Positions 1 through 64,000 of a stretch of DNA of 64,000 nt are shown in pieces. The notes under the pieces are model-generated. The model ran no database searches, was not told the origin of the DNA, and was given only the letters and a program-made list of their open reading frames with translations. Each line of letters opens with the position of its first letter. Position 1 is the first letter of the stretch. Made by a program: the position numbers and the translations under genes. The stretch is from positions 1 through 64,000 of the IMG/VR virus record IMGVR_UViG_3300023175_002299. One strand, written 5' to 3'. This stretch comes from a virus.

Positions 1-1
1 C

Positions 2-685
2 AATGACGCAACCGACCCCAAAAGATACTGGCAAACCACAAGACCCCCCGCTCAACTCTACACATGCATGTTGGGTCAACTAAGACCCCACCGAGAAATG
101 ATTTTCGATCTTTTGCTGTGGAACAAATGTGTAAGTCAATACTTGACCTTTGCTGGAAAGGGTATTTACAGAGATGTCGTTGAACCTATTCGGCAAGACG
201 TAGGAAGAGTTGTTTGGTCTGGTTCAAATCAACAAAAAACTCACAGGTTTCCACCTTGGTACGATCTATGTCTATTCGATCTAGTGGTAGAGACTCACGA
301 TGACGCTACATTTTATACAGAAAAGACTTGGAAACCTTTTCTTGGAATGCGCCTCCCAATGATCTTTGGAAATTGCTTTATGATGCAACCCCTTATAGAA
401 TGGGGATTTCGTTTTCCACTCAATATCGTTGATTATTCCTATGACAACGAACCAAATCCATATCTAAGAGCTCGTGCTTTGGTGATGGAACTAAAAAGAC
501 TCAGGGAAGAAGTTGGTATGGAGAAAATACACAAAGAAACCCTTACTATTAGAAAACAAAATCAAAGACTTTGTTTTAAATTATTAGACACCATCGAACT
601 TCCTTCTGAAGTGCCAGAATTTCCAGCATATCTAGAGCATTTAGAAATATCTAAAAAATTAGGAAAACGTTTCTTATCCTATTGA
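2..685 (+). CDS. Glycosyltransferase-like protein, 5' truncated by window edge
   Basis: The reading frame is open to the window edge, so the N-terminus is missing; the ATG at 68 is internal to a frame that continues upstream. Two blocks recur in four other proteins of this window: an RPHR block (here LRPHREMIFDLL, just after the ATG at 68) and a C-terminal TEKTWKPFLG block followed by P-M-I-F-G, W-G-F-R-F and VDYSYD. The EK..KP..G.P arrangement recalls the nucleotide-sugar-binding half of exostosin/GT10-like glycosyltransferases; that assignment is inference. It may transfer a sugar to a phage or host glycan. A sigma70-type promoter directly follows its stop codon. Confidence 0.6.
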   Translation, partial: NDATDPKRYWQTTRPPAQLYTCMLGQLRPHREMIFDLLLWNKCVSQYLTFAGKGIYRDVVEPIRQDVGRVVWSGSNQQKTHRFPPWYDLCLFDLVVETHDDATFYTEKTWKPFLGMRLPMIFGNCFMMQPLIEWGFRFPLNIVDYSYDNEPNPYLRARALVMELKRLREEVGMEKIHKETLTIRKQNQRLCFKLLDTIELPSEVPEFPAYLEHLEISKKLGKRFLSY

Positions 686-710
686 CATTTGACTCTATCT
701 GTAGTAGTAT
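682..710 (+). promoter_or_regulatory. Sigma70-type promoter before primase
   Basis: TTGACA at 682-687 and TAGTAT at 705-710 are separated by 17 bp. The predicted transcription start falls at about 717, which is the A of the primase ATG, and no Shine-Dalgarno is seen. A leaderless mRNA is therefore possible. An alternative -10, TATACT at 708-713, would need a 20-bp spacer. Confidence 0.6.
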
Positions 711-716
711 ACTCCT

Positions 717-1754
717 ATGTTATACGTTGATGTCAAATACTTAAACTATATCTCTCATCGTTTTGAGAAATTCAAGCGCAAGAATGATTATCTCTTTAAT
801 GTGAGGTGTCCTTTTTGTGGGGATTCCAAGCGCAAACTAAATAAGATGCGTGGATACTTCTTTCGTAAAGAAAACAACATGATCTATAAGTGCCACAAGT
901 GTGGATATGGCGCATCCTTTGGTAACGTGTTGAAACAACTTGATCCAGTGTCCTACAAAGAATACTGTCTTGAAAAATATACGGAAGGCGAGAAAAAACA
1001 GTGGCAACCATCTGGATCAAACTGGACACCAAACGGACACAAACTCTTTGATACTGCTGCCGAACCACCAGAGCCAAAGGTTGTAAATCTTATAGATAAT
1101 ATAATGGACAGGGTGAGTACTCTTCCATATGATCATGAGGTTGTCGAGTATGTTGAAAGTAGGTCAATTCCAAAAACTGCATGGGACAGACTTTACTTCA
1201 TTGACAACATAAAAAATATCGTACAACTTAATGACAAATATGCGGCGAGTATCGTCACGGAGGAACCAAGATTAGCAATACCGTTCTTTGACAGACACGG
1301 CAGACTCACTGCTGTGTCTTTGCGTGCCATGCGTGGCGAAACGTTAAGATATATCCTAGTCAAAGTAAGAGAAGAAGCTCCAACTGTATTCGGTTTAGAA
1401 CAAGTTTGTGAGGATAAAATGATCACGGTTGTTGAAGGCCCGTTGGATTCTCTATTTTTAGATAACTGTATTGCTTGTGCTGGTACTTCATTTGGCAAGA
1501 TTGGGGATTTTGGATTTGATCCCGAAAAGATTCGGATTGTGTTTGATAACCAACCGAAAAACAAGGAAGTTTGTAAATTGATCGAAAAATATGTAGATCA
1601 AAATTACAATATTGTAATTTGGCCAGAAAGTATATCTCAAAAAGATATAAATGATATGGCAAGAGATGGTTTGGACGTACAGGAAATAGTGAACAACAAT
1701 ACTCACCGTGGACTGTCTGCCAAATTTAAATTCAATCAATGGAAAAAGTGTTAG
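717..1754 (+). CDS. DNA primase (T4 gp61/DnaG-like)
   Basis: Makes RNA primers for lagging-strand synthesis, normally with the replicative helicase (gp41 in T4). The N-terminal zinc-binding module has CPFC at residues 31-34 and CHKC at 59-62. A Toprim core follows, with the acidic motif VVEGPLDSL at about residue 240 and an IVFDN motif at about 273. At 345 aa it matches T4-type primases rather than the longer bacterial DnaG. The start has no visible ribosome-binding site and coincides with the likely transcription start. It precedes a small EF-hand/lysine-rich protein and thyX. Confidence 0.92.
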   Translation: MLYVDVKYLNYISHRFEKFKRKNDYLFNVRCPFCGDSKRKLNKMRGYFFRKENNMIYKCHKCGYGASFGNVLKQLDPVSYKEYCLEKYTEGEKKQWQPSGSNWTPNGHKLFDTAAEPPEPKVVNLIDNIMDRVSTLPYDHEVVEYVESRSIPKTAWDRLYFIDNIKNIVQLNDKYAASIVTEEPRLAIPFFDRHGRLTAVSLRAMRGETLRYILVKVREEAPTVFGLEQVCEDKMITVVEGPLDSLFLDNCIACAGTSFGKIGDFGFDPEKIRIVFDNQPKNKEVCKLIEKYVDQNYNIVIWPESISQKDINDMARDGLDVQEIVNNNTHRGLSAKFKFNQWKKC

Positions 1755-1762
1755 GAGATAAC

Positions 1763-2095
1763 ATGAAAGAGTTTTGGAATAAAGTAAAAGCTTGGTGGAT
1801 GGGTTTCGACTACAACCAAGATGGGAAGGTTGATGGAACGGATGTCAAAAACAAGGTTGATGATGTCGTTGCAGAAGCCAAGGAAACTGTTGCTGAAGTA
1901 AAAGCAGAAGTTGCAAATCGTGTTGATCGAGTCAAGGAAGAACTCGCAGACGTTAAAGATGCCGCAGCTGCTGTTGTAGATCAGGCGGGTGATGTGGTTG
2001 ACGCTGCTAAAGGTAAACCTCGCCGTGGTCGCAAACCAGGCGCCAAGAAAAAGACCGCACCCAAAAAGAAGGCTGCACCCAAGTCTAAAAACTAA
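1763..2095 (+). CDS. EF-hand-like, coiled-coil, lysine-rich-tail protein
   Basis: I do not recognise the family. The ATG at 1763 is chosen over an in-frame ATG at 1739 because AGGAGA lies 5 bp upstream and it avoids overlap with the primase gene. Residues 16-27 form a dockerin/EF-hand-type loop (D16, N18, D20, G21, V23, D27). Residues 33-85 are alanine/glutamate/valine heptad-like helix. The last 25 residues are Lys/Pro/Arg-rich, like a histone H1 tail. It might be a Ca-responsive DNA- or membrane-associated protein; that is inference only. Confidence 0.75.
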   Translation: MKEFWNKVKAWWMGFDYNQDGKVDGTDVKNKVDDVVAEAKETVAEVKAEVANRVDRVKEELADVKDAAAAVVDQAGDVVDAAKGKPRRGRKPGAKKKTAPKKKAAPKSKN

Positions 2096-2112
2096 GTCAA
2101 GGATAGTATATT

Positions 2113-2799
2113 ATGTCGCATGTGAGTCTAGTCAGTCTCTCTAAACCTTCTGCAATTACTGGATGTGAAACAGCAGGACAATTGGTTTCCTATGTTGCAC
2201 GAGTAAGTAATCCAGAAAATCAAAACAATCAGGAAACTGCTCCTAGATTGTTGAGATACCTTGCAAAAAACAATCACTGGTCTCCATTTGAAATGGTACA
2301 CATTACTATGGAAATCAAAACTACCCGTGATATTGCACGACAAATCTTGAGACATAGAAGTTTTAGTTTTCAAGAATTTAGTCAAAGGTATGCCGTGAGC
2401 GAGAGTTTTATAACTCGTCCAGCAAGATTGCAAGACCCCAAGAACAGGCAGAATAGTATTCCGATTGAAAAGACTCTGACCAAACACGGGGAATCAACCC
2501 CAGAACAACGAATGGCAGAAGCTTGGAATATGAAACAACATGAATTGGTGAACAAGATCAAAGAAGTTTATCAGTGGGCTCTGAATCAGGGTATTGCAAA
2601 GGAACAGGCTAGGGCAGTTTTGCCCGAGGGTCTTACTGAAACAACACTCTATATGGCGGGTTCACTGCGATCTTGGATTCATTACTGTGAACTCCGCCGT
2701 GCAAACGGAACACAGAAAGAACACATGGATGTTGCTGATAAGTGTTGGGATATTATTGGTCTTCATTTTCCAGAAGTGGTTGAGGCACTAAATGAGTAG
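2113..2799 (+). CDS. thyX: FAD-dependent thymidylate synthase ThyX
   Basis: Converts dUMP to dTMP using methylene-tetrahydrofolate and reduced flavin. The ThyX signature RHRSFSFQEFSQRY is present at about residues 80-93, and the C-terminal half has the substrate-binding AR..LPEGL.T and RSWIHYCELR segments. 228 aa is normal for the family. AAGGA lies upstream at a suitable distance. It heads a nucleotide-synthesis run with nrdA and nrdB, and the next gene overlaps its stop by 8 nt. Confidence 0.95.
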   Translation: MSHVSLVSLSKPSAITGCETAGQLVSYVARVSNPENQNNQETAPRLLRYLAKNNHWSPFEMVHITMEIKTTRDIARQILRHRSFSFQEFSQRYAVSESFITRPARLQDPKNRQNSIPIEKTLTKHGESTPEQRMAEAWNMKQHELVNKIKEVYQWALNQGIAKEQARAVLPEGLTETTLYMAGSLRSWIHYCELRRANGTQKEHMDVADKCWDIIGLHFPEVVEALNE

Positions 2800-3610
2800 A
2801 AAATTTTTTCGGTACAAAGCTTTTGAAAGAATTTTTAAATCTACTGAGGATAATCAGGATACCATTAGTCGAGTAGAAGATAAAATAAAATATCACAACC
2901 CCCAATCATATAATCGAAAAAGTCCGATTACATTGAACTGGGTTTCTACTGACAGTGAGGAAGAGTACAATAAAAACTTTGAAAAACGAAAAAACGAACT
3001 AGAAAAATATGGGTGGTTGGGAACAACCATTAATTATGATCTGAATAGTTACGGATTTCGTGATGAAGAGTTTTATGAATCTCCAAACAGTATTGTAGCA
3101 ACTGGAGAGTGTTTTACGTTTGGCACTGGTTTACACGAAACTCAAATATGGCCTTCCATGTTGGAGTGGGAAACTAAAACAAAAGTGTGGAATTTGGGAC
3201 TGCCAACTGCACCAATGGATGTCACTTTTAGAGCTCTATATTCTTGGCTCCCGATTATAAAACCCAAAATGGTTTTACTTTTGGAGAACAGCCAATTAGG
3301 AAGGGAAGTGTTCACCAATGAAAATGCTGAACCCATTGGATTTTGGTCACCAGAATCTTGGAAACAAGATTTAGCTGCCGATAAAGTAGAGAGATATATA
3401 TCAAGACAGAAGAACCTAATGGCAATCAGTGAACTGTGTCACCAACACAACATAGAATTGAGAACCATATCTGCTGTTGAAAGGCATCATATTGGTATGA
3501 ATGCTTGGAAAAACAACGAGAATGAAAAATTTGCGGCATCAAGAGATTTGATGCATCCAGGCTTGCACTTTCAGCAAGACCTAACAACGAGATGGTTAAG
3601 GGAAATTTAA
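2792..3610 (+). CDS. SGNH-hydrolase-like protein (copy 1)
   Basis: It shares a layout with the product at 56934-57764: NYDLNSYGFRDEEFY, then a GECFTFGTGL block where GDSL enzymes have the nucleophile, then a KPKMVLLL strand and a late LMHPG motif. Here the usual serine of block I is replaced by a threonine environment (C-F-T-F-G), so hydrolase activity is uncertain. SGNH enzymes cleave or move acyl groups, for example on polysaccharides. It lies between thyX and nrdA by tight overlap, which suggests shared transcription rather than shared function. Confidence 0.55.
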   Translation: MSRKFFRYKAFERIFKSTEDNQDTISRVEDKIKYHNPQSYNRKSPITLNWVSTDSEEEYNKNFEKRKNELEKYGWLGTTINYDLNSYGFRDEEFYESPNSIVATGECFTFGTGLHETQIWPSMLEWETKTKVWNLGLPTAPMDVTFRALYSWLPIIKPKMVLLLENSQLGREVFTNENAEPIGFWSPESWKQDLAADKVERYISRQKNLMAISELCHQHNIELRTISAVERHHIGMNAWKNNENEKFAASRDLMHPGLHFQQDLTTRWLREI

Positions 3611-5410
3611 ATGGCAAAACAAGACTGCATGGGTATTCAGATAGATTTATCTCGGGATGAACTTTTTGACAAACTTGGAATACAAAGACTCAAAGAAAGT
3701 TACATGCGAGATGACGAAGTATCTCCCCAAGAGAGATTTGCTTTTGTCAGTAAGACGTTTGGTTCTAATCTAGAACATGCACAAAGACTGTATGAGTATT
3801 CTAGTAAACACTGGCTGTCATACTCTACCCCCATTCTGTCTTTCGGTAGATCGAAGAAGGGTATGCCTATCTCTTGTTTTCTCAATTATATTAATGATAC
3901 AGCAGAAGGACTGGTGGAGAATTTAAGTGAGACTAATTGGTTGTCTATGCTCGGTGGTGGGGTTGGTATTGGATTCGGTATCCGTGCTAGTGATGACAAG
4001 TCTGTTGGTGTCATGCCTCATCTTAAAACCTATGACGCCTCTTGTTTGGCTTACAGGCAAGGTCGTACCCGCCGTGGTTCTTATGCTACATATCTCGACA
4101 TCTCTCATCCCGATGTAGTTGTATTTTTGGAGATGCGTAAACCCACTGGTGATCAGAACTGGCGGTGCCTAAATCTGCATCACGGTATTAATATCAGTGA
4201 CCGATTTATGGAACTGATTGAACGTTGCATGACAGACCCAGAGGCGGATGACGGGTGGAACTTGATTGACCCGCACTCGGGTGAAGTGCGTGACACGGTT
4301 TCAGCGAAGGCACTGTGGCAAAAGATTCTTGAACTACGCATGGAGACAGGTGAACCATATCTACACTTTGTTGATACCAGTAATAGGAATTTGCCAGAGT
4401 TTCAAAAGGCATTGGGTCTAAAGATTCACCAGTCTAATCTCTGTTCAGAAATTATTCTTCCCACCAATAAAGAAAGAACTGCGGTTTGTTGTCTATCTTC
4501 AGTCAATCTGGAGTACTATGATGCATGGTCTAAGGATAACAATTTTCTAAAAGATATTGCAGAGATGTTGGACAATGTGTTACAATACTTTATTGATAAT
4601 GCACCCAAAGAAGTTGGTAGAGCAAAATTTTCTGCAATGCGTGAAAGAAGTATTGGTGTTGGGGCGTTGGGATTCCATGCATATTTGCAGAAAAAGAATA
4701 TCCCTTGGGAAAGTCCCACTGCAAAGGGGACAAACCTAAGAATATTCAGACTGATTAGGAGTAAGTTAGATGACGCAAATTTGGAACTCGGTAAAGACCG
4801 AGGTGAAGCGCCTGATGCAACAGGCACAGGACGAAGATTTAGCCACGTTATGGCTATCGCTCCCAATGCTAGTAGTAGTATTATCATGGGTAACACTTCA
4901 CCGTCTATTGAACCTTATAGGGCTAACGCCTACCGTCAGGACACACTTAGCGGTGCGTATCTCAACAAAAATAAGCATTTGGACAATCTCATTAAAAATA
5001 AAATTGAAGAAAATCCAAAAATCGATTATGACGAAACTTGGTCGTCAATAATTGCAAACGATGGGTCTGTACAACATCTAAACTTTCTAAGTGATTGGGA
5101 GAAAGATGTTTACAAAACATCGATGGAGATTGACCAGAGATGGGTAATCGAACATGCGGCAGATAGACAGTCATTTATTGACCAAGCACAGTCACTTAAT
5201 TTATTTTTCCGTCCAGATGTAAACATCAAGTATCTACATGCTGTACATTTCTTGGCATGGAAACACGGTTTGAAAACACTTTACTACTGCCGATCAGAAA
5301 AACTAGGTAAGGCAGACAGAGTATCAAAGAGGATTGAACGAGAAGTAATCAAGGAGATTGATATGCAATCTCTGATTGATGAAAACTCATGTTTAGCATG
5401 TGAGGGTTGA
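3611..5410 (+). CDS. nrdA: Ribonucleotide reductase class I, large subunit
   Basis: Reduces ribonucleoside diphosphates to deoxy forms together with NrdB. The catalytic N-x-C-x-E loop is visible as SNLCSEI at about residue 277, and a redox CLAC pair sits at the C-terminus (residues 595-598). At 599 aa it is compact. The N-terminus begins directly with the catalytic domain and lacks an ATP-cone, so dATP feedback control is probably absent, which would suit a virus. It begins immediately after the previous stop. The QueC-like gene starts at its TGATG. Confidence 0.93.
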   Translation: MAKQDCMGIQIDLSRDELFDKLGIQRLKESYMRDDEVSPQERFAFVSKTFGSNLEHAQRLYEYSSKHWLSYSTPILSFGRSKKGMPISCFLNYINDTAEGLVENLSETNWLSMLGGGVGIGFGIRASDDKSVGVMPHLKTYDASCLAYRQGRTRRGSYATYLDISHPDVVVFLEMRKPTGDQNWRCLNLHHGINISDRFMELIERCMTDPEADDGWNLIDPHSGEVRDTVSAKALWQKILELRMETGEPYLHFVDTSNRNLPEFQKALGLKIHQSNLCSEIILPTNKERTAVCCLSSVNLEYYDAWSKDNNFLKDIAEMLDNVLQYFIDNAPKEVGRAKFSAMRERSIGVGALGFHAYLQKKNIPWESPTAKGTNLRIFRLIRSKLDDANLELGKDRGEAPDATGTGRRFSHVMAIAPNASSSIIMGNTSPSIEPYRANAYRQDTLSGAYLNKNKHLDNLIKNKIEENPKIDYDETWSSIIANDGSVQHLNFLSDWEKDVYKTSMEIDQRWVIEHAADRQSFIDQAQSLNLFFRPDVNIKYLHAVHFLAWKHGLKTLYYCRSEKLGKADRVSKRIEREVIKEIDMQSLIDENSCLACEG

Positions 5411-6051
5411 TGATGTCATCACTGAAAGGCGTGTTTGGTATAAGTAATCTTATCCCAAGAGACAAAAGAATTGCTGTACTTGTTTCTGGGGGGTGGGATA
5501 GTGCTTGTCTATGGACTATCGCAAAAGCTACATGTAATACACGGGGACAGGAGTGCATTCCTTTTACCGTACCAAAGTTAGATGGCGCAGTTTATTATGC
5601 CAACAAGGTACTTGATGCAACTTGTAAATTCCTAAATACTCCTGTTATGGAAACTACCATAGTTGGTAGTATCGATAGTGAAAACCCTTCTGATTATGTG
5701 ACAAGTGGAGCTTATGAAATAATAGAGGGCGGCCACGCCGATTTTATTTTAAACGCTAAAAACGCATATCCTCCGAATCAAAGAGATATGTTGCCAGACG
5801 GATACCCATTACCAAACGATAGATTTGAACCAACAGAAGAAGAGAAAAAATATGTAGCACATCCTTTTGCAACGTGGACAAAGGATAGAACTATTAAGTT
5901 GGGATTTGATTTAGGAATTGCTGATATTATAATGCCCATAACACATAGTTGTACGGAACGTGACAGAGGTAGATGTAATAGTTGTTGGTGGTGTAAAGAG
6001 AGGGAATGGGGTTTTAAAGAAATAGGAGAGGTAGATACCGGCAATGAGTAA
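5410..6051 (+). CDS. QueC-like 7-cyano-7-deazaguanine synthase / PP-loop ATPase
   Basis: The N-type ATP-pyrophosphatase loop SGGWDS is at about residues 26-31. A C-terminal zinc-type cluster CTERDRGRCNSCWWC is followed by K-E-R-E-W-G-F, which matches the end of QueC. QueC makes preQ0 from CDG using ammonia and ATP, for queuosine or for 7-deazaguanine DNA modification. No QueD, QueE, FolE or DpdA-like protein is visible here, so it would need host or distant phage partners. The ATG at 5410 overlaps the nrdA stop; a TTG at 5407 is less likely. Confidence 0.75.
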   Translation: MMSSLKGVFGISNLIPRDKRIAVLVSGGWDSACLWTIAKATCNTRGQECIPFTVPKLDGAVYYANKVLDATCKFLNTPVMETTIVGSIDSENPSDYVTSGAYEIIEGGHADFILNAKNAYPPNQRDMLPDGYPLPNDRFEPTEEEKKYVAHPFATWTKDRTIKLGFDLGIADIIMPITHSCTERDRGRCNSCWWCKEREWGFKEIGEVDTGNE

Positions 6052-6250
6052 AGTAAGAATTTTATCAAGAGACGACTGTAAATTTTGTTCTGATGCTAAA
6101 GGATTTTTAATGGGGATGGAAGTGGATTTTGTCGAAGAGCATCAACCCGAGGGCCGTGTGCCGCAAATATATATCGATGACTATCATGTTGGTGGTTACG
6201 AAGAATTAATTAAATTTTCTATGTCCCCAGAGTGGGACAGATACTTCTAA
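6044..6250 (+). CDS. Glutaredoxin
   Basis: A 68-aa thioredoxin-fold protein with a CKFC active site at residues 12-15 and the glutaredoxin cis-proline and glutathione-binding segment VPQIYIDDYHVGGYEEL. It most likely re-reduces the ribonucleotide reductase. It sits directly between the large-subunit region and nrdB, as nrdC-like genes do in T4 relatives. Its start overlaps the preceding gene by 8 nt. Confidence 0.9.
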   Translation: MSKVRILSRDDCKFCSDAKGFLMGMEVDFVEEHQPEGRVPQIYIDDYHVGGYEELIKFSMSPEWDRYF

Positions 6251-6259
6251 GGAGAGAGT

Positions 6260-7240
6260 GTGAAAACCGATTTAACACAAGAAAGAACTTACTTCAAACC
6301 ATTCAACTATCCTTGGGCATACGAGGCGTGGTTGAAACATGAACAGTCTCATTGGTTGCACACTGAAGTTCCCATGGCAGAAGATGTAAAAGACTGGAAA
6401 AACAAATTATCAAAAGAAGAACAGGCGTTTCTTACTAACATCTTTCGTTTCTTTACGCAGGGTGACATTGATGTTGCCGGTGGTTATGTAACAAACTATC
6501 TGCCATATTTTCCACAACCAGAAGTACGCATGATGCTCGCAGGATTTGCTGCAAGAGAGGCATTACATGTTGCGGCTTATTCTCACCTCATTGAAACACT
6601 CGGAATGCCAGAGTCAACATACAATGAATTCCTTGAGTATGAAGCAATGCGTGATAAGCATGATTACTTTACAGACCTATCAAATCAGAATGGCACCAAG
6701 GAATCAGTAGCAACAAACATTGCCGCATTCTCTGCGTTTACTGAGGGTATGCAGTTGTTCTCCTCTTTCATTATGTTGTTGAACTTTCCACGACACGGTA
6801 AGATGAAGGGCATGGGCCAGATTGTTACTTGGTCTATTGTAGACGAAACAATGCACGCCGAGTCTATGATCAAACTGTTCCGCACATATGTAGAAGAGAA
6901 TCTTGAACTGTGGAACGACAAATTGAAGTCATCTATTTACACCATTGCAGAAAAGATGGTTGCACTGGAAGACAAGTTTATTGATCTCGCATTTGCCATG
7001 GGCCCAATGGAGGGACTATCAAACGAAGATGTTAAAAAATATATTCGTTACATTGCAGACCGCAGATTGATCTCTCTTGGTATGAAGGGTATCTTCAAGG
7101 TGAAGAAGAATCCTCTGCTTTGGGTCGAGGAAATGATTAATGCTCCTACTCACACAAACTTCTTTGAGAACAGAGCAACAGACTATGCCCGTGGTGCATT
7201 GTCTGGTGACTGGGGAGATGTATGGGGGTCAGCAGCATGA
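6260..7240 (+). CDS. nrdB: Ribonucleotide reductase class Ia, small subunit
   Basis: Houses the di-iron centre and radical tyrosine for NrdA. The ligand pattern is intact: GDID, then EALHVAAY with the radical tyrosine position filled, then FTEG, then VDETMHAES. The start is GTG, preceded by AAGGAGAG, a strong ribosome-binding site. 326 aa is normal. The tyrosine and ligand set indicate an Fe/Tyr class Ia-type subunit rather than a tyrosine-less variant. Confidence 0.95.
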   Translation: MKTDLTQERTYFKPFNYPWAYEAWLKHEQSHWLHTEVPMAEDVKDWKNKLSKEEQAFLTNIFRFFTQGDIDVAGGYVTNYLPYFPQPEVRMMLAGFAAREALHVAAYSHLIETLGMPESTYNEFLEYEAMRDKHDYFTDLSNQNGTKESVATNIAAFSAFTEGMQLFSSFIMLLNFPRHGKMKGMGQIVTWSIVDETMHAESMIKLFRTYVEENLELWNDKLKSSIYTIAEKMVALEDKFIDLAFAMGPMEGLSNEDVKKYIRYIADRRLISLGMKGIFKVKKNPLLWVEEMINAPTHTNFFENRATDYARGALSGDWGDVWGSAA

Positions 7241-7419
7241 GACCGATATACATTGAGTGCGACAGATGCGAAGCAACATACCATGTAAAACATGATATGT
7301 CAGAAGATCACTACCAAGTAACTTATTGTACTTTTTGTGGCGATGGATTGGACGACTATTATGATCCCAATCAACGTGAACTTGAATTTGAAGATGAAGA
7401 GGATTATATAGACTGGTGA
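7237..7419 (+). CDS. Small zinc-ribbon protein
   Basis: A 60-aa protein with two paired cysteine knuckles, CDRC near the N-terminus and CTFC about 20 residues later, then an acidic tail. The ATG at 7237 overlaps the nrdB stop as ATGA and is preferred over an upstream in-frame start. The function is unknown; such ribbons bind nucleic acid or protein partners. It is coupled to nrdB and dCMP deaminase. Confidence 0.75.
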   Translation: MRPIYIECDRCEATYHVKHDMSEDHYQVTYCTFCGDGLDDYYDPNQRELEFEDEEDYIDW

Positions 7420-7832
7420 TGAATAAATTTGATTATGCACACATGGAAGCAGCAGAAGTATACGCTAAACTGTCTTCCGCTGAAAGACTGCAAGTTGGGT
7501 GTATCATTGTAAAAGACAATCGCATTATTAGTATCGGATACAATGGTATGCCCAGCGGGTGGGACAACATATGTGAAATTGATAACGTAACCAAACCAGA
7601 AGTACTTCATGCAGAAACAAATGCAATCGCAAAGGTTGCTAGATCAAATGAAAGTTGTGTTGGTGCTTCTTTATATACTACGCACGAACCATGCATTGAC
7701 TGCGCCAAGTTGATCTATCAGTCTGGTGTATCAAATGTATTTTGGAGACATCCTTATCCGAAAGGTTCTGCTGGTCTAGATTTTTTGAGAAAGTGTAATA
7801 TAGAATGTTCTTGTATAGAATCAAAAACTTAG
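7419..7832 (+). CDS. dCMP deaminase
   Basis: Deaminates dCMP to dUMP, feeding the ThyX encoded upstream. The zinc-binding cytidine-deaminase signatures HAE (in VLHAETNAIAK) and PCIDC are both present, with the catalytic glutamate in the first. About 137 aa is typical for phage enzymes. The ATG at 7419 overlaps the previous stop as TGATG. The C-terminus overlaps the next gene by 28 nt. Confidence 0.92.
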   Translation: MNKFDYAHMEAAEVYAKLSSAERLQVGCIIVKDNRIISIGYNGMPSGWDNICEIDNVTKPEVLHAETNAIAKVARSNESCVGASLYTTHEPCIDCAKLIYQSGVSNVFWRHPYPKGSAGLDFLRKCNIECSCIESKT

Positions 7833-8317
7833 TAACCGAAGAAGAATTAGAAACTTATCGAAATATAGCATTATCCTCTGAGTGGTACGATCACGAGATA
7901 GACGAAAACGGTGTTGTACGCAAAGGTGGAAAAGAAGGAAAAAATTATAATCTCTTGGTTTTACCTAGACACCATAGAACTTCTGTACAGATTGCTTCTA
8001 GGTATGGATTCAAACCGTCTCATGTTGCCATGATAAAGTCTCCCCCAAACAGTAAAACAGATTTGCATGTCGATAATAAGTTAAGACATGTGAACTTTAC
8101 TTTTCCTCTTTTTTTGGATGCCAGAGATATTTGGCATCAGGTAGATGAAGAAACATATGAACACATAACATACCATTATCCTTGTTTAATAAATGCTTCT
8201 GTGCCGCACAAGGCATCATATCATGGGGATAAAGATTCTTACGTTTTACAAATATCTACAACGATGTCATGGTCTGACACGATACATCATTTAAACAAGA
8301 GACAATTGATCCTATGA
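7805..8317 (+). CDS. 2OG-Fe(II) oxygenase-like protein (Asp/Asn hydroxylase type)
   Basis: A 170-aa protein with the HxD metal pair in LHVDN (about residue 92), the strand RHVNFTFPL, and a distal histidine in ASVPHKASYHGDKDSYVLQIS. This spacing resembles aspartyl/asparaginyl beta-hydroxylase-like 2-oxoglutarate oxygenases, which are common in marine T4-like phages. The substrate is unknown. The start overlaps the dCMP deaminase gene, and two methyltransferase genes follow. Confidence 0.6.
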   Translation: MFLYRIKNLVTEEELETYRNIALSSEWYDHEIDENGVVRKGGKEGKNYNLLVLPRHHRTSVQIASRYGFKPSHVAMIKSPPNSKTDLHVDNKLRHVNFTFPLFLDARDIWHQVDEETYEHITYHYPCLINASVPHKASYHGDKDSYVLQISTTMSWSDTIHHLNKRQLIL

Positions 8318-8913
8318 ATGATATCCGTGGTTTTATGTTACCGGCTGATTCTGCCGCTATATATAATATATGTTCTAAATTTAAAGACAGTGAATATGTT
8401 TTTGTCTACGAGATTGGGACATTGTACGGAAAGAGTGCAGTAACCTTTGATGATGCACTGAAGGGAGTGGAACATCACATCGTAACAGTAGATGTGTGTG
8501 AAGGTTGGCAAGGCCCAACGGAAGAGATGATTGAAGAACTGGGTCTAGATGATAATTTTAAAGAAGAGGTTATTAGAAACAGAAGCACTCCACAAGAACA
8601 GTTTGAAGAAATACACAAGAATATTCTGAATAGGGATATTACATTTATGGTACATAGGTGGAGTAAATGGGACACCCCGCCGGATAGATCACCCAACATA
8701 GTTTTCTATGATGGTTCTCATTCGTATGAAGAAACAAAAGATGTTCTTGATTATTGGTCTAAGTGTATGCGATCTGGTGGTGTAATTGCTATCGATGATT
8801 ACAACTGTGGTCAGTGGCATGATTTAAAAAGGGCGGTTGATGAGTTTTGTGAACAAAATAATTACGAAATAACATCTTACCAAGATTCAAAAATAGTTTC
8901 TATAACACTTTAA
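8314..8913 (+). CDS. Class I SAM-dependent methyltransferase-like
   Basis: A 199-aa Rossmann-type protein resembling small catechol/sugar O-methyltransferase-like families. It has YEIGTLYGKSA for the SAM loop, VTVDVCEGW for the acidic strand, and FYDGSHSYEETKDVLDYW followed by GGVIAIDDYN. The DGSHSYE motif is typical of methyltransferases acting on glycans or small molecules. It overlaps the preceding oxygenase gene by 4 nt and is followed 10 bp later by a second methyltransferase. Confidence 0.7.
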   Translation: MNDIRGFMLPADSAAIYNICSKFKDSEYVFVYEIGTLYGKSAVTFDDALKGVEHHIVTVDVCEGWQGPTEEMIEELGLDDNFKEEVIRNRSTPQEQFEEIHKNILNRDITFMVHRWSKWDTPPDRSPNIVFYDGSHSYEETKDVLDYWSKCMRSGGVIAIDDYNCGQWHDLKRAVDEFCEQNNYEITSYQDSKIVSITL

Positions 8914-8923
8914 GGGAAAGACA

Positions 8924-9589
8924 ATGATTATAGATTTTTTTGATAATGAATTGGAGTGGAATGAAAATGCATTTCGTCCAACAACTACTAGCAAAGAGTT
9001 TGCTAAGTTTGTTCCAGTTGAAGGAAAGGATGTCTTGGATGTTGGATGTGGGATTGGTGCTATCGGTATCGAGTTTTCCAAACGTGGTGCTAACTCTGTT
9101 GTGGGCATTGACATCAGCGAAGAACATATTAGGTTGTCAGAAGAAAACATTGCAAGGAATGATGTCGAGAATATGACAGTAATCAAGAGTGATATGTTTG
9201 AAGAGGTGCCGTTGGACTCTTCATACGATGTTATTGCTAGTGATGTTAGTGGCATAGACCAACCAATTGTTGACGTAACCAATTGGTTTCCAGATGGTGT
9301 TCCCAGTCATTCCAGTCAGTATATTGTTGAAGCAATAAGACGATCTAAGTATTTTTTGAAACCTGGCGGAGAATTTTATTTCACATACTGTACTTTCAGT
9401 GACCAAGATACAATAGAAAGAGTTTGTGATGCGATGTATCCTAATTCTTGGGAAGTGGTATACGAGAAGTTAGTACCATTCTCTCCAGAACTTAACGACA
9501 ATCTAGAGTTGGCAAAACAGTATGAACCACTTTCCAAAAAGGGTAGCCGACATCTTTGGTATTTGTGGATAGTAAAATGTCAAAACTAA
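8924..9589 (+). CDS. Class I SAM-dependent methyltransferase
   Basis: Motif I is clear (VLDVGCGIGAIGIEF, about residues 37-51), followed by the ribose-binding VVGIDISEEHI and a later SDMFEEVPLDSSYDVIASD segment. 221 aa. No target-recognition domain is seen, so a small-molecule, protein or rRNA-type target is as likely as DNA. GGGAAAG lies upstream of the ATG. Confidence 0.8.
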   Translation: MIIDFFDNELEWNENAFRPTTTSKEFAKFVPVEGKDVLDVGCGIGAIGIEFSKRGANSVVGIDISEEHIRLSEENIARNDVENMTVIKSDMFEEVPLDSSYDVIASDVSGIDQPIVDVTNWFPDGVPSHSSQYIVEAIRRSKYFLKPGGEFYFTYCTFSDQDTIERVCDAMYPNSWEVVYEKLVPFSPELNDNLELAKQYEPLSKKGSRHLWYLWIVKCQN

Positions 9590-9759
9590 AAAACTATACA
9601 AAGAAACCTAAGATCAAAGAAGTGCCAAGAGAAGAGGCCTTTGAAAGATTATGGGGTGATGGCAAGACCATAAATAGTAACTCAACAGTGCAAGAGTTAC
9701 CAGATGGTTATGACTACGAAGAAGAGAAAGAGAAAGCCTTCCTTAAAGAAGACACATAG
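9577..9759 (+). CDS. Small hypothetical protein
   Basis: 60 aa, charged, with a basic N-terminus (KNYTKKPKIK) and an acidic C-terminus. I do not recognise it. The start overlaps the methyltransferase C-terminus by 13 nt. Its own end overlaps the next reading frame, so either this gene or the start chosen for the next one could be wrong. Confidence 0.45.
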   Translation: MSKLKNYTKKPKIKEVPREEAFERLWGDGKTINSNSTVQELPDGYDYEEEKEKAFLKEDT

Positions 9760-10051
9760 AGTTTACTGCACATACTTTCCCGATGGCAGATATTATATCG
9801 GGTACTCATGCAAACCACAAAACTTGTATGAAAAATATTATGGCAGTTCTACAATAGTAAAAGAGTATGAAGGTGAGTTGACGAAAGAGACTATCGCCGA
9901 GTTTGATCAGAAGTCCCACGCAAAGATGCAGGAATTCCTGTTACAGTGGCAACAACGTGAAGACGATAAATGTCTAAACGACATGTTGAACATTAGATTG
10001 AGGCGAAGTCACTTAACATCATTTACACCAGTGGAGTGGAAACCAAAGTGA
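9704..10051 (+). CDS. GIY-YIG nuclease-like protein
   Basis: A 115-aa protein whose segment RVYCTYFPDGRYYIGYSCKP looks like the GIY-YIG core: a VY-type first motif, 8-10 residues, then YYIGYS, followed by KYYGSS. GIY-YIG enzymes cut DNA and are often homing endonucleases in T4-like phages. The domain is short, and the catalytic glutamate is not certain (ETIAEFDQK is a candidate). Alternative start at 9710. Low-to-moderate certainty. Confidence 0.5.
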   Translation: MVMTTKKRKRKPSLKKTHRVYCTYFPDGRYYIGYSCKPQNLYEKYYGSSTIVKEYEGELTKETIAEFDQKSHAKMQEFLLQWQQREDDKCLNDMLNIRLRRSHLTSFTPVEWKPK

Positions 10052-10779
10052 CAAATCATGTTTTTATATTCGGTGGCCCAAGAAACGGTTCTTGGCACTA
10101 TCATTATTCTAGGTGCAAATCTGATCCATTGCTATATGGTGGAACGGAGAACTTAGATTGGTCGGGAAGTAATACAAGAAAATTTGGTGACACGGTTTAC
10201 AGTGGAACCAGTTTTAGACAACAAAAAGATGATATATTTCCTCTACTCCAGTTTGAAGAAGTGACTTTGCCTGGAGTATTCTTTGAAAATTGTTTTTTGC
10301 AGTCTCCAGAAAACTTTATGCACAATATTGATATCATCGAAAGACACGGCAGGAAAGCAATATGTAAAGGGTATGAACATACATATGGACTTTCTGACAT
10401 CTATGATCACGAAAAAGTTTATATAAAGAGACCCCTTGTTGATCAATGGAAGTCCTATGCTATTTGTCATATCACAAAGAAGTGGCAATGGGAAGAAGGT
10501 GACAAGATGCCAGACTCGGAAATCTCTATGGCAGACACAAACAAAGAAAGTGTGAGAGAACTTTTTCTCAATAGAATGACAACCGTTTATAATTTTTATG
10601 GGTTGCATAAAGACTTATCCGAATTTACAGTTTTGGATTACTCTGATGTCGTATCAATGCCCAATGACAGTCCTTTGATACCAACGCCAAAACCAAAACT
10701 ATCATCTGAAGTGAATGACTACATACATGACTTGAGTAAGTTTGATAATCTTTTAGAATTAGAGGCGAAATTCTTTTAA
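10048..10779 (+). CDS. Sulfotransferase-like P-loop protein
   Basis: The N-terminus FIFGGPRNGSWHYHYSRC resembles the 5' phosphosulfate loop of sulfotransferases (PRxGS), and a later YIKRPLVDQWKSYAI resembles the region around the 3' phosphate motif (R...D...S). The GTG at 10048 overlaps the preceding stop as GTGA, with GGAG upstream; an in-frame GTG at 10036 is also possible. A second protein with a related loop is at 48935-49456. Function is inferred from short motifs only. Confidence 0.45.
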   Translation: MTNHVFIFGGPRNGSWHYHYSRCKSDPLLYGGTENLDWSGSNTRKFGDTVYSGTSFRQQKDDIFPLLQFEEVTLPGVFFENCFLQSPENFMHNIDIIERHGRKAICKGYEHTYGLSDIYDHEKVYIKRPLVDQWKSYAICHITKKWQWEEGDKMPDSEISMADTNKESVRELFLNRMTTVYNFYGLHKDLSEFTVLDYSDVVSMPNDSPLIPTPKPKLSSEVNDYIHDLSKFDNLLELEAKFF

Positions 10780-11714
10780 TGGCATTTCTACTACTATTAG
10801 TTTTTTCTGCGTTATCCGTTTCCGCAGTTGCTGGTTACTTCTCAATAATTGGATTAACGGCTATATTCCCCGCAGTTTTTGCGGAGATTGTGACTATGGG
10901 TGCAGTACTAGAGGTAGCAAAACTGGTCACTGCATCTTGGTTGTATAGAAACTGGAGTACCGCCGGAGTTTTACTCAAAAGTTACTTTACTGTTGCGGTG
11001 GTAGTACTATCCATTGTAACTAGTATAGGAATCTTTGGATTCTTATCAAAGGCTCACATTGAACAGACCGTGAATGCGGGAGGAAATAATGAATTACAGA
11101 TCGAGACCTTGGAACGCCGCATTGCGTATCAGCAAACGATTATCAAAGACGCAGAAACAGTACTGGAACAACTTGACTCCACAGTTGCAACGCTCATTGA
11201 ATATGACAGAATTAGAGGTGATACGGGTGCGATTGCGACACGGAATTCGCAAAAAGAGGAAAGGGACAGTCTCAACCAGCAGATCACTGCTGCGTACTCT
11301 GCTATTGAAGAATCACAAACTGCCCTCTTACCACTTCAGAAAGAACAGTTATCACTTGAGGCGGAAGTTGGGCCTCTAAAATACATTGCGGAGTTAATTT
11401 ATGGAGACGAAGCACAAGATCATTTTGATGCAGCTGTCCGCTGGATTATTATCCTTATTGTTTTGGTATTCGATCCTCTCGCTATTCTTCTGGTTGTTTC
11501 AGCAAACATGACATTCATGCAAAGGAGGGGTGAGAGTATAACTTTTATGAAAGAGGAAGATTTGATCAAAGATATACCAGACTACGGCATGGAAATGTCT
11601 GATAAAGAGGAAGTAGAACTGACCAACTCCGAAGTAGATCAATTTAGAAGACTAGATAAAGGACTAAGGAAAAAACTCGGTTGGTTAATCGATAAGGCTA
11701 AAACTGATGAGTAA
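10779..11714 (+). CDS. Membrane protein with periplasmic coiled coil
   Basis: 311 aa. Hydrophobic segments lie at about residues 1-25, 27-55, 65-90 and 222-245. Between the third and fourth is a long helical coiled-coil region (about residues 105-205), rich in Gln, Glu and Leu with heptads. The C-terminus is charged and cytoplasmic-like. Similar architectures are recurrent in marine T4-like phages, where their role is unknown. It overlaps both neighbours by one start/stop codon. Confidence 0.75.
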   Translation: MAFLLLLVFSALSVSAVAGYFSIIGLTAIFPAVFAEIVTMGAVLEVAKLVTASWLYRNWSTAGVLLKSYFTVAVVVLSIVTSIGIFGFLSKAHIEQTVNAGGNNELQIETLERRIAYQQTIIKDAETVLEQLDSTVATLIEYDRIRGDTGAIATRNSQKEERDSLNQQITAAYSAIEESQTALLPLQKEQLSLEAEVGPLKYIAELIYGDEAQDHFDAAVRWIIILIVLVFDPLAILLVVSANMTFMQRRGESITFMKEEDLIKDIPDYGMEMSDKEEVELTNSEVDQFRRLDKGLRKKLGWLIDKAKTDE

Positions 11715-12789
11715 ATTATTTGTCAATGGATGTTCCATTAGTCTGGGAGCAGAGTTGGGAGAAGAGACACGATATTATGACACGGAAAAAAAGGAACCGT
11801 ATCAGTGGGTAGACACGAAGTATAGAAGAGAGAAGAGATGGTCAACTCTTTTGTCTCAAAAATTAAACACTGGTGTAGTAAATATTTCAAGGGGAGCAGG
11901 ATCAAATCCAAGAACTTGGAGAACGACTCTTGATTTTTTCAACAAACCACAAAACATTGAATACGATGGGATAGCAGTTATTCAATTGACTGGCCCAGAG
12001 AGATTTCAAATTCCTATCAATGAAAGATTTTTAAATTTGTGGGAACCAACATACCCATGTGAAGAATGTGATGGGGTCAGGGGTCACCACACCGATGGGG
12101 ATTTCAATGAGTGGGCAAAGGGTGGTGTCTACAGTCCAGACGATGATGACCTTGATCCAGTCATAGAGGAGTATTCACACTGGAATCAACATAGCATACA
12201 AAGTTTGTTTTCAGAAAACATAGAACAAAGACATTTTGTGAATATGAAAACAGAAGTGATTGGCAATCACAAATTCAATTCTCCAATACATCAAGTTTTA
12301 GATACTTTGAGATATGTTGAATCGCTCGTTTATTTTTTCCGTGCTAAAAGAATTCCTTGTTACATGTGGGATGCTTTAGGTAACTTGCGTCTAATGAACG
12401 TGGTTTTGGATGGATTGAAAGTAGTAGAAGAATCAGAAACATGTGGGGCACTCTCTAGGTATATAAGAGAAGGCAACAGGTATATGCAGATCATCGATCT
12501 ATTTTGTGATGGAGAAGAGTTTTGGGGCATGGATAAAAAAATCCAAGAAAAATACTATTTGTTCTTGCGTGAAACTAAATTATATGATAAAATATACAAT
12601 AAGATTAATTCGGTCAAGTCTATGCCGGAGATGTCTCAAACAGACTTTGGTGATATGTTCCTCAACAAAACTCATCCATCGTTTGTTGGAAAAATGCCTG
12701 GTGGCCACCCAGATGAAAAGTGCCACGAGGCAATAGCTACTAAACTATATGATGAAATCATGGAGAAAAAACTATGGAGTTTGCGATGA
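11707..12789 (+). CDS. SGNH-hydrolase-like protein (copy 2)
   Basis: 360 aa. Block I is LFVNGCSISLGAELG with the serine in place. A block-II-like glycine and asparagine sit in SRGAGSNPRTWR. The C-terminus holds GGHPDEKCHEAIATKLYDEI, a block-V-like HPD with a downstream histidine. A CEECDGVRGHH segment in the middle may bind metal. The family deacylates or acylates glycans and lipids. It is one of seven SGNH-like proteins in the window and overlaps both neighbours. Confidence 0.65.
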   Translation: MSKLFVNGCSISLGAELGEETRYYDTEKKEPYQWVDTKYRREKRWSTLLSQKLNTGVVNISRGAGSNPRTWRTTLDFFNKPQNIEYDGIAVIQLTGPERFQIPINERFLNLWEPTYPCEECDGVRGHHTDGDFNEWAKGGVYSPDDDDLDPVIEEYSHWNQHSIQSLFSENIEQRHFVNMKTEVIGNHKFNSPIHQVLDTLRYVESLVYFFRAKRIPCYMWDALGNLRLMNVVLDGLKVVEESETCGALSRYIREGNRYMQIIDLFCDGEEFWGMDKKIQEKYYLFLRETKLYDKIYNKINSVKSMPEMSQTDFGDMFLNKTHPSFVGKMPGGHPDEKCHEAIATKLYDEIMEKKLWSLR

Positions 12790-13013
12790 ATAAACAAGAG
12801 GTGATTGATGTGCTGGTCAACGGTACTGCTAATATTCTCTACAAAAAGAAGGATGGTACGGAACGTGTTGTGAAGGCCACTCTACAGGAGTCGGTTGTTC
12901 CTGCTACTAGTGGCACTAGCACTCAAAAAGATACCCACGTTACCGTATTCGATGTGGAAAAGTCCCAGTGGCGATCACTAATCATTGACAATATTATTCA
13001 TTTTGTTAAGTAA
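12786..13013 (+). CDS. Small SH3-like beta-barrel protein
   Basis: 75 aa. The pattern NGTANILYKKKDGTERVVKATL, ending SQWRSLIIDNI, resembles the short SH3-fold proteins found widely in marine T4-like phages, whose role is unknown. The ATG at 12786 is preferred because GGAG lies 6 bp upstream and it overlaps the previous stop as ATGA. The gene is followed by a promoter. Confidence 0.65.
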   Translation: MNKQEVIDVLVNGTANILYKKKDGTERVVKATLQESVVPATSGTSTQKDTHVTVFDVEKSQWRSLIIDNIIHFVK

Positions 13014-13019
13014 AACCTA

Positions 13020-13049
13020 TTGACATATGCGGCTCCTCTGTGGTACTAT
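13020..13049 (+). promoter_or_regulatory. Sigma70-type promoter
   Basis: TTGACA at 13020-13025 and TACTAT at 13044-13049 are separated by 18 bp. Overlapping TATATA/TATAAT hexamers just downstream would need longer spacers. A good ribosome-binding site (AAAGGAG) and the ATG at 13076 follow, so the promoter serves the rnh-type operon. Confidence 0.6.
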
Positions 13050-13075
13050 ATAATAGTAATACAAAGGAGTCCATT

Positions 13076-13564
13076 ATGGCCACCCAAACTAAACCAAAAA
13101 CCAGACGTAGGCGCAAACCTATGTCAGAAGAACAACGTGCCGCTGCTGCGGAACGTCTCAAAATGGCACGAGAGAAACGTGCCAAAACCAACCCACCAAC
13201 GTACAAAAATGTACACCCAGACGTACTGGCCAAACCAGATGACGATCCGTTATCATTTGCCAAAGTGAAGTCGTGGATAAAGGCTAACAAAGAGAAGTTG
13301 CCTGCCCTACGACAACAGGTAAGACAAGGTGTCAAGGGTTCCATATCTGAGGAATGCGTGATTAAGTCTTACATTGCATACATGGAGGCATACCTAAAGA
13401 ACGGTGATTGGATCGCTGACTACTATGGTGAGAACATGGAAAAAAGAATGGTTCGCACTTGTGTAGCAATGGCATACGACAAAGATGGTAATCCAAAACG
13501 GGACAGAGGAACTTACTATCCCGATCTTGGAATAGTGTGGGGAATGGAAGATGATATTAGTTGA
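13076..13564 (+). CDS. Hypothetical protein with basic N-terminus
   Basis: 162 aa. The N-terminal 45 residues are rich in Arg and Lys (KTRRRRKPMSEEQR and a long charged helix), suggesting nucleic-acid binding. The remainder has helices ending in an acidic tail. The ATG at 13076 is chosen for its AAAGGAG site; the frame extends upstream without one. It overlaps the 5' nuclease gene by 14 nt, so a replication-associated role is plausible. I do not recognise the family. Confidence 0.7.
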   Translation: MATQTKPKTRRRRKPMSEEQRAAAAERLKMAREKRAKTNPPTYKNVHPDVLAKPDDDPLSFAKVKSWIKANKEKLPALRQQVRQGVKGSISEECVIKSYIAYMEAYLKNGDWIADYYGENMEKRMVRTCVAMAYDKDGNPKRDRGTYYPDLGIVWGMEDDIS

Positions 13565-14429
13565 TTATAATCAAATCAGTATCAGTAATCTGATGGCTGA
13601 GTTGAACAAACGACAAACCGAAGAGATTGATTTTGATTTGGTGCGTCACATGATCCTCAATACGATTCGCAGTTATAGAACACGTTGGGGCAAAGAGTAT
13701 GGTGAAGTTGTTATCGCATGTGATAACCGCCGATACTGGCGCAGAAAAGTATTTCCAAACTACAAAGCAAGCCGCAAAAAAGTGAGAGAAGATAGTGGAT
13801 ATGATTGGTCTACTATCTTTGAGTGTCTCGGCCAAGTCAAACAAGAACTGGCAGAGTATATGCCCTATCCAGTCATTGATGTCAATGGTGCAGAGGCAGA
13901 CGATGTGATCGGCACACTCGCTGAGTATAGTCAGACATCTGACAAGTCTGGTTTGTTTGAGTCTGCTGAACCATTCTTGATTGTGTCTGCTGACCACGAC
14001 TTCCAACAATTACAAAAGTGGGAGAACGTATCACAGTGGAGTCCTATCCGCAAGAAGTTTGTGAAGATTGATAAACCTGCCAGTGAAATACTCATGGAAC
14101 ACATTATCACTGGCGACAAGGGTGATGGTGTGCCAAACATTCTCAGTGATGACGATGTTTTTACCAATAACAAACGACAAAGACCGATCCGCAAAACTCT
14201 TATTGCTGAATGGAAGACAATGAAACCAGAAGAGTGGGTTACTGGTGACATGGTAGAAGGATACATTCGTAACAAGACGATGGTTGATCTGTCACAGACG
14301 CCACAAGAAATAAAAGATGACATCATCTCACAATATGAACTCCAAAAGAACAAGGGGCGTGATGATGTGTATAAGTATTTTAGTAAATTTAATTTGCATC
14401 GTTTAATTGAAAACGTAAAGGATTTTTAA
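13551..14429 (+). CDS. rnh: RNase H / 5'-3' exonuclease (T4 Rnh type)
   Basis: Removes RNA primers and flaps during lagging-strand synthesis. Conserved features of the FEN/T4 RNase H family are in order: an N-terminal acidic strand ILVDYNQ, RRKVFPNYKASRK, GAEADDVIGTLA, SADHDFQQLQ, and the helix-hairpin-helix-type TGDKGDGVPN. 292 aa is close to T4 RNase H (305). It is translationally coupled to the basic protein upstream. Confidence 0.92.
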   Translation: MILVDYNQISISNLMAELNKRQTEEIDFDLVRHMILNTIRSYRTRWGKEYGEVVIACDNRRYWRRKVFPNYKASRKKVREDSGYDWSTIFECLGQVKQELAEYMPYPVIDVNGAEADDVIGTLAEYSQTSDKSGLFESAEPFLIVSADHDFQQLQKWENVSQWSPIRKKFVKIDKPASEILMEHIITGDKGDGVPNILSDDDVFTNNKRQRPIRKTLIAEWKTMKPEEWVTGDMVEGYIRNKTMVDLSQTPQEIKDDIISQYELQKNKGRDDVYKYFSKFNLHRLIENVKDF

Positions 14430-14430
14430 A

Positions 14431-14925
14431 ATGAAGTTTAGACAAACAAACGAAGGTTTTGAGTGGGTATTCAAGGGCGAATCTGTCGAGGATCAAGTTG
14501 CCAGACTGAAGTCTTGGGCTAAAACCAATCAAACCCTTGTGCCACTTGTACGCATTGGGGTTGGTGCTCAGAAAGTAGAGTGGAATCTACCAGAAGGACA
14601 ACCAGAGACACTTAAAATCAAAGAAGATATTCCAGATGGTATGGGTGAAACAACCATTCAGTTGGAGTGGCGCAGAGTGTCGCAGTTTTTCACTGAAGGC
14701 AGTAACATGAATAAACTGAGAGATTGGAAACGTGAGACCCAGTGGTTGCAGATTCTTGAGGGTGTACACCACAAAGAAGCAAAGATACTTACAGCAGTGA
14801 AAGATGGAAAACTGCTAGAGTTGTATCCCGATCTAGAAAAATTAATGGAACCGCTTGGTATTACAGAATATAACAAACCAACACCGGCCAAGAAGAAGAG
14901 AGCTCCCCGCAAGAAAAAGTCATGA
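14431..14925 (+). CDS. Hypothetical protein with lysine-rich tail
   Basis: 164 aa. A mixed alpha/beta body carries a repeated pattern of tryptophan-bearing strands (EWVFKGES, VEWNLPEG, QLEWRRVSQFF). The C-terminus PAKKKRAPRKKK is strongly basic. I do not recognise it. Its place directly after rnh suggests a replication or DNA-associated role, by context only. Confidence 0.7.
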   Translation: MKFRQTNEGFEWVFKGESVEDQVARLKSWAKTNQTLVPLVRIGVGAQKVEWNLPEGQPETLKIKEDIPDGMGETTIQLEWRRVSQFFTEGSNMNKLRDWKRETQWLQILEGVHHKEAKILTAVKDGKLLELYPDLEKLMEPLGITEYNKPTPAKKKRAPRKKKS

Positions 14926-15335
14926 TAGATTCTAATTATGTAAAGAAGAGAGTGTCGAGGGGCATTCTCCACATTGAGAAGGCTTTACTACTATTCATTG
15001 TTGCTGGTACGGTGTGGGCTGCTGGGTATGATATTGTTGGCATGTTTGGTCAACAAGGCAAAATGGCTCTCGCTGATCTTTTCTTGTTGTTCATTTATGC
15101 TGAGATACTTGGCATGGTGGGTGCATTCTATAATGACCACAGAATACCAGTCACGCTTCCTATCATTATCGCAATTACCGCATTGACTCGTATGATTGTA
15201 TTGACCACGAAGGGAACCGAACCAGTGAACATAATTTACGAGAGTCTCGGCATTTTTGTGTTGGCAATATCTGCATTCATACTCAGTTATAAAGACAAAC
15301 TATCACTAGAAAAAGTAAATTTGAGGAAATCCTAA
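14922..15335 (+). CDS. PsiE-like inner-membrane protein
   Basis: 137 aa with four hydrophobic segments (about residues 15-38, 45-68, 73-92, 105-125). The segment ALADLFLLFIYAEILGMVGAF, with IPVTLPIIIAITALTRMIVL after it, is the hallmark of phosphate-starvation-inducible PsiE proteins. The host family is regulated by phosphate limitation; its molecular role is unknown. Marine phages often carry phosphate-stress genes, and phoH is also present here. Confidence 0.75.
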   Translation: MIDSNYVKKRVSRGILHIEKALLLFIVAGTVWAAGYDIVGMFGQQGKMALADLFLLFIYAEILGMVGAFYNDHRIPVTLPIIIAITALTRMIVLTTKGTEPVNIIYESLGIFVLAISAFILSYKDKLSLEKVNLRKS

Positions 15336-15337
15336 AA

Positions 15338-15532
15338 ATGAAAGAACAGATTAAAACAACATTGAGCTCTTTCTTTGTTGCTATGCGTGATCGTCATATG
15401 ACTAATGCTAGAATTCTGACAGAAAAATCTGTTGGTGTTGCTGAACACCCAGATGTCATGCAGACCATTGAAGAAGAACTTGGTAGGGCAGCAGAGTATC
15501 AAGACAAACTAGAAATGTTAGAAAAACTCTAA
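15338..15532 (+). CDS. Small helical hypothetical protein
   Basis: 64 aa, predicted all-helical, with no cysteines and no membrane segment. It begins 2 nt after the PsiE-like gene and shares its stop with the next ATG. Unrecognised. The tight spacing supports its being a real gene. Confidence 0.6.
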   Translation: MKEQIKTTLSSFFVAMRDRHMTNARILTEKSVGVAEHPDVMQTIEEELGRAAEYQDKLEMLEKL

Positions 15533-16053
15533 TGTCTAGAGCATCAAGATTCTTTTTGTTTCAAACCAGAAATGAATTTTGGATTGTAGACGAAAACTCT
15601 CTGCAACTTGTACCCAAACCCAGAGAATTGATTATTAAACAATCAACGGTGGAGGGTGTGCGAGAGTATGTTATTACTTACAACAAAAAGGATTGGCCCA
15701 TAGTTGATAAATGCAGAGACAGAACTGCATGGCACACACCAGAGGGCAGAGAACGGATTCGCCAAGCAAAACTAGGTGACAAACACCCCCACAAAAATGG
15801 TTTGAGTGAAGACCACAAAAAGAAAATATCCGAGACAATGAAGGGCACACGGCAGGGAGAGTTTAATCCCATGTATGGGCGTAAACACTCACTAGAAACA
15901 CTCGCCAAGATTCGCCAGAAGGCGTATGAGAGACCCAAGATGCGCTGGTGTGTCGAACCCACGGGAAAAATGCATCTTGTCAGGGCGGATTCCGACATCC
16001 CAGAAGACTGGCAATGGGGCCGATTTTACGACAAATACCGCCCAGTATCGTAA
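15532..16053 (+). CDS. NUMOD3-containing homing-endonuclease-like protein
   Basis: 173 aa. The C-terminal half has repeated DNA-binding NUMOD3-type motifs: GLSEDHKKKISETMKG, then GEFNPMYGRKHSLETLAKIRQ. No complete GIY-YIG or HNH core is visible in the N-terminal half, so this may be a degenerate homing endonuclease or a DNA-binding relic. It ends immediately before a repeated promoter module that recurs at 29.3 kb. Confidence 0.65.
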   Translation: MSRASRFFLFQTRNEFWIVDENSLQLVPKPRELIIKQSTVEGVREYVITYNKKDWPIVDKCRDRTAWHTPEGRERIRQAKLGDKHPHKNGLSEDHKKKISETMKGTRQGEFNPMYGRKHSLETLAKIRQKAYERPKMRWCVEPTGKMHLVRADSDIPEDWQWGRFYDKYRPVS

Positions 16054-16054
16054 G

Positions 16055-16164
16055 CCCTTGATTTTATTGAAGAAAATAATTTCAACTTTTTTGCTTTATC
16101 CTTTTGAATCAATGGCTTACAGAGGCAGCTTTTTCTTGACTTCTGCTTCCAGATGGCTTATAAT
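16055..16164 (+). promoter_or_regulatory. Promoter module, copy A (repeated at 29251-29388)
   Basis: A sigma70-type promoter with TTGACT at 16136-16141 and TATAAT at 16159-16164 (17-bp spacer). It is preceded by a 21-bp segment (16056-16076) and a roughly 30-bp segment (16112-16140) that recur nearly unchanged at 29.25-29.37 kb. An imperfect inverted repeat GAGGCAG...CTGCTTC flanks the -35. The second segment can also be read as a short peptide, MAYRGSFFLTSA, starting at 16112. Confidence 0.75.
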
Positions 16165-16196
16165 GGCCACATAAGATGATGAAAGAGAGAGTGAAT

Positions 16197-16433
16197 ATGG
16201 TTATTGATTTTGTTGGTGCTCAGGATGGTGGTCTGGTCTTCTTTGGCGATGCTGCTGATCCTATTGGTTATGGTTCTACTGTCGAAGAATGTGCAGAGAT
16301 TATCGCAAAAAATGGTCTCGCTTCTCAGGTATCAGGATCGTCTTCAATGGACTTTGCCAGTGAAGAGGGTTTTGAAAATGATGATGATGCCATGATCATG
16401 TTCCGCAACGCAATCAAATTGTCAGGGGTTTAA
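16197..16433 (+). CDS. Small hypothetical protein
   Basis: 78 aa, acidic, with no motif I recognise. The ATG at 16197 is chosen because GAGAGAG lies just upstream and the transcription start is predicted near 16171. It is the first gene behind promoter module A, so probably an early host-takeover or accessory protein. Confidence 0.65.
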   Translation: MVIDFVGAQDGGLVFFGDAADPIGYGSTVEECAEIIAKNGLASQVSGSSSMDFASEEGFENDDDAMIMFRNAIKLSGV

Positions 16434-16436
16434 TTT

Positions 16437-16865
16437 ATGAAAGTTGTTATCTACACTCAGTTTATGGAAAACTATGGCGCCCACGATTGGGACGGTAAGG
16501 GTGAGTGCCCGCAGTACTGGAAGTCTAAGGGCGGCTCTTGCTTTGTTGTAGAGGCTTCGTTGGAGCAGGCCATGTCTGGCCAGTTTTTCACTGATGTGGC
16601 TAAGTGCATCGAGTATCGCAATGATTATGCTGAAGAGTATATTGTTGGCGAAAACCTAGTCGATGATATCGACTTTGACCCCGCTACAGTTGTAGAAGAG
16701 TGGGATACCGCTATCTACGCTGAACTCGTTGATGGCAAGTTGTCTTGCCGTGAGGATGTAAAGGACTATACTATGGCTCGCAATATCGTTGGTGAGCGCA
16801 CATGGTCGCAGGATGAAAACGGCCGATATGATGTGGCCCTAGAAAAATTTGAGGAGGCCGCTTGA
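16437..16865 (+). CDS. Hypothetical acidic protein
   Basis: 142 aa. The N-terminus VVIYTQFMENYGAHDWDGKG is followed by ECPQYWKSKGGSCFVV, and the rest is rich in Asp, Glu and Val. No family recognised. It lies 3 bp after the previous gene behind promoter module A and ends in the start of the HAD gene. Confidence 0.65.
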   Translation: MKVVIYTQFMENYGAHDWDGKGECPQYWKSKGGSCFVVEASLEQAMSGQFFTDVAKCIEYRNDYAEEYIVGENLVDDIDFDPATVVEEWDTAIYAELVDGKLSCREDVKDYTMARNIVGERTWSQDENGRYDVALEKFEEAA

Positions 16866-17446
16866 AAAACAAATTTATTTTAACCGACTGTGATGGGGTT
16901 TGCCTTGATTGGGAGACCGCATTCATGGGATGGTGTAGGCACAATGGAATGGTTCCCGTGGAGGGATACCAGTTGATGTACAAAATCAACGAAAGGTTTA
17001 ACATTACCCCAGAAGAGGGGAAGAGACTTACCAACCAATTCAACAGCAGTGCCGCTATTGGTTTTCTGCCACCTTTGCGTGATGCCCAATGGTTCATTCG
17101 CAAATTGTTTGAACAACATGGATACCTATTTGTTGCCGTGACTAGTCTTCATAGTGATCCGTATGCACAGGAATTGCGAACTCAAAACCTACGAAAATTA
17201 TTTGGTGATGCCTTTGTTGGGTTTCATTATCTAGACTGTGGTGCTGATAAAGATGAAATCCTTGAACGATTGTCGCATAAATATTATGGAGCACCGTGGA
17301 TTGAAGACAAACCAGTAAACGCAGATGTTGGTGCTGAGTTTGGATTCAATTCATTCCTAATGGAACACGGCCATAATATGGATTATCAGGGGCCGGCAAC
17401 GATTGTCAAAAGTTGGGAGCAACTATATGACATTCTGAAAGGATAA
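16862..17446 (+). CDS. HAD-superfamily phosphatase (5'-nucleotidase-like)
   Basis: 194 aa. HAD motif I is LTDCDGVCLDW near the N-terminus, motif II-like TSLHSD is at about residue 94, and a late WIEDKPVNADVGAEFGFNSFL matches motif IV, with acidic residues and the loop after it. This resembles deoxyribonucleotidases. It could recycle nucleotides or sugar phosphates. The start is TTG, supported by GAGGAGG 7 nt upstream. Confidence 0.7.
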   Translation: MKNKFILTDCDGVCLDWETAFMGWCRHNGMVPVEGYQLMYKINERFNITPEEGKRLTNQFNSSAAIGFLPPLRDAQWFIRKLFEQHGYLFVAVTSLHSDPYAQELRTQNLRKLFGDAFVGFHYLDCGADKDEILERLSHKYYGAPWIEDKPVNADVGAEFGFNSFLMEHGHNMDYQGPATIVKSWEQLYDILKG

Positions 17447-17449
17447 CAA

Positions 17450-17683
17450 ATGATCACACTTGAACAGGTTATTATCATACTAGTTTGTATGGGAGGTTGC
17501 TCCTATACTAGTTACAAGGCTGGATTTAAACAAGGCGGTATGATTCATGGTGCGGTCTATATGGCTGTAGTGGAAGAATTTCTTTCTCGTAAAATGGGCA
17601 AGGAATGGTTTGCAACTACATTTGGAAAGGATAATAAAATCTTTACAAGGTTTTTGGAAAGAGAATTGTCGGAAGATGATTGA
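17450..17683 (+). CDS. Small membrane-anchored protein
   Basis: 77 aa with one N-terminal hydrophobic segment (about residues 4-24, containing MGGCSYTSY), then a charged cytoplasmic tail. Unrecognised. It begins 3 nt after the HAD gene and overlaps a 26-aa membrane microprotein. Confidence 0.6.
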   Translation: MITLEQVIIILVCMGGCSYTSYKAGFKQGGMIHGAVYMAVVEEFLSRKMGKEWFATTFGKDNKIFTRFLERELSEDD

Positions 17684-17756
17684 GTTTTTATTATATGTTG
17701 CTGGTGGGATTGTTTTTGTCCTTTGGTGGCACATAAAAGGGGAAGAAGATGTATGA
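17676..17756 (+). CDS. 26-aa membrane microprotein
   Basis: An ATG at 17676 opens 26 codons to a TGA at 17754-17756. The product is almost entirely one membrane span (FLLYVAGGIVFVLWW) with a short charged tail HIKGEEDV. GGAAG is upstream. It overlaps the previous gene by 8 nt and the next start by 8 nt, the same coupling used by its neighbours. Confidence 0.5.
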   Translation: MIEFLLYVAGGIVFVLWWHIKGEEDV

Positions 17757-18114
17757 GTACAAAGTAATCATTGACAGATGGGTTGATGGTGATACCGTTG
17801 ATGTGCATATCGATCTAGGTTTTGGAGTCTGGCTCAATGATCAAAGAGTCAGACTTTATGGTATTAACACGCCAGAAAGTCGTACCAGAGATTTGGAAGA
17901 AAAGAAATTGGGTCTTGCTGCAAAAGATTACTGTGTGAACTTTTGCCCAGAAGGCGAGACTGCCGTTCTTAAAACAAAAACATATGATGCCAAGGGCAAG
18001 TATGGTCGTATCCTTGGTGAGATTTGGTCAGACAAAGAATACGCTGATCAGTCATTGAATGAATACTTGGTGGAAAAGGGACATGCAGTCAGATACTTCG
18101 GCGGAAAAAGATAA
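17749..18114 (+). CDS. Thermonuclease (SNase-like)
   Basis: A 121-aa staphylococcal-nuclease-fold protein. The Ca-binding aspartates lie in WVDGDTVDV, the catalytic arginine and glutamate in RVRLYGINTPES, and the second arginine in GKYGRILGEIW. No signal peptide, so it probably acts in the cytoplasm, for example on host DNA or RNA. AAGAAG lies upstream. Confidence 0.85.
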   Translation: MYEYKVIIDRWVDGDTVDVHIDLGFGVWLNDQRVRLYGINTPESRTRDLEEKKLGLAAKDYCVNFCPEGETAVLKTKTYDAKGKYGRILGEIWSDKEYADQSLNEYLVEKGHAVRYFGGKR

Positions 18115-19081
18115 TTATATTATTACTGGTGGATGTTCTTTTACGGCACACACAGACAAAAAAACTTTATCATGGGCCAGACAACTAGAATCTGAATTAG
18201 GAAGAGATTCTGTTATCCATGCTGCACAGATGGGTTCTGGAAATCAGATCATCTGTGATCGTTTATGTTATGAACTATCAAAACCAGAGAGAAGAAAAAA
18301 TGCTGCTGGTGTGGTAGTGATGTGGTCATCGCCATTTAGAAAAGAATTCTTGTTCACTCACGAAGACCCAGACTGGAGAGATATCTACAATGGGTTAAGG
18401 AAAGAACAGCAGACTACTTTTACCAATTATTTCCTCACCGAAAATAATGAGAAAATAAAACACCCGATGTCGAATTGGTTGATCATTGGGGGTGGTTATG
18501 GTATATGGGATTTTGGTATACCGTCATTAGATAGACGCATTAGGTCTTATTTCGATAACAATTTTAGCAAAGCACAATGTTATGTTGACACATGTCGTGC
18601 CATAATTACTCTACAGTCTTTGTGCAAATCCTATGGCGTACCTTTGATGAACATGTGTTGGCAGAATATATTTCACGATGTACACGTTAGACCAACAGAT
18701 GAAATTCATGGCAACGGCGATAGAAACTTAATCTCTGGACAAGCAACTATGGGTTGGTTGGCTAGAAGACTGTGGGACAACACAGAAAAAACTACAACGC
18801 CGTTGCCAGAAAATATGAAGGCAGAATTCAAAAACAAAAGAATTGAAAAGATGTATCCAGACTGTAAACATTGGATGGATATGATTGATTGGGACACTTG
18901 GTTTTTTTATGAGAACGACAGCGTTGTTCAAGGTGGACTACAAGAATTTAGATATTGGGAGTGTGGTGATTTTGCAGAAAATCTGATGTATCACCCGCCT
19001 ACTGATGTCCAAAATGCATGGATGAAATTGGTTAAAAAGGAACTGATTAAACGTGGCATGATAGGAGATAATAATGAATAA
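18083..19081 (+). CDS. SGNH-hydrolase-like protein (copy 3)
   Basis: About 332 aa. Block I is NYIITGGCSFTAHTDKKTLSW and block II-like GSGNQIICDRL follows. Like copy 2 it has a GCS instead of GDS core. A clear block V is not seen. The true start is uncertain: the frame is open from 18059, and the ATG at 18083 has AAAAGGG just upstream, although it overlaps the nuclease gene by 32 nt. Confidence 0.6.
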   Translation: MQSDTSAEKDNYIITGGCSFTAHTDKKTLSWARQLESELGRDSVIHAAQMGSGNQIICDRLCYELSKPERRKNAAGVVVMWSSPFRKEFLFTHEDPDWRDIYNGLRKEQQTTFTNYFLTENNEKIKHPMSNWLIIGGGYGIWDFGIPSLDRRIRSYFDNNFSKAQCYVDTCRAIITLQSLCKSYGVPLMNMCWQNIFHDVHVRPTDEIHGNGDRNLISGQATMGWLARRLWDNTEKTTTPLPENMKAEFKNKRIEKMYPDCKHWMDMIDWDTWFFYENDSVVQGGLQEFRYWECGDFAENLMYHPPTDVQNAWMKLVKKELIKRGMIGDNNE

Positions 19082-19190
19082 GACTGTCACTGGTCAAATG
19101 TGTATGGGCGCATTGTGCGTTATGGGTGCTTGGGTATTTTATAAACTTGGGTTAGAATTGTGGTGTCTAGCATATGGGATGTTCATGTGA
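19074..19190 (+). CDS. 38-aa membrane microprotein
   Basis: The ATG at 19074 has AGGAGA a few bases upstream and ends at TGA 19188-19190. The product is one hydrophobic helix (GALCVMGAWVFYKLGLELW). It starts within the end of the SGNH gene and its stop overlaps the GTG start of the TonB-receptor-like gene, so it is probably co-translated with that outer-membrane protein. Confidence 0.55.
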   Translation: MNKTVTGQMCMGALCVMGAWVFYKLGLELWCLAYGMFM

Positions 19191-20686
19191 TTAAAATTAG
19201 ATGGTATGTTTTTGTGGTATTTCTGTTCATGGCATGGTTTGCTGGTGCAGCGTATGCCGAAGAACTTTATGAGATTGTCGTGGAGGCGGCACCTCGCCAG
19301 ACATTTGAACCCAAACCAAACTTAGATTTCACTGTCGCTGAGATTCTTGATCCTAGTCAATCATTCACTCAAGGTGGGTATGGTGGTTTCGCTGGATATC
19401 GTGAACGAGGGCAACAGACTATTCACTCGCAGATATATCGCAACGGAATCCCAGTCAACGATTCTGGTACGGGTTGGTATGACTTTGCTCACGATATCCC
19501 CACAGGCGGCGAGAGAATCACGCTGGTGCAGGGTTCTAACTCTACAATCTATGGTTCTGGTTCACTCGCTGGAACTGTTTTTATCAACGATACGTTTGAT
19601 AATCGTTTTATGATTCGTGCCGGATCAAAGAGTGCCATGACGCACATATCAAGTGACTTGGGTTTTTCTTTCACGGCATTTGGTGCTAACAATGATTCGG
19701 TCAGGTCTGACAATGACGAAGACGACATGTACAAAAATTATACGGTGCGTGGAGAGTACGGCAATTTCAATTTAGTTTATACTGACTATTCCTATGACTA
19801 CGATAGGTGCTACCAGCCTACCTTTGATGAGAATTTTGTCATGACACTATTTTCTGATGAGTGTAAACAGGAAGGCAACCGTGGCACAGTATCGTACAAT
19901 GATGAGAATATAACAGTTGGCTACAGTTGGAACAATGCTGACTTCCCCAATGAGGGCAGTGGTTATGAAAGTAAGTCGCAACGATTCTACACTGATGCTA
20001 GACAGATGTTTTATGATGTGTTGATCGGTGCGACAATCAACGCAGAAAGATTCGCAGGACAAACCAGAGAACGGGTCGAGGCGTATGCTGAGTACGGTGG
20101 TTTTTCTGTTAGAACTGACGGTGACAATGTAGTTGCCAGAGTTGGGTTTTCGGTTCCCCTGCTCACTGGTATTAATGTCGCCATAGGATCATCTTATCGG
20201 GAACCAACACTATATGAAGAGAACGGAGACGCTTACGTTATGTCGAACAACAATCTAAATCCAGAAGAATCTGCCGGTATTGATATCTCACTGGGCCCAG
20301 TAACGGCATTCGCATATAATTTTGATGAGGGTATTACCTACAATTTTGAAAACAATCAGTTTCAGAATACGGGCGACTACTCTACCAGTGGTGTGCGATT
20401 CCAAGACAATTACACTTTTGGTGATGTGAACTTTTCGGTATTCGCTGGGTACACTGACAGTGATCAGCCATTTGTATCGGAGTGGAAAGGTTCTGTGACC
20501 GCTGAGTGGAAAGACTTCACGACTCAGATCAATAGCAATCAGTGGGCAACCACAATTGACTTTACCTATGAGAACAGTGGATTTTTTGCTACGGTGAGCA
20601 ATCTCACTGATGAAGTCTATGAAATCCAGTACGGGTATCCCGTTGGGGGTGTCGAGTTTCATGTTGGGTATCAGCATGGATACTGA
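19187..20686 (+). CDS. TonB-dependent receptor-like outer-membrane protein
   Basis: 499 aa from a GTG start. Residues 1-24 are a Sec signal peptide ending AGAAYA. A TonB-box-like YEIVVEA follows at 28-34. A plug domain has the typical order: GYRERGQQTIHSQIYRNGIP, then GGERITLVQGSNSTIYGSGS and LAGTVFI. The remainder alternates as beta strands and ends ATVSNLTDEVYEIQYGYP, then VEFHVGYQHGY with an aromatic final residue as in outer-membrane barrels. It is shorter than most receptors (600-700 aa). It could scavenge nutrients, alter the host surface or block superinfection; the last two are inference. Confidence 0.85.
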   Translation: MIKIRWYVFVVFLFMAWFAGAAYAEELYEIVVEAAPRQTFEPKPNLDFTVAEILDPSQSFTQGGYGGFAGYRERGQQTIHSQIYRNGIPVNDSGTGWYDFAHDIPTGGERITLVQGSNSTIYGSGSLAGTVFINDTFDNRFMIRAGSKSAMTHISSDLGFSFTAFGANNDSVRSDNDEDDMYKNYTVRGEYGNFNLVYTDYSYDYDRCYQPTFDENFVMTLFSDECKQEGNRGTVSYNDENITVGYSWNNADFPNEGSGYESKSQRFYTDARQMFYDVLIGATINAERFAGQTRERVEAYAEYGGFSVRTDGDNVVARVGFSVPLLTGINVAIGSSYREPTLYEENGDAYVMSNNNLNPEESAGIDISLGPVTAFAYNFDEGITYNFENNQFQNTGDYSTSGVRFQDNYTFGDVNFSVFAGYTDSDQPFVSEWKGSVTAEWKDFTTQINSNQWATTIDFTYENSGFFATVSNLTDEVYEIQYGYPVGGVEFHVGYQHGY

Positions 20687-20864
20687 CAAAGTTTTGCGTG
20701 CCATGTACCATGCTGATCTTGCCGTGATGGAAGGTGCTAATAAACCTCTGATCACTTATGAAGAGTGGTACGCAAAAAGACCGTGGATATACGAAAGTCC
20801 AGATAAGGGCGAAACCGTGTATCGCCGTAAGTTTGGTGACAAAAAGAGAGAACAAATTAGGTGA
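20676..20864 (+). CDS. Small hypothetical protein
   Basis: 62 aa, charged, with a C-terminus rich in Arg and Lys (RRKFGDKKREQIR). The ATG at 20676 overlaps the receptor stop by 11 nt; the frame is open further upstream inside the receptor gene, which is less likely. Its TGA overlaps the next GTG. Unrecognised. Confidence 0.5.
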   Translation: MDTDKVLRAMYHADLAVMEGANKPLITYEEWYAKRPWIYESPDKGETVYRRKFGDKKREQIR

Positions 20865-21853
20865 ACGTAGTTTCTTCTGATGATAAAAATGTTTACATAT
20901 CATGCCTATTAGCAAGGGATGCTGATGGCCACCGAACTGTAGATAATGATGCTCTCAAAGAGATAGTATCCGAACACGGCAAGGACAAAAAATATACTTT
21001 GTTCAATTTGTGGGAAGAGATAGTGCGATTTGTTGACATTTCTTTCGTGGAAGAGAATTCTGATATATCTTTTTGCATCGAAGACAATTCTTTTCGTGAT
21101 ATGAATCATACTCTGCCTAGAAATATGTATCACGGCAAAAACCCTTACTATTTTTTGTATCTAACAATATCTCATGGCAAGACACATGTAAATCAAGAGA
21201 TCACTATTCCGTTTTGTTTTCTTAACGGCAAATCTAGACCCTTTAGACAGAAATTATGGGACAAGGTGGAGAAAGATGGACTGATCAATCAGTATTGTTC
21301 TTTTTTACGGAACGGGGTGTTCGCTGATATAGAATTCAATATTGCCGATAGTTTGAAACAACCAGACATGGTAACGAAAATTGCTTTCAATCCTGCTGAA
21401 TTTTATGATAGAGTATTGATAGATGTTTATGTTGAACCAGAGGTAAATACGTTGAGGTTTACCGAAAAAACATGGAAACCTCTGCTACATGAAAAGATTG
21501 CATTCGGATTTTCGGCACAGAACTATTATCGCAATTTGAAGTGGTTGGGGTTCAAGATGCACGATAACGTTATTGACTATTCTTTTGACAGTATAGAAGA
21601 TAATGAAGAAAGACTTGAAGGATTTTATGAACAGTTTAAAAAATTGCTAAATATTAAACTGTCCGATTTGGTAGAGATAACAGATACGGAGAGAATGCAT
21701 AATCGAAAGAGATGTTTAACATTAATTCAGAATGCTGAGGTTCCAGAGTTACCAATATTTGAAACCAAGGATTTTTTTGAATTACAAAAGCGTGATGCTA
21801 GAGGAATGATTGATTGGCCTAGAGGAAAAGTATATGAGTGGCAAGGGAAGTAG
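20861..21853 (+). CDS. Glycosyltransferase-like protein (family copy 2)
   Basis: 330 aa from a GTG overlapping the previous stop. It shares the family blocks with the genes at 2, 46646, 53056 and 54758: CFLNGKSRPFRQKLWDK in the middle, then VYVEPEVNTLRFTEKTWKPLL, then W-L-G-F-K and VIDYSFDSIEDNEER. The last blocks resemble the nucleotide-sugar-binding half of exostosin-like glycosyltransferases. It lies next to the outer-membrane receptor-like gene, consistent with a cell-surface role, but the acceptor is unknown. Confidence 0.55.
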   Translation: MNVVSSDDKNVYISCLLARDADGHRTVDNDALKEIVSEHGKDKKYTLFNLWEEIVRFVDISFVEENSDISFCIEDNSFRDMNHTLPRNMYHGKNPYYFLYLTISHGKTHVNQEITIPFCFLNGKSRPFRQKLWDKVEKDGLINQYCSFLRNGVFADIEFNIADSLKQPDMVTKIAFNPAEFYDRVLIDVYVEPEVNTLRFTEKTWKPLLHEKIAFGFSAQNYYRNLKWLGFKMHDNVIDYSFDSIEDNEERLEGFYEQFKKLLNIKLSDLVEITDTERMHNRKRCLTLIQNAEVPELPIFETKDFFELQKRDARGMIDWPRGKVYEWQGK

Positions 21854-22121
21854 ACCGAGACCCTATTCGGTAGACAATGAAACGTTTGCTAGTAATTGGG
21901 ATCGGATTTTTAGTAAGAAATCTGGTATGGTAGGCAGAATGAAGTACGCCATCAAAGTATCGACCAATGACTCTTTTTATTATATCACTGAAGACACGGG
22001 TTCCTGTGCTGATTTGGTGGTAGAATTGTTCGAAACAAGAGAAGAAGCAGAGGAAACAGCCAACACTATTCGTGCTGCTGGATGTGGTGGTACAGTAGAA
22101 ATCATACAGTGGTTAGATTAA
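21834..22121 (+). CDS. Small hypothetical protein
   Basis: 95 aa. The N-terminus SGKGSRPRPYSVDNETFASNW is a short motif I associate with small proteins of marine T4-like phages; the C-terminal 55 residues form a separate beta-alpha domain (MKYAIKVSTNDSFYYITE onward). The ATG at 21834 has AGAGGAAA upstream. Function unknown. Confidence 0.65.
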   Translation: MSGKGSRPRPYSVDNETFASNWDRIFSKKSGMVGRMKYAIKVSTNDSFYYITEDTGSCADLVVELFETREEAEETANTIRAAGCGGTVEIIQWLD

Positions 22122-22128
22122 TTTTGTA

Positions 22129-22157
22129 TTGACTTCCGATACAAAAGATGATAAGAT
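22129..22157 (+). promoter_or_regulatory. Sigma70-type promoter (weak -10)
   Basis: TTGACT at 22129-22134 and TAAGAT at 22152-22157 with a 17-bp spacer. It lies in the 69-bp gap before the 152-aa gene, which has AAGGAA as ribosome-binding site. Confidence 0.5.
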
Positions 22158-22190
22158 TTAATCTTAGATTGTTCAAGTAAGGAATTTATC

Positions 22191-22649
22191 ATGAAAATTG
22201 AAGTAGGAAAAGAGTACACCATTCACCCGATGTACAAAAAGAGTTTTGACCAGTGGGAAGTATGGAAAGATAACGAGAGCGGTGACCGTTGCCGAGTTGA
22301 GTCTAACTTTCGATCTGGTGCATATATCGTAAAGATCACCAACGAAGAAGAGAAAGAACTGCTCGAGTCTTATCTTGATGAGAGTGCTAGTGGTCAATGT
22401 GAACCAGAGTGCGAATTCTCCGAGTTTGAAATGGTAGACTATTTCGATGAGTGTGCCTGTTTCTACTATCCCATACTGACCGAGAATTCTCCTCTGTCTG
22501 ATGAATGGTTAGATGAAGAACTGTGCGAAAATGGAACCAGTTGGTTCTTTGACAACAATTGGGATCACGAATATACAGAGGTGTTTATGGGTTTGCCCTT
22601 GACTGCCGATGAGGTTGACCCCGACAACCGATATCAAACGAGGTTTTGA
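22191..22649 (+). CDS. Hypothetical acidic protein
   Basis: 152 aa, strongly acidic, beta-rich N-terminus (KIEVGKEYTIHPMYKKSF), with a cluster of cysteines in the middle (ASGQCEPECEFSEF and FDECACFYY) that could bind metal. First gene behind a promoter, followed by four tightly spaced small genes. Unrecognised. Confidence 0.65.
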   Translation: MKIEVGKEYTIHPMYKKSFDQWEVWKDNESGDRCRVESNFRSGAYIVKITNEEEKELLESYLDESASGQCEPECEFSEFEMVDYFDECACFYYPILTENSPLSDEWLDEELCENGTSWFFDNNWDHEYTEVFMGLPLTADEVDPDNRYQTRF

Positions 22650-22651
22650 TC

Positions 22652-22915
22652 ATGAGTGAAGAAAAGTATGTGTGGCATCGCCCTCACAAGTCCGAAGAGT
22701 ATTATGAAAGCCAAATCTGTGACCAAGTATGGGAACAGATCACTGAGCATTTTGGTGTTGGAGAGATTACTGAAATCACTCCAGACCAAGTGAAAGAGAT
22801 TGAAGAGTGGCGTGAAGAGAATCTGAGCGAGTACAGTGTACTTCAAGTAGGATTCTCAAACTTCATTCAGCAGTGGGAATCAGAACGATGGGAAGCTGGT
22901 CTAGACGATGGGTGA
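22652..22915 (+). CDS. Small hypothetical protein
   Basis: 87 aa, helical and acidic, with several tryptophans (VWHRPHK, QVWEQI, QQWESERWEAG). The ATG at 22652 follows the previous stop by 2 nt. Just past its stop lies an 11-nt tandem duplication (ATGGGTGAAAC twice) before the next ATG. Unrecognised. Confidence 0.6.
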   Translation: MSEEKYVWHRPHKSEEYYESQICDQVWEQITEHFGVGEITEITPDQVKEIEEWREENLSEYSVLQVGFSNFIQQWESERWEAGLDDG

Positions 22916-22929
22916 AACATGGGTGAAAC

Positions 22930-23208
22930 ATGAGTAAAAACTTTGTTGAAATTGACGCAGACCCTTGGTTGACTGCCGAGGGCAATATCGCAACCGAAGT
23001 GTACTTTGGGACGGCTTGTGAAGCGGCTTATACCAAATCCGTGACACTAAAAGATTTAATCGACAAGGAACTGGAATCTTTTATCAGTCCCAGAACTCTT
23101 AAAATCGATGAGTATCACGCCGATGATACAAAAAACCTTATTAAATCTTTAAAAAGTGCTGTTAAGTATGCTGAGAAACGTGCGAAGGAACTGGGCTATG
23201 AAAAATAG
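22930..23208 (+). CDS. Small hypothetical protein
   Basis: 92 aa with an acidic N-terminus (EIDADPWLTAEG) and a C-terminal helix rich in Lys and Ala. Unrecognised. It is part of the small-gene run behind the promoter at 22129, overlapping the next gene by 11 nt. Confidence 0.6.
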   Translation: MSKNFVEIDADPWLTAEGNIATEVYFGTACEAAYTKSVTLKDLIDKELESFISPRTLKIDEYHADDTKNLIKSLKSAVKYAEKRAKELGYEK

Positions 23209-23476
23209 ATATGGTGATGAGTATCATTGGGAAAAACTCAATGACAAAGAATACCAGTTTCACATGACTGGTACTTCAATGAACCACTGTCGTTTTGGTG
23301 GTAAAAAGGGTCAGGAAGGCCTTGATCCGAATGATCTCGGTATGTTTGACCCCAGCGGCGGCCCGTATGTTGCAGTTGGTTCTAAGATTTACTTTGATGA
23401 GAAAGGTGATGAACCTTTGATTGTGGAACGCATTCGTAGTACCGATGAAGGTATCTTCGTAGAGGTGAAGTTATGA
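23198..23476 (+). CDS. Small hypothetical protein
   Basis: 92 aa. It contains a glycine-rich centre (CRFGGKKGQEGLDPNDLG, then DPSGGPYVAVGSKIYF) and ends in beta strands. The ATG at 23198 is preferred over an upstream in-frame start because it leaves only an 11-nt overlap. Unrecognised. Confidence 0.6.
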   Translation: MKNRYGDEYHWEKLNDKEYQFHMTGTSMNHCRFGGKKGQEGLDPNDLGMFDPSGGPYVAVGSKIYFDEKGDEPLIVERIRSTDEGIFVEVKL

Positions 23477-23727
23477 GTCAGTCAATATTCGATCTAGAAC
23501 AACAAATAATGGAATGCTGGAATGTTACCAGAGACATTGAGTTGGTAACACAACATCTCGTAGATCATTCAGATGGATATAGTGATGATGATATCATGAA
23601 CAAATACATGGCTATCAAGGATTTATATGAGATCAAATTTGATGCTATGTGGAGAACATTTGAGACCGTCTGCGAGGAATATCATGAAGGACAACGTAAA
23701 GCGAGCGCTGTACGAAGCAACGACTGA
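23473..23727 (+). CDS. Small helical hypothetical protein
   Basis: 84 aa, acidic helices (IFDLEQQIMECWNVTRDIELV and DIMNKYMAIKDLYEIKFDAMW). Small proteins of this size and composition are common in marine T4-like phages, with unknown role. Its ATG overlaps the previous stop as ATGA. Confidence 0.6.
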   Translation: MSQSIFDLEQQIMECWNVTRDIELVTQHLVDHSDGYSDDDIMNKYMAIKDLYEIKFDAMWRTFETVCEEYHEGQRKASAVRSND

Positions 23728-23911
23728 TACGGGAATTGCCGCAATGGTAAACATTCCGTTGAACTTTGTCCTATTGTATGTGTGCATTGATCTGTACAAT
23801 CTGCCAACCGTGTGGACTTCTGTGATTATGACAACACTATTCACAATGTATGCCATAACGAGAAAAACATTTATCAGACTTTATTTCCAAAGGAAACACG
23901 ATGTCCTATGA
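23684..23911 (+). CDS. Small membrane protein, two helices
   Basis: 75 aa with two hydrophobic segments (about residues 22-40 and 45-60) between charged ends. The ATG at 23684 overlaps the previous gene by 44 nt; the upstream frame has no better start. The N-terminal charged stretch KDNVKRALYEATTDTGIA is also typical of short phage membrane proteins. Function unknown. Confidence 0.6.
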   Translation: MKDNVKRALYEATTDTGIAAMVNIPLNFVLLYVCIDLYNLPTVWTSVIMTTLFTMYAITRKTFIRLYFQRKHDVL

Positions 23912-24401
23912 TCAAAGCATAGGTGATAATCATAGAAGAATCGCATGGTATAAAGAACATTTCACTGGATTTGACGTTATCGTTGAACTGGGAGTTGCCA
24001 CGGGATATACTTCCAAGGTTCTTATTGAGTGCGCCAGAAAGAAAGTTTACGGTGTAGACTTCTCCCCTGATTTAGATGTTGAACATTTATATTCTTATGC
24101 TTCAGAACGTGGAATAGAATATGAGTTTATAAACAAAGGCACTGAAAACACTAATCCCATTGAATGTGATGTGCTGTATATAGATGCTGATCACACAGAA
24201 GAAGCCGCATATTCAGATTTAACTCGCTTTGCCCCTAAGACAAAAACGTATATAGGATTACATGACACCAGCCCCGCATTGAGAAACATGGGATTTGGTG
24301 TAGACTTAGCAATAATCAGATTCCTAAAAGAGAATCCACAATGGGAAATATTTTATGAAGACACAAAAACGTGTGGTCTAACAGTACTGAAGAGAGCCTG
24401 A
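23901..24401 (+). CDS. Class I SAM-dependent methyltransferase-like
   Basis: 166 aa. The SAM-binding strand VIVELGVATGYTSKVLIE, the acidic end of strand 2 VYGVDFSPD, and the later DVLYIDADHTEEAAYSD motif match small O-methyltransferase-like folds acting on glycans or metabolites. It is one of four such proteins in the window. It overlaps the membrane protein gene by 11 nt. Confidence 0.75.
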   Translation: MSYDQSIGDNHRRIAWYKEHFTGFDVIVELGVATGYTSKVLIECARKKVYGVDFSPDLDVEHLYSYASERGIEYEFINKGTENTNPIECDVLYIDADHTEEAAYSDLTRFAPKTKTYIGLHDTSPALRNMGFGVDLAIIRFLKENPQWEIFYEDTKTCGLTVLKRA

Positions 24402-24408
24402 AGAGACT

Positions 24409-24828
24409 ATGCTAACGCTGTGGGGAGAAGATAATACGATAGAAACAAAAATTTGTCGTGATTGTAATATAGAGAAAGCAATAGAAGAATTTGAACCAAA
24501 CAGAAGGTTTTATAGTAAAGATAACCCAAATGGCAGAGTTGTTCGTAGACCGTCTTGTAGGACTTGCCGATCAAAGAAAAAAACTATAAAAAGGTCTCAA
24601 TCTAAACATTGGAAAAGACCCCAAACGTTTGAATGCCCCGTATGTAAACATGTATACGATGGATCATATGCTAGACTAGATCATTGCCACGATACGGGTA
24701 ATGTTCGTGGATGGCTATGTGATAATTGTAATACGGGATTCGGTAAATTCAGAGAAGATATAGGTATACTTAGAAATGCTGTGAGATATTTGGAAGGTTC
24801 TATACATGAGGTGCTTTGTGGTGAATAG
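24409..24828 (+). CDS. Recombination endonuclease VII (T4 gp49-like)
   Basis: Resolves Holliday junctions and branched DNA before packaging. An N-terminal CRDC...CRTC knuckle is followed by CPVC, and then the signature HNH segment LDHCHDTGNVRGWLCDNCN with GFGKFRED after it. 139 aa is close to T4 endonuclease VII (157 aa). The catalytic DH and N residues are in place. Confidence 0.9.
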   Translation: MLTLWGEDNTIETKICRDCNIEKAIEEFEPNRRFYSKDNPNGRVVRRPSCRTCRSKKKTIKRSQSKHWKRPQTFECPVCKHVYDGSYARLDHCHDTGNVRGWLCDNCNTGFGKFREDIGILRNAVRYLEGSIHEVLCGE

Positions 24829-24920
24829 TGGGAAATAGTGGTTATCTAAATCCGCACGGCGACAGCTGCTGAGCGATTCGCTGAGGTTTAAAAGCCAGGC
24901 TACCATACTTTTCCCCCAAT

Positions 24921-24999
24921 GTCAAGGGCAAAAAAGCACATTTTTTTCTCGCTTTTTTCGCCAAAGCCCCTTGACAACTGCCCCAGCCATCTGTATAAT
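24921..24999 (+). promoter_or_regulatory. Sigma70-type promoter within an inverted repeat
   Basis: TTGACA at 24971-24976 and TATAAT at 24994-24999 with a 17-bp spacer form one of the best consensus promoters in the window. The -35 lies in the right arm of an inverted repeat: GTCAAGGGC at 24921-24929 against GCCCCTTGAC at 24966-24975. The arms could be a repressor operator, or form a hairpin in read-through transcripts. The 203-bp gap before it also holds a small AGCGATTCGCT hairpin and nothing else I can assign. Confidence 0.75.
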
Positions 25000-25031
25000 T
25001 GTATTTGTACCTTTTGAGAGAGTAAAGCCTT

Positions 25032-25355
25032 ATGAATATTGATGCCCTTTTTGACGCCATTGCTACTGACTACCAACGCTGGCACAGCCGCTCAGAGTAT
25101 GCTAAGGACGATGATTTTGAGTCATTTCGTGCCAAGTTGTCAGTCGAAGAGGGCCGCAAATACCTCAAGGTGATAAAGACCGATGGCCAGACTATGGTGT
25201 GGGGTTTCATTCAGAAGGCAGATGACAAACAGTTTCGTGCTGGTGACATCTTGAAGGCCGCTAGTTGGTCTGCCCCTGCCAGAAACAAGGCTCGTGGTAA
25301 TGTGTTGGAAGGGGATTTTAGTTGGGTTCGCTGGACAGGGCCGGAGTATCTATGA
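25032..25355 (+). CDS. Hypothetical early protein
   Basis: 107 aa. The N-terminal half is helical (ALFDAIATDYQRWHSR) and the C-terminal half beta-rich, with several tryptophans (MVWGFIQK, FSWVRWTGPEYL). First gene behind a strong promoter, so probably expressed early. I do not recognise the family. Confidence 0.65.
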   Translation: MNIDALFDAIATDYQRWHSRSEYAKDDDFESFRAKLSVEEGRKYLKVIKTDGQTMVWGFIQKADDKQFRAGDILKAASWSAPARNKARGNVLEGDFSWVRWTGPEYL

Positions 25356-25594
25356 TGAATAACGTTAAGGGTTCTTTTATTGAAAAGGATGTGAAGGGTC
25401 GCCACTGGTATGAGGCCAATGATGAGTTGGACGATATGACAACGCCATGGCAGTTCCCCCACAAGTTAATTACTAATGATGGCTTTCGATATGCCAACAT
25501 TAAGGCCACTGTCGCTGAGATTGCCATAGATGAAGACGAGTATGGCTACCCAGTGATCGAAAAGTGGCAGATATACAGTCACAAATTTAGTTGA
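25352..25594 (+). CDS. Small hypothetical protein
   Basis: 80 aa, acidic, beta-rich. The ATG at 25352 overlaps the previous stop as ATGA. Last gene of a two-gene unit ending at a clear terminator. Unrecognised. Confidence 0.6.
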   Translation: MMNNVKGSFIEKDVKGRHWYEANDELDDMTTPWQFPHKLITNDGFRYANIKATVAEIAIDEDEYGYPVIEKWQIYSHKFS

Positions 25595-25632
25595 GTTTCT
25601 CCTGCCGTGGGTGTGGTGTCCATGGCCTTGAT

Positions 25633-25675
25633 GGGATGTGGTTTTTTCTTTCTCCTCCCCACATCCCTTTTTTAT
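25633..25675 (+). terminator. Rho-independent terminator
   Basis: A perfect 9-bp stem, GGGATGTGG at 25633-25641 against CCACATCCC at 25659-25667, is followed directly by TTTTTT. It ends the unit that starts at the promoter at 24971. Confidence 0.88.
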
Positions 25676-25693
25676 TATAGGTAGGCAATATTA

Positions 25694-25762
25694 ATGACAG
25701 AAATAGTATACGCAACCGTTGGATTTTGGCTATTAATACTCTTGACAGATGCCTTAATTTAG
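25694..25762 (+). CDS. Possible 22-aa hydrophobic peptide
   Basis: An ATG at 25694 opens 22 codons of mostly hydrophobic residues (VGFWLLILLTDALI) to a TAG. It overlaps the -35 of the next promoter and lacks a good ribosome-binding site, so it may be chance. Confidence 0.2.
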   Translation: MTEIVYATVGFWLLILLTDALI

Positions 25763-25771
25763 TGGTATAAT
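25742..25771 (+). promoter_or_regulatory. Sigma70-type promoter
   Basis: TTGACA at 25742-25747 and TATAAT at 25766-25771 with an 18-bp spacer. The leader that follows holds GGCC-rich inverted repeats (TTGGCCATAGCCAA and flanking GGCC) before an AAAGGAAG site and the ATG at 25858. Confidence 0.75.
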
Positions 25772-25857
25772 TTATTTTTAAAAGGTGAACCGGCCTTGAC
25801 CTTGGCCATAGCCAAAACGGCCGACCTTAACTTTAACTTAACGAAAGGAAGTTGATA

Positions 25858-26100
25858 ATGACTAATCGTGAGAAAATCCTAGCCGCATTCCAGAACGGTG
25901 AGCAGTTGACCGCTAAGCAGATTGCCTCTCGCTTCGGTGTCGGTGATGCTGTGCGTGAAGTGAACCGTCTGCGCCATGAGGGCTACGCTATCTATCTGAA
26001 CAGCGTGAAGACCTCTAAGGGCGTCAGCAAGAAGTTTCGCCTCGGCACTCCGAGTCGTGCTGTGGTGGCCGCTGGCTACCGTGCTCTGTCTGCTGCCTAA
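25858..26100 (+). CDS. Small winged-helix-like DNA-binding protein
   Basis: 80 aa. REKILAAFQNGEQLTAKQIASRF followed by VGDAVREVNRLRHEGYAIYL reads as a helix-turn-helix with a wing, and the C-terminus is Ala/Arg-rich. It has its own promoter, a structured leader, and a strong hairpin after the stop. Its codons are much more GC-rich than those of the surrounding genes, suggesting recent acquisition or selection for very high expression. Confidence 0.7.
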   Translation: MTNREKILAAFQNGEQLTAKQIASRFGVGDAVREVNRLRHEGYAIYLNSVKTSKGVSKKFRLGTPSRAVVAAGYRALSAA

Positions 26101-26116
26101 GTAGGCTCTAGGGGGC

Positions 26117-26165
26117 GAGAGCCGGGCCTATGCTTTGGGCCGGGCTCTCTGGCCCTTACTAGGGC
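26117..26165 (+). terminator. Two strong GC-rich hairpins after the HTH gene
   Basis: An 11-bp stem with one mismatch (26117-26128 against 26138-26149) is followed by a second small stem, GCCC TTACTA GGGC, at 26152-26165. No T-run follows directly, so this is a possible terminator or mRNA 3'-end stabiliser rather than a textbook terminator. T-rich sequence starts 30 bp later. Confidence 0.5.
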
Positions 26166-26247
26166 ATCTGGCATCCCCCTATATACATTAGTTAAAAGCG
26201 TTTTTTAAAATTTTTTGCCCAGAATTTTTTTGCCCCACAGGATTTGC

Positions 26248-26631
26248 GTGAAAACCCCAAAGATATTCAAATACAGGCTAAAAAGGCGCAGATTAGATAA
26301 ACTCCGAATCATCTATGAGACGGGGTATATTCATGAGATGTGGGTGTACAATCTGAAAGTATCTAAGGACGGGAGTTATTCTTGGAGACACTATGACGAG
26401 AGTAACAGAATAATTGATCTTCAGCCGGATAAGATTATATCCATATTTGTTATAAAGCAGAAGAAAGCATTTTATTGGTCTCTCAAAAGAACTCCTCCCA
26501 AGAGAAAACCCAAGGTTGTTATAGATAACTTTAAACCACCACCAAAACCCGAGTATGTGCCACAGTTTCAGAGTCCTAGTTTGAAGAAAGTGGTTGAACA
26601 AACAAAGGAACAGAATGATTTTGGATACTGA
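26248..26631 (+). CDS. Conserved-looking hypothetical protein
   Basis: About 127 aa. The central region has alternating strands (LRIIYETGYIHEMWVYNLKV, IISIFVIKQKKAFYW) with a proline/lysine-rich C-terminus. The start is uncertain: a GTG at 26248 with AGGA upstream is chosen, but ATG codons further in are possible. Unrecognised. It directly precedes the tRNA gene. Confidence 0.5.
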   Translation: MKTPKIFKYRLKRRRLDKLRIIYETGYIHEMWVYNLKVSKDGSYSWRHYDESNRIIDLQPDKIISIFVIKQKKAFYWSLKRTPPKRKPKVVIDNFKPPPKPEYVPQFQSPSLKKVVEQTKEQNDFGY

Positions 26632-26634
26632 AAA

Positions 26635-26710
26635 GCCGGTTTAGCTCAGTAGGTAGAGCAACTGATTTGTAATCAGTAGGTCGTGGGTTCGATTCCTACA
26701 ACCGGCACCA
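26635..26710 (+). tRNA. tRNA-Thr (UGU anticodon)
   Basis: All arms are present. The 7-bp acceptor stem is GCCGGTT/AACCGGC, the D-arm is GCTC...GAGC, and the anticodon stem ACTGA/TCAGT has loop TTTGTAA giving anticodon TGT. The T-arm GTGGG TTCGATT CCTAC is normal and CCA is encoded. It reads ACA codons, common in an AT-rich genome. It is the only tRNA in the window. Confidence 0.97.
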
Positions 26711-26720
26711 TTTTGGGGGC

Positions 26721-26786
26721 GAATGTAGAGGTGGGGTTGCAACCCGATTCCCCACGAATAGCAGATAAACGACACCCTCTACATTC
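26721..26786 (+). ncRNA. Structured RNA candidate after tRNA-Thr
   Basis: A perfect 10-bp closing helix, GAATGTAGAG at 26721-26730 against CTCTACATTC at 26777-26786, encloses a second hairpin GTGGGG(13 nt)CCCCAC at 26731-26755 and an unpaired stretch of about 20 nt. It follows the tRNA by 10 nt and precedes the next gene by about 36 nt. It could be a processed co-transcript, a leader element or a terminator variant (CCTTTT follows). No known family recognised. Confidence 0.5.
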
Positions 26787-26822
26787 ACCTTTTGCTTAAA
26801 TATTAATTTTTCGGAAAGTACT

Positions 26823-27053
26823 ATGTCTAAACTTAACCCACCACCCAAGTTACCACCATTAAGTGCAAACTTAAAGTTACTTGTAGAACATTACTTTGCA
26901 TATCGTGATGGTGAGTACATTGTCAAGGCCGAAGAGTTTCCAAGGTTTCTTGCACAACTTGAAGAAAATACTGTGCAGCCATCACAGGTTGAAGGGTACA
27001 ATAAGACGGCAGAAGAACTGCTCAAAATTCTCAACGGGAATCATATCGGATGA
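26823..27053 (+). CDS. Small hypothetical protein
   Basis: 76 aa with a proline-rich N-terminus (NPPPKLPPLS) and helical remainder. TCGGAAAG lies upstream. Start of a short coupled run with the next two genes. Unrecognised. Confidence 0.6.
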   Translation: MSKLNPPPKLPPLSANLKLLVEHYFAYRDGEYIVKAEEFPRFLAQLEENTVQPSQVEGYNKTAEELLKILNGNHIG

Positions 27054-27226
27054 GACCAAGGATCAGAGTAAGATATCATCATTGGACTAAACCTGACAAA
27101 GAGTATACTGTCGAGGGATTGGAAGTGCCAACTAATCCTCAAAGTGATCGTGTGGTTATCGAACGTGATGACGGGACATATGAAGACATTTTGAAATCAA
27201 CCATATTGGAGACAACGAGATTATGA
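27050..27226 (+). CDS. Small hypothetical protein
   Basis: 58 aa from an ATG overlapping the previous stop as ATGA, ending at TGA 27224-27226. Basic N-terminus (MRPRIRVRYHHW), then a small beta-rich domain (YTVEGLEVP, DRVVIERDDGTYEDIL). Both ends are coupled to neighbours, which argues that it is real. Confidence 0.65.
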   Translation: MRPRIRVRYHHWTKPDKEYTVEGLEVPTNPQSDRVVIERDDGTYEDILKSTILETTRL

Positions 27227-27501
27227 CTGAACATCCGCATATGCCAGACGAAAGACCCGATGATAGATGGTATCCTGAGAATCTGGACTGGTACGTTAAG
27301 TGGGCCGCATCCGTTTTAATACTGCTCTCGCTAGCATTTCGTGCTGCGGGGCCAGAATATAGACCCTATGATTTGTTCTTTGGAACTGTCGGTGTGGCAC
27401 TCTGGTTATGGGTGTCTGTGATGTGGAAGGATCGGGCTTTGATTATGTTGAATGCGGTTTCCTTGTTTATGTTGCTAACTGCGATTCTTCGGGAGTGGTA
27501 G
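27223..27501 (+). CDS. Small membrane protein, three helices
   Basis: 92 aa. A polar N-terminus of about 23 residues with DERPDDRWYPE is followed by three hydrophobic segments (about 26-42, 50-66, 72-88). Unrecognised; possibly an inner-membrane protein affecting host physiology. It overlaps the previous gene by 4 nt. Confidence 0.65.
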   Translation: MTEHPHMPDERPDDRWYPENLDWYVKWAASVLILLSLAFRAAGPEYRPYDLFFGTVGVALWLWVSVMWKDRALIMLNAVSLFMLLTAILREW

Positions 27502-27540
27502 GGTGAATTTCGGCGCTGAACCTTCGGAGAGAAATAAACT

Positions 27541-28389
27541 ATGAGAATCTTGGTGACGGGGGATTCCGTTTCGGCAGGTGAATGGGATGTAGTGGGAGAC
27601 CGATCAAACATAATCGGGATTAACACAATAAACTCTCACAGGGGTGTTGCCGAGTTTCTTTCCAATGCCGGTCATGAGGTTTTCAGGCAATCTTTCCCAG
27701 GCGGTTCCAACGCCCTTGCAATTGATATGTTGTGCCGTGACAAACCAGCATATCTTCAACCAGAGTACGATTCATCGACATGGGGGCCAAGACTTTGCCC
27801 ATACATTATTGCCGATGAATTTGATTATGACACGGAACCCTATAGGAATTCATTGGATGTAATTGTTTTCTTTTGGACGGGCCCTTTGAGGTCGATAGTC
27901 GATTCCACGCAATTTGATTTATTTTTGGAGTCTTATCAGAGTCAAGGAGCAATAACATGGCAAATGATGCAGGCCTGGAATCAATTGTGTATTCACCAAG
28001 ACTTGTTTAAACTGATCGGTTTGCACAATAACATAATACTGCTTGGCGGACAAGAGGATTTACCAGAGATTGATTTCAACCAGTTTGCTGACAGTGGTCT
28101 AAGGACAATACCGAGTCTTATAGAATTATGCTACCCAGAACTAGATAGGCCAGAATGGATGGATACCGTCTATTTTGGATGGGGAAACAATAATTTGCGT
28201 CTGAATAAAGGATTGGACATAAAGATAAAGTACACGGGATCACGTTATGACGAGAAGACATTGGACGTTCTAATAAAGTCGGTAAATTTTTGGAAACAGG
28301 TTAAAAATAAAAATACCGTTGCAAAAGATGCTCACCCCGACAGAAAATGTCATGAAATTTTAGCAAATAAAATTTTGGAGATGTTGTAG
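27541..28389 (+). CDS. SGNH-hydrolase-like protein (copy 4)
   Basis: 282 aa. Block I is ILVTGDSVSAGEWDVVG, a true GDS core. Block II is FPGGSNALAIDML, and block V is KDAHPDRKCHEILANKIL with the D-x-H-P catalytic pair. These support a functional GDSL/SGNH acyl-hydrolase fold. It is a close tandem paralogue of the next gene. Likely substrates are O-acyl groups on glycans; unproven. GGAG lies upstream of the ATG. Confidence 0.7.
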   Translation: MRILVTGDSVSAGEWDVVGDRSNIIGINTINSHRGVAEFLSNAGHEVFRQSFPGGSNALAIDMLCRDKPAYLQPEYDSSTWGPRLCPYIIADEFDYDTEPYRNSLDVIVFFWTGPLRSIVDSTQFDLFLESYQSQGAITWQMMQAWNQLCIHQDLFKLIGLHNNIILLGGQEDLPEIDFNQFADSGLRTIPSLIELCYPELDRPEWMDTVYFGWGNNNLRLNKGLDIKIKYTGSRYDEKTLDVLIKSVNFWKQVKNKNTVAKDAHPDRKCHEILANKILEML

Positions 28390-29249
28390 TGGCTAAGTTT
28401 TTTATCACGGGTGACAGTAATGCTTGTGGAGAGTGGGGGCATGAAGACTCTCCACAATATGGCCACAAAGTCTCAACTAGAGGATATGTGGTTACTCACA
28501 CTGGTACACAACACTGGTTGACAGAGGCAGGGCATTTTGCAATAAGGCAGGGATTCCCAGGCGGATCAAATCACACCGCAATGAATCATTTAGAAAACGG
28601 AATGTTTTATGCTACTCAACATCATGGCATCAAACTTGAAGATGACAGGGCAAAGATGTCTTGTGATGTACATGGTTTTGGTGATTCTTGGAAAACAATT
28701 GAAGACTTTGATGCAATCATCTTTTTTTGGAGTGGGCCTTGTAGAGATATTCCATCTATGATAACAGACCCCAGTATATTTTTGTTAGAACAAAGTAAAA
28801 CTGGCGGCATCACCATTGATAAATGGGGACATTGGAATGAACTTCTAAGTTTTATGATGGTGTCTAGGATGATATTATTCTCATCAAAAAAACGAATCCC
28901 ACTGTACTTGATTGGTGCTCAACAAAAACTACCACCTTGGGTATATGATTTCAAAAATGAATATTTTATTCCATTGATTAGGAGCGTAGTAGAACTATGC
29001 CATCCAGATATAAGCATTCCAAGATACACCGATTTTCAAGTTGGTGCTAGGTGGAAAACAGATGGCGTAGATTCTTTTAAGAAGGACGGCCGAAATCACT
29101 TTTCCGAGGAAATGATGGATTTGATTTTAGATGTTACCAACAATTATTGGCCCAAATTGGCGTCTAGTCATGTCTCAAATGACGCTCACCCAGACCGATG
29201 GGCCCACAAAAAAGTGACAGATTTGATATTAGAATCAATTAATTTCTAA
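28389..29249 (+). CDS. SGNH-hydrolase-like protein (copy 5)
   Basis: 286 aa from a GTG overlapping the previous stop. It has the same blocks as copy 4: FFITGDSNACGEWGHEDSP, GFPGGSNHTAMN, and NDAHPDRWAHKKVTDLIL. The adjacent pair is a tandem duplication that has diverged. The gene ends directly before promoter module B. Confidence 0.7.
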   Translation: MAKFFITGDSNACGEWGHEDSPQYGHKVSTRGYVVTHTGTQHWLTEAGHFAIRQGFPGGSNHTAMNHLENGMFYATQHHGIKLEDDRAKMSCDVHGFGDSWKTIEDFDAIIFFWSGPCRDIPSMITDPSIFLLEQSKTGGITIDKWGHWNELLSFMMVSRMILFSSKKRIPLYLIGAQQKLPPWVYDFKNEYFIPLIRSVVELCHPDISIPRYTDFQVGARWKTDGVDSFKKDGRNHFSEEMMDLILDVTNNYWPKLASSHVSNDAHPDRWAHKKVTDLILESINF

Positions 29250-29250
29250 G

Positions 29251-29388
29251 TCCTTGATTTTATTGAAGAAAAAAATCGTTATGAATCAACAACTTACAAT
29301 TTTTTTGAACTTTTTTCGCTTTTCCTTATTTTTCAATGGCTTACGGAGGCAGCTTTTTCTTGACATCTGCCCCGAGGGCTGTCATAAT
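29251..29388 (+). promoter_or_regulatory. Promoter module, copy B (repeat of 16055-16164)
   Basis: TTGACA at 29360-29365 and CATAAT at 29383-29388 with a 17-bp spacer. The upstream 21-bp segment (29252-29272) is identical to copy A, and the 29-bp segment from 29336 differs at one position. GGCAG...CTGCC flank the -35. As in copy A, an in-frame MAYGGSFFLTSA reading starts at 29336; here it runs into the following gene without a stop. Confidence 0.75.
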
Positions 29389-29422
29389 ATGTACTGTAAC
29401 GTTGATTGAGAGAGAGAAAATT

Positions 29423-29794
29423 ATGGCTTACATGAATCAAGAACGCAAAAAGCAGCTCGCCCCAGGCATCAAGTCTGTTCTTAACAAGTACGGTGTCAAG
29501 GGTTCGATTGCTGTCCGTGACCATATGGTATTGGTCGTGAATCTCAAGTCTGGTGCTGTTGACTTCCAGAAAGATTACACTGGCGAAGGCGCCCATCATT
29601 ACCAGATCAATCCTTACTGGTTCGAAAAGCATTACACAGGTAAGGCAAAGAAGTTTCTACAGGAACTTTTGGCTGCCATGCGTGGTAATCTCTGGTATGA
29701 CAATTCCGATGCCATGGTTGACTACTTTGACACTGCCTATTATATGGATGTCAATGTCGGTCAGTGGAATAAAGAATATGAGGTGACTGCCTAA
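29423..29794 (+). CDS. Hypothetical early protein
   Basis: 123 aa. N-terminal NQERKKQLAPGIKSVLNKYG is helical and basic, followed by a beta sheet (GSIAVRDHMVLVVNLKSGAV) and an aromatic C-terminal region. The ATG at 29423 follows GAGAGAGA; the same frame is open back to 29336, so an extended product is possible from a read-through transcript. Unrecognised. Confidence 0.7.
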   Translation: MAYMNQERKKQLAPGIKSVLNKYGVKGSIAVRDHMVLVVNLKSGAVDFQKDYTGEGAHHYQINPYWFEKHYTGKAKKFLQELLAAMRGNLWYDNSDAMVDYFDTAYYMDVNVGQWNKEYEVTA

Positions 29795-29958
29795 TGATTC
29801 GTTTTATTTTTGGTTTGCTTCTTCTTTTGGGTGCTGTTGGTACGTTGGATACCGATCCAACGGCCTCCCTACTTAATTATACTTTCCTAAGCATTATCGG
29901 TTTGTTTATAATGTCTTGGCCAGTGCTGGACGGAACTTTTGATTTGGGGGATAAATAA
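29794..29958 (+). CDS. Small membrane protein, two helices
   Basis: 54 aa from an ATG overlapping the previous stop as TAATG. Two hydrophobic segments (FIFGLLLLLGAVGTL and YTFLSIIGLFIMSW) are linked by a short polar loop. Small two-helix proteins like this are common in marine T4-like phages, with unknown role. Confidence 0.65.
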   Translation: MIRFIFGLLLLLGAVGTLDTDPTASLLNYTFLSIIGLFIMSWPVLDGTFDLGDK

Positions 29959-29960
29959 TT

Positions 29961-30218
29961 ATGCGTGATACGATTTGGTGGGACTCTGAGTCTTATAACG
30001 GCAGAGGTTGGAAATCTGAGTGGGGCAGCGATCAGTGCGATCAAGGCACACAACTTTATTATGGCCCAACCAGTAAAAGATCGGAGCCGTGTGATGGGTG
30101 TTCCAACTACAAAAATTGTATGGATGCCGCTGTCCAATGTCAAGCTTTTCGTAATTGGATTAATGCCGGCAATTACAAAGACAAGGATGTTCTGAGAAAT
30201 TTAAAACAGATATCATAG
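29961..30218 (+). CDS. Small cysteine-rich hypothetical protein
   Basis: 85 aa. Five cysteines, most in CDGCSNYKNCMDAAVQC, plus one in SDQCDQG, could bind zinc or an iron-sulfur cluster, resembling a ferredoxin-like or Wbl-like arrangement. No family recognised. It sits between a membrane microprotein and an exported protein. Confidence 0.6.
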   Translation: MRDTIWWDSESYNGRGWKSEWGSDQCDQGTQLYYGPTSKRSEPCDGCSNYKNCMDAAVQCQAFRNWINAGNYKDKDVLRNLKQIS

Positions 30219-30227
30219 GAGTCTATT

Positions 30228-30566
30228 ATGAAATTTCTTATTTCAGCTGTTGTTGCGATGTCCCTGCTTTCTGCGAACTCTGCTTTCGCTTTGGGAAAAC
30301 GTGAAGAAGGTGTACTGATTGGTTTGGGTTCTGCCATTCTGGTTGGTTCGGTTCTAAAAGATCGCCGTTCTGGCGGTTCTTATGGTGAGTACGGTGATTA
30401 TCGATATAATGATCGTGCAGAATTCCCGCCCTTCCGATGTAATGCTAACTCTGTGCAGTGTGCATACGAACGAGGTGTTTGGGAACGTGAGTACGAAATC
30501 TGGAAACGTGAAAAAGATCGTGCTTATCGATGTGGACGATATGGTGAATGTGGAGAGGTGCAGTAA
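30228..30566 (+). CDS. Exported protein with glycine-zipper-like segment
   Basis: 112 aa. Residues 1-21 form a Sec signal peptide ending NSAFA. The next segment, VLIGLGSAILVGSVL, is a small hydrophobic glycine-spaced stretch like outer-membrane glycine zippers. Then follow a Gly/Tyr-rich region and four cysteines in the C-terminal third (RCNANSVQC, RCGRYGEC), which could form disulphides in the periplasm. GGAG lies upstream. Unknown function. Confidence 0.7.
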   Translation: MKFLISAVVAMSLLSANSAFALGKREEGVLIGLGSAILVGSVLKDRRSGGSYGEYGDYRYNDRAEFPPFRCNANSVQCAYERGVWEREYEIWKREKDRAYRCGRYGECGEVQ

Positions 30567-30742
30567 TGAGTAAGATGGGTCAATTCGTTTTGGAATGTCA
30601 AACCGCAGCCGAAGAGGCTTACGCCACTGGTGCTGATGTTGAGGTTGTTATTGAAGATCAGTTTTCGGATAGACCCTATCTTGTCTCCTACGCCAAGGAA
30701 GTGGCTAAAGATTACTTGTGGGAGGAAATTCCTTTTGAGTAA
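30566..30742 (+). CDS. Small hypothetical protein
   Basis: 58 aa, acidic and helical, ATG overlapping the previous stop as TAATG. No cysteines except one in VLECQTAAEE. Its end overlaps the TTG start of the metallopeptidase-like gene. Unrecognised. Confidence 0.6.
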   Translation: MSKMGQFVLECQTAAEEAYATGADVEVVIEDQFSDRPYLVSYAKEVAKDYLWEEIPFE

Positions 30743-31217
30743 AATTTCGGTATTGGTTCGTGGTGGAAACAGTTTCCAAAAACATGTCGTCAATCAGTGT
30801 GTCGATTGGTGTACTCGCAATCTCATGCCAGATGTCAGACGCATTTATATTGATGTTCATCTGAAGAACATTCCTGATGCAGATGGATACTGCGAGAATA
30901 TCGCCCTTGAGAAAGAAGATTTTGTTGGTTCTTCGCCACGCACATTCAAACTTCAGATTAATAAAACCCTACATTTTATGGAGATGGTTTCTACCATCAT
31001 TCATGAGATGGTTCACGTTAAACAATACGTTAATCGTGAACTAAATGACAACCATTCAGCAATTAAGTGGAAGTCACGACACTGCTCATATAATATGAGC
31101 TACGAAGATCAGCCTTGGGAGAAAGAGGCATTTCGATTGCAGGATAGACTGTTGTCGCCACTTTTGACCGAGGTTGAGTTTTCAACCAACGTGGATCGGA
31201 ATGGATTCAAAAAATGA
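30735..31217 (+). CDS. Putative zinc metallopeptidase (SprT-like)
   Basis: 160 aa from a TTG start supported by GGGAGG about 10 nt upstream. The HExxH motif is clear in STIIHEMVHVKQYV, and a third ligand could be in the following HSAIKWKSRH segment. Small stand-alone HExxH proteins of this type resemble SprT/WLM-like peptidases. It might process a host or phage protein. Confident about the motif, not about the family. Confidence 0.6.
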   Translation: MSKISVLVRGGNSFQKHVVNQCVDWCTRNLMPDVRRIYIDVHLKNIPDADGYCENIALEKEDFVGSSPRTFKLQINKTLHFMEMVSTIIHEMVHVKQYVNRELNDNHSAIKWKSRHCSYNMSYEDQPWEKEAFRLQDRLLSPLLTEVEFSTNVDRNGFKK

Positions 31218-32458
31218 GATACGAAGCATATCTTTATCAATACACTCACATTCCAACCGGCCGAATTTATATTGGAATTCATAAGGGAATGATCTCTGAT
31301 GAATACAATCACTCTTCTACGGATGAAGAGTTTGCTTCCTTACTACGAAATAGTCGTGAGGATTTTTGTTATGAAATACTACTGACAGGTAGTTACAACA
31401 CAATGCGAAACGAGGAGCATAAAATGTTGAAAGCAGTGAACGCAAAGTCTAACCCCATGTACTTTAACAAGTCGAATGGGTCACCCGCTAGTAAAGGGAT
31501 CAACCGAGAAGCAGTAAAAGAACTCGCTGATGATATCATGAGTCGTGAAGGTGTTCTTACTGATGCAAAAGAAATTCTGAAATCTGCGAAATTACAGGTT
31601 CGTGCAGCTGATGATCGTAACCATAAACTAGCTATTCAGAATGCCATTGATGATGCACATGGTGATACAGTGGGACTTGGATTGCGTGCCGTTTTGCTTG
31701 ACGAGTATTACGATGAATCTGACCCAGAGTACGGTGTTGATGGTTCTCTTATGGTCGGCGGAAACCATTCTACAGAAGGCACCGCTGATTCAAAACATGG
31801 TAAGGATATTCCTACTGTCCGTGTTCCTCGTGAAGAGTGGGAACATCTAAATGATACTGAAATTGATTATTTGGGTATGCATCTAAACAAACCCGAAAGT
31901 GTCATTGATCCAAAACGCAATCAACCAGATGATCTTAACAAGATGATTGAAACGATGTACTTCAACGAACATGTCGATCCTCTCAGTGATGAAATGCTAG
32001 AGATTCTTGTTGACCTTAACATTCCCCGCCGCAATGCAAAGAACATCGCTAAGAAGGCAAAGAAATTGATTGAGGTGCAAGAAATGAATATGGTTGGACA
32101 GAAAATGATTGACTATAACGTTGAACCGCACAAATCAAAACTTGCCGAAAAGATTAGTCAGTTGCGTGCTGATGGATCAACTCTCGCCTACACAATTACT
32201 TCTGGTTCTGGTGGCAGTTTGCAAACTCTGTTGCGAAACGTCAAAGATGATTTGATTGAGGGACAACACAACACGGTCAAAGTATTGGTTCGCCATGCTC
32301 TTCCTAGTTTTTATGAAGAATGGAACAATGGTCAAAAGGGAATTGAAAACCAAGAGATGTTTACTTGGGCTCTTGAACCCCGTGGATTAAGTGTTGAGTT
32401 TTTCAATCTTCCTCACATCCAAAAAGATGTCCAGTTTGCAACAATGGATTTGGACTAA
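31214..32458 (+). CDS. GIY-YIG domain protein with large C-terminal region
   Basis: 414 aa. The first 95 residues are a GIY-YIG-like nuclease domain: YLYQYTHIPTGRIYIGIHKG, an R-containing helix, and an acidic residue in NTMRNEEHKML. The rest is unrelated: a helical linker, an acidic region around GGNHSTEGTADSKHGKD, and a helical C-terminal domain. It may be a homing or modification-dependent nuclease, or a scaffold protein that has captured the domain. Start overlaps the previous stop as ATGA. Confidence 0.6.
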   Translation: MRYEAYLYQYTHIPTGRIYIGIHKGMISDEYNHSSTDEEFASLLRNSREDFCYEILLTGSYNTMRNEEHKMLKAVNAKSNPMYFNKSNGSPASKGINREAVKELADDIMSREGVLTDAKEILKSAKLQVRAADDRNHKLAIQNAIDDAHGDTVGLGLRAVLLDEYYDESDPEYGVDGSLMVGGNHSTEGTADSKHGKDIPTVRVPREEWEHLNDTEIDYLGMHLNKPESVIDPKRNQPDDLNKMIETMYFNEHVDPLSDEMLEILVDLNIPRRNAKNIAKKAKKLIEVQEMNMVGQKMIDYNVEPHKSKLAEKISQLRADGSTLAYTITSGSGGSLQTLLRNVKDDLIEGQHNTVKVLVRHALPSFYEEWNNGQKGIENQEMFTWALEPRGLSVEFFNLPHIQKDVQFATMDLD

Positions 32459-32490
32459 AAAAAGGGGCGAAAGCCCCTTGACTTAAACTC
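32457..32490 (-). terminator. Terminator for the minus-strand operon
   Basis: GGGGC GAAA GCCCC (32464-32477) is flanked by an A-run on its left. Read on the minus strand this is a stem followed by TTTTTTT, a good rho-independent terminator for leftward transcripts. On the plus strand the T-run is weak, so it may act only partly in that direction. Confidence 0.75.
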
Positions 32491-32508
32491 ATTTTTTTGT
32501 TAAACTTG

Positions 32509-32516
32509 TATAAATA
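32509..32516 (+). promoter_or_regulatory. T4-type late promoter
   Basis: An exact TATAAATA box, in non-coding sequence. The predicted start at about 32522 leads straight into three tandem pseudoknot-like elements with no open reading frame on the plus strand, so it probably drives a non-coding RNA that would run antisense into the minus-strand operon if not terminated. Confidence 0.65.
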
Positions 32517-32521
32517 ATCGG

Positions 32522-32707
32522 ACATACGGTTGCGGTTCCTGAGCATGACCCCACCCAGACCTACCTTAAACTGCTCCGTCAGATAGACGTTAAACGTTGG
32601 GCGCCCTGAGCAACGGCGGTAGAACAGACCAAGGAAAAACTGCTCCCTCCCAGCTATCGGGAGCGTAACAGGAACCTGAGCATGTTCCGATAAACTGCTC
32701 ATTTTCT
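32522..32707 (+). ncRNA. Triple tandem pseudoknot RNA candidate
   Basis: Three units, about 67-70 bp apart, share CTGAGCA in a hairpin loop and AAACTGCTC downstream. Loop GAGCA (32541, 32608, 32678) is complementary to TGCTC (32572, 32641, 32696). The hairpin stems differ but stay paired: GGTT/GACC, CGCC/GGCG, GGAAC/GTTCC. Covarying stems around an invariant loop with a complementary tail fit H-type pseudoknots. ATTTTCTTT follows the last unit. Function unknown; tandem pseudoknot arrays are known as type III toxin-antitoxin RNA antitoxins, and tandem riboswitches also exist. Confidence 0.6.
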
Positions 32708-33775
32708 TTATATGTCATAATACTTCACAAACACACTACTGTTCTCCGTTGCGGATGATGCGTAGGAGTATATTTTACTCGCCACTTTGTTTTTGTTTGT
32801 TGAAGTAGAAACCTCGTGTGCATAATATACACTCAGATACTTGGACATCCACCAAGTCGGATCGACTGCAGCCAACCCCTTTGTTTTTGCAATTACCTCT
32901 GTTTGTTTTTCTTTATTTGTTGTCCCAGCAATCTTTTTGTACATGGTTGCAAATTTGCGTAAAACTGTGTCAGTTGGTTTTAGGTTTGGATTGAATTGAT
33001 TGGGGGGAGTTACAGTAACGCCTCCAGATTTTGCCTGTTCAACCAAAAGACCCCCACCAATTTTACCACCGGCTGCTGACTTTCCTTTTACCTCACCCTG
33101 CCATGATGATGTTACTGCTCTAGAAGAAAAGTTTCTTAACTGAATGTCAAAATCCTTTCCGTCAGAAGTTACGGTTAGATAAACATCTTTCGATGCAGTA
33201 ACGTCTGTCATTGGTTTGACTTCTTTGAATTTTGCAGTTATTTTATTATTGCCATCGTTATATACTTTGGTTTTCACCTGTCCCTTTGGGACTTTTTTCA
33301 ATGAAATGCCGATGAGTTTTTTTGCATTGTATTGATCTAATACAAAATCATTGTACTCTTGTAGGTTCTTGCAGTTGGTTTTCTGGGTATATCCAGCCTT
33401 GATCGCCCAGATGTCTGCTGGATTCCATTTGTCATCACCTGTCATCCCAGAACCAGTCTTATACTTTCTCCACTCTCTGTAGATTCCTTCTACTTTCTGA
33501 CTGCCTCTGTGGAAGGTGTACCCGCTTCTGATTTGGTAGTCTTTGAAAAATTTGTTTGCAGTTGCAATGATACTATAACTGTACCCCGCATCACCTTTGA
33601 ATTGATCCATGCATTCTTTTAAAGTTCTGTCGCAATCTGCACTTTTTGTATTTGACGCTTTAATTTCAAAAAGACTTTCAAGGTCTCTTCCCTTTTCTTG
33701 TCTGGCTGCACAAGCGTAAGCCTGCAACGACTCATAGAGTGCTGTTATCTCTGCTCCTGCTCCCGACTGCGCCAT
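32708..33775 (-). CDS. Late protein, possible nuclease-like fold
   Basis: 355 aa, last gene of the minus-strand late operon. It contains DDKWNPADIWAIKAG and later KKLIGISLKKVPKG; an acidic residue in a DxW context followed by a SLKK strand is reminiscent of PD-(D/E)XK nuclease cores. This is inference from two short motifs. The C-terminal half is beta-rich with many Lys, Ser and Thr. As part of a late operon it may instead be a virion protein. Confidence 0.5.
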   Translation of the reverse strand: MAQSGAGAEITALYESLQAYACAARQEKGRDLESLFEIKASNTKSADCDRTLKECMDQFKGDAGYSYSIIATANKFFKDYQIRSGYTFHRGSQKVEGIYREWRKYKTGSGMTGDDKWNPADIWAIKAGYTQKTNCKNLQEYNDFVLDQYNAKKLIGISLKKVPKGQVKTKVYNDGNNKITAKFKEVKPMTDVTASKDVYLTVTSDGKDFDIQLRNFSSRAVTSSWQGEVKGKSAAGGKIGGGLLVEQAKSGGVTVTPPNQFNPNLKPTDTVLRKFATMYKKIAGTTNKEKQTEVIAKTKGLAAVDPTWWMSKYLSVYYAHEVSTSTNKNKVASKIYSYASSATENSSVFVKYYDI

Positions 33776-33791
33776 TATTCTTCACCCATTT

Positions 33792-34280
33792 TTATTGTCC
33801 CGCCAGTGGGTTCTCCAAGGCTTCTTGAATTTGATCTTGGATAGATTTTCTTATTTCGCTGAGTTCCTTGGAAGTACCCTTTTCCAATTCATACAGTCTT
33901 TTATCGGTATCCCTAACGTCTGCGAACAGACCTTGTAGATCACCGTCTATCCTATTTATACTTTCACGCATAACGTCCGTGGTTTGATCCAACGCATCTG
34001 TCTTTGCTTCTATCTCTTGTCCTAGAGCTTCGATGGTTGATCTTTGCGCCAGGATGGTTGTGTTTTGCGAGTTTACTGTTTCTTCAAGCACAGCGATACT
34101 CTGCTCGATTCCTGAGAGGTCTGGTGCTACATATTCTTGGATTTGTTCTTTCATATCCATGTAATCTTTGTAGACTTCAAACCCCCCGTACAACACACCT
34201 ACTGCGGAAGATAAGGCCATACCTACTGCGAGCATTTTGCCGCCCTTGAAGGTTACTCCCCCAATTTCTATTTCTGCCAT
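33792..34280 (-). CDS. Membrane-anchored coiled-coil protein
   Basis: 162 aa. N-terminal GGVTFKGGKMLAVGMALSSA with one hydrophobic segment (about residues 14-32) is followed by about 110 residues of coiled coil (heptads rich in Ile, Leu and Val with Gln, Glu and Asp). Similar proteins occur in marine T4-like phages. Likely late, membrane-associated or virion. Its ATG overlaps the stop of the upstream gene. Confidence 0.7.
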   Translation of the reverse strand: MAEIEIGGVTFKGGKMLAVGMALSSAVGVLYGGFEVYKDYMDMKEQIQEYVAPDLSGIEQSIAVLEETVNSQNTTILAQRSTIEALGQEIEAKTDALDQTTDVMRESINRIDGDLQGLFADVRDTDKRLYELEKGTSKELSEIRKSIQDQIQEALENPLAGQ

Positions 34281-36475
34281 TAGTATTGACTCCTAATTAG
34301 TTCTTGCATTGTTCCGTGATTTTCTGAGAACATTTTATAATGCGACTTTACGTTGTCGGTCAACACGATATTACCATAAACCTGTTCTTGTGTATACATG
34401 TCTTGTTTGTATGTTGGTGTTTTGTCATAATATGCCGACATATCAGTTCCAGATGCTATTTGTTGCAATACAGCAGTCTGTCCAATTGCCGCTTCGTTTG
34501 AATTTTCCAGATTTTTCTGTCTTATACGTTCAGCTAGTCTCTCTGCCAAGGACTGTTCTTCTATTGGAATCACTGTTTCCACCATTCCGCTAGACGTTTG
34601 CACTGGTATGATAGCAAATCCTATTGGAGCCAAGTCTCCCAATGCAAGATTTTGTTCAACATTCTGTGCATCTGACTCTGTTTGTTCATTTTCTGATACA
34701 CTTTCTGTATTATTTGATACACTTCCTGTCATCATTGCAAAGGAAGCGTTGTCAGAACCGAACAAAAACTGTTCTGGTGACATATATTGACCAGAATTTT
34801 CAGTCTCGGAGATCAAATTTTCTGTCTGTTGGGTAAATTCTTGCGAATTTGACTCACTTGTTGCTGGATCATCGGTAAATTCTTGCGAATTTGACCCAAT
34901 TGCAGACTCACTTACACTCAAATTTGAAGTATTTTGGGAATTTTGGGAAGAAGATGCACTTTCTTCTCTTAAATTTGAAACTAGTTTAGCAGTTTGTGCT
35001 AAAACTAGTGATGTTGCATCAACTTTTGCTGTTGCAACTACTTTTTCGGTCACTGGAACCAACTCAACCTTGTCTAATTCGACTTCTTCTTCCAAAACCT
35101 TCTCTTCAAGAACCTCAACAACTTCCATTTCTTCTAAAATTACTAATTCTTCTTCTATTTGGTCTTCTATTTGGTCTTCTAAAATCTTTTCTTCATTCAC
35201 CTTTCCGTCATTTGCAACCAATTCTTCTGTGTCCACTAATTCAGTTTGTTCATTATTAATGAACACTTCTTCAGAATGAACATCCTTATCGTCAAATTTT
35301 ACAAATTTTTCATCTTGTATAGTCTGAGTATACGAATCCTCTGAAGTGTAAACTGTTTCCTCAATACCATCCATGTTAAAACTAGTGCCGTCATCACTTC
35401 CGTCATCGACACCAGAAAAATCATCTTTAGTATCGTCTACTTTAAACATTTCCTCGTCAATGTAGCCGGGACACAACATGTCATATTGTGGGTCTAGTGT
35501 ACAGTTGTACTCAAACAATGCTTCCTTGTAGCCTGGACATGTATCTTTGTAAAGTGAATCCAACGAACACTGTAGGTCGTGATAAGCTTCTGCATAGCCA
35601 GGACACCCAGAATCATACAATGGATCGGCAGAACATTGTTGTTCGTAGTATGCTTGTTCGTAGCCTGGACATTGCGTATCGTAAAGAGGATTCTGTTCGC
35701 ATTGTTGATTGAAGTATGCTTCCTCATATCCTTCACACGATGAATCGTTTAGTGGGTTACTACAATCGGGCCCAGAGGTGTAACCTCCGTCTTCCCCGTA
35801 CCATGCGTAATATGTGTTACCTTCTACTTCATAAGTTTCAGATGCAAAGTTGCCAATGTGATCTGTTGTCATACCGCCTTCTTGGGCAGTCTTGTAAAAC
35901 AATTCGTTTACTTCATCGTAGACGTTACCATTTAAACTTGTCGTGTCACCTGTAAATCCAATCCATACATTATGATTTGTAATATTGACATCTGCATAAT
36001 GAAAGTCAAACGAACCATCGGGCCATAGTTGAACACCAAATGTGTTTAGATTGTTAGTGCCGAATTCTGTTATGTTCTGCCAGAGAAATGCAGTGCCGTC
36101 TTTACCTGTCTCATAAAAGTAACCTGAGTCTGGTATACTAGTGTCATGCCGCAAGTCTGTCCACAAAGGGGCAAGCATGTAAGAAAAGGTTCCTCCTATG
36201 CCGCCTGGAAAAAACCCATTACAACATCCATTATTGTATGTGGTTGGGTTTCCAAATGAATTCGCTGGATCGTAGAACAAGATGAATCCGTTACTAGACA
36301 TCCAGGCGTCTGTGAATACTCCGCCATAATAAGGAAAGGTATGACCCAAGTTGATGTGAACGGTGCCGTCATCGACACCATCCATTACTTGAGTTTGTGC
36401 TTCAGCGTAATTTGCGGCCCATAGAAAACCAACCGCAATACTAGTAACAAATAGCTTCGTCAGGATATCTTTCAC
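34280..36475 (-). CDS. Exported nidogen-like, Cys-repeat protein
   Basis: 731 aa from a GTG with GGAAG upstream (an ATG at 36499 is the alternative). Residues 1-26 are a signal peptide. Then follows a nidogen-like domain (YYGGVFTDAWMSSNGFILFYDP, APLWTDLRHD). Five tandem repeats of about 23 residues follow, of the form C..nPLYD..CPGY..AY..QQC. The rest is a long acidic region rich in Glu, Ser and Val, and a C-terminal Gln-rich helix. It is probably a surface adhesin or virion fibre secreted or assembled late. No enzymatic domain is seen. Confidence 0.7.
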   Translation of the reverse strand: MKDILTKLFVTSIAVGFLWAANYAEAQTQVMDGVDDGTVHINLGHTFPYYGGVFTDAWMSSNGFILFYDPANSFGNPTTYNNGCCNGFFPGGIGGTFSYMLAPLWTDLRHDTSIPDSGYFYETGKDGTAFLWQNITEFGTNNLNTFGVQLWPDGSFDFHYADVNITNHNVWIGFTGDTTSLNGNVYDEVNELFYKTAQEGGMTTDHIGNFASETYEVEGNTYYAWYGEDGGYTSGPDCSNPLNDSSCEGYEEAYFNQQCEQNPLYDTQCPGYEQAYYEQQCSADPLYDSGCPGYAEAYHDLQCSLDSLYKDTCPGYKEALFEYNCTLDPQYDMLCPGYIDEEMFKVDDTKDDFSGVDDGSDDGTSFNMDGIEETVYTSEDSYTQTIQDEKFVKFDDKDVHSEEVFINNEQTELVDTEELVANDGKVNEEKILEDQIEDQIEEELVILEEMEVVEVLEEKVLEEEVELDKVELVPVTEKVVATAKVDATSLVLAQTAKLVSNLREESASSSQNSQNTSNLSVSESAIGSNSQEFTDDPATSESNSQEFTQQTENLISETENSGQYMSPEQFLFGSDNASFAMMTGSVSNNTESVSENEQTESDAQNVEQNLALGDLAPIGFAIIPVQTSSGMVETVIPIEEQSLAERLAERIRQKNLENSNEAAIGQTAVLQQIASGTDMSAYYDKTPTYKQDMYTQEQVYGNIVLTDNVKSHYKMFSENHGTMQELIRSQY

Positions 36476-37520
36476 AGAATTCTTCCTTTGAGTAGACATT
36501 GTAGGCTGTGTCTGGATTATCTTTCAACCTTCCGTCAACTGCTTTCTTGTCATATGCACCCGTAGGCATTCTGTCTTTGTTTACGTCCCAAGACTGTATT
36601 GCTTCGTCACCTAACGCACCCTCAAACGGACAAGGTGTTCCAGCCATTCTCATGGCATTCCACACTCTTTCATCTTGACACATTAAGGAAACCGCCGCAA
36701 CTTTCATTCCCATGTCATACAGGGTCTTTGAAAGTTTGATTCTCTCACAGTTCATATCTCTAACAGATTTGCCACCAGAAATACCGAATATCTGAGTTTG
36801 TACTGCACCACTTATACCAGTAGTACACAGGTCTTGAGAATAAGAAGAACCAATGCTCGGTGCGATTGCACTGGGCGGGGGAGACTTAATTGTAGTCTCT
36901 GATTTGGTTACATTTTCGTTTCTATTGATATTCTCATTCTTGGTATTGACGTTAGAATTAGAATTGCTTTCACTGTAATTGTTATTGGTATTATTGTTGG
37001 TATTGGTGTTGTCAGAAGTACTGGTGCTATTTGTGTTACTGTTTACATTCTGATTGATGTCAGATGTGCTAGAACTAGTACTAGTATTAATGTTGGTGTT
37101 CGTATTATTGTTTGTATTGTTGCTAGTACTGGTCGAGGTGTTGATATTAGTATTAGTATTAGTATTGTTGTTGGTGTTATTACTAGTACTATTGATTGTT
37201 GTGTTGTTAGTATTAGTATTATTGTTGGTGTTGTTACTAGTACTAGTGTTGTTATTATAATTTGTATTGGTGCTAGTGTTGGTGTTCACATTAGTATTAG
37301 TATTTGTGTTCGTACTCGTACTAGTACTTGTGTTGGTGTTGTTATTTGTGTTAGTATTAGTATTGGTGTTTGTGCTAGTACTAGTGTTATCAGTCGTGGT
37401 GTTGTTGTTGATGTTAGTCGTTGTTGACCCGTCATCCGTTTGGCCGAATGCTGCCTCACAACTGACCAGAAGTGCTACCGTGATAAAAAAAGCATAAAAA
37501 AAGTGCTTATGCGAATGCAT
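36441..37520 (-). CDS. Exported Asn/Thr-repeat protein (possible lipoprotein)
   Basis: 359 aa. The N-terminal hydrophobic segment ends LLVSC, a lipobox, with AAFG after it, so either lipoprotein or Sec-type cleavage is possible. Residues 30-200 are almost only Asn, Thr and Ser in alternating TN/TS patterns. A C-terminal domain of about 130 residues has conserved-looking cysteines (DLCTTG, DMNCERI, LMCQDERVW, TPCPFEG, EFCERYP, AICY). It is first in the late minus-strand operon. The repeat could be a flexible stalk or an amyloid-like fibre; that is inference. GGGGAGAGAG is the ribosome-binding site. Confidence 0.75.
   Translation of the reverse strand: MHSHKHFFYAFFITVALLVSCEAAFGQTDDGSTTTNINNNTTTDNTSTSTNTNTNTNTNNNTNTSTSTSTNTNTNTNVNTNTSTNTNYNNNTSTSNNTNNNTNTNNTTINSTSNNTNNNTNTNTNINTSTSTSNNTNNNTNTNINTSTSSSTSDINQNVNSNTNSTSTSDNTNTNNNTNNNYSESNSNSNVNTKNENINRNENVTKSETTIKSPPPSAIAPSIGSSYSQDLCTTGISGAVQTQIFGISGGKSVRDMNCERIKLSKTLYDMGMKVAAVSLMCQDERVWNAMRMAGTPCPFEGALGDEAIQSWDVNKDRMPTGAYDKKAVDGRLKDNPDTAYNVYSKEEFCERYPDEAICY
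36918..37440 (-). repeat. Low-complexity Asn/Thr/Ser codon repeat
   Basis: About 500 bp of near-exclusive AAT/AAC, ACT/ACC and AGT codons, with several ACTAGTACTAGT-type segments. It encodes the repeat region of the exported protein. Such tracts change length readily by slippage and recombination. Confidence 0.85.
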
Positions 37521-37545
37521 ATTACTCTCTCCCCTAAGAAAAGAC

Positions 37546-37575
37546 TTGACATTTGGGTTCTCTCTATGGTATATT
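37546..37575 (+). promoter_or_regulatory. Sigma70-type promoter of the 23-kb operon
   Basis: TTGACA at 37546-37551 and TATATT at 37570-37575 with an 18-bp spacer. It is the only visible plus-strand promoter before 60.4 kb, so it should drive the gene run from 37608 onward. Its -10 overlaps the minus-strand late box. Confidence 0.7.
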
Positions 37576-37579
37576 TATA
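37572..37579 (-). promoter_or_regulatory. T4-type late promoter of the minus-strand operon
   Basis: TATAAATA on the minus strand (TATTTATA as written). The start would be near 37566, giving a leader of about 45 nt before the ATG at 37520. It physically overlaps the divergent sigma70-type -10, so the two promoters should exclude each other. Confidence 0.75.
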
Positions 37580-37607
37580 ATAATTACTTTAATGGGAGAG
37601 AATGAAT

Positions 37608-37928
37608 ATGACAGTTTTTCATACCAATACCAAACCCCGTAAAAAGAAGCCTCGTGGAAAAGGATGGCAGAACAAGGTGTATTATCAGAAAATGAAAAAA
37701 CCTGAGTTCACCGAGTATGTTGCTCCACAAACTTTTTACAGATCGGCTGATCATCGTGATAAATATCCTAGTGTAGATAGTTTTGGTTCTGCTGATGCAT
37801 GTTCAAAGAAAGAACCAATGAAATACACGGGTACACTAATTAAAGGCATTGCTACGATGCATAAATCTAATGCGGTGCCAGTTATTGATCAACAACAAGC
37901 GGAAGATATCTCCCGAATGAGAAGGTAA
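37608..37928 (+). CDS. Hypothetical basic protein, first gene of the 23-kb operon
   Basis: 106 aa. The N-terminal TNTKPRKKKPRGKGW is strongly basic, and the middle contains MKKPEFTEYVAPQTFYRS. The ATG at 37608 has GGGAGAGA at better spacing than the in-frame ATG at 37602. No family name known to me. It ends in a TAATG overlap with the desaturase gene. Confidence 0.7.
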   Translation: MTVFHTNTKPRKKKPRGKGWQNKVYYQKMKKPEFTEYVAPQTFYRSADHRDKYPSVDSFGSADACSKKEPMKYTGTLIKGIATMHKSNAVPVIDQQQAEDISRMRR

Positions 37929-38638
37929 TGAAACCAACTCCAAACTCACTACTTGCTGGACAAGTAATTGCACAACTTTCAGTATTAGGAATGTTCTTTG
38001 CTACTCCGATGGAGTGGGCTATTACATTCTTTATGTATTGCGGTATCATGTTGGGTATCACAGTAGGATATCATAGGTATTGGTCTCACTATTGTTTTAC
38101 TGCTCCAAATTGGTTTGTTTATTTGATGACCTTTTTTGCTCACATCATGATGGTTGGGCCAGCACTAGCATGGGCAGCACAACACCGAGAACACCACAAG
38201 TTTGCTGATACAGAAAAAGACCCACACTCGCCTGAGTATCGTGGATTTATTCGTTGTTATTTTTCTCAGGTAAAATCTTTACCTAGAATGAAGTTTGTCA
38301 CTGATCTGTTGAGAAATGACTTTCTAAAAGCGCAACACCGATATTACTGGCATGTTATTGTTGTGTGGGCTGCAACACTCTTCCTAATTGATCCATTTGC
38401 AGTGATCTATGCATGGTTGGCCCCAGCAGGATTTGCTAAACTCATCGGATCAATTGTCTTTATACACTCTCACCGTGGAGGAAAACCCAGAAGCGATCAT
38501 TGGTTGGGTATTGCTACTCTTGGAGAAGGATATCACTCAAATCATCACAAACAACCGTGGGACTGGCAGTTTCACAAGTATGATGTGGGTGGCATGTTGA
38601 TAGGTTTGTTTGAGGACACTTTTAGGATTTCAAAATGA
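37928..38638 (+). CDS. Fatty-acid (acyl-lipid/acyl-CoA) desaturase
   Basis: 236 aa, membrane di-iron enzyme that introduces double bonds into fatty acyl chains. Three histidine boxes are intact: HRYWSH at 49-54, HREHH at about 86-90, and HSNHH at about 201-205. Four hydrophobic segments surround them. It is compact but complete for a delta-9-type enzyme. It could alter host membrane lipids or make an acyl group used by the rest of the operon. Its stop is followed by an overlapping ATG. Confidence 0.88.
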   Translation: MKPTPNSLLAGQVIAQLSVLGMFFATPMEWAITFFMYCGIMLGITVGYHRYWSHYCFTAPNWFVYLMTFFAHIMMVGPALAWAAQHREHHKFADTEKDPHSPEYRGFIRCYFSQVKSLPRMKFVTDLLRNDFLKAQHRYYWHVIVVWAATLFLIDPFAVIYAWLAPAGFAKLIGSIVFIHSHRGGKPRSDHWLGIATLGEGYHSNHHKQPWDWQFHKYDVGGMLIGLFEDTFRISK

Positions 38639-39366
38639 ATTTAGTTAATCATGATTATATTGAATTTCCTTTTGTGGAATTTGATTTTTCCATCTGTGAA
38701 AGAATACCCTACAAACACCAACTGGAAACTCATCCACACATGCCAAAACATGTGTTGCAACACATTTGCAGCATGATTCCAGAAGATGAACTGAAAGAAA
38801 TTATTGATACCAGTTATTATTTTCTCACGGATACATATGGAGAAAAGTCTGTACAATCTCAATCGGACAAAAAAATATTGATTGAAGATTTCCCCTTTAA
38901 CGAGATACACGATAGAGCAAAATTAACTGTACAACACTATCTAGAGTCTGCACAAGGATCGTTTACTTTTTTGTTCGGAAATAATCAATACAGACCCCCA
39001 ACCGCAAAACTTTTTCAACACGCCCATGCGGTAAACTTTATTGAAGGTGTTGAAAATAGAAGAACGTTTACGGTCATCTATCCATTGAAACAAGATTTGC
39101 CAGTCACGGAAAAGTTTCATATATTTCATACCGACAACACTCCTTGGGTAGAGAACAAGGACTTATACCATATGTTAAGGTTACCATTTATAACTCCTGT
39201 CCCAGATGAAGGTGTTGTTAGTATAGACTTTCCAAAAAAAGGTGAAATGTTATTGTTAGAATTCAATTCTGTAAATGGTGTACATTGGATTGATGGATTG
39301 GATGAAAATAATTATATGTGTCACGTTTTCGATGCAGCTATTTTGAGAGAACCTTTCCATGCTTAA
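38635..39366 (+). CDS. Possible 2OG-Fe(II) oxygenase-like protein
   Basis: 243 aa. Possible metal ligands are the HTD in FHIFHTDN and a distal histidine in SVNGVHWIDG, with RTFTVIYPL as a sheet strand between HAHAVNF and the HTD. The order is compatible with a cupin or 2-oxoglutarate oxygenase barrel, but I cannot assign it firmly. It precedes a clear oxygenase of the Asp/Asn-hydroxylase type, overlapping it by 8 nt. Confidence 0.45.
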   Translation: MNLVNHDYIEFPFVEFDFSICERIPYKHQLETHPHMPKHVLQHICSMIPEDELKEIIDTSYYFLTDTYGEKSVQSQSDKKILIEDFPFNEIHDRAKLTVQHYLESAQGSFTFLFGNNQYRPPTAKLFQHAHAVNFIEGVENRRTFTVIYPLKQDLPVTEKFHIFHTDNTPWVENKDLYHMLRLPFITPVPDEGVVSIDFPKKGEMLLLEFNSVNGVHWIDGLDENNYMCHVFDAAILREPFHA

Positions 39367-40057
39367 GAAAAGACAGTTGCCTGCCTGTGCGCCAATTCCA
39401 AATATTAAGTTTGATATTGGGATGATGAAAGAAGAATTGTCTCGTATAGGAGACAAGTGGCAGAATATTTACGATGCAAACCCAGGCATAACCAAGTTGC
39501 ACGATCAGGGTTTCCTTGCACAGATTTACAGCACTCTTCATGAAATACCTCTGATGTCAATGTCTCCAGAAAATATGAAGAAGGCAGAAGAGTTTGAAAT
39601 TACTGATATTGGTAAATCAAAAATTGAGAGGGTGAGAAACAAATCCGCAAAGGGTGACAATTTACCACCAACTGCAAATGAAATGTTGTGGGACTATCCT
39701 TTGGAAGATTATACTGGGAGTTATTTTGAAAAGGCTATTACAGAAAATTTCAAAGCAGAAGTGTGTCGTGCTAGGATACACTTACTGGAGCCAGGCAAAG
39801 ATATCTCGCCCCATATTGACTATGATCCTTCTTATGGCGTTCGTGTCATTTGTCCCATATCAGGTACAGAAGGGACAACAAACTTTTTTTGGTATAATGG
39901 TGAGAAACAATCTTACAATCTCAAAGCGGATGGGTCAGTCTACTTCTTAAATACAGGATTTAGACATTCCGTGGAGAATCGTGGAACGGAGAATAGAGTT
40001 GCTTTGGTATGGACATTGAAATCCCAAGAAGACATCGAATGTCTGGCTTTGAAATAA
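39359..40057 (+). CDS. 2OG-Fe(II) oxygenase (aspartyl/asparaginyl hydroxylase family)
   Basis: 232 aa. The C-terminal half carries RIHLLEPGKDISPHIDYD with the HxD pair, a hydrophobic strand VRVICPISGTEG, and FLNTGFRHSVENRGTENRVAL with the distal histidine and the arginine that binds 2-oxoglutarate. The family hydroxylates protein side chains or small molecules. In this operon it may tailor the same product as the radical SAM enzymes. Confidence 0.8.
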   Translation: MLKKRQLPACAPIPNIKFDIGMMKEELSRIGDKWQNIYDANPGITKLHDQGFLAQIYSTLHEIPLMSMSPENMKKAEEFEITDIGKSKIERVRNKSAKGDNLPPTANEMLWDYPLEDYTGSYFEKAITENFKAEVCRARIHLLEPGKDISPHIDYDPSYGVRVICPISGTEGTTNFFWYNGEKQSYNLKADGSVYFLNTGFRHSVENRGTENRVALVWTLKSQEDIECLALK

Positions 40058-40626
40058 CCACATACGCCCCAGATAAAAAATCAGAAGTAGAAACTTTTAG
40101 AGAATTGTCCTTTGCAGAGGGCAACGATAGTTTAGCTTATGACAAGTATGATCCCGATAACATTGATGGGGAAACTTGGTTGGTTTATGTAGATGGTGAA
40201 CTTGCATGTATTAGTGTGGCAGAATCCAGTCATTACACCAGCGACCCAGAAATATCCGCAAGAATATGTAGACTTCACATTGCAAAGAAGTTTAGACCAG
40301 CATGGTTGGGTATACCAATTCTACCCTATCAGATAGAATGGGCTAGACAAAGGGGGTTTAAGGTGTTATACTTTACTCATGATATCAACAATCGTGCGAT
40401 AAATTTGATGTACCAACATAAAAGATTTGGTGCCGCAGTTACCCCGTTGCAAAAACAAATCAAGGATATGTGGCATAGTGATTGGTATAAAGCATTGAAA
40501 ACAGACGATAGATATTTCTTTCAAGTCGATTCAAATAGTGATCTACTGCAATACATCTATTATTGGACATTAGAAGATGGGTTTGTTTGGAATCCAGTTT
40601 CTAATGTTGTTAGGAGAACATCTTGA
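40039..40626 (+). CDS. GNAT-like acetyltransferase
   Basis: 195 aa. A beta strand ARICRLHIAKKFRPAWLGIPIL followed by a helix and VLYFTHDINNRAINLMYQHK follows the GNAT layout, in which the pyrophosphate loop comes before a helix and an asparagine-containing strand. The canonical Q/RxxGxG/A loop is degenerate (RPAWLG). The ATG at 40039 is chosen over 40009 to reduce overlap. It may N-acylate an amino sugar. Confidence 0.5.
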   Translation: MSGFEITTYAPDKKSEVETFRELSFAEGNDSLAYDKYDPDNIDGETWLVYVDGELACISVAESSHYTSDPEISARICRLHIAKKFRPAWLGIPILPYQIEWARQRGFKVLYFTHDINNRAINLMYQHKRFGAAVTPLQKQIKDMWHSDWYKALKTDDRYFFQVDSNSDLLQYIYYWTLEDGFVWNPVSNVVRRTS

Positions 40627-41216
40627 TTTTTTCTATTGATACAATGTCTTCTTGGTTTAATTATATGAGAGAAAACCCAGACGACAGACGATTCCTAGAA
40701 TGTTTTTGGGATACCCAATTACAAAGCAAAGAAAGAGTAATTGAACTCTACCCAGAATTCTTGCACGGCCCATGTTATATCTTCGGTGGGTGGTATGGCG
40801 TCCTTGCAAAGATGATTGAAGATAACAGGTTTGTCTCTGATGTCAACTCTATTGATGTTGATGCAAAGTGTGAAGAAGTCGGCAACAAATATTTTTCTAG
40901 TCAGTTTGTTAATTTTATTACTGCCGACATGAAAAACTTTTCTTACGACAAAGACCCAGATGTTGTTATCAATACAAGTACGGAACACGTTGATCAAGAA
41001 ACTTTTGATTCTTGGTATAACAATATTCCAGACGGTACTTTTGTTATCATGCAAGGCAACAATTTAATCATACCAGAACACATAAGACCCTTTAATAATT
41101 TAGATGATTTTGTTATGCGAAACAAGTGTTCGGTGACACACGCAGAGGAAATGGAACTGCCGGGCCCAAACAATACAACATATAAAAGATTTACGGTGAC
41201 AGGTTACAAAGAATGA
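40623..41216 (+). CDS. Class I methyltransferase-like protein
   Basis: 197 aa from a TTG with AGGAGA upstream. CYIFGGWYGVLAKMI corresponds to the SAM loop, NSIDVDAKC to the acidic strand, ITADMKNFSYDKDPDVVINTSTEHV to the next strand-loop, and GTFVIMQGNN to a later strand. The SAM-loop glycines are fewer than usual. Probably a small-molecule methyltransferase. Confidence 0.6.
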   Translation: MIFSIDTMSSWFNYMRENPDDRRFLECFWDTQLQSKERVIELYPEFLHGPCYIFGGWYGVLAKMIEDNRFVSDVNSIDVDAKCEEVGNKYFSSQFVNFITADMKNFSYDKDPDVVINTSTEHVDQETFDSWYNNIPDGTFVIMQGNNLIIPEHIRPFNNLDDFVMRNKCSVTHAEEMELPGPNNTTYKRFTVTGYKE

Positions 41217-41959
41217 AAATTGCTATAGTTGGTTATGGTTTTGTTGGTAAATCAACGGAATTGCTTTTTAGTGAACATGAGTGTTTGATACACGATCCAG
41301 CTTTGGGTTATGAAATTAAATCTTGGTCTGATGTTCAATATACTTTTATTTGTGTTCCAACTCCTATTAATGATTTTACCAAAAAGGGTTTGTCAAAATC
41401 TGTAGTCAAGGATGCTATTAGGGAAGTTAGGAGTAAAACTAGCAAATCAAACCGTGGTGGTAAGATTGTTGTCAGAAGCACTCTAGGCCCAGATCAATTG
41501 GAAGATGATTGGATTTACATGCCGGAGTTTTTGAGAGAAAATCACTGGAAAGAGGATACAATGGATCATCGCAAATCGGTGATAATTGGTGCTAGTGATG
41601 AAGAAGATTTTTTTGCCCTTCAGTACGCTTTGCCATTCATGAAAACCGCTCATCGTGTCTCACCCAGAGAAGCTGCGATATATAAGATGAGTAGAAATTC
41701 TTTACTTGCAGCTAGAGTCATGTTTGCAAATCATGTTTATGATGTTTGTGAAAAAAATGGTGCCGATTACAATAATATAAAAAAATTGTATGTGGTTGAG
41801 AATGAATTTGGTTGGACACATTGGGATGTCCCCGGCCCAGATGGTAAACGTGGATTTGGGGGCAAGTGTCTACCAAAAGACACAAAACATTTTGCAAATT
41901 TGATTTCTGATAAAAACATGTTCACCCAAATTTTAGAAGACAATGAAAACTCCCGTTGA
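41213..41959 (+). CDS. Nucleotide-sugar (UDP-glucose/GDP-mannose) dehydrogenase, short form
   Basis: 248 aa. IAIVGYGFVGKSTELLF is the NAD-binding loop, FICVPTP and VVRSTLGP are family strands, PEFLREN and MSRNSLLAARV belong to the central helix, and the catalytic cysteine is in GFGGKCLPKD. The normal third domain, which binds the nucleotide-sugar base (about 120 residues), is missing, so it may work with a partner or on a smaller substrate. A second family member lies at 55786-56946. Confidence 0.8.
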   Translation: MKIAIVGYGFVGKSTELLFSEHECLIHDPALGYEIKSWSDVQYTFICVPTPINDFTKKGLSKSVVKDAIREVRSKTSKSNRGGKIVVRSTLGPDQLEDDWIYMPEFLRENHWKEDTMDHRKSVIIGASDEEDFFALQYALPFMKTAHRVSPREAAIYKMSRNSLLAARVMFANHVYDVCEKNGADYNNIKKLYVVENEFGWTHWDVPGPDGKRGFGGKCLPKDTKHFANLISDKNMFTQILEDNENSR

Positions 41960-43250
41960 ATATTACAAAGAGTTGCAGGACAGGTACGATAAAGTCGGGC
42001 CTGGATTTTGTGTGCTCAAATGGCATCATTTGGAAATGCATCTCAGTTCTGCTCAAAGTCATTCTTGTTTCCATTGTCCACAAAGACACATAGATTTGGA
42101 AGAAGACTTCCACAACACAGAACAAAAGATGCGACAAAGAAAAACAATGCTGGAAGGTGGTCGCCCAGTGGAGTGTTTTTATTGTTGGAATGTTGAAGAC
42201 AGTGGTTCTATTAGTCCGAGGATTGCATTAACTCCAATATACACGGAGATGCAATCAGATATTATTGAGACTACTGCTAGGATGCAGTGGGACGAACCAG
42301 TATATCCAAAATACTTGGAGATGAGTTTTAGTAACAAGTGTCAGATGAAGTGCAGTTATTGTTCCACGCAGAACAGTTCTTCATTGCACGAAGAAATCAA
42401 AAAATTTGGCGAGTATCCTTTGATACACCCAGAAAACAATTCCCAGTATGTTTCTCATGGAAGAGAAAACTTGTGGCCAGAAAACAGTGAAATGTATGAC
42501 AAGTTTTGGAAGTGGATAAGAGAAGCAGTCATGCACTTACAAGTAATTAGGATTACTGGCGGCGAACCTTTGTTGAGCGAACATACATTCAAACTGGCAA
42601 AGTTTATTCGCAATCATCCCAACGGAGAAAATATTGCATTTCATGTCAACAGCAACCTATCTGTTTCTACGAGACGGGTTGATAGAATAATAAAAACCAT
42701 GTCCGAGATGAAGTCACCCAAGATTTATGCCAGTGTTGATACTTTGGGTGAACAGGCAGAATGGATTCGCCACGGACTGAATTGGAAAACATTTGAAATC
42801 AATCTGGTTCAAATTTTGAATGCTAGTATTCCAGTTGGATTAATGGTAACATTTAATCTCCTGAGTATTCCTAAGTTCAAAGAATTTCTTGGATATGTTT
42901 TGGAATTAAAAAGACTTGGCGATGTAAAACTTGATACTCCTTATATGACAAATCCCAAACATCTTTCTGCTTTAATACTTGACGACAATATGATGAATAT
43001 GTTGAAAGATGCTGAAAAATTCATGGAACAGAATACGGATGACGGCGACAATTTAAAATTTAATTCTGGTGAGTTGCAAAAATTTAAAACTGTTGTTAAA
43101 TGGGTAGAAAAAAATAGGTTTGTTGAAGAAGACCTAAATACTCATAGAAAAGATTTTAAACTTTTTGTCGATGAACACGATAAACGCAGAAATGTTAGTT
43201 GGCATGATGCGTTTCCAGAATTACAATATTTTTATGATGAGATATCATGA
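41943..43250 (+). CDS. Radical SAM protein 1 (N-terminal SPASM/twitch-like module)
   Basis: 435 aa. Radical SAM cluster CQMKCSYC (C133, C137, C140) and the SAM-binding ITGGEP at about 201-206. Before the core lie additional cysteines: FCVLKW (C23), SCFHC (C42, C45) and ECFYCW (C78, C81), likely binding an auxiliary iron-sulfur cluster. This N-terminal placement is inverted relative to usual SPASM or twitch enzymes, where the auxiliary part is C-terminal. It is closest in layout to copies 2 and 3. The chemistry and substrate are unknown. Confidence 0.85.
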   Translation: MKTPVEYYKELQDRYDKVGPGFCVLKWHHLEMHLSSAQSHSCFHCPQRHIDLEEDFHNTEQKMRQRKTMLEGGRPVECFYCWNVEDSGSISPRIALTPIYTEMQSDIIETTARMQWDEPVYPKYLEMSFSNKCQMKCSYCSTQNSSSLHEEIKKFGEYPLIHPENNSQYVSHGRENLWPENSEMYDKFWKWIREAVMHLQVIRITGGEPLLSEHTFKLAKFIRNHPNGENIAFHVNSNLSVSTRRVDRIIKTMSEMKSPKIYASVDTLGEQAEWIRHGLNWKTFEINLVQILNASIPVGLMVTFNLLSIPKFKEFLGYVLELKRLGDVKLDTPYMTNPKHLSALILDDNMMNMLKDAEKFMEQNTDDGDNLKFNSGELQKFKTVVKWVEKNRFVEEDLNTHRKDFKLFVDEHDKRRNVSWHDAFPELQYFYDEIS

Positions 43251-44626
43251 CACAAACCAATGAACACTGGATTGAAGTACTAAAAGAAAAACGAATTAAG
43301 ATCAACGAGATTAGTCCGTCTTTTTGTTCTGCTAAGTGGTTGCAAACTACTTTGATGTTGCAGAACGGATACAATCATTCTTGTCACCATCCATCTCCAC
43401 ACAAAATCCCTGTTGCAGAGATTAAAATCAATCCTGCTGCTTTGCACAATAGCAATTATAAAAAACAGCAAAGAATAAAAATGATTAATGGAGAGAGGCC
43501 TCGTGAGTGTGACTATTGTTGGAGAATAGAAGATCAGGACAAGGATCATTTTTCTGATCGTCATTACAAGACTTCTGATTGGTGGGCTTGGGACAAGGTT
43601 GATGTCATTGCAACCAGTGATCCCACGGAAGATGTGTACCCGACTTACCTTGAGGTGTCTTTTAGTAACGCATGTAACTTTGCCTGCGCTTATTGTTCAC
43701 CAGAGATATCCTCAACGTGGATGAAAGACATTGAGTCTAATGGTGAGTATCCAGTGCAGTTTGGTTCTCACAATTTAGACTATTTGAGAGAGACAGAAAA
43801 GTTTCCTTACAAACACTCTGATCCCAATCCATATGTTGATGCTTTCTGGGATTGGTTTCCAGAAGCACTTCCGCATCTAAAAGTTTTCCGAATCACTGGT
43901 GGCGAACCCACCATGAGTAAAGATGTCTGGAAGGTGTTGGACTATATTTACGATAACGCCCAACCAGAACTGTCTATTGCAATCAATAGTAATTTGGGAA
44001 CTGATCCTCGACTCATACAGAAACTTATTGATTCTGTGAACAAGGTGAAGGACAAGGTAAAACAAATTGAAATTTACACAAGTTGTGAGGCAACGGGTAG
44101 ACAGGCAGAGTATGCCAGAGATGGGTTGGATTATGGATACTGGTATGCAAACGTACAACGAGTTTTGAATGAGACTGATGCCAATGTTGCAATCATGACA
44201 ACACTCAACATTCTCAGTCTGCCCACGTTTTGTAACTTCATCGAAGACATTATGAAACTCAGAGTGGAATTCAATAGAGACCTTGCACATAACAGAGTAC
44301 CCCTAAGTGTGAATTATCTTAGATTTCCCCCTCACTTGCAATGCACTTTACTTGATAAGATAACGAGAATATCTTATGCTAGTGATATTGAAAACTTGGC
44401 GGAGTCTTGGTTGAAGTATTACTCGCCAGATAAGTTTGCCAGAATTTATCTTGAAGAGTTTGACCAAATACAAAGATTCTGTGAGTATCTTAGAATTACC
44501 GAAGTCGCTGATAAACATAGAGGTGATTTTGTCAAGTACATAACCGAGTATGACAAGAGAAGACAGAAAGATTTTAGAAACACTTTTCCACAGTATGCAC
44601 ATTTGTTAGAGGATTGGGATGAGTAA
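43247..44626 (+). CDS. Radical SAM protein 2
   Basis: 459 aa. Core cluster CNFACAYC (C143, C147, C150) and ITGGEP. The N-terminal cysteine set is FCSAKW (C27), SCHHP (C46) and ECDYCW (C88, C91); histidines H47-H48 may substitute for one cysteine. SPEISSTWMKD follows the core motif. It overlaps copy 1 as ATGA and copy 3 by 8 nt. Group A (copies 1-3) shares the FCxxKW and ExCxYCW signatures. Confidence 0.85.
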   Translation: MTQTNEHWIEVLKEKRIKINEISPSFCSAKWLQTTLMLQNGYNHSCHHPSPHKIPVAEIKINPAALHNSNYKKQQRIKMINGERPRECDYCWRIEDQDKDHFSDRHYKTSDWWAWDKVDVIATSDPTEDVYPTYLEVSFSNACNFACAYCSPEISSTWMKDIESNGEYPVQFGSHNLDYLRETEKFPYKHSDPNPYVDAFWDWFPEALPHLKVFRITGGEPTMSKDVWKVLDYIYDNAQPELSIAINSNLGTDPRLIQKLIDSVNKVKDKVKQIEIYTSCEATGRQAEYARDGLDYGYWYANVQRVLNETDANVAIMTTLNILSLPTFCNFIEDIMKLRVEFNRDLAHNRVPLSVNYLRFPPHLQCTLLDKITRISYASDIENLAESWLKYYSPDKFARIYLEEFDQIQRFCEYLRITEVADKHRGDFVKYITEYDKRRQKDFRNTFPQYAHLLEDWDE

Positions 44627-46112
44627 AGAATTTGACTTGATTAAGTATCGAAAAGATATTCTTGATACAAAATCTGAAAGTTTCTGTGGTGCTAAGTGGT
44701 ATAATGCTACAACTTGGCTAGGCAGTGGTACTACCGCTTCTTGTCATCACCCTCCAGCACATAAGATTCCATTAGAAGAGATTGCTGTAGACCCATCTGC
44801 TATTCATAACACTCGCCACAAGAAGGCGATGCGTAAGATGATGCAGAGAGGAGAACGACCACGAGAATGTGAGTACTGCTGGAAAGTGGAAGACATGGGC
44901 AAAGATGCCGTGTCTGATCGTGTGTTTAAATCTATCATCTATTCAAATGCAGACTTACAGAAAGCATATGAAATGGATCACAATGAAAGTGTTGATCTGA
45001 AAACATTTGAGATTGCATTTGACCGTACTTGTCAGTTGGCTTGTTCTTATTGCAATGCATCTTTCTCTACAACATGGGCAAAAGATATCACCAAGAAGGG
45101 TGCGTATCAGAACATGGTGTCGGATGGTGCAGCTGCGTTTCAACAAGACGGCGCATGGGCAGAACCATATGCAAAAGATGAAGACAATCCATACATTAAG
45201 GCTTTTTGGGATTGGTGGGAAGACGGATTATCTGACAGTCTAGAAGAGTTGCGTATTACTGGTGGTGAACCACTGATGTCTGACCAAGTGTGGAAGTTGT
45301 TCGACTGGTTCAATGATAATCCCAGCAAGATGCGTTTTGCTATTAACTCAAATCTCATGGCAAAAGATAGTTTGATTGACCGACTAATTGAACGAAGTCA
45401 AGGTGTCAATGACTTTCATTTGTATACTAGTTGTGAAGCGACTGGACTACAAGCGGATTACATTCGTGACGGACTGCACTACGATACATGGAAGAAAAAC
45501 ATGTACAAGATTATGGACAACTGTAATCTGAAGGGACTGAATATTATGATGACCATCAATAGTCTGTGCTTGTTTAGTATCACCGAGTTCCTTGATGATG
45601 TCTATGAGATGAAGTTACATACTGGCACAAAAGCACCTGTTGTTAGTGTGAACTTGTTACGTTTTCCAAGTTTTCAATCACCGCTCGCACTCCCAGATCA
45701 TATAAAAGACTATCTGCGGGAACAGTTGGAAGATTGGTATAACGCAGTCAAAGAGCAACCACTGTGGCACGATTTCGAGAAGGCAAGCATCGAAAGACTG
45801 ATTGACTATCTTGTTACAGTTGATGCACCACACAGACGCACCAGCGACAAGATGACTCTGTGGAGAGACTTTAAAACTTTCTTCAAACAGTATGATGAGA
45901 GACGAAATAAGTCACTCAATGTATTTCCAGAAATTCTTACTGACTGGGTTGATACTATTCCAGATACAGAGACGATTGCCGTAAAGTTGGTTGATGGTGA
46001 CAGTACAAGACAATATGACGATGACCCCGATCTGAAAAAGATTGCAGAGGAAGAGGGGTGGGTGTTGAAACCAGACAATAAAAACATAGACGATCCATTA
46101 GCAGAGTACTAA
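44619..46112 (+). CDS. Radical SAM protein 3
   Basis: 497 aa, the longest of the seven. Core CQLACSYC (C138, C142, C145) and ITGGEP. N-terminal FCGAKW (C23), SCHHP (C42) and ECEYCW (C84, C87). A C-terminal extension of about 50 residues after the DKMTLWRDF helix is acidic. It has the same group-A signature as copies 1 and 2, so this is a tandem triplication. A 2OG oxygenase gene follows 1 nt later. Confidence 0.85.
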   Translation: MSKEFDLIKYRKDILDTKSESFCGAKWYNATTWLGSGTTASCHHPPAHKIPLEEIAVDPSAIHNTRHKKAMRKMMQRGERPRECEYCWKVEDMGKDAVSDRVFKSIIYSNADLQKAYEMDHNESVDLKTFEIAFDRTCQLACSYCNASFSTTWAKDITKKGAYQNMVSDGAAAFQQDGAWAEPYAKDEDNPYIKAFWDWWEDGLSDSLEELRITGGEPLMSDQVWKLFDWFNDNPSKMRFAINSNLMAKDSLIDRLIERSQGVNDFHLYTSCEATGLQADYIRDGLHYDTWKKNMYKIMDNCNLKGLNIMMTINSLCLFSITEFLDDVYEMKLHTGTKAPVVSVNLLRFPSFQSPLALPDHIKDYLREQLEDWYNAVKEQPLWHDFEKASIERLIDYLVTVDAPHRRTSDKMTLWRDFKTFFKQYDERRNKSLNVFPEILTDWVDTIPDTETIAVKLVDGDSTRQYDDDPDLKKIAEEEGWVLKPDNKNIDDPLAEY

Positions 46113-46113
46113 A

Positions 46114-46656
46114 ATGATATTTCAAAAAATTAATTTCAACTATGATCTGAATAAGTTTTTAAATGGTGACTTCTCTCAACATTTTGGCAGTTGTATTTCT
46201 TATCAAAAAAGAGAACAGACGGACATTCATGAAACTATTGGAGATGGATTTCCAGAATCTTACCATGAAGACAATACAAGAATACAACAAATTTGGTGGA
46301 CGGAAGATGACATTGATTATAAGGAGATAGGAAGTCTTTTAAACATTGATGTGAAAACAATCAGTGCAATTCTTCAACCGCCTGGAAATGTTGTTACTTT
46401 ACACAGGGATACTTTTTTCAAATTTAAAAATCTCTATCCAGATGATAATAGACCAAAAGTCAGGGCAAATATATTCTTAGAAGACTGGCAAGTAGGACAT
46501 TTTCTTCAGTACAAACATGGGGATGACTGGGTTAGTTGTACTCATTGGAATGCTGGTGAGGGGTATTTGTGGGACAGCGAACCACTCCACCTAAGTTGCA
46601 ACGCTGGGTTGACAAACAAATATACTTTACAAGTCAGCGGATTTTATGATGTTTGA
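46114..46656 (+). CDS. 2OG-Fe(II) oxygenase-like protein
   Basis: 180 aa. The metal pair is HRD in VVTLHRDTFFKF, a sheet strand VRANIFLEDW follows, and the distal histidine is in SEPLHLSCNAGLTNKYTLQV. The QPPG before the HRD and the N-K-Y after the distal histidine fit the 2-oxoglutarate oxygenases seen in marine T4-like phages. It lies between group-A and group-B radical SAM genes. Confidence 0.65.
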   Translation: MIFQKINFNYDLNKFLNGDFSQHFGSCISYQKREQTDIHETIGDGFPESYHEDNTRIQQIWWTEDDIDYKEIGSLLNIDVKTISAILQPPGNVVTLHRDTFFKFKNLYPDDNRPKVRANIFLEDWQVGHFLQYKHGDDWVSCTHWNAGEGYLWDSEPLHLSCNAGLTNKYTLQVSGFYDV

Positions 46657-47647
46657 AGGTGAGGGTACTGCTGATCCAGCAGGATATTGTATGTTCATTG
46701 ACGGGGTTATGTACCCAATATACGGACAAACCCTAATCAATGGATATAAGTTGGCTACTGGAGAAGCTCGTGATAGTATTGTAAATATTTATATGCCACA
46801 AGAGATTGAAATAGCTTATAGAGACCCAAATGACAACGAGATAAAATTCCTAGATGTAAACAAAATGCCATGTAAAGTATTTTCTCTGATTGACGCCAGA
46901 GTATATTACTGGTGGTGGATGTATGTTTTTTGGTACTATATGTTACATCAAGGAAAAGACTACCAGATTTCTGAAGAGATTTTTTGGAAAGACATAGAAA
47001 AAAATTTAAATTCTGACCATGATATTTCATTTATTACTATGTGGGCTAGGAGAAGGCCCCACAGAGATGTTTTGTGGAAAAAAATATCTCCTATTATTAA
47101 TGAGTATTGTAAGTATCATGCTGGAGAAAAATTAAACGTTTATAAAATTGTTAAGTGGTATTCAGAGAGGGAATTGTGCCCAGAATTTTATCCGAGAGTT
47201 TTGATTGATTTTGTTACCGAAACAGATGAAAATGTAATTTTTTTAACAGAGAAAACTTTTAGGCCAATTGTATATGGAAAGATTCCTTTGATTTATGCAG
47301 CACCAAAAACTTACCAAAGGTTGTTTATGTGTGGATATACGCCACACCCAGAAATTGATTACTCTTTCGATAGGGTTATTGATAACGAAAAACGTGGTGA
47401 AATGATAATAGAACAACTTGATAATTTGATTAATACATATGAAGTTTCTGAATTATCGGATATTACTAGAGAAATAAGATTGAAAAATTTTGAATGGGCT
47501 TTCAATTTTGCAAAAACTGATACTGGGCCTCCTCCATTTCCGAAACACATCCCCAGACCATGGCCAACTATGATTGAATCGGTTTTTTTGATACATGAAA
47601 AATTTAAAGAAATGGAAATTCCAGAGGGTTTGATTCTTGAAAGATAA
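46646..47647 (+). CDS. Glycosyltransferase-like protein (family copy 3)
   Basis: 333 aa. Family blocks are present: MWARRRPHRDVLWKKI, VLIDFVTETDENVIFLTEKTFRPIVYG with KIPLIYA after it, and CGYTPHPEIDYSFDRVIDNEKRG. The N-terminal region is divergent and contains a WWW/aromatic stretch. The blocks resemble nucleotide-sugar-binding elements of exostosin/GT10-type enzymes; assignment is inference. It overlaps radical SAM copy 4 by 11 nt. Confidence 0.55.
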   Translation: MMFEGEGTADPAGYCMFIDGVMYPIYGQTLINGYKLATGEARDSIVNIYMPQEIEIAYRDPNDNEIKFLDVNKMPCKVFSLIDARVYYWWWMYVFWYYMLHQGKDYQISEEIFWKDIEKNLNSDHDISFITMWARRRPHRDVLWKKISPIINEYCKYHAGEKLNVYKIVKWYSERELCPEFYPRVLIDFVTETDENVIFLTEKTFRPIVYGKIPLIYAAPKTYQRLFMCGYTPHPEIDYSFDRVIDNEKRGEMIIEQLDNLINTYEVSELSDITREIRLKNFEWAFNFAKTDTGPPPFPKHIPRPWPTMIESVFLIHEKFKEMEIPEGLILER

Positions 47648-48938
47648 TCCCTACTTCTGTACTGCACCGTGGACTCACACATACGTCTCCCCGCAAGGAG
47701 AACGTAGACTTTGTTGTGCTAGCAGAGAAGAGGCCTCATTTCAAAAACAGTATATTGATAGCGGAACCGCAAAGGGTAAGTTTGAACCAGTATCATTAGA
47801 AGAACACTGGAACAGCGATTACATGAAAGACATTCGTAAAAGAATGTTGGCCGGCGAACGTTTGCCCCAATGCGAAGTTTGTAATGATCAGATATTGAAC
47901 TTGCACACATATAAAAAATATTTCACGGAAACCTTGTTTCCGCATAAAGTGGAAAGTATAATATCCAATACATCGCCAGATGGTTACTATAGTGACCATC
48001 CAGTTTCATATGACTATAGAATATCTAATCTATGCAACTTTAAGTGTAGGATGTGTGGCGAACAATTGTCCAGCAGTTGGGAAGCTGAGAAAAAGAAACT
48101 CAACCTCATTGATATAACAGAAGAACCTTGGTTGGAACCCAATACGAGAAAACAAATCGGCAATTTTCAAAAAGAAGTTTTAGAAGAAGAATTGCAACGT
48201 GCTGTTGACAACGAAACGATAGAAGAGATTTATTGGGTTGGTGGGGAACCTCTAATGTGGGAACGTCACTGGACTGTCATGCAACAACTTGTTGATAGTG
48301 GTCACTCAAAAAATGTTACGGTAAGATATAATACGAATTTGAGTAGAACATCATTTAACGGGTCTCACCTCTATGACTTACTGCCGCACTTTAAGAAAGT
48401 AAACATTTGTGCAAGTATTGACGGAGCGTATACCGTTGGGGAATATATCAGAGACGGGTTGAAGTGGAATGAGTGGATCGAAAACTTTCAAGAGGGATTG
48501 TTTTTGATCGACCAGTTTGGTGATGATGCAATGGTGTTTGATGTAACGTTGACAACGCCCGGCCTGTTCTATCTGAAGGATTTGTTTCATGAAGCATTCA
48601 GACTGAATGTAAAGTCATACTTCAAGTTTACTTTTGCATTTGACCCATCTGTTGTAATGAGTCCGATGTGTTTGCCAAAACATATTTCAAAACCACTTTG
48701 TGAAAGTCTCATCTCGGATTTAGCACCATACACCACTTGGAAGAATCGTGTGTATACTGACTCTTTGAACAACCTAATAAATAGACAGTCATTTGATGAA
48801 CAATGGCCAGAAACATATTGTGATGGGTTAAAACGTGGCAAATCCTTTCAAGAATTTCTAGACGAAAAAAGAAATAGTTGTATTACATTTAGAGATACGC
48901 TGTATGGTGATGCAGTGGATTGGTGGGATAATATATGA
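47637..48938 (+). CDS. Radical SAM protein 4
   Basis: 433 aa from a TTG with AGAGGG upstream. Group B: FCTAPW (C8), LCCAS (C26, C27), PQCEVC (C79, C82), core CNFKCRMC (C133, C137, C140), and YWVGGEP in the SAM-binding strand. Overall order is auxiliary-cysteine module then core, as in all seven copies. It is separated from copies 5-7 by a sulfotransferase-like gene. Confidence 0.85.
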   Translation: MKDNPYFCTAPWTHTYVSPQGERRLCCASREEASFQKQYIDSGTAKGKFEPVSLEEHWNSDYMKDIRKRMLAGERLPQCEVCNDQILNLHTYKKYFTETLFPHKVESIISNTSPDGYYSDHPVSYDYRISNLCNFKCRMCGEQLSSSWEAEKKKLNLIDITEEPWLEPNTRKQIGNFQKEVLEEELQRAVDNETIEEIYWVGGEPLMWERHWTVMQQLVDSGHSKNVTVRYNTNLSRTSFNGSHLYDLLPHFKKVNICASIDGAYTVGEYIRDGLKWNEWIENFQEGLFLIDQFGDDAMVFDVTLTTPGLFYLKDLFHEAFRLNVKSYFKFTFAFDPSVVMSPMCLPKHISKPLCESLISDLAPYTTWKNRVYTDSLNNLINRQSFDEQWPETYCDGLKRGKSFQEFLDEKRNSCITFRDTLYGDAVDWWDNI

Positions 48939-49456
48939 AATTAATAATTGCAAATTATAGAACTGGTTCTACTACCTTTTCTCTTCTCCTCGGAGGAGAT
49001 GGTGATGAATGGTTGCACAACACCGTTTGTGATTATAGACCACCCACACCAGAGTTGGACGTATATAAAGTAATTCCAGATCAGTTTCATTATGATAGAT
49101 ATTACGAACAATTTAAAAAAGATTATCTAGAAAATGCTGATGAAATATACTACACTCTGAGAGAGGATGTTTCCAATCAAATTAAGTCACATGCCTATTG
49201 TGGAATTTCAAATGATTGGCATCCGTGGCAAAAGCTTACAGAACCAGATTGGGATGCGGATATGCAAGTTTCATTGGAATACTCTTTTAAAGTAATACTG
49301 AAGTGTCTGGAGTGGCAGTCAAAAATATATAAAGAATTTGGTGGAAAACTTGTTTGGTTGGAGGATCGCAATGACGGGGAAAAATATACTAGAAGATTGG
49401 ATTTAGATCAACCAGATGTAAATGTTAATATTGATGTAAAAGGTATGTTCCTGTGA
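48935..49456 (+). CDS. Small sulfotransferase-like P-loop protein
   Basis: 173 aa. The N-terminus LIIANYRTGSTTFSLLLGG resembles the phosphosulfate-binding loop of sulfotransferases (R-T-G-S-T). YYTLREDVSNQIKSHAY resembles the 3'-phosphate-binding region (R...S). It is short for the fold, so it may be a minimal or degenerate form. It could add sulfate to the operon product. ATGA overlap with copy 4 and GTGA with copy 5. Confidence 0.5.
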   Translation: MKLIIANYRTGSTTFSLLLGGDGDEWLHNTVCDYRPPTPELDVYKVIPDQFHYDRYYEQFKKDYLENADEIYYTLREDVSNQIKSHAYCGISNDWHPWQKLTEPDWDADMQVSLEYSFKVILKCLEWQSKIYKEFGGKLVWLEDRNDGEKYTRRLDLDQPDVNVNIDVKGMFL

Positions 49457-50721
49457 GTAAAACTTTTTGTCCACTTCCGTGGAATCACTTAGCAACACAC
49501 CCACACGGTGTTTGCACCCTATGTTGCGAATCAGAACAACAGGATGGCATTTCTCAAGCTTTCAACGACTATGGACATGGAAGAAAACTGATCACACTAC
49601 AGAATGTTGATGACTTTTCTAAGATTACCAATTCTGATAGTTTTAGCAAAGTCAGGAAAAAAATGTTAAACGGAGAACAACCCGTTGAGTGTAGAAAGTG
49701 CTGGGATTTGGAGAGTGTCGGTGTCAAGAGTAAACGATACTATGAAAGTCGTAGAGTCCCTATGGATGTTGAATACGCTAAGAGTATCACAAACGAAGAT
49801 GGAACACTTAAAGAAGTCAATTATGAATTTGTTGAATTGCGTTTGGGTAACCACTGCAATGTACAGTGTCGTACATGCAATCCATATTCTAGCTCTCGGT
49901 GGATGAAAGATTGGGATGTAATTTACCCAGAACGTCCGGCACTACCAGAGATGATGAGTCAGAAAAATTTCAACTGGCCTTTGGATCAGGGCTTTTGGGA
50001 TAAACTGATAACAAGATGCGACAAACTCAAAGTATTGTATATCAATGGTGGCGAACCATTCATTGTTGATAAACATATGGATTTTCTGTCAACTCTGGTT
50101 GATATGGGATTGGCCAAAAATGTTGAAATAGTTTATTCGACAAATTGCACCGTGGTGAACAAGGACTACGAAGAAATTTGGAAGAATTTTAAACACGTTC
50201 AGTTTATGTTGTCCATTGATGATGTTGGCGACAGGAATGAATATATCAGAACATTTACCAAGTGGGAAAAGGTTTTAGAGTTTGTCACTTGGATGATGAG
50301 TATGACTGCTAGATATAAAAACATTAATTACAATATCTTGCAGACGGTATCTACATATAATGTCTACTATGTACCAGAGTTCTATGAATTTTTCAAGGAT
50401 AAGGTTCCTCTGAGGGGTCACCCCCTAGAAGATTCATCTTTGCATATTAGTCATAACTTTGTGAATGATCCAGAACACTTTGATTGCAGGGTTTTGCCAA
50501 AAGAAGTTCAAAAAGTTGTTTTGCAGAGACTTGAAGGATATCAGGGATACAACGATATAAAAAATTATCTCAGTGTCGATGGTGAAAATAGATGGGGCGG
50601 CGGAGTATCAGGAAACATGAAAATGTTTTTTGAAAAAACCAGATCAATGGACGAGTTGAGAAAACAGTCCTTTGAAAAAACTTTTCCAGAACTTTATGAA
50701 TTGATAAAAGATTATGAGTAA
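49453..50721 (+). CDS. Radical SAM protein 5
   Basis: 422 aa from a GTG overlapping the previous stop. FCPLPW (C6), CTLCC (C21, C24, C25), ECRKCW (C80, C83), core CNVQCRTC (C135, C139, C142), and YINGGEP. The CxxCC pattern in the N-terminal module matches the second SPASM-like cysteine block. It is followed by copies 6 and 7 with 8-nt overlaps, forming a second tandem triplet. Confidence 0.85.
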   Translation: MSKTFCPLPWNHLATHPHGVCTLCCESEQQDGISQAFNDYGHGRKLITLQNVDDFSKITNSDSFSKVRKKMLNGEQPVECRKCWDLESVGVKSKRYYESRRVPMDVEYAKSITNEDGTLKEVNYEFVELRLGNHCNVQCRTCNPYSSSRWMKDWDVIYPERPALPEMMSQKNFNWPLDQGFWDKLITRCDKLKVLYINGGEPFIVDKHMDFLSTLVDMGLAKNVEIVYSTNCTVVNKDYEEIWKNFKHVQFMLSIDDVGDRNEYIRTFTKWEKVLEFVTWMMSMTARYKNINYNILQTVSTYNVYYVPEFYEFFKDKVPLRGHPLEDSSLHISHNFVNDPEHFDCRVLPKEVQKVVLQRLEGYQGYNDIKNYLSVDGENRWGGGVSGNMKMFFEKTRSMDELRKQSFEKTFPELYELIKDYE

Positions 50722-51958
50722 AGGAAAAAATAATCCCACAAAGACAAAGATAAAGAACGACAATCTTTGTATTATACCTTGGATACATTTGCATACATGG
50801 CCAAACGGGTCAGTATACCCATGTTGCATTTCTCCAATGGAACACCGTGTAGGCAATCTAAACGAAAAAAGTCTTCAAGAAATATTCAACGATGACAAGA
50901 TGAAAAAAATTCGTCTTGAGATGTTGGATAACAAAAGACCCGAAAGTTGCCAGAGGTGTTACATACAAGAAGACTGCGGCGCTCACTCTTTTAGAATGAG
51001 TTCAAACAGAGATTTTAATCAACATAGTGATTTGATAGAATCTACCAACGATGATGGTTCCGTTGACGAGATTAGATTGTCTTACTGGGACTTTCGGTTT
51101 TCAAACGTTTGCAATTTTAAGTGCAGAAGTTGTGGGCCTCAGTTGAGTACGGGATGGTACAGTGATACTAAGAAAATTGCAGAGATGGAAACTGGCAGAA
51201 AATTTTTGCCAGATGATATTCCCAGAGAAGTACACTTTGATTTGTGGGAAGACATACAACCTTACTTTGAAGATGTAGAAATCATTTACTTTGCTGGTGG
51301 TGAACCATTGATCATGGAAGAACACTATCGCATCTTGAAAAAACTTGATGAGATGGGTAGACACGATGTGCAGATTAGATACAACACGAATTTCAGTGAG
51401 ATGCGATACAAGGACTTGCATGTTCTTGAATATTGGCCGAAATTCAAAAACGTCAGTGTTGGTGCTAGTATTGACGGAATGAAAGAACAGGGTGAACTCA
51501 TTCGCAGTGGTTTCAAGTGGGATCAGTTTGTTCAGAACAGAGAAAAGATGAAAGAACTTTGTCCTCATGTTGACTTTTATGTAAACTGTACGGTCAGTGT
51601 TCAAAATGCATTTCATTGCATCAAGTTTCATCAAGCCTTATTTGATCAAGAATTTATATCTGGTTTAGATAAGTTTCATGTGAATCCTGTTATGGAACCC
51701 CCTCTCCTAAGTTTACAAATTCTTCCGATAGAAACCAAGAAAATGTTGACAACTCAATATAGAATACACGTTGACATGTTGAAGAAATATGGCCATAATG
51801 CTGTTGCAAATGATTTTGAATCTCTGATGACATTCATGAATTCAGAAGATAGACAAGATTTGATAAAACCATTTTTACATAAAATGGAAACCTTAGATAT
51901 TATTAGAAACGAAGACTTTTTTAAGACCTTCCCAGAACTAGAGGTTTTGCGTGGATAA
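50714..51958 (+). CDS. Radical SAM protein 6
   Basis: 414 aa. LCIIPW (C19), PCCIS (C37, C38), SCQRCY (C79, C82), core CNFKCRSC (C133, C137, C140), and YFAGGEP. A long glutamate/lysine helix follows the core. It is close in layout to copies 4 and 7, including the motif GPQLSTGWYSD after the core, where copy 4 has GEQLSSSWEAE. Confidence 0.85.
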   Translation: MSKGKNNPTKTKIKNDNLCIIPWIHLHTWPNGSVYPCCISPMEHRVGNLNEKSLQEIFNDDKMKKIRLEMLDNKRPESCQRCYIQEDCGAHSFRMSSNRDFNQHSDLIESTNDDGSVDEIRLSYWDFRFSNVCNFKCRSCGPQLSTGWYSDTKKIAEMETGRKFLPDDIPREVHFDLWEDIQPYFEDVEIIYFAGGEPLIMEEHYRILKKLDEMGRHDVQIRYNTNFSEMRYKDLHVLEYWPKFKNVSVGASIDGMKEQGELIRSGFKWDQFVQNREKMKELCPHVDFYVNCTVSVQNAFHCIKFHQALFDQEFISGLDKFHVNPVMEPPLLSLQILPIETKKMLTTQYRIHVDMLKKYGHNAVANDFESLMTFMNSEDRQDLIKPFLHKMETLDIIRNEDFFKTFPELEVLRG

Positions 51959-53117
51959 AATTTGTTTACTGCCTTGGATACACACCGAGTTTACTACAGA
52001 AGGTACTGCCAAACCATGTTGTTTATATCGTGGTGAACCAATGGGGAATCTCAAAGAAGAATCCTTGATGGACATTTGGAGTGGCGAAAAGTACAATAAT
52101 CTGCGACAAGAATTTCTTGATGGAAAAATGCCTTCTGGTTGTGCTATGTGTTGGCAGAACGAAGATGCTGGATACAAGTCAAAAAGATTGCAAGATATCG
52201 ACAGGTTTTCTAATCATGTAGACAAAATAGGAAAAGATATAACTCCCCCAGTTTATCTTGATTTAAAGTTTGGTACATTGTGTAATCTAAAATGTCGATC
52301 TTGTGGAAGTGTAAACTCTTCCAGTTGGAAGGCAGATGAAATTAAAATGTACGGAAGAGTGCTTGATAACAAAGATGCTTTGTGGGTGAAAAAGAATCCT
52401 GGCGTCTGGGAAGAACTTGATAAAATTATGCCGACAGTAGAACATATGGATTTTACTGGTGGAGAACCTTTTATGATAGATCAACATTTTGATCTGTTGC
52501 GACATGCAGTTGATTCTGGTTATGCCAAGAACATTGCCATACATTACAATACAAACGGAACAATTAGACCCCCCAAAGAAATATTTGATCTGTGGAAAGA
52601 ATTTAAACACTGTGAAATCATGTTCAGTATAGATGGCGTTGGAGAACAATTTGAGTATATTCGCAGTGGTGCTGTGTGGGATGAGGTTTGGGAAAACTTC
52701 AATCATTTCAAATCCCATAAATTTCTCAACATACAAATATGTCATACTGTTAGTTTGTTTAACGTATATTATTTGAATGATTTTGTAGAAACATTTGATG
52801 GTAATAACATTTATTTCAATTTGTTGCACTTCCCCAGACAATATTGTGTTCGTAATATGCCAGATTCCAGCAAAGATAAAGTTCGTGAGAAAATTATAAA
52901 TATTCCCAACACCGATGCCATTATAAACTTTATGATGCAAGAGGCCGAACACGATAAGTTAGACTTGGGTTTCATTGCGGTGACAGAAAGACTTGACTCA
53001 GTAAGAGAAGAAGACTACAAAAAAACTTTTCCAGAATTTTATGAGATTTTAGTAGATGGCGGCATCAGAAACAGACCTTGGGAATATCCAGACTTTATTA
53101 CAAAAAGTTCTGGATGA
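51951..53117 (+). CDS. Radical SAM protein 7
   Basis: 388 aa, the shortest copy, from a GTG start. ICLLPW (C5), PCCLY (C23, C24), GCAMCW (C64, C67), core CNLKCRSC (C111, C115, C118), and DFTGGEP. Its end overlaps the next glycosyltransferase-like gene by 62 nt, the largest overlap in the operon. Same architecture as the others. Confidence 0.85.
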   Translation: MDKICLLPWIHTEFTTEGTAKPCCLYRGEPMGNLKEESLMDIWSGEKYNNLRQEFLDGKMPSGCAMCWQNEDAGYKSKRLQDIDRFSNHVDKIGKDITPPVYLDLKFGTLCNLKCRSCGSVNSSSWKADEIKMYGRVLDNKDALWVKKNPGVWEELDKIMPTVEHMDFTGGEPFMIDQHFDLLRHAVDSGYAKNIAIHYNTNGTIRPPKEIFDLWKEFKHCEIMFSIDGVGEQFEYIRSGAVWDEVWENFNHFKSHKFLNIQICHTVSLFNVYYLNDFVETFDGNNIYFNLLHFPRQYCVRNMPDSSKDKVREKIINIPNTDAIINFMMQEAEHDKLDLGFIAVTERLDSVREEDYKKTFPEFYEILVDGGIRNRPWEYPDFITKSSG

Positions 53118-54765
53118 AGTACAATCTCTTAGAAAAGAGATATCTGTACTTAAAACTAATCCCAGAAAAATTTCTAACCAACCCCCTATCCTCTGGTTTG
53201 ATAAACTGCCCCCTATAAGGGAGTTGGCTAAAGGCGAATATCCACAAAAAAATAGTTCATCAGACCCACATAATAAAGTTTGTTTCGGCCCTACTGATAT
53301 TGTTGACCTTTATGAAAGAATGGGCATTCCATTTGAAATGAAAGATATTTCTGATTGGAATGATACTTACGTTGACAGAGACAACCTTTATTTCATAGAA
53401 ATTGTACAAGTACATGTGAACGTAGAAGACATTTTCTGTGGATGTAATCATCATGCCTTGCAGATGGTTAGAGAAAGAAAGATGGCAATGGTTTTCTGGT
53501 TTCCGCACGAGGGATTTGGGATGGCATCTTTGAGAGATGTTGTCAACGATAATCCTTGGATGACTAGACTTGTTAAAAAAATTGTAGATTATGACCTAAG
53601 TGGAGGAGTACATTATTTTATCTACGGTGATTTTAATGTACAAAAAAACTTTGACAGGTGGAAGAGGGCCAATCCAGAAATAGAATTTGAATTTAAAAAA
53701 TGTTTTGGCATTGATTTTTTCCATGAACATTACTTCAAACAATATGTTTCCAGAACTTGTTGGAGATTCAATCCTTCCCACAACTTTGATAAGTACAAAT
53801 CTGTTGAAAGTTTTGGTGATTATCATTGTTCCAAACATCGAGATGCTTACATCGAGTTTGAAGATTTACCAGAACAAGTTAAAAAATCTAAACAAGATAC
53901 CAATAAACCCGGCTGGCCTAGATTGCAATGGGCAGACGAATATAGAGATATCAGACTTGATGAAGTTATGGCAGATGTCCCCCCGGCCACGGAAAAAGAA
54001 AGAGATTTGATCTGCCTGAATGCAAGAGTAAGACCCCATAGACCAGTAATTGTCTCTGAATTATTTAGATTGGGATATGACAATAATAACTCTTACATTA
54101 GTTTTTTAGCCAGAGACGAGAACCCAGAAGAACATCCAGAACTTTATTGGAAGTTCAAATATTTTTATACTAAATCTGAATACAGGGAAGATACTATAGA
54201 AGATTGGGTTTCTAACGAGTGGACTGCGCCCAACACGATCATGGAATTTGAAACACAACGAGAATTTTTCTATAAATTTTGGCATAAAAATGATATTATA
54301 TCTATTGACATCAATACGGACTCGGTGACCAAAGATGATAGAAGGATCACGTTGGATCACTACAGAAAATCATTTTTTGCTTTAGTTAGTGAAACTCTTT
54401 TCGGTTTAGATGATAGTAATTGTTTGCAGATTACAGAGAAGATTTATAAGTGTTTTGCTTATAGAATTCCATTCATGGTAGTGGGTTCACCAGGCACATT
54501 AGAACACCTCAGAGATATGGGGTACGAAACATTTCCAGAAATGTTTGATGAGACGTATGATTCTATTTTAAACCCGAAGAAAAGAATGTCACATATTATT
54601 AGAAATTTAGAAAGATGGAAAACACTAACCCATGCAGAAAAATTTAGACTGTACGAGTCGGTCAGACCTAAACTCTATAGAAACTACGAACATTTTAAAA
54701 ACTGTTCTTCTGTTCGTATCGCTGAACATAGAAATATTTTTAATGAACTAAGATTATATGACTGA
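53056..54765 (+). CDS. Glycosyltransferase-like protein (family copy 4)
   Basis: 569 aa, the longest family member. The first 35 residues form a coiled coil (IQTLLQKVLDEVQSLRKEIS). The family blocks are ICLNARVRPHRPVIVSELF at about 320, CLQITEKIYKCFAYRIPFM, and MGYETFPEMFDETYDS. EK...K followed by P-F-M-V-V-G is the presumed nucleotide-sugar half. The ATG at 53056 lies inside radical SAM copy 7, and the start is not certain. Acceptor unknown. Confidence 0.6.
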   Translation: MAASETDLGNIQTLLQKVLDEVQSLRKEISVLKTNPRKISNQPPILWFDKLPPIRELAKGEYPQKNSSSDPHNKVCFGPTDIVDLYERMGIPFEMKDISDWNDTYVDRDNLYFIEIVQVHVNVEDIFCGCNHHALQMVRERKMAMVFWFPHEGFGMASLRDVVNDNPWMTRLVKKIVDYDLSGGVHYFIYGDFNVQKNFDRWKRANPEIEFEFKKCFGIDFFHEHYFKQYVSRTCWRFNPSHNFDKYKSVESFGDYHCSKHRDAYIEFEDLPEQVKKSKQDTNKPGWPRLQWADEYRDIRLDEVMADVPPATEKERDLICLNARVRPHRPVIVSELFRLGYDNNNSYISFLARDENPEEHPELYWKFKYFYTKSEYREDTIEDWVSNEWTAPNTIMEFETQREFFYKFWHKNDIISIDINTDSVTKDDRRITLDHYRKSFFALVSETLFGLDDSNCLQITEKIYKCFAYRIPFMVVGSPGTLEHLRDMGYETFPEMFDETYDSILNPKKRMSHIIRNLERWKTLTHAEKFRLYESVRPKLYRNYEHFKNCSSVRIAEHRNIFNELRLYD

Positions 54766-55789
54766 TTATTTTACGAATGGGCCATCAATAAAATCTGGCA
54801 ACAACCAGATTACAGATTTTGACAGGGTTTTTTTCAAAAGGATTCTTGAACTTATACCAGATGATGTTTGTCTTATTGATACCACTTGGATAAATGATCC
54901 AATAACATTTCAAAAATTTGTTGATTGGCAAATTACTACAGACAAAAAAAGAGCATTTCTATATTCTGGTATGGATTGGATGAATACACACTGCGAACCA
55001 GTGTGTACTGCTGCTCATATATTTCTACAATATAGATTTGATTGCACTCATATTGGAAACACTTCTGAGGGACACTATTTCAGTTTTTGGGTTGAATTTA
55101 TAGATTTTTACAAAAAATATTTTTTTGATGAATGCTACACATCAAAACCAAATTTACAATATCATTTTATGTGTTTAAATAACAAACCCAATGATCATAG
55201 AAGGCACTTGTTAAATAAGATTTTTGAACAAGAAACAATTTATAAAAAAGGAAACATATCTGTATTACAAAGAGACGCCGGATACAATTTTGAACACCCA
55301 ATTATTCTTGAAGAAAATAGACCACCAGAACTGGTAAATATGTTTTATGACCACGAAGTTTTATCTGACAAACATATAGCAAATGATATAATTTCTCTGG
55401 GAGACCCAACGCATTGGAACTCCCACTTTGTCAATGTTGTTACGGAAAGTGCTGCTCATACAGATGTTTTTCTGAGCGAAAAGATTTTTAAACCAATTAT
55501 AGGATTAAGACCTTTTCTTGCTTTGGGGGATAGAAACTTATACCCAAAACTAAGAGAATTTGGATTCGATACTTTTGAAGATTTGTTTCCCAATGTTGGA
55601 CTTGATGTTGATAGAGATCAAAGAACTGACAACTTGGTAAAGGATTTAAAAAAGGTGTGCCTTACTCCCATAGAAGAACTTGACAGAATTTATTCTTCCA
55701 TATATAATAGGTTGGAAAATAATCGTAATCTAATGATAGAATTAATCACAAAAAACAAACAATGGATAGAGGATTTGAAAACATTATGA
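54758..55789 (+). CDS. Glycosyltransferase-like protein (family copy 5)
   Basis: 343 aa, adjacent paralogue of copy 4. Blocks: FMCLNNKPNDHRRHLLNKIF, NVVTESAAHTDVFLSEKIFKP followed by LRPFLALG, and FGFDTFEDLFPNVG. The RPHR of other copies is PNDHRR here. The pair 53056/54758 overlaps by 8 nt. Probably forms or extends the same glycan as the other copies. Confidence 0.6.
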   Translation: MTDYFTNGPSIKSGNNQITDFDRVFFKRILELIPDDVCLIDTTWINDPITFQKFVDWQITTDKKRAFLYSGMDWMNTHCEPVCTAAHIFLQYRFDCTHIGNTSEGHYFSFWVEFIDFYKKYFFDECYTSKPNLQYHFMCLNNKPNDHRRHLLNKIFEQETIYKKGNISVLQRDAGYNFEHPIILEENRPPELVNMFYDHEVLSDKHIANDIISLGDPTHWNSHFVNVVTESAAHTDVFLSEKIFKPIIGLRPFLALGDRNLYPKLREFGFDTFEDLFPNVGLDVDRDQRTDNLVKDLKKVCLTPIEELDRIYSSIYNRLENNRNLMIELITKNKQWIEDLKTL

Positions 55790-56946
55790 AAATTGGTTTT
55801 ATTGGATTTGGCAAACTGGGTCAACCCTGTGGAGAGGTGATTGCAGAGAAAGGACACGATGTTGTAGCTTATGATGTTGCAACGATTGACACCGATATTG
55901 ATATGCGACCAACGATCAAAGATACTGTTGCAGATAGAGATATTGTTTTTGTCGCTGTCCCCACCCCACACGATCCAGAATATGGCGGAGAGACTCCAAC
56001 ATATCACTTACCACCAAAAGACTTTGGATATGGGATTGTTCAACATGTTATAGAAGAAGCAAATAATCATATGAACAAGGATCAGTTGCTTGTTCTTATC
56101 AGTACTGTTTTGCCTGGCACTGTACGCAGAGAATTTGTACCTCTAGTCACAAACACTCGATTTGTATATAATCCCTACCTTATTGCCATGGGAACTGTTG
56201 CATGGGATATGGTGAATCCAGAGATGGTTATGATCGGCACTGAAGATGGTACTGAAACTGGTGATGCAAAAGAACTCAAAGAGTTTTATGAGTCTATTAT
56301 GGAAAACGACCCACGATATGTAATAGGTACATGGGATGAGTGCGAGTGCATCAAAGTATTTTACAATACGTTTATCAGTGCGAAGATCGGTTTGGTAAAC
56401 ATGATACAAGATGTTGCAGAACAACAGGGTAATATTGATGTGGATGTTGTTGCAAATGCTTTGAGAGATAGTACTCAGAGGATTATGGGGCCTGGGTACA
56501 TGAAGCCTGGGATGGGTGATGGTGGTGCATGTCATCCCAGAGACAACATTGCACTTAGATTCATGTCTGACAATCTATCCTTGGGATATGATCTTTTTGC
56601 AGAGATTATGAAAGCCAGAGATGTTCAAGCAGAAAATATGGCTAGAGCAATTTGTGAACACGGGTATGAAGTTTATTTCACTTCCGATTCCTACAAACCA
56701 CATGTAGATTATACAAATGGTAGTTATAGTCTTTTGGTGCAACATTATGTCGAAAAATTTAATACTAATGTAACCAAAGACATAGATCAAGCAGATGTTA
56801 TTGTAAGAGTGCATGAGTCCGATGAAATTAATGAAGAAGAATTAGTCCCAGGCGTAGTTATTTTTGATCCTTGGAGAACGTATGAATTAAAAACTAAATC
56901 CCATATTGTAGTCCATTATGGTAATACTAGGTCATGCAAAAAATAA
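55786..56946 (+). CDS. Nucleotide-sugar (UDP-glucose/GDP-mannose) dehydrogenase-like
   Basis: 386 aa from the ATG at 55786 (overlaps the previous stop as ATGA). IGFIGFGKLGQPCGEVI is the NAD loop, VFVAVPTPHDP and STVLPGT are family strands, VYNPYLIAMG and the FYNTFISAKIG helix follow, and the catalytic cysteine is in GDGGACHPRDN. Unlike the shorter copy at 41213 it retains a C-terminal domain. Together they suggest synthesis of a uronic-acid or related sugar nucleotide. Confidence 0.78.
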   Translation: MKIGFIGFGKLGQPCGEVIAEKGHDVVAYDVATIDTDIDMRPTIKDTVADRDIVFVAVPTPHDPEYGGETPTYHLPPKDFGYGIVQHVIEEANNHMNKDQLLVLISTVLPGTVRREFVPLVTNTRFVYNPYLIAMGTVAWDMVNPEMVMIGTEDGTETGDAKELKEFYESIMENDPRYVIGTWDECECIKVFYNTFISAKIGLVNMIQDVAEQQGNIDVDVVANALRDSTQRIMGPGYMKPGMGDGGACHPRDNIALRFMSDNLSLGYDLFAEIMKARDVQAENMARAICEHGYEVYFTSDSYKPHVDYTNGSYSLLVQHYVEKFNTNVTKDIDQADVIVRVHESDEINEEELVPGVVIFDPWRTYELKTKSHIVVHYGNTRSCKK

Positions 56947-57764
56947 AATGTGTTCCTACAGAACATAATACTGCATTTGGGTTGTCCGGCATAGGCGCTG
57001 CTGGTGATCTACATTTTAATACCGTATTAGAATGGTTTCCCACTGACGAAAAAAGTTTGTATGAAGAAAACTTTTTAAAATACCCAGAAATTATGAAAAG
57101 ATGGGAGAACGTTGATATAACCTATGAAATTAACGAGTATGGTTTTCGGTCTCCTTCTTTTTATGACTCTGATAATAATATAGTTTTTCTAGGATGCAGT
57201 ATTACTACTGGTATTGGGTTGCCCCTTGAAAAAACTTTTGCATATTCGATATCCAAAAAACTGGGAATGAATTTATGTAACCTTTCTGTACCAGGCAGAT
57301 CAAATGATACTTGTTATAGATTGGGGTCTTTTTGGATACCAATATTAAAACCAAAACTTGTTATATGTTTTGTAGTATCTAAATCGAGAAAGGAAATTAA
57401 AATTTCTAATGGAAATGGAGATATATCATTTTATCACAATTTTCTTCCAGCAAAATCCGATGAAACAAAAATTTTAAATTCCGACTTCGGAGATTTTTAT
57501 GCACAATGGTGTCTCAATGAGGAAAATCTAAATTATAATATGCAAAAAAATATGGATGCTTTGGAAACGGTATGTTCTAGAAACGGTTCCAAATTTTATT
57601 GTTTTGATGAGGTCTTTATTACTGAGAAATACCTCAATCCAGCTGGAAGACTTCATTTGGGGGGTTTGAAATATCGTGCTAGAGATTTACTGCATCCAGG
57701 CGAACAAGAAAACGAATTTATCACAAAAACAATTTTAGGAGAACTGGGATATGAAAAAAATTAA
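56934..57764 (+). CDS. SGNH-hydrolase-like protein (copy 6)
   Basis: 276 aa. Same layout as copy 1: INEYGFRSPSFYDSD, then the block I-like FLGCSITTGIGLPLEKTF, PGRSNDTCYRLG as block II, KPKLVICF, and ARDLLHPGEQ near the C-terminus. Block I has GCS in place of GDS. Within the operon it may move acyl groups on the product. Confidence 0.65.
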   Translation: MQKIKCVPTEHNTAFGLSGIGAAGDLHFNTVLEWFPTDEKSLYEENFLKYPEIMKRWENVDITYEINEYGFRSPSFYDSDNNIVFLGCSITTGIGLPLEKTFAYSISKKLGMNLCNLSVPGRSNDTCYRLGSFWIPILKPKLVICFVVSKSRKEIKISNGNGDISFYHNFLPAKSDETKILNSDFGDFYAQWCLNEENLNYNMQKNMDALETVCSRNGSKFYCFDEVFITEKYLNPAGRLHLGGLKYRARDLLHPGEQENEFITKTILGELGYEKN

Positions 57765-57873
57765 AAAGTTTTTTCTCGGTATAAAACAAAAGTTTGACGA
57801 TTGGAAAATGCGCCGAAGAATAAAAAAGAAAATGAAAGAAATTAGGGAGAGAGACCCATTTATCTATGATTAA
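57751..57873 (+). CDS. 40-aa basic protein
   Basis: The ATG at 57751 follows TTTTAGGAGAACTGG, a good ribosome-binding site. The product is extremely basic (KKIKKFFLGIKQKF, RRRIKKKMKEIRER) and ends DPFIYD. It overlaps the SGNH gene by 14 nt and the carbamoyltransferase start by 8 nt. It could be a membrane- or nucleic-acid-binding peptide. Confidence 0.65.
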   Translation: MKKIKKFFLGIKQKFDDWKMRRRIKKKMKEIRERDPFIYD

Positions 57874-59296
57874 TTGGGGGATCAGTGCTGGTTATCATGA
57901 CGCAGCTCTTTCTGTCATAAAAGATGGGGAGATAGTTTTTGCTAGCCATGCAGAAAGATACTCTGGTTACAAGAATGACAAATATTTAAATGATAATTTG
58001 TTGAATGATGCTTTGCAGTATGGGGAACCAGATAAAATGTACTGGTATGAGAACCCCATACTCAAAGCTACTAGAAGGTTGTATTCCAGACAACCAAATC
58101 CTTGGGTAAATCCAAGGTCTTATTTTGACAAATTAAAATATCAACCAACGTGCAAAATAAAGTGGGGGAATCATCACCGTAGTCATTTTGCAGCTGGGTA
58201 TTACACTAGACCATTTGATGATTGTGCTACTCTTGTTATTGATGCAATTGGTGAGTGGGTTACTACTTCCATCTGGGATAATGACAAATTAGTTTGGTCT
58301 AGGAAATATCCAAATTCTCTCGGTTTGTTCTACTCTGCTTTTACTGATAGGGTTGGATTGAAGGCAAATGAGGATGAATATATTCTAATGGGAATGTCTG
58401 CCTATGGAGACAAATATAGATTTTCAAAGGAAATATCAGATTTACTTGCAAACAAAACACCATTTCATCGTGGAGTAAAATGGTGGAGACCAGAATTAGA
58501 ACCAGAAGACTATTTTGATGTTGCTGCTGGAGTGCAATCCGTATATGAAAAATGGTTGGGTGCTCTTTTACATTTAACAGCAGAACTAACTCGCAAAAGA
58601 GATTTGGTTTTTATGGGTGGATGTGCTCTAAACTGTCTTGCCAATAGATTGTTACCAGATTTTTTTAGAAAATATTGGATAATGCCCAATCCAGGCGATG
58701 CTGGGTCTTCTCTTGGAGCAGTTCTTGCTGGTACAAAACAGAGAGTTGATTTTAAAACTGCCTATTTGGGACACGACATCAAAGGAGAATATCCAGTCGA
58801 TGCAGTACTTCATGAATTGATGACATCTGGGATGGTCGGAGTAGCTTCTGGTAGAGCTGAATTTGGCCCTCGTGCTTTGGGTAATCGGTCTCTGTTGGCT
58901 GATCCTAGAGGCCAAGATATGAAAGATAAAGTAAACTCAATAAAAAGACGACAGGAGTTTAGACCTTTTGCTCCAGTGATTAGACAGTGTGATGCACAAC
59001 ACCACTTCGATGTTGATGTCTTTTTTAATTCTCCATACATGCAAGAAGTTGTTAGGTGTAAAGAACCAGAAAAATATCCAGCAATAGTACATAAGGATGG
59101 TACTAGTAGAGTGCAGACAGTAAGTTATGCACATCATCCAGAATTATATGTGTTGCTTACTAAGTGGTATGAGGAAACTGGATGTCCAATGTTGCTCAAT
59201 ACTAGTTTGAACATAAAGGGTAAACCAATTGTAAATAATAGAATTGATGCTGATGTATTTGAAAATTTCTATGGAGTAAAAGTGTGTACCCCGTAA
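57866..59296 (+). CDS. Carbamoyltransferase (NodU/TobZ/CmcH family)
   Basis: 476 aa. Transfers a carbamoyl group from carbamoyl phosphate, via carbamoyl-AMP, to a hydroxyl. N-terminal GISAGYHDAALSVIKDG matches the Kae1-like ATPase domain, followed by GNHHRSHFAAGYY, LVIDAIGEW, and FMGGCALNCLANR. The YrdC-like part has EFGPRALGNRSLLADPR, RRQEFRPFAPV, and GCPMLLNTSLNIKGKPIV. Slightly shorter than NodU, mainly at the C-terminus. Known targets include nod factors, aminoglycosides and other glycans. Confidence 0.9.
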   Translation: MINWGISAGYHDAALSVIKDGEIVFASHAERYSGYKNDKYLNDNLLNDALQYGEPDKMYWYENPILKATRRLYSRQPNPWVNPRSYFDKLKYQPTCKIKWGNHHRSHFAAGYYTRPFDDCATLVIDAIGEWVTTSIWDNDKLVWSRKYPNSLGLFYSAFTDRVGLKANEDEYILMGMSAYGDKYRFSKEISDLLANKTPFHRGVKWWRPELEPEDYFDVAAGVQSVYEKWLGALLHLTAELTRKRDLVFMGGCALNCLANRLLPDFFRKYWIMPNPGDAGSSLGAVLAGTKQRVDFKTAYLGHDIKGEYPVDAVLHELMTSGMVGVASGRAEFGPRALGNRSLLADPRGQDMKDKVNSIKRRQEFRPFAPVIRQCDAQHHFDVDVFFNSPYMQEVVRCKEPEKYPAIVHKDGTSRVQTVSYAHHPELYVLLTKWYEETGCPMLLNTSLNIKGKPIVNNRIDADVFENFYGVKVCTP

Positions 59297-60135
59297 AATA
59301 CTTGGATGACGTAATAAAGATAAATGGTATTCATTTTTATGGATGTTCTTTTACTGCTGGAGAAGAACTAGCAAATGAAGAATTTTTGCCCCTAATTGGA
59401 AAATGCGAAGACTCAGACCAACGTGAGTTATTGAGACAAAAACACGAAAAGATAGAAAAACAACTTGCGTATCCACAACACCTTTGTAATAAATTGGGAA
59501 TAACTAATGTTTACAATAGAGGTCAAAGGGGCAACTCTATTGATAATATGCGATCACAATTTTTCAATGATGTAATTCATGAAAAAATTTCTGATACACA
59601 TCTCTGTATGTTTGGAACTACTGGGTTTTTTCGAGAAGTTGGTTTTCATTCACTAGAACATTGGGCAGAAATTGGCAGGAGTAACATAGACGAAAGATAT
59701 AGGGGATGTGCTTTCAATAGAGTCGTTCCCACCCATCACGATAGAGGGGGTGATCATGAGTTTGCTTTAAAATATTTCAGAGAAAGACACTCATGGATTC
59801 ATTTTTATGAGTATATGAATAATCTCAGAGACATTTTGTATATTGCTAACAGGAATAATATACCTGTTATTTTTGTTGAGTGTCTTGAAAGAATTAATGT
59901 ACAATATTTTGAAAAAGTTTATTTGAAGAAACATGAACAACTTAAACACCTTGATTATGAATACAAAGATAATCTTCTTTTTATCGAAAAAGAGATAAAT
60001 AGACATATGATAACGGATAAGGGTTTCTCTGAATATAATGATAAACATGGAGACAAGCGAATGCCCAGAGGACATCCGTGTTTACAGGCTCACATAGAGT
60101 GGGGAGAGCATTTAGCTGATTGTTTAAAAGTATAA
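59284..60135 (+). CDS. SGNH-hydrolase-like protein (copy 7)
   Basis: 283 aa from a GTG with GGAG upstream. Block I is IHFYGCSFTAGEELANEEF, block II-like RGQRGNSIDNMRSQFF, and the C-terminus has PRGHPCLQAHIEW in place of block V. It overlaps the carbamoyltransferase by 13 nt, ends the coupled gene run, and probably acts on the same pathway. Confidence 0.6.
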   Translation: MYPVKYLDDVIKINGIHFYGCSFTAGEELANEEFLPLIGKCEDSDQRELLRQKHEKIEKQLAYPQHLCNKLGITNVYNRGQRGNSIDNMRSQFFNDVIHEKISDTHLCMFGTTGFFREVGFHSLEHWAEIGRSNIDERYRGCAFNRVVPTHHDRGGDHEFALKYFRERHSWIHFYEYMNNLRDILYIANRNNIPVIFVECLERINVQYFEKVYLKKHEQLKHLDYEYKDNLLFIEKEINRHMITDKGFSEYNDKHGDKRMPRGHPCLQAHIEWGEHLADCLKV

Positions 60136-60140
60136 GAAAA

Positions 60141-60449
60141 ATGAAAGACAATGTAATAAAGTTTCCTAATAAAAGATCATCCGAACCAACTGGATATAGA
60201 ATCAATTTATATACAGAGGACGACATTTCAATTGTTTTGATATGCTTAAATATATCAGATGATATGGATGACAATAAGAAATGGGTTCGCAAAGACTTGC
60301 GAACTATGGAACCAGAATTTGCCATAGATAGAATGAGGATGTGTTTGGACAGTCCAATTTTTTCCGATCCATTCAAACGGAATATACTTAGAATTATTAA
60401 TTCAACTGAAATACTCCCACTATCTGCTTTGCACTCGGAATTTTCATAA
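60141..60449 (+). CDS. Small hypothetical protein, end of operon
   Basis: 102 aa. N-terminus KDNVIKFPNKRSS, central acidic region (LYTEDDISIV, SDDMDDNKKW), and a C-terminal helix. The ATG at 60141 is preferred over an upstream TTG at 60120. Unrecognised. It is followed by a 214-bp gap containing a possible late box and hairpins. Confidence 0.6.
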   Translation: MKDNVIKFPNKRSSEPTGYRINLYTEDDISIVLICLNISDDMDDNKKWVRKDLRTMEPEFAIDRMRMCLDSPIFSDPFKRNILRIINSTEILPLSALHSEFS

Positions 60450-60452
60450 ATA
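60445..60452 (+). promoter_or_regulatory. Possible late promoter (one mismatch)
   Basis: CATAAATA overlaps the end of the previous gene. It matches the T4-late TATAAATA box at seven of eight positions and precedes the structured phoH leader. Weak evidence by itself. Confidence 0.35.
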
Positions 60453-60510
60453 CATTTAATGATAAGACACTTAACCGAAAACAAAGTATCTTACCTCTCA
60501 CACCTTTACA

Positions 60511-60559
60511 GGGCATGGAGTTGTTCTTTTGCCCTCTTTATTCACGGATTATTTCCGTG
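60511..60559 (+). promoter_or_regulatory. Two hairpins in the phoH leader
   Basis: GGGCA/TGCCC (60511-60515 with 60530-60534) is followed by TCTTTATT, and then CACGGA/TCCGTG (60543-60548 with 60554-60559). The first could be a weak terminator or attenuator ending the 23-kb operon. The gap also has an AGGAGG-like site near 60597 without a following open frame. Confidence 0.45.
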
Positions 60560-60663
60560 TCTTCTCCAAGACTACGCTTCAAAAAAACTCACCTCACAGG
60601 AGGATCAAACCCCATAGTATTGTTATAGCCTAAAATTAATTAATCAAGAGTCAGGAAACAACT

Positions 60664-61422
60664 ATGCCAAAACGAAAATCTAATCTTCATCTGATTGAGG
60701 ACAGCCAAAATCAAAGGAACGGTTCGCCTAGTACTGGACTGAAGATGCGAATAGAAGATTTAGTTACTATTGATGCAATGACAGAAACACAGGGTCAATT
60801 CTTCTCTCAGTATCAATCTGGTTCAAAAGCAATGATATTACACGGTGCTGCTGGTACAGGAAAAACCTTTATTGCACTATACAAGGCACTAGAAGAAGTT
60901 TTAAATAAAGGGGGGTTTTACAAGAAAGTTATATTAGTACGATCAGCAGTTCCTTCCAGAGAAATCGGACACTTGCCTGGAGACGAAAAAGAAAAATCCG
61001 AAGTTTATATGAGTCCGTACATTTCCATGTGCGAAGAACTCTTTCCCACCAAACAACAGGCCTTTCAAAGGTTAGTCGAACAAAAATATCTTGATTTCAT
61101 GATCACATCTTTTGTCCGTGGACTAACACTAGACAACACCATTGTTATCGTTGACGAATGTCAAAACATGAATGATATGGAACTCAATTCCATCATGACC
61201 AGAGTCGGAGTCAATAGTAAGATTATCTTCTGTGGTGATTTCAGACAGACTGATCTTTATAAAAACAGAAACGACATGTCTGGTTTGCAGAAGTTTATGG
61301 TGATTGCCGAAAATATGCCTTCTTTCAGAATGTTTGAATTCGACACTGACGATATTGTTCGCAGCGATCTCGTCAAAGAATATCTAATTGCGAGAATGAA
61401 ATACGAAGATTCAGCCGCTTGA
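60664..61422 (+). CDS. phoH: PhoH-like ATPase
   Basis: 252 aa. Walker A GAAGTGKT at 61-68, Walker B IVIVDECQNM at about 158-167, and the PhoH-specific VRSAVPSREIGHLPGDEKEKS and FCGDFRQTDLY segments. PhoH is a common marker of marine myophages and relates to phosphate starvation in hosts; its phage function is unresolved. TCAGGAAACA provides the ribosome-binding site. Confidence 0.95.
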   Translation: MPKRKSNLHLIEDSQNQRNGSPSTGLKMRIEDLVTIDAMTETQGQFFSQYQSGSKAMILHGAAGTGKTFIALYKALEEVLNKGGFYKKVILVRSAVPSREIGHLPGDEKEKSEVYMSPYISMCEELFPTKQQAFQRLVEQKYLDFMITSFVRGLTLDNTIVIVDECQNMNDMELNSIMTRVGVNSKIIFCGDFRQTDLYKNRNDMSGLQKFMVIAENMPSFRMFEFDTDDIVRSDLVKEYLIARMKYEDSAA

Positions 61423-61447
61423 CATTTGGTTATAAGTATAGTATGAT
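61419..61447 (+). promoter_or_regulatory. Sigma70-type promoter
   Basis: TTGACA at 61419-61424 overlaps the end of phoH, and TATGAT at 61442-61447 follows with a 17-bp spacer. It serves the PD-(D/E)XK nuclease gene starting at 61475. Confidence 0.7.
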
Positions 61448-61474
61448 AGGTGAATATTTGTAGGTATCTAATTT

Positions 61475-62149
61475 ATGTTTAATCATGTTGAAAGAAGTTA
61501 TAGTCTTCCCTCGTTAATTAGGGAAAACTATGAAGGCAAAAGAATGTACAAAACCGATAGTGGTGTCAGATTCCCGTCTGTCACCACTGTCCTCGGCCAC
61601 AAAAGTAAACCAGGCATCAAGGCTTGGCGCAAACGTGTCGGTGAAGAAAAGGCAAACAGAATTAGCAAACAAGCTTCTGTTCGTGGTACGAAAATTCACG
61701 CTGTTTGCGAAGATTATGTGAATAACAAAGAGTTGAGTTTTGACAAACTCTCTTTTGTTGAAATTGATATGTTTAATAAGATGAAACCTATCATTGATAG
61801 AATCGACAACATCCATTGTGTCGAAGAGTTTCTATACAGTGAACATCTCCGTCTCGCCGGACAGTGTGACTGCATTGCAGAATTTGACGGCAGACTCTCC
61901 ATCATAGACTTCAAAACCTCATCCAAACCAAAGAAAGAACAGTATATTCAAAACTACTTTGCACAGTGTTCTGCCTATGCAATTATGTTTGAGGAACGTA
62001 CTGGCATTCCTATTGACAAAAGCGTAGTAATTATTGGTGTTCAAGACGATGAACCACAGATATTTGTCAAAAAACGAGACGATTATGTGGATTATTTACT
62101 AGAATGTCGTGATTTATATGAGGCTGAGGTATTGACATCTGCTGCCTAG
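61475..62149 (+). CDS. PD-(D/E)XK (RecB/Cas4-like) nuclease
   Basis: 224 aa. RGTKIHAVCEDYV provides the N-terminal histidine/acid motif, LAGQCDCIAEFDGRLSIIDFKTS holds the D...DxK catalytic pair, and YIQNYFAQCSAYA is the family glutamine/tyrosine helix. This corresponds to the exonuclease found near phoH in marine T4-like phages. Likely role in recombination or end processing. No iron-sulfur cysteine set is seen, so not a typical Cas4. Confidence 0.8.
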   Translation: MFNHVERSYSLPSLIRENYEGKRMYKTDSGVRFPSVTTVLGHKSKPGIKAWRKRVGEEKANRISKQASVRGTKIHAVCEDYVNNKELSFDKLSFVEIDMFNKMKPIIDRIDNIHCVEEFLYSEHLRLAGQCDCIAEFDGRLSIIDFKTSSKPKKEQYIQNYFAQCSAYAIMFEERTGIPIDKSVVIIGVQDDEPQIFVKKRDDYVDYLLECRDLYEAEVLTSAA

Positions 62150-62158
62150 TCATGTTAT

Positions 62159-62166
62159 TATAAATA
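62159..62166 (+). promoter_or_regulatory. T4-type late promoter of tmRNA
   Basis: An exact TATAAATA box beginning 10 bp after the nuclease stop. The expected start, about 6 nt downstream, matches the predicted 5' end of the tmRNA acceptor piece. Confidence 0.7.
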
Positions 62167-62169
62167 TTG

Positions 62170-62449
62170 AATCGGTCGTTGAAGTGGACTGAAAGATTGT
62201 AGGACGGGGGTGCGATTCCCCCCACCTCCACCATAAGCACATTAGGCACGGACGTACAGTGTCGAAATTAAGACTTCCTAGTGTGCTTTTGATGGGGGTG
62301 AACAGGTTCGACTGCGATTGTCTAGGAAAGGTGAGACTGATTGACTGGCAAAGTGCCAACCTAAAGTAAACGCAAACGATGACGTTTATGCTCTAGCCGC
62401 TTAAGGCTAGTGGGGTATGGGTTCCACCTTATAATCCAACGGGCCCATT
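62170..62449 (+). ncRNA. ssrA: Permuted (two-piece) tmRNA
   Basis: Trans-translation RNA that rescues stalled ribosomes. The acceptor part comes first: T-arm GGGGG/TGCGATT/CCCCC (62206-62222), acceptor strand CACCTCC (62223-62229), then A and encoded CCA. The mature 5' end GGGGGTG is at 62294-62300 and pairs with that strand, including the G3-U70 wobble used by alanyl-tRNA synthetase. The intervening segment is closed by a 12-bp helix (62235-62246 with 62277-62288). The tag frame at 62372-62404 encodes ANDDVYALAA and stop, with helix CTAGCC/GGCTAG around the stop. The 3' boundary is approximate. Confidence 0.92.
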
Positions 62450-62469
62450 TTTAAAAGAAGGAGAAATCA

Positions 62470-63051
62470 ATGGTATCGCCAAAGGTTTTATCTTGGACAT
62501 TTGCATTAGTTTTAATTCTTACCCCAACAGTCGCAGTACTATCTGTTAAACCAACCCCCACGAAACCACCATTAGAACCAATAACTGTTGTTGTCACACC
62601 AGCCGTGATAAAAGAAAAACTACCCGATCCAGAAGAAGTTTTCTGTCTTGCACAAAACATTTATTTTGAAGCAAGAGGCGAAGATATCGCTGGACAAATG
62701 GCTGTTGCTCATGTTACAATTAACAGAGTAAAAAATGACAAATACCCCAATACCATATGTGAAGTGGTGTATCAAGCTAAATTGAGCAAGTGGTGGTTGT
62801 CCCAAGGTAAAAAGGTTCCAATGAAACACCAATGTCAATTTAGTTGGTATTGTGATGGCAAATCAGATAAGATAACTGATTGGAAAACTTTTGATAATAT
62901 TGTTGAAGTCTCTAGACAAATTATAAAAGGATACCACGAAGACAATACAAATGGAGCAATATACTATCACGCAGATTATGTAAAACCAAAATGGTCTGAT
63001 AGTTTGCAAGTGAGTGCGGTATTTGATTCGCACATATTTTATAGGTATTAA
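62470..63051 (+). CDS. SleB-like cell-wall hydrolase
   Basis: 193 aa. A hydrophobic N-terminal segment (about residues 8-25) acts as signal anchor, followed by a Pro/Thr-rich linker. The hydrolase domain begins VFCLAQNIYFEARGEDIAGQ, with the catalytic glutamate in this segment, then AVAHVTINRVKNDKYPNTIC and CQFSWYCDG. The family cleaves peptidoglycan. It may serve in lysis. AAGGAG lies upstream, directly after the tmRNA. Confidence 0.85.
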   Translation: MVSPKVLSWTFALVLILTPTVAVLSVKPTPTKPPLEPITVVVTPAVIKEKLPDPEEVFCLAQNIYFEARGEDIAGQMAVAHVTINRVKNDKYPNTICEVVYQAKLSKWWLSQGKKVPMKHQCQFSWYCDGKSDKITDWKTFDNIVEVSRQIIKGYHEDNTNGAIYYHADYVKPKWSDSLQVSAVFDSHIFYRY

Positions 63052-63912
63052 ATGGCAAAACACAATTTTATTGTTACTGGTGGATGCGGTTTCATTGGTT
63101 CCCACTTGGTAGAGGCGTTACTCTTACATGATCAAAATGTTTTGGTAGTGGATGACATGAGTGTTGGTTCTTATAAGATACCACACAAAAAAGTTCAGTA
63201 CCTACATCAAGATGTTGCAGACGTTTTTCCTGCTGGAAATTATGATGCAATTTTTCATCTTGCTGCAACTCCCAGAGTTCGCATGTCACACAAGAATCCC
63301 TACATTACTATTAAAAATAATGTAAACTCCACTCTTACTGTATGTGAGTGGGCCAGAAAATTAAAAGTTCCAATTTTCTTTGCAGCATCATCAAGCACAA
63401 AATTTTCTAACAAAGATTCTAATCCGTATACCTTTAGTAAATATACATGTGAAGAGATATTAAATTTGTATGAATCTCTTTACAAAGTTAAGTATCATAT
63501 GTTATACTTCTATAATGTTTATGGGCCAAGAGAAGCAGACTACGGAGAATATAGTACTGTAGTCAGGGCATTTAAAAGATGTGTAGAAAATGATGAACCA
63601 CTACGAGTTTTCGGTAGTGGTAAAAAAGAAAGAGATTTTACCCATGTTTATGATGTGGTTGATGGCATGTTAAAACTATTGCAAACCAGAAGAAAAACAA
63701 AACATGTTAATTTGGGTAGGGGCAAACCAGTGAGTATTTTGGAAGTAGCAAAAGCTTTTGATCACCCCATTGTCCATGAATTTGATAGACCAGGCGAGGC
63801 AGAAAAGACTATCTGTGATAGTCCTTTTATCGAATGTGAATATGATGTCCTAAAATATATTAAGGACTGGAAAGAAGATTTTTTGATGCAAAAGGAAAAA
63901 AGTAATGATTGA
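63052..63912 (+). CDS. NAD-dependent sugar epimerase/dehydratase (SDR)
   Basis: 286 aa. Extended SDR family: NFIVTGGCGFIGSHLVEALL with the NAD loop, VLVVDDMSVG, AIFHLAA, the SSS of AASSSTKF, and the catalytic YxxxK in NPYTFSKYTCEE. The NVYGPRE and DFTHVYDVVDGM segments match UDP-glucose 4-epimerase-like enzymes. It likely provides a sugar nucleotide for the glycan pathway upstream. It overlaps the next gene. Confidence 0.88.
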   Translation: MAKHNFIVTGGCGFIGSHLVEALLLHDQNVLVVDDMSVGSYKIPHKKVQYLHQDVADVFPAGNYDAIFHLAATPRVRMSHKNPYITIKNNVNSTLTVCEWARKLKVPIFFAASSSTKFSNKDSNPYTFSKYTCEEILNLYESLYKVKYHMLYFYNVYGPREADYGEYSTVVRAFKRCVENDEPLRVFGSGKKERDFTHVYDVVDGMLKLLQTRRKTKHVNLGRGKPVSILEVAKAFDHPIVHEFDRPGEAEKTICDSPFIECEYDVLKYIKDWKEDFLMQKEKSND

Positions 63913-64000
63913 AGAAGTTAAAAAAACCGATGAGTTTCTAATAAGCAATCAACAGTTTTCTAGTGCTGTTGAGTTTTCTCAACATATTGAAAGAAAGGCT
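63905..64000 (+). CDS. Partial hypothetical protein at window end
   Basis: An ATG overlapping the epimerase stop opens a frame continuing past the window (first 32 residues, starting MIEEVKKTDEFLISNQQF). Too short to identify. A late-transcription accessory factor would fit this place in T4-like genomes, but nothing in the sequence proves it. Confidence 0.5.
   Translation, partial: MIEEVKKTDEFLISNQQFSSAVEFSQHIERKA

Follow-up and report, generated by a model that had tools for sequence, protein, structure and literature searches.

The window analysed here comprises the first 64,000 nucleotides of the viral record IMGVR_UViG_3300023175_002299, which has 72,710 bases and belongs to a T4-like phage, with genes for gp32, primase, tail tube, baseplate hub and head closure. 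Seven tandem open reading frames (ORFs) at positions 41943 to 53117 encode radical SAM proteins with a cysteine module ahead of the CxxxCxxC core, all present as described in the original prediction. The seven had been placed in a single phage operon. This operon exists, but it is larger than claimed: the chain of overlapping or abutting genes that bears the seven ORFs runs from 37602 to 57764. A megablast search of the 19-kb region against GenBank phages gave no match.

All genes described in the following lie on the plus strand. The upstream part of the chain includes a fatty acid desaturase-like protein (37928..38638; Pfam: PF00487, E=6e-13), whose family F16 is found at 16 viral loci. An Asp/Asn beta-hydroxylase-like 2OG oxygenase (39359..40057; Pfam: PF05118, E=1.5e-5) belongs to family F14, found at 17 viral loci. 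The SAM-dependent methyltransferase-like protein at 40623..41216 belongs to the recurrent partner family F5, whose profile matches the methyltransferase 3dtn (E=5.5e-5) and which occurs at 29 of the 72 non-redundant phage loci with copy 3 of the radical SAM enzymes. UDP-glucose/GDP-mannose dehydrogenase-like proteins are encoded at 41213..41959 and 55762..56946 (both Pfam: PF00984 and PF03721). The label UDP-glucose dehydrogenase is weak for them because only the NAD and central domains are matched; with the C-terminal UDP-binding domain unmatched, we dropped the assignment as true UDP-glucose dehydrogenases in favour of "-like".

The seven N-twitch radical SAM copies are c1 (41943..43250), c2 (43247..44626), c3 (44619..46112), c4 (47637..48938), c5 (49453..50721), c6 (50714..51958) and c7 (51951..53117). 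Between c3 and c4 are a small protein which resembles 2OG oxygenases by eye and has no Pfam match (46114..46656), and a member of family F1, a possible GT-B-like glycosyltransferase with a TEK...PI motif as its only indication and no Pfam or PDB match (46646..47647). F1 is present at 43 of the 72 phage loci, and two further members, again possible glycosyltransferases by F1 membership and with no Pfam match, follow the last copy (53056..54765 and 54758..55789). The small protein between c4 and c5 (48935..49456) has a start that looks sulfotransferase-like by eye, which is unconfirmed, with no Pfam or PDB match. Further downstream we found a NodU/TobZ-type carbamoyltransferase (57866..59296; Pfam: PF16861, E=3e-49 and PF02543, E=6e-34) and an NAD-dependent sugar epimerase/dehydratase-like protein (63052..63912; Pfam: PF01370, E=3e-40).

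All seven copies match the NCBIfam model NF033640 (N_Twi_rSAM) over their full length, with 294 (c1), 321 (c2), 299 (c3), 323 (c4), 352 (c5), 410 (c6) and 372 bits (c7) at a curated cut-off of 170 bits. A chance match is excluded because of the E values of 2e-87 to 1e-122 of these full-length matches. The radical SAM family (Pfam: PF04055) scores above its cut-off in five of the seven copies and SPASM (Pfam: PF13186) in copies 4-7, where it lies on the N-terminal module. Copies 1-3 have no Pfam SPASM match, and their four auxiliary cysteines are present by alignment. In the numbering of copy 6, the auxiliary cysteines C19, C38, C79 and C82, the core cysteines C133, C137 and C140 and the GGEP motif are invariant in the seven copies; the auxiliary cysteines of copy 3 are residues 23, 42, 84 and 87. 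Across the clades c1-c7 the core cysteines are likewise invariant and GGEP is nearly so. By motif and profile, the seven proteins are members of the radical SAM superfamily with an N-terminal auxiliary module, for which SAM cleavage itself is predicted.

The division into copies 1-3 and copies 4-7 holds, as the residue preceding the second auxiliary cysteine is Ser in the former and Cys in the latter, and it is also kept across 305 relatives, with one Ala and two gaps as the exceptions. Two details of the predicted motifs had to be amended. The SCHHP motif ascribed to copies 1-3 is SCFHCP in copy 1, and the Trp after the second CxxC is found in five copies but is replaced by Asn in copy 4 and Tyr in copy 6.

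The auxiliary module comprises residues 1-90 and thus precedes the core, so that these enzymes lack the usual C-terminal position of a twitch/SPASM auxiliary module. This inverted architecture, part of the original prediction, was borne out by the homology of the N-terminal module to the auxiliary domain (E=3e-4) that lies C-terminally in BtrN, a radical SAM dehydrogenase of butirosin/aminoglycoside biosynthesis. In the BtrN alignment of the copy-6 group all four ligand cysteines are matched, and the four auxiliary cysteines are essentially invariant in the 305 relatives. The N-terminal domain is confidently folded in both predicted structures, those of copies 3 and 6, with pLDDT mostly above 85-90 (overall pLDDT 93 and pTM 0.89 for the AlphaFold2 model of copy 6). 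We infer an N-terminal auxiliary [4Fe-4S] cluster that is a permuted relative of the BtrN cluster. In BtrN the auxiliary domain comes after the core, whereas in the phage enzymes it comes before the core and extra C-terminal helices are present. BtrN acts on an aminocyclitol alcohol, and the phage enzymes are likened to it by sequence.

A Foldseek search against the PDB returned generic core matches only, which is expected because the protein is permuted, and no solved structure covered the full architecture. Among these matches are the SPASM-type peptide maturases CteB, anSME, SuiB and EpeE, with the radical SAM core fold in common (E about 1e-5 to 1e-3). Their TM-scores by query length are at most 0.40, their cysteine module is at the opposite end and, unlike for these maturases, no precursor peptide was found for the phage enzymes.

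The phylogeny of the seven copies with their relatives showed separate old lineages, and recent tandem duplication as their origin was ruled out by the trees. Clades c1, c3, c4 and c5 each have a UFBoot support of 100, with c1 confined to the phage lineage of the window. Clades c2 and c7 are not cleanly monophyletic, and orthology is therefore weaker for these two. The separate lineages are found again in phages that are very distantly related and on Bdellovibrionota chromosomes, at about one copy per locus, and one of these chromosomes keeps the gene order c3-c4-c5-c6-c7. This pattern argues for distinct, non-redundant steps.

Copies 2 and 3 form a near-invariant pair. c2 is found directly 5' of c3 in 69 of 95 loci, and in another 22 of the 95 a single gene lies between them. 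Their divergences correlate with r=0.92 (n=71), compared with 0.27-0.58 for other gene pairs at the same loci.

The enzyme set is old and widespread, occurring in predatory bacteria and in hundreds of uncultured phages. The most widespread member is c3, with relatives in at least 575 IMG/VR stretches, and relatives of copy 4 are in at least 520; no match to copy 3 was found among 50,697 GenBank phage records. A cultured Vibrio natriegens phage, Vibrio phage QD01, whose host is the laboratory strain V. natriegens Vmax, carries distant relatives. Up to 14 copies were counted in other phages and up to 16 in bacteria.

Sugar and carbamoyl genes had been noted beside the enzymes, and glycan-type neighbours were indeed seen both in the window and in unrelated bacteria. 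At least one gene for a GT8-like, GT7, sugar-dehydrogenase-like, epimerase or carbamoyltransferase protein is present at 61 of the 72 non-redundant phage loci, with GT8-like, GT7 and carbamoyltransferase genes in many of them. Of the 39 NodU-type carbamoyltransferase genes in 40 bacterial genomes, 6 have a family member no more than 12 kb away, where 0.55 are expected (P about 2e-5). The Bacteroidota copies are in loci resembling polysaccharide clusters, and a StrB/AGAT-type amidinotransferase adjoins some cassettes. Carbamoyltransferase genes occur at 15 of 36 loci with c4 and at 5 of 28 without it, a difference that is only suggestive.

On this evidence there is about an even chance that the operon is a biosynthetic cassette which tailors an unusual glycan, most likely on the infected host surface or on the virion fibres. 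In this explanation, for which we infer the glycan substrate, its site, the catalysis and the cluster occupancy, the core [4Fe-4S] cluster of each N-twitch enzyme would cleave SAM for the abstraction of a hydrogen from a carbon of the sugar, and the N-terminal auxiliary [4Fe-4S] cluster would help to carry an electron in or out. The outcome of the radical step could be dehydrogenation, epimerisation or deoxygenation. Copies 2 and 3 may provide the core chemistry in a fixed partnership, either as consecutive steps or as a hetero-complex. Copies 1 and 4-7, together with the methyl-, carbamoyl- and hydroxyl-adding enzymes and the glycosyltransferase-like proteins, would then be a decoration layer that varies from phage to phage.

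Several observations speak against a glycan. The cassette enzymes of Bacteriovoracaceae (L089) and Oligoflexia (L079) lie among housekeeping genes with no adjoining sugar genes, and this weakens a purely neighbourhood-based argument. Profile searches with the neighbour families F0 and F1 gave no informative relatives, so that their identity as glycosyltransferases, including that of the candidates in the window, is unconfirmed. Moreover, the proximity to carbamoyltransferases demonstrates common glycan islands, but no common pathway, and the desaturase and Asp/Asn hydroxylase-like genes of the operon also fit lipid or protein targets. Literature and database searches found no known substrate of any relative.

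The Asp/Asn hydroxylase-like genes would suit a protein target, in which c2-c3 and their companions put radical modifications, for example D-residues, cross-links or hydroxyl/keto groups, on virion proteins encoded nearby, such as those of the tail fibres. In most phage loci the pair is indeed a few genes from tail fibres or in between genes for the tail sheath, tail tube and baseplate, and most solved SPASM relatives from Foldseek act on peptides. We nevertheless consider virion protein modification unlikely: the cassette of the window does not adjoin tail fibres, structural genes are absent at the Bdellovibrionota loci, c3 and fibre divergences correlate with 0.57-0.58 against 0.92 for c2 and c3, and the Pfam matches of the enzymes include no peptide-binding RRE-type domain.

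Rather improbable, in our view, is a non-glycan lipid, cofactor or other small-molecule target with glycan genes that merely share the same variable genomic island. The desaturase of family F16 recurs upstream in the phage lineage of the window, and enzymes that stand alone amid housekeeping genes in Bdellovibrionota would be expected for a common metabolite. Against this, most other cassettes have no desaturase, GT8-like, GT7 or dehydrogenase-like genes are present in most phage loci, and the carbamoyltransferase association is independent and in distant bacteria.

SPASM/twitch radical SAM enzymes are known mainly as RiPP maturases, and the copies show weak similarity to several maturase models. 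A role as RiPP maturases with a hidden precursor peptide is nonetheless very improbable and was rejected. In the window the overlapping genes leave no intergenic space for a precursor gene between copies 1-3 or 4-7, and at the 115 loci searched no precursor peptide was found, in line with the original prediction, the best conserved small-ORF family occurring in 14 of them. T4-like phages frequently modify their DNA, and the cores are weakly similar to viperin and QueE, yet nucleotide or DNA hypermodification or antiviral-type nucleotide chemistry is the most improbable explanation of all, since this similarity is confined to the generic core, the auxiliary domain is BtrN-like and the recurrent neighbour families examined, few of which are identified, include no nucleotide genes.

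The original prediction took a complete pathway with seven such enzymes in a phage to be undescribed, which is supported neither for the architecture nor for the phenomenon. The curated model NF033640 has the same N-terminal module and core; it gives the architecture a name but defines neither function nor multi-enzyme set, and does not tell apart the seven lineages and the c2-c3 pair. No reaction was found for this family despite its abundance in uncultured phages. Radical-SAM-rich phages appear in two papers, the only prior mentions of the family or a phage pathway in our literature search. The marine T4-like viral genome TARA_ERS488813_N000010 has 12 radical SAM genes, discussed as iron-sulfur usage, and by its description it is a radical-SAM-rich T4-like phage as here; the available part of the paper does not describe orthologous sets, pairing or a pathway (PMC5332604). 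In the pelagimyophage host recognition cluster, radical SAM cassettes vary within an island of tail fibre and glycosyltransferase genes, a setting like that of most loci found here, and the accessible text notes the radical SAM genes in passing, with no analysis of family or architecture (PMC7029224).

What looks new is the system, namely seven old lineages, a recurrent set and the c2-c3 pair. With seven lineages and one near-invariant pair, the observation that a phage can have many radical SAM genes becomes a well-defined target for tests. Bacteria in which the enzymes stand alone are simple enzyme sources, and the cultured Vibrio natriegens phage with its distant relatives is a route to genetics. 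Tentatively, the BtrN-like, carbamoyltransferase and amidinotransferase genes found together may point to a radical-SAM sugar-tailoring pathway with aminocyclitol-like chemistry, in which an obligate c2-c3 pair has a permuted BtrN-type auxiliary cluster and which moves as a block between environmental T4-like/jumbo phages and predatory Bdellovibrionota. If true, this would be the first multi-step radical pathway known from viruses.

The seven radical SAM ORFs (388-497 residues each) lie on the plus strand at 41943-53117 of the window, whose IMG/VR virus record is 72,710 bases long and carries T4-like primase, gp32, tail tube, baseplate hub and head closure genes. They are part of a longer chain of overlapping or abutting genes which spans 37602 to 57764, and 101 bases past its end a carbamoyltransferase gene comes next. 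An eighth radical SAM gene, of the B12-binding type by a weak domain match, is located just past the window (L008:9960-11465, corresponding to ~65959-67464 of record G000). A TonB-dependent receptor plug domain protein (PF07715) is also encoded in this phage record, at 19160-20686 of the window.

All seven copies match the NCBIfam model NF033640, 'twitch domain-containing radical SAM protein', over its whole length with 294-410 bits (cut-off 170). The auxiliary cysteines had been predicted to precede the core, and two results agree with this. In copies 4-7 the Pfam SPASM match falls inside residues 5-84, N-terminal to the core, and in a profile of copy 6 and its relatives residues 5-76 align with the auxiliary domain at the C-terminal end of BtrN (E=3e-4 and 6e-4). 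Cysteines C19, C38, C79 and C82 of copy 6 align with cysteines in the auxiliary-cluster region of BtrN, which serve as its cluster ligands. Compared with BtrN, where the auxiliary domain is C-terminal, the window enzymes thus have a permuted arrangement, with the corresponding module at the N-terminus. Across 305 sequences from the seven clades the four auxiliary and three core cysteines are essentially invariant, and the residue just ahead of the second auxiliary cysteine separates copies 1-3 (Ser) from copies 4-7 (Cys), in line with the two groups originally predicted. The AlphaFold2 models of copy 6 (pLDDT 93, pTM 0.89) and copy 3 (pLDDT 88.9, pTM 0.87) are confident. Since the Foldseek matches in the PDB were confined to generic radical SAM cores (TM-score <=0.40 by query length), no solved structure with this arrangement of N-terminal module and core was found there.

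The comparison drew on 79 bacterial loci and ~80 additional phage loci, with trees for a set of 448 distinct proteins and for 70 representatives (1000 ultrafast bootstraps). In the latter tree copies 1, 3, 4 and 5 each form one clade (ultrafast bootstrap 100), the copy 6 clade (96) includes one additional bacterial protein, and neither copy 2 nor copy 7 is cleanly monophyletic. Within a clade, almost all loci contribute a single member, with at least two copy 3 members in three of 108 loci and two copy 4 members in none of 57. Copies 1-7 belong to old separate lineages; seven recent copies are ruled out by the trees, and the identity to copy 6 is only 20-31%. The Bacteriovoracaceae locus L089 has the order c3-c4-c5-c6-c7, then c2-c3, then c2, with 34-53% identity to the window proteins, and the duplications are older than the divergence of these phages from this cluster.

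Copy 2 is found immediately upstream of copy 3 in 69 of 95 loci and with a single intervening gene in 22. Their pairwise divergences correlate with r=0.92 over 71 phage loci, compared with r=0.27-0.58 for gene pairs with other recurrent families at the same loci. This is support, not proof, of a partnership, because co-transfer of adjacent genes adds to the c2-c3 value and paralogy lowers that of the recurrent neighbour family F0. Depending on the locus, the pair is followed by c4-c5, by c6-c7-c4, or by further family members and other radical SAM/SPASM genes. Most phage loci have the order tail fibre (F6, F3), F4, two GT8-like genes (F2), F7, F0, c2, c3 and variable genes. A second type has the pair flanked by GT7-containing genes on one side and by the tail sheath, tail tube and baseplate hub genes on the other. 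The window represents a third type, with the cassette downstream of desaturase, hydroxylase-like and methyltransferase-like genes. The fatty acid desaturase (37928-38638) accompanies the cassette in the phage lineage of the window (16 viral loci). Before the cassette, in the window and its relatives, stand neighbouring secreted-looking genes (families F35 and F17; minus strand, 34280-37520), one of them encoding an N/T-rich low-complexity protein; they have no Pfam match and are possibly the curli-associated region of pelagimyophages.

At least 575 IMG/VR stretches were confirmed to encode a relative of copy 3, and at least 520 a relative of copy 4. Among 50,697 GenBank phages, copy 3 had no tblastn match, and copies 2 and 6 had only distant relatives (~24-29%) in Vibrio phages. 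The cultured Vibrio phages KVP40 (L253; three radical SAM genes listed in the stretch) and K566 (L254; three near one another) encode distant radical SAM relatives in small groups. Seven copies per phage is no record: 14 are present in a 344-kb phage. Family members were found in 41 of 144 Bdellovibrionota genomes, many with five to eleven; the maximum seen, 16, is in a 2.7-Mb bacterial genome (G198, locus L149). Bdellovibrionota c2/c3 loci have a common unannotated neighbour (L089:15715-16677, L247:9200-10117) with a nucleotidyltransferase-like SDLDLTV/SDIDVTLV motif, identified by eye.

The cassette probably acts on a glycan, since BtrN, the closest solved relative of the auxiliary domain, has an aminoglycoside precursor as its substrate; a gene of the GT8-like, GT7, sugar-dehydrogenase-like, epimerase or carbamoyltransferase type is present in 61 of 72 non-redundant phage loci; NodU-type carbamoyltransferases are enriched approximately ten-fold near the family in 40 bacterial genomes (6 versus 0.55 expected, P ~2e-5); and Bacteroidota loci resemble polysaccharide export clusters, as judged from sequence and not by family search. 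Beside five-copy phage cassettes there is also a StrB/AGAT-type amidinotransferase (L066:2704-3720 and L063:17164-18183), related to inosamine-phosphate amidinotransferase and L-arginine:glycine amidinotransferase. Two observations count against a glycan target: Bdellovibrionota loci hold the same enzymes amid housekeeping genes, and the glycosyltransferase-like genes of the window were not confirmed as glycosyltransferases. A protein on the virion fibres is a serious rival target, because the c2-c3 pair so frequently adjoins fibre genes. RiPP maturation is disfavoured, since no small-ORF family is common to more than 14 of 115 loci, which bears out the predicted lack of an obvious precursor peptide.

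In the original prediction the system looked undescribed. This does not apply to the architecture, which is an already curated family (NF033640), nor to phages rich in radical SAM genes: Nishimura and colleagues described a T4-like viral genome with 12 such genes (PMC5332604), and radical SAM cassettes were noted inside a tail-fibre and glycosyltransferase island of pelagimyophages (PMC7029224). The orthologous set, the c2-c3 pair and the Bdellovibrionota link are absent from both passages. Thus the enzymes are known, but the system to which they belong is apparently new.
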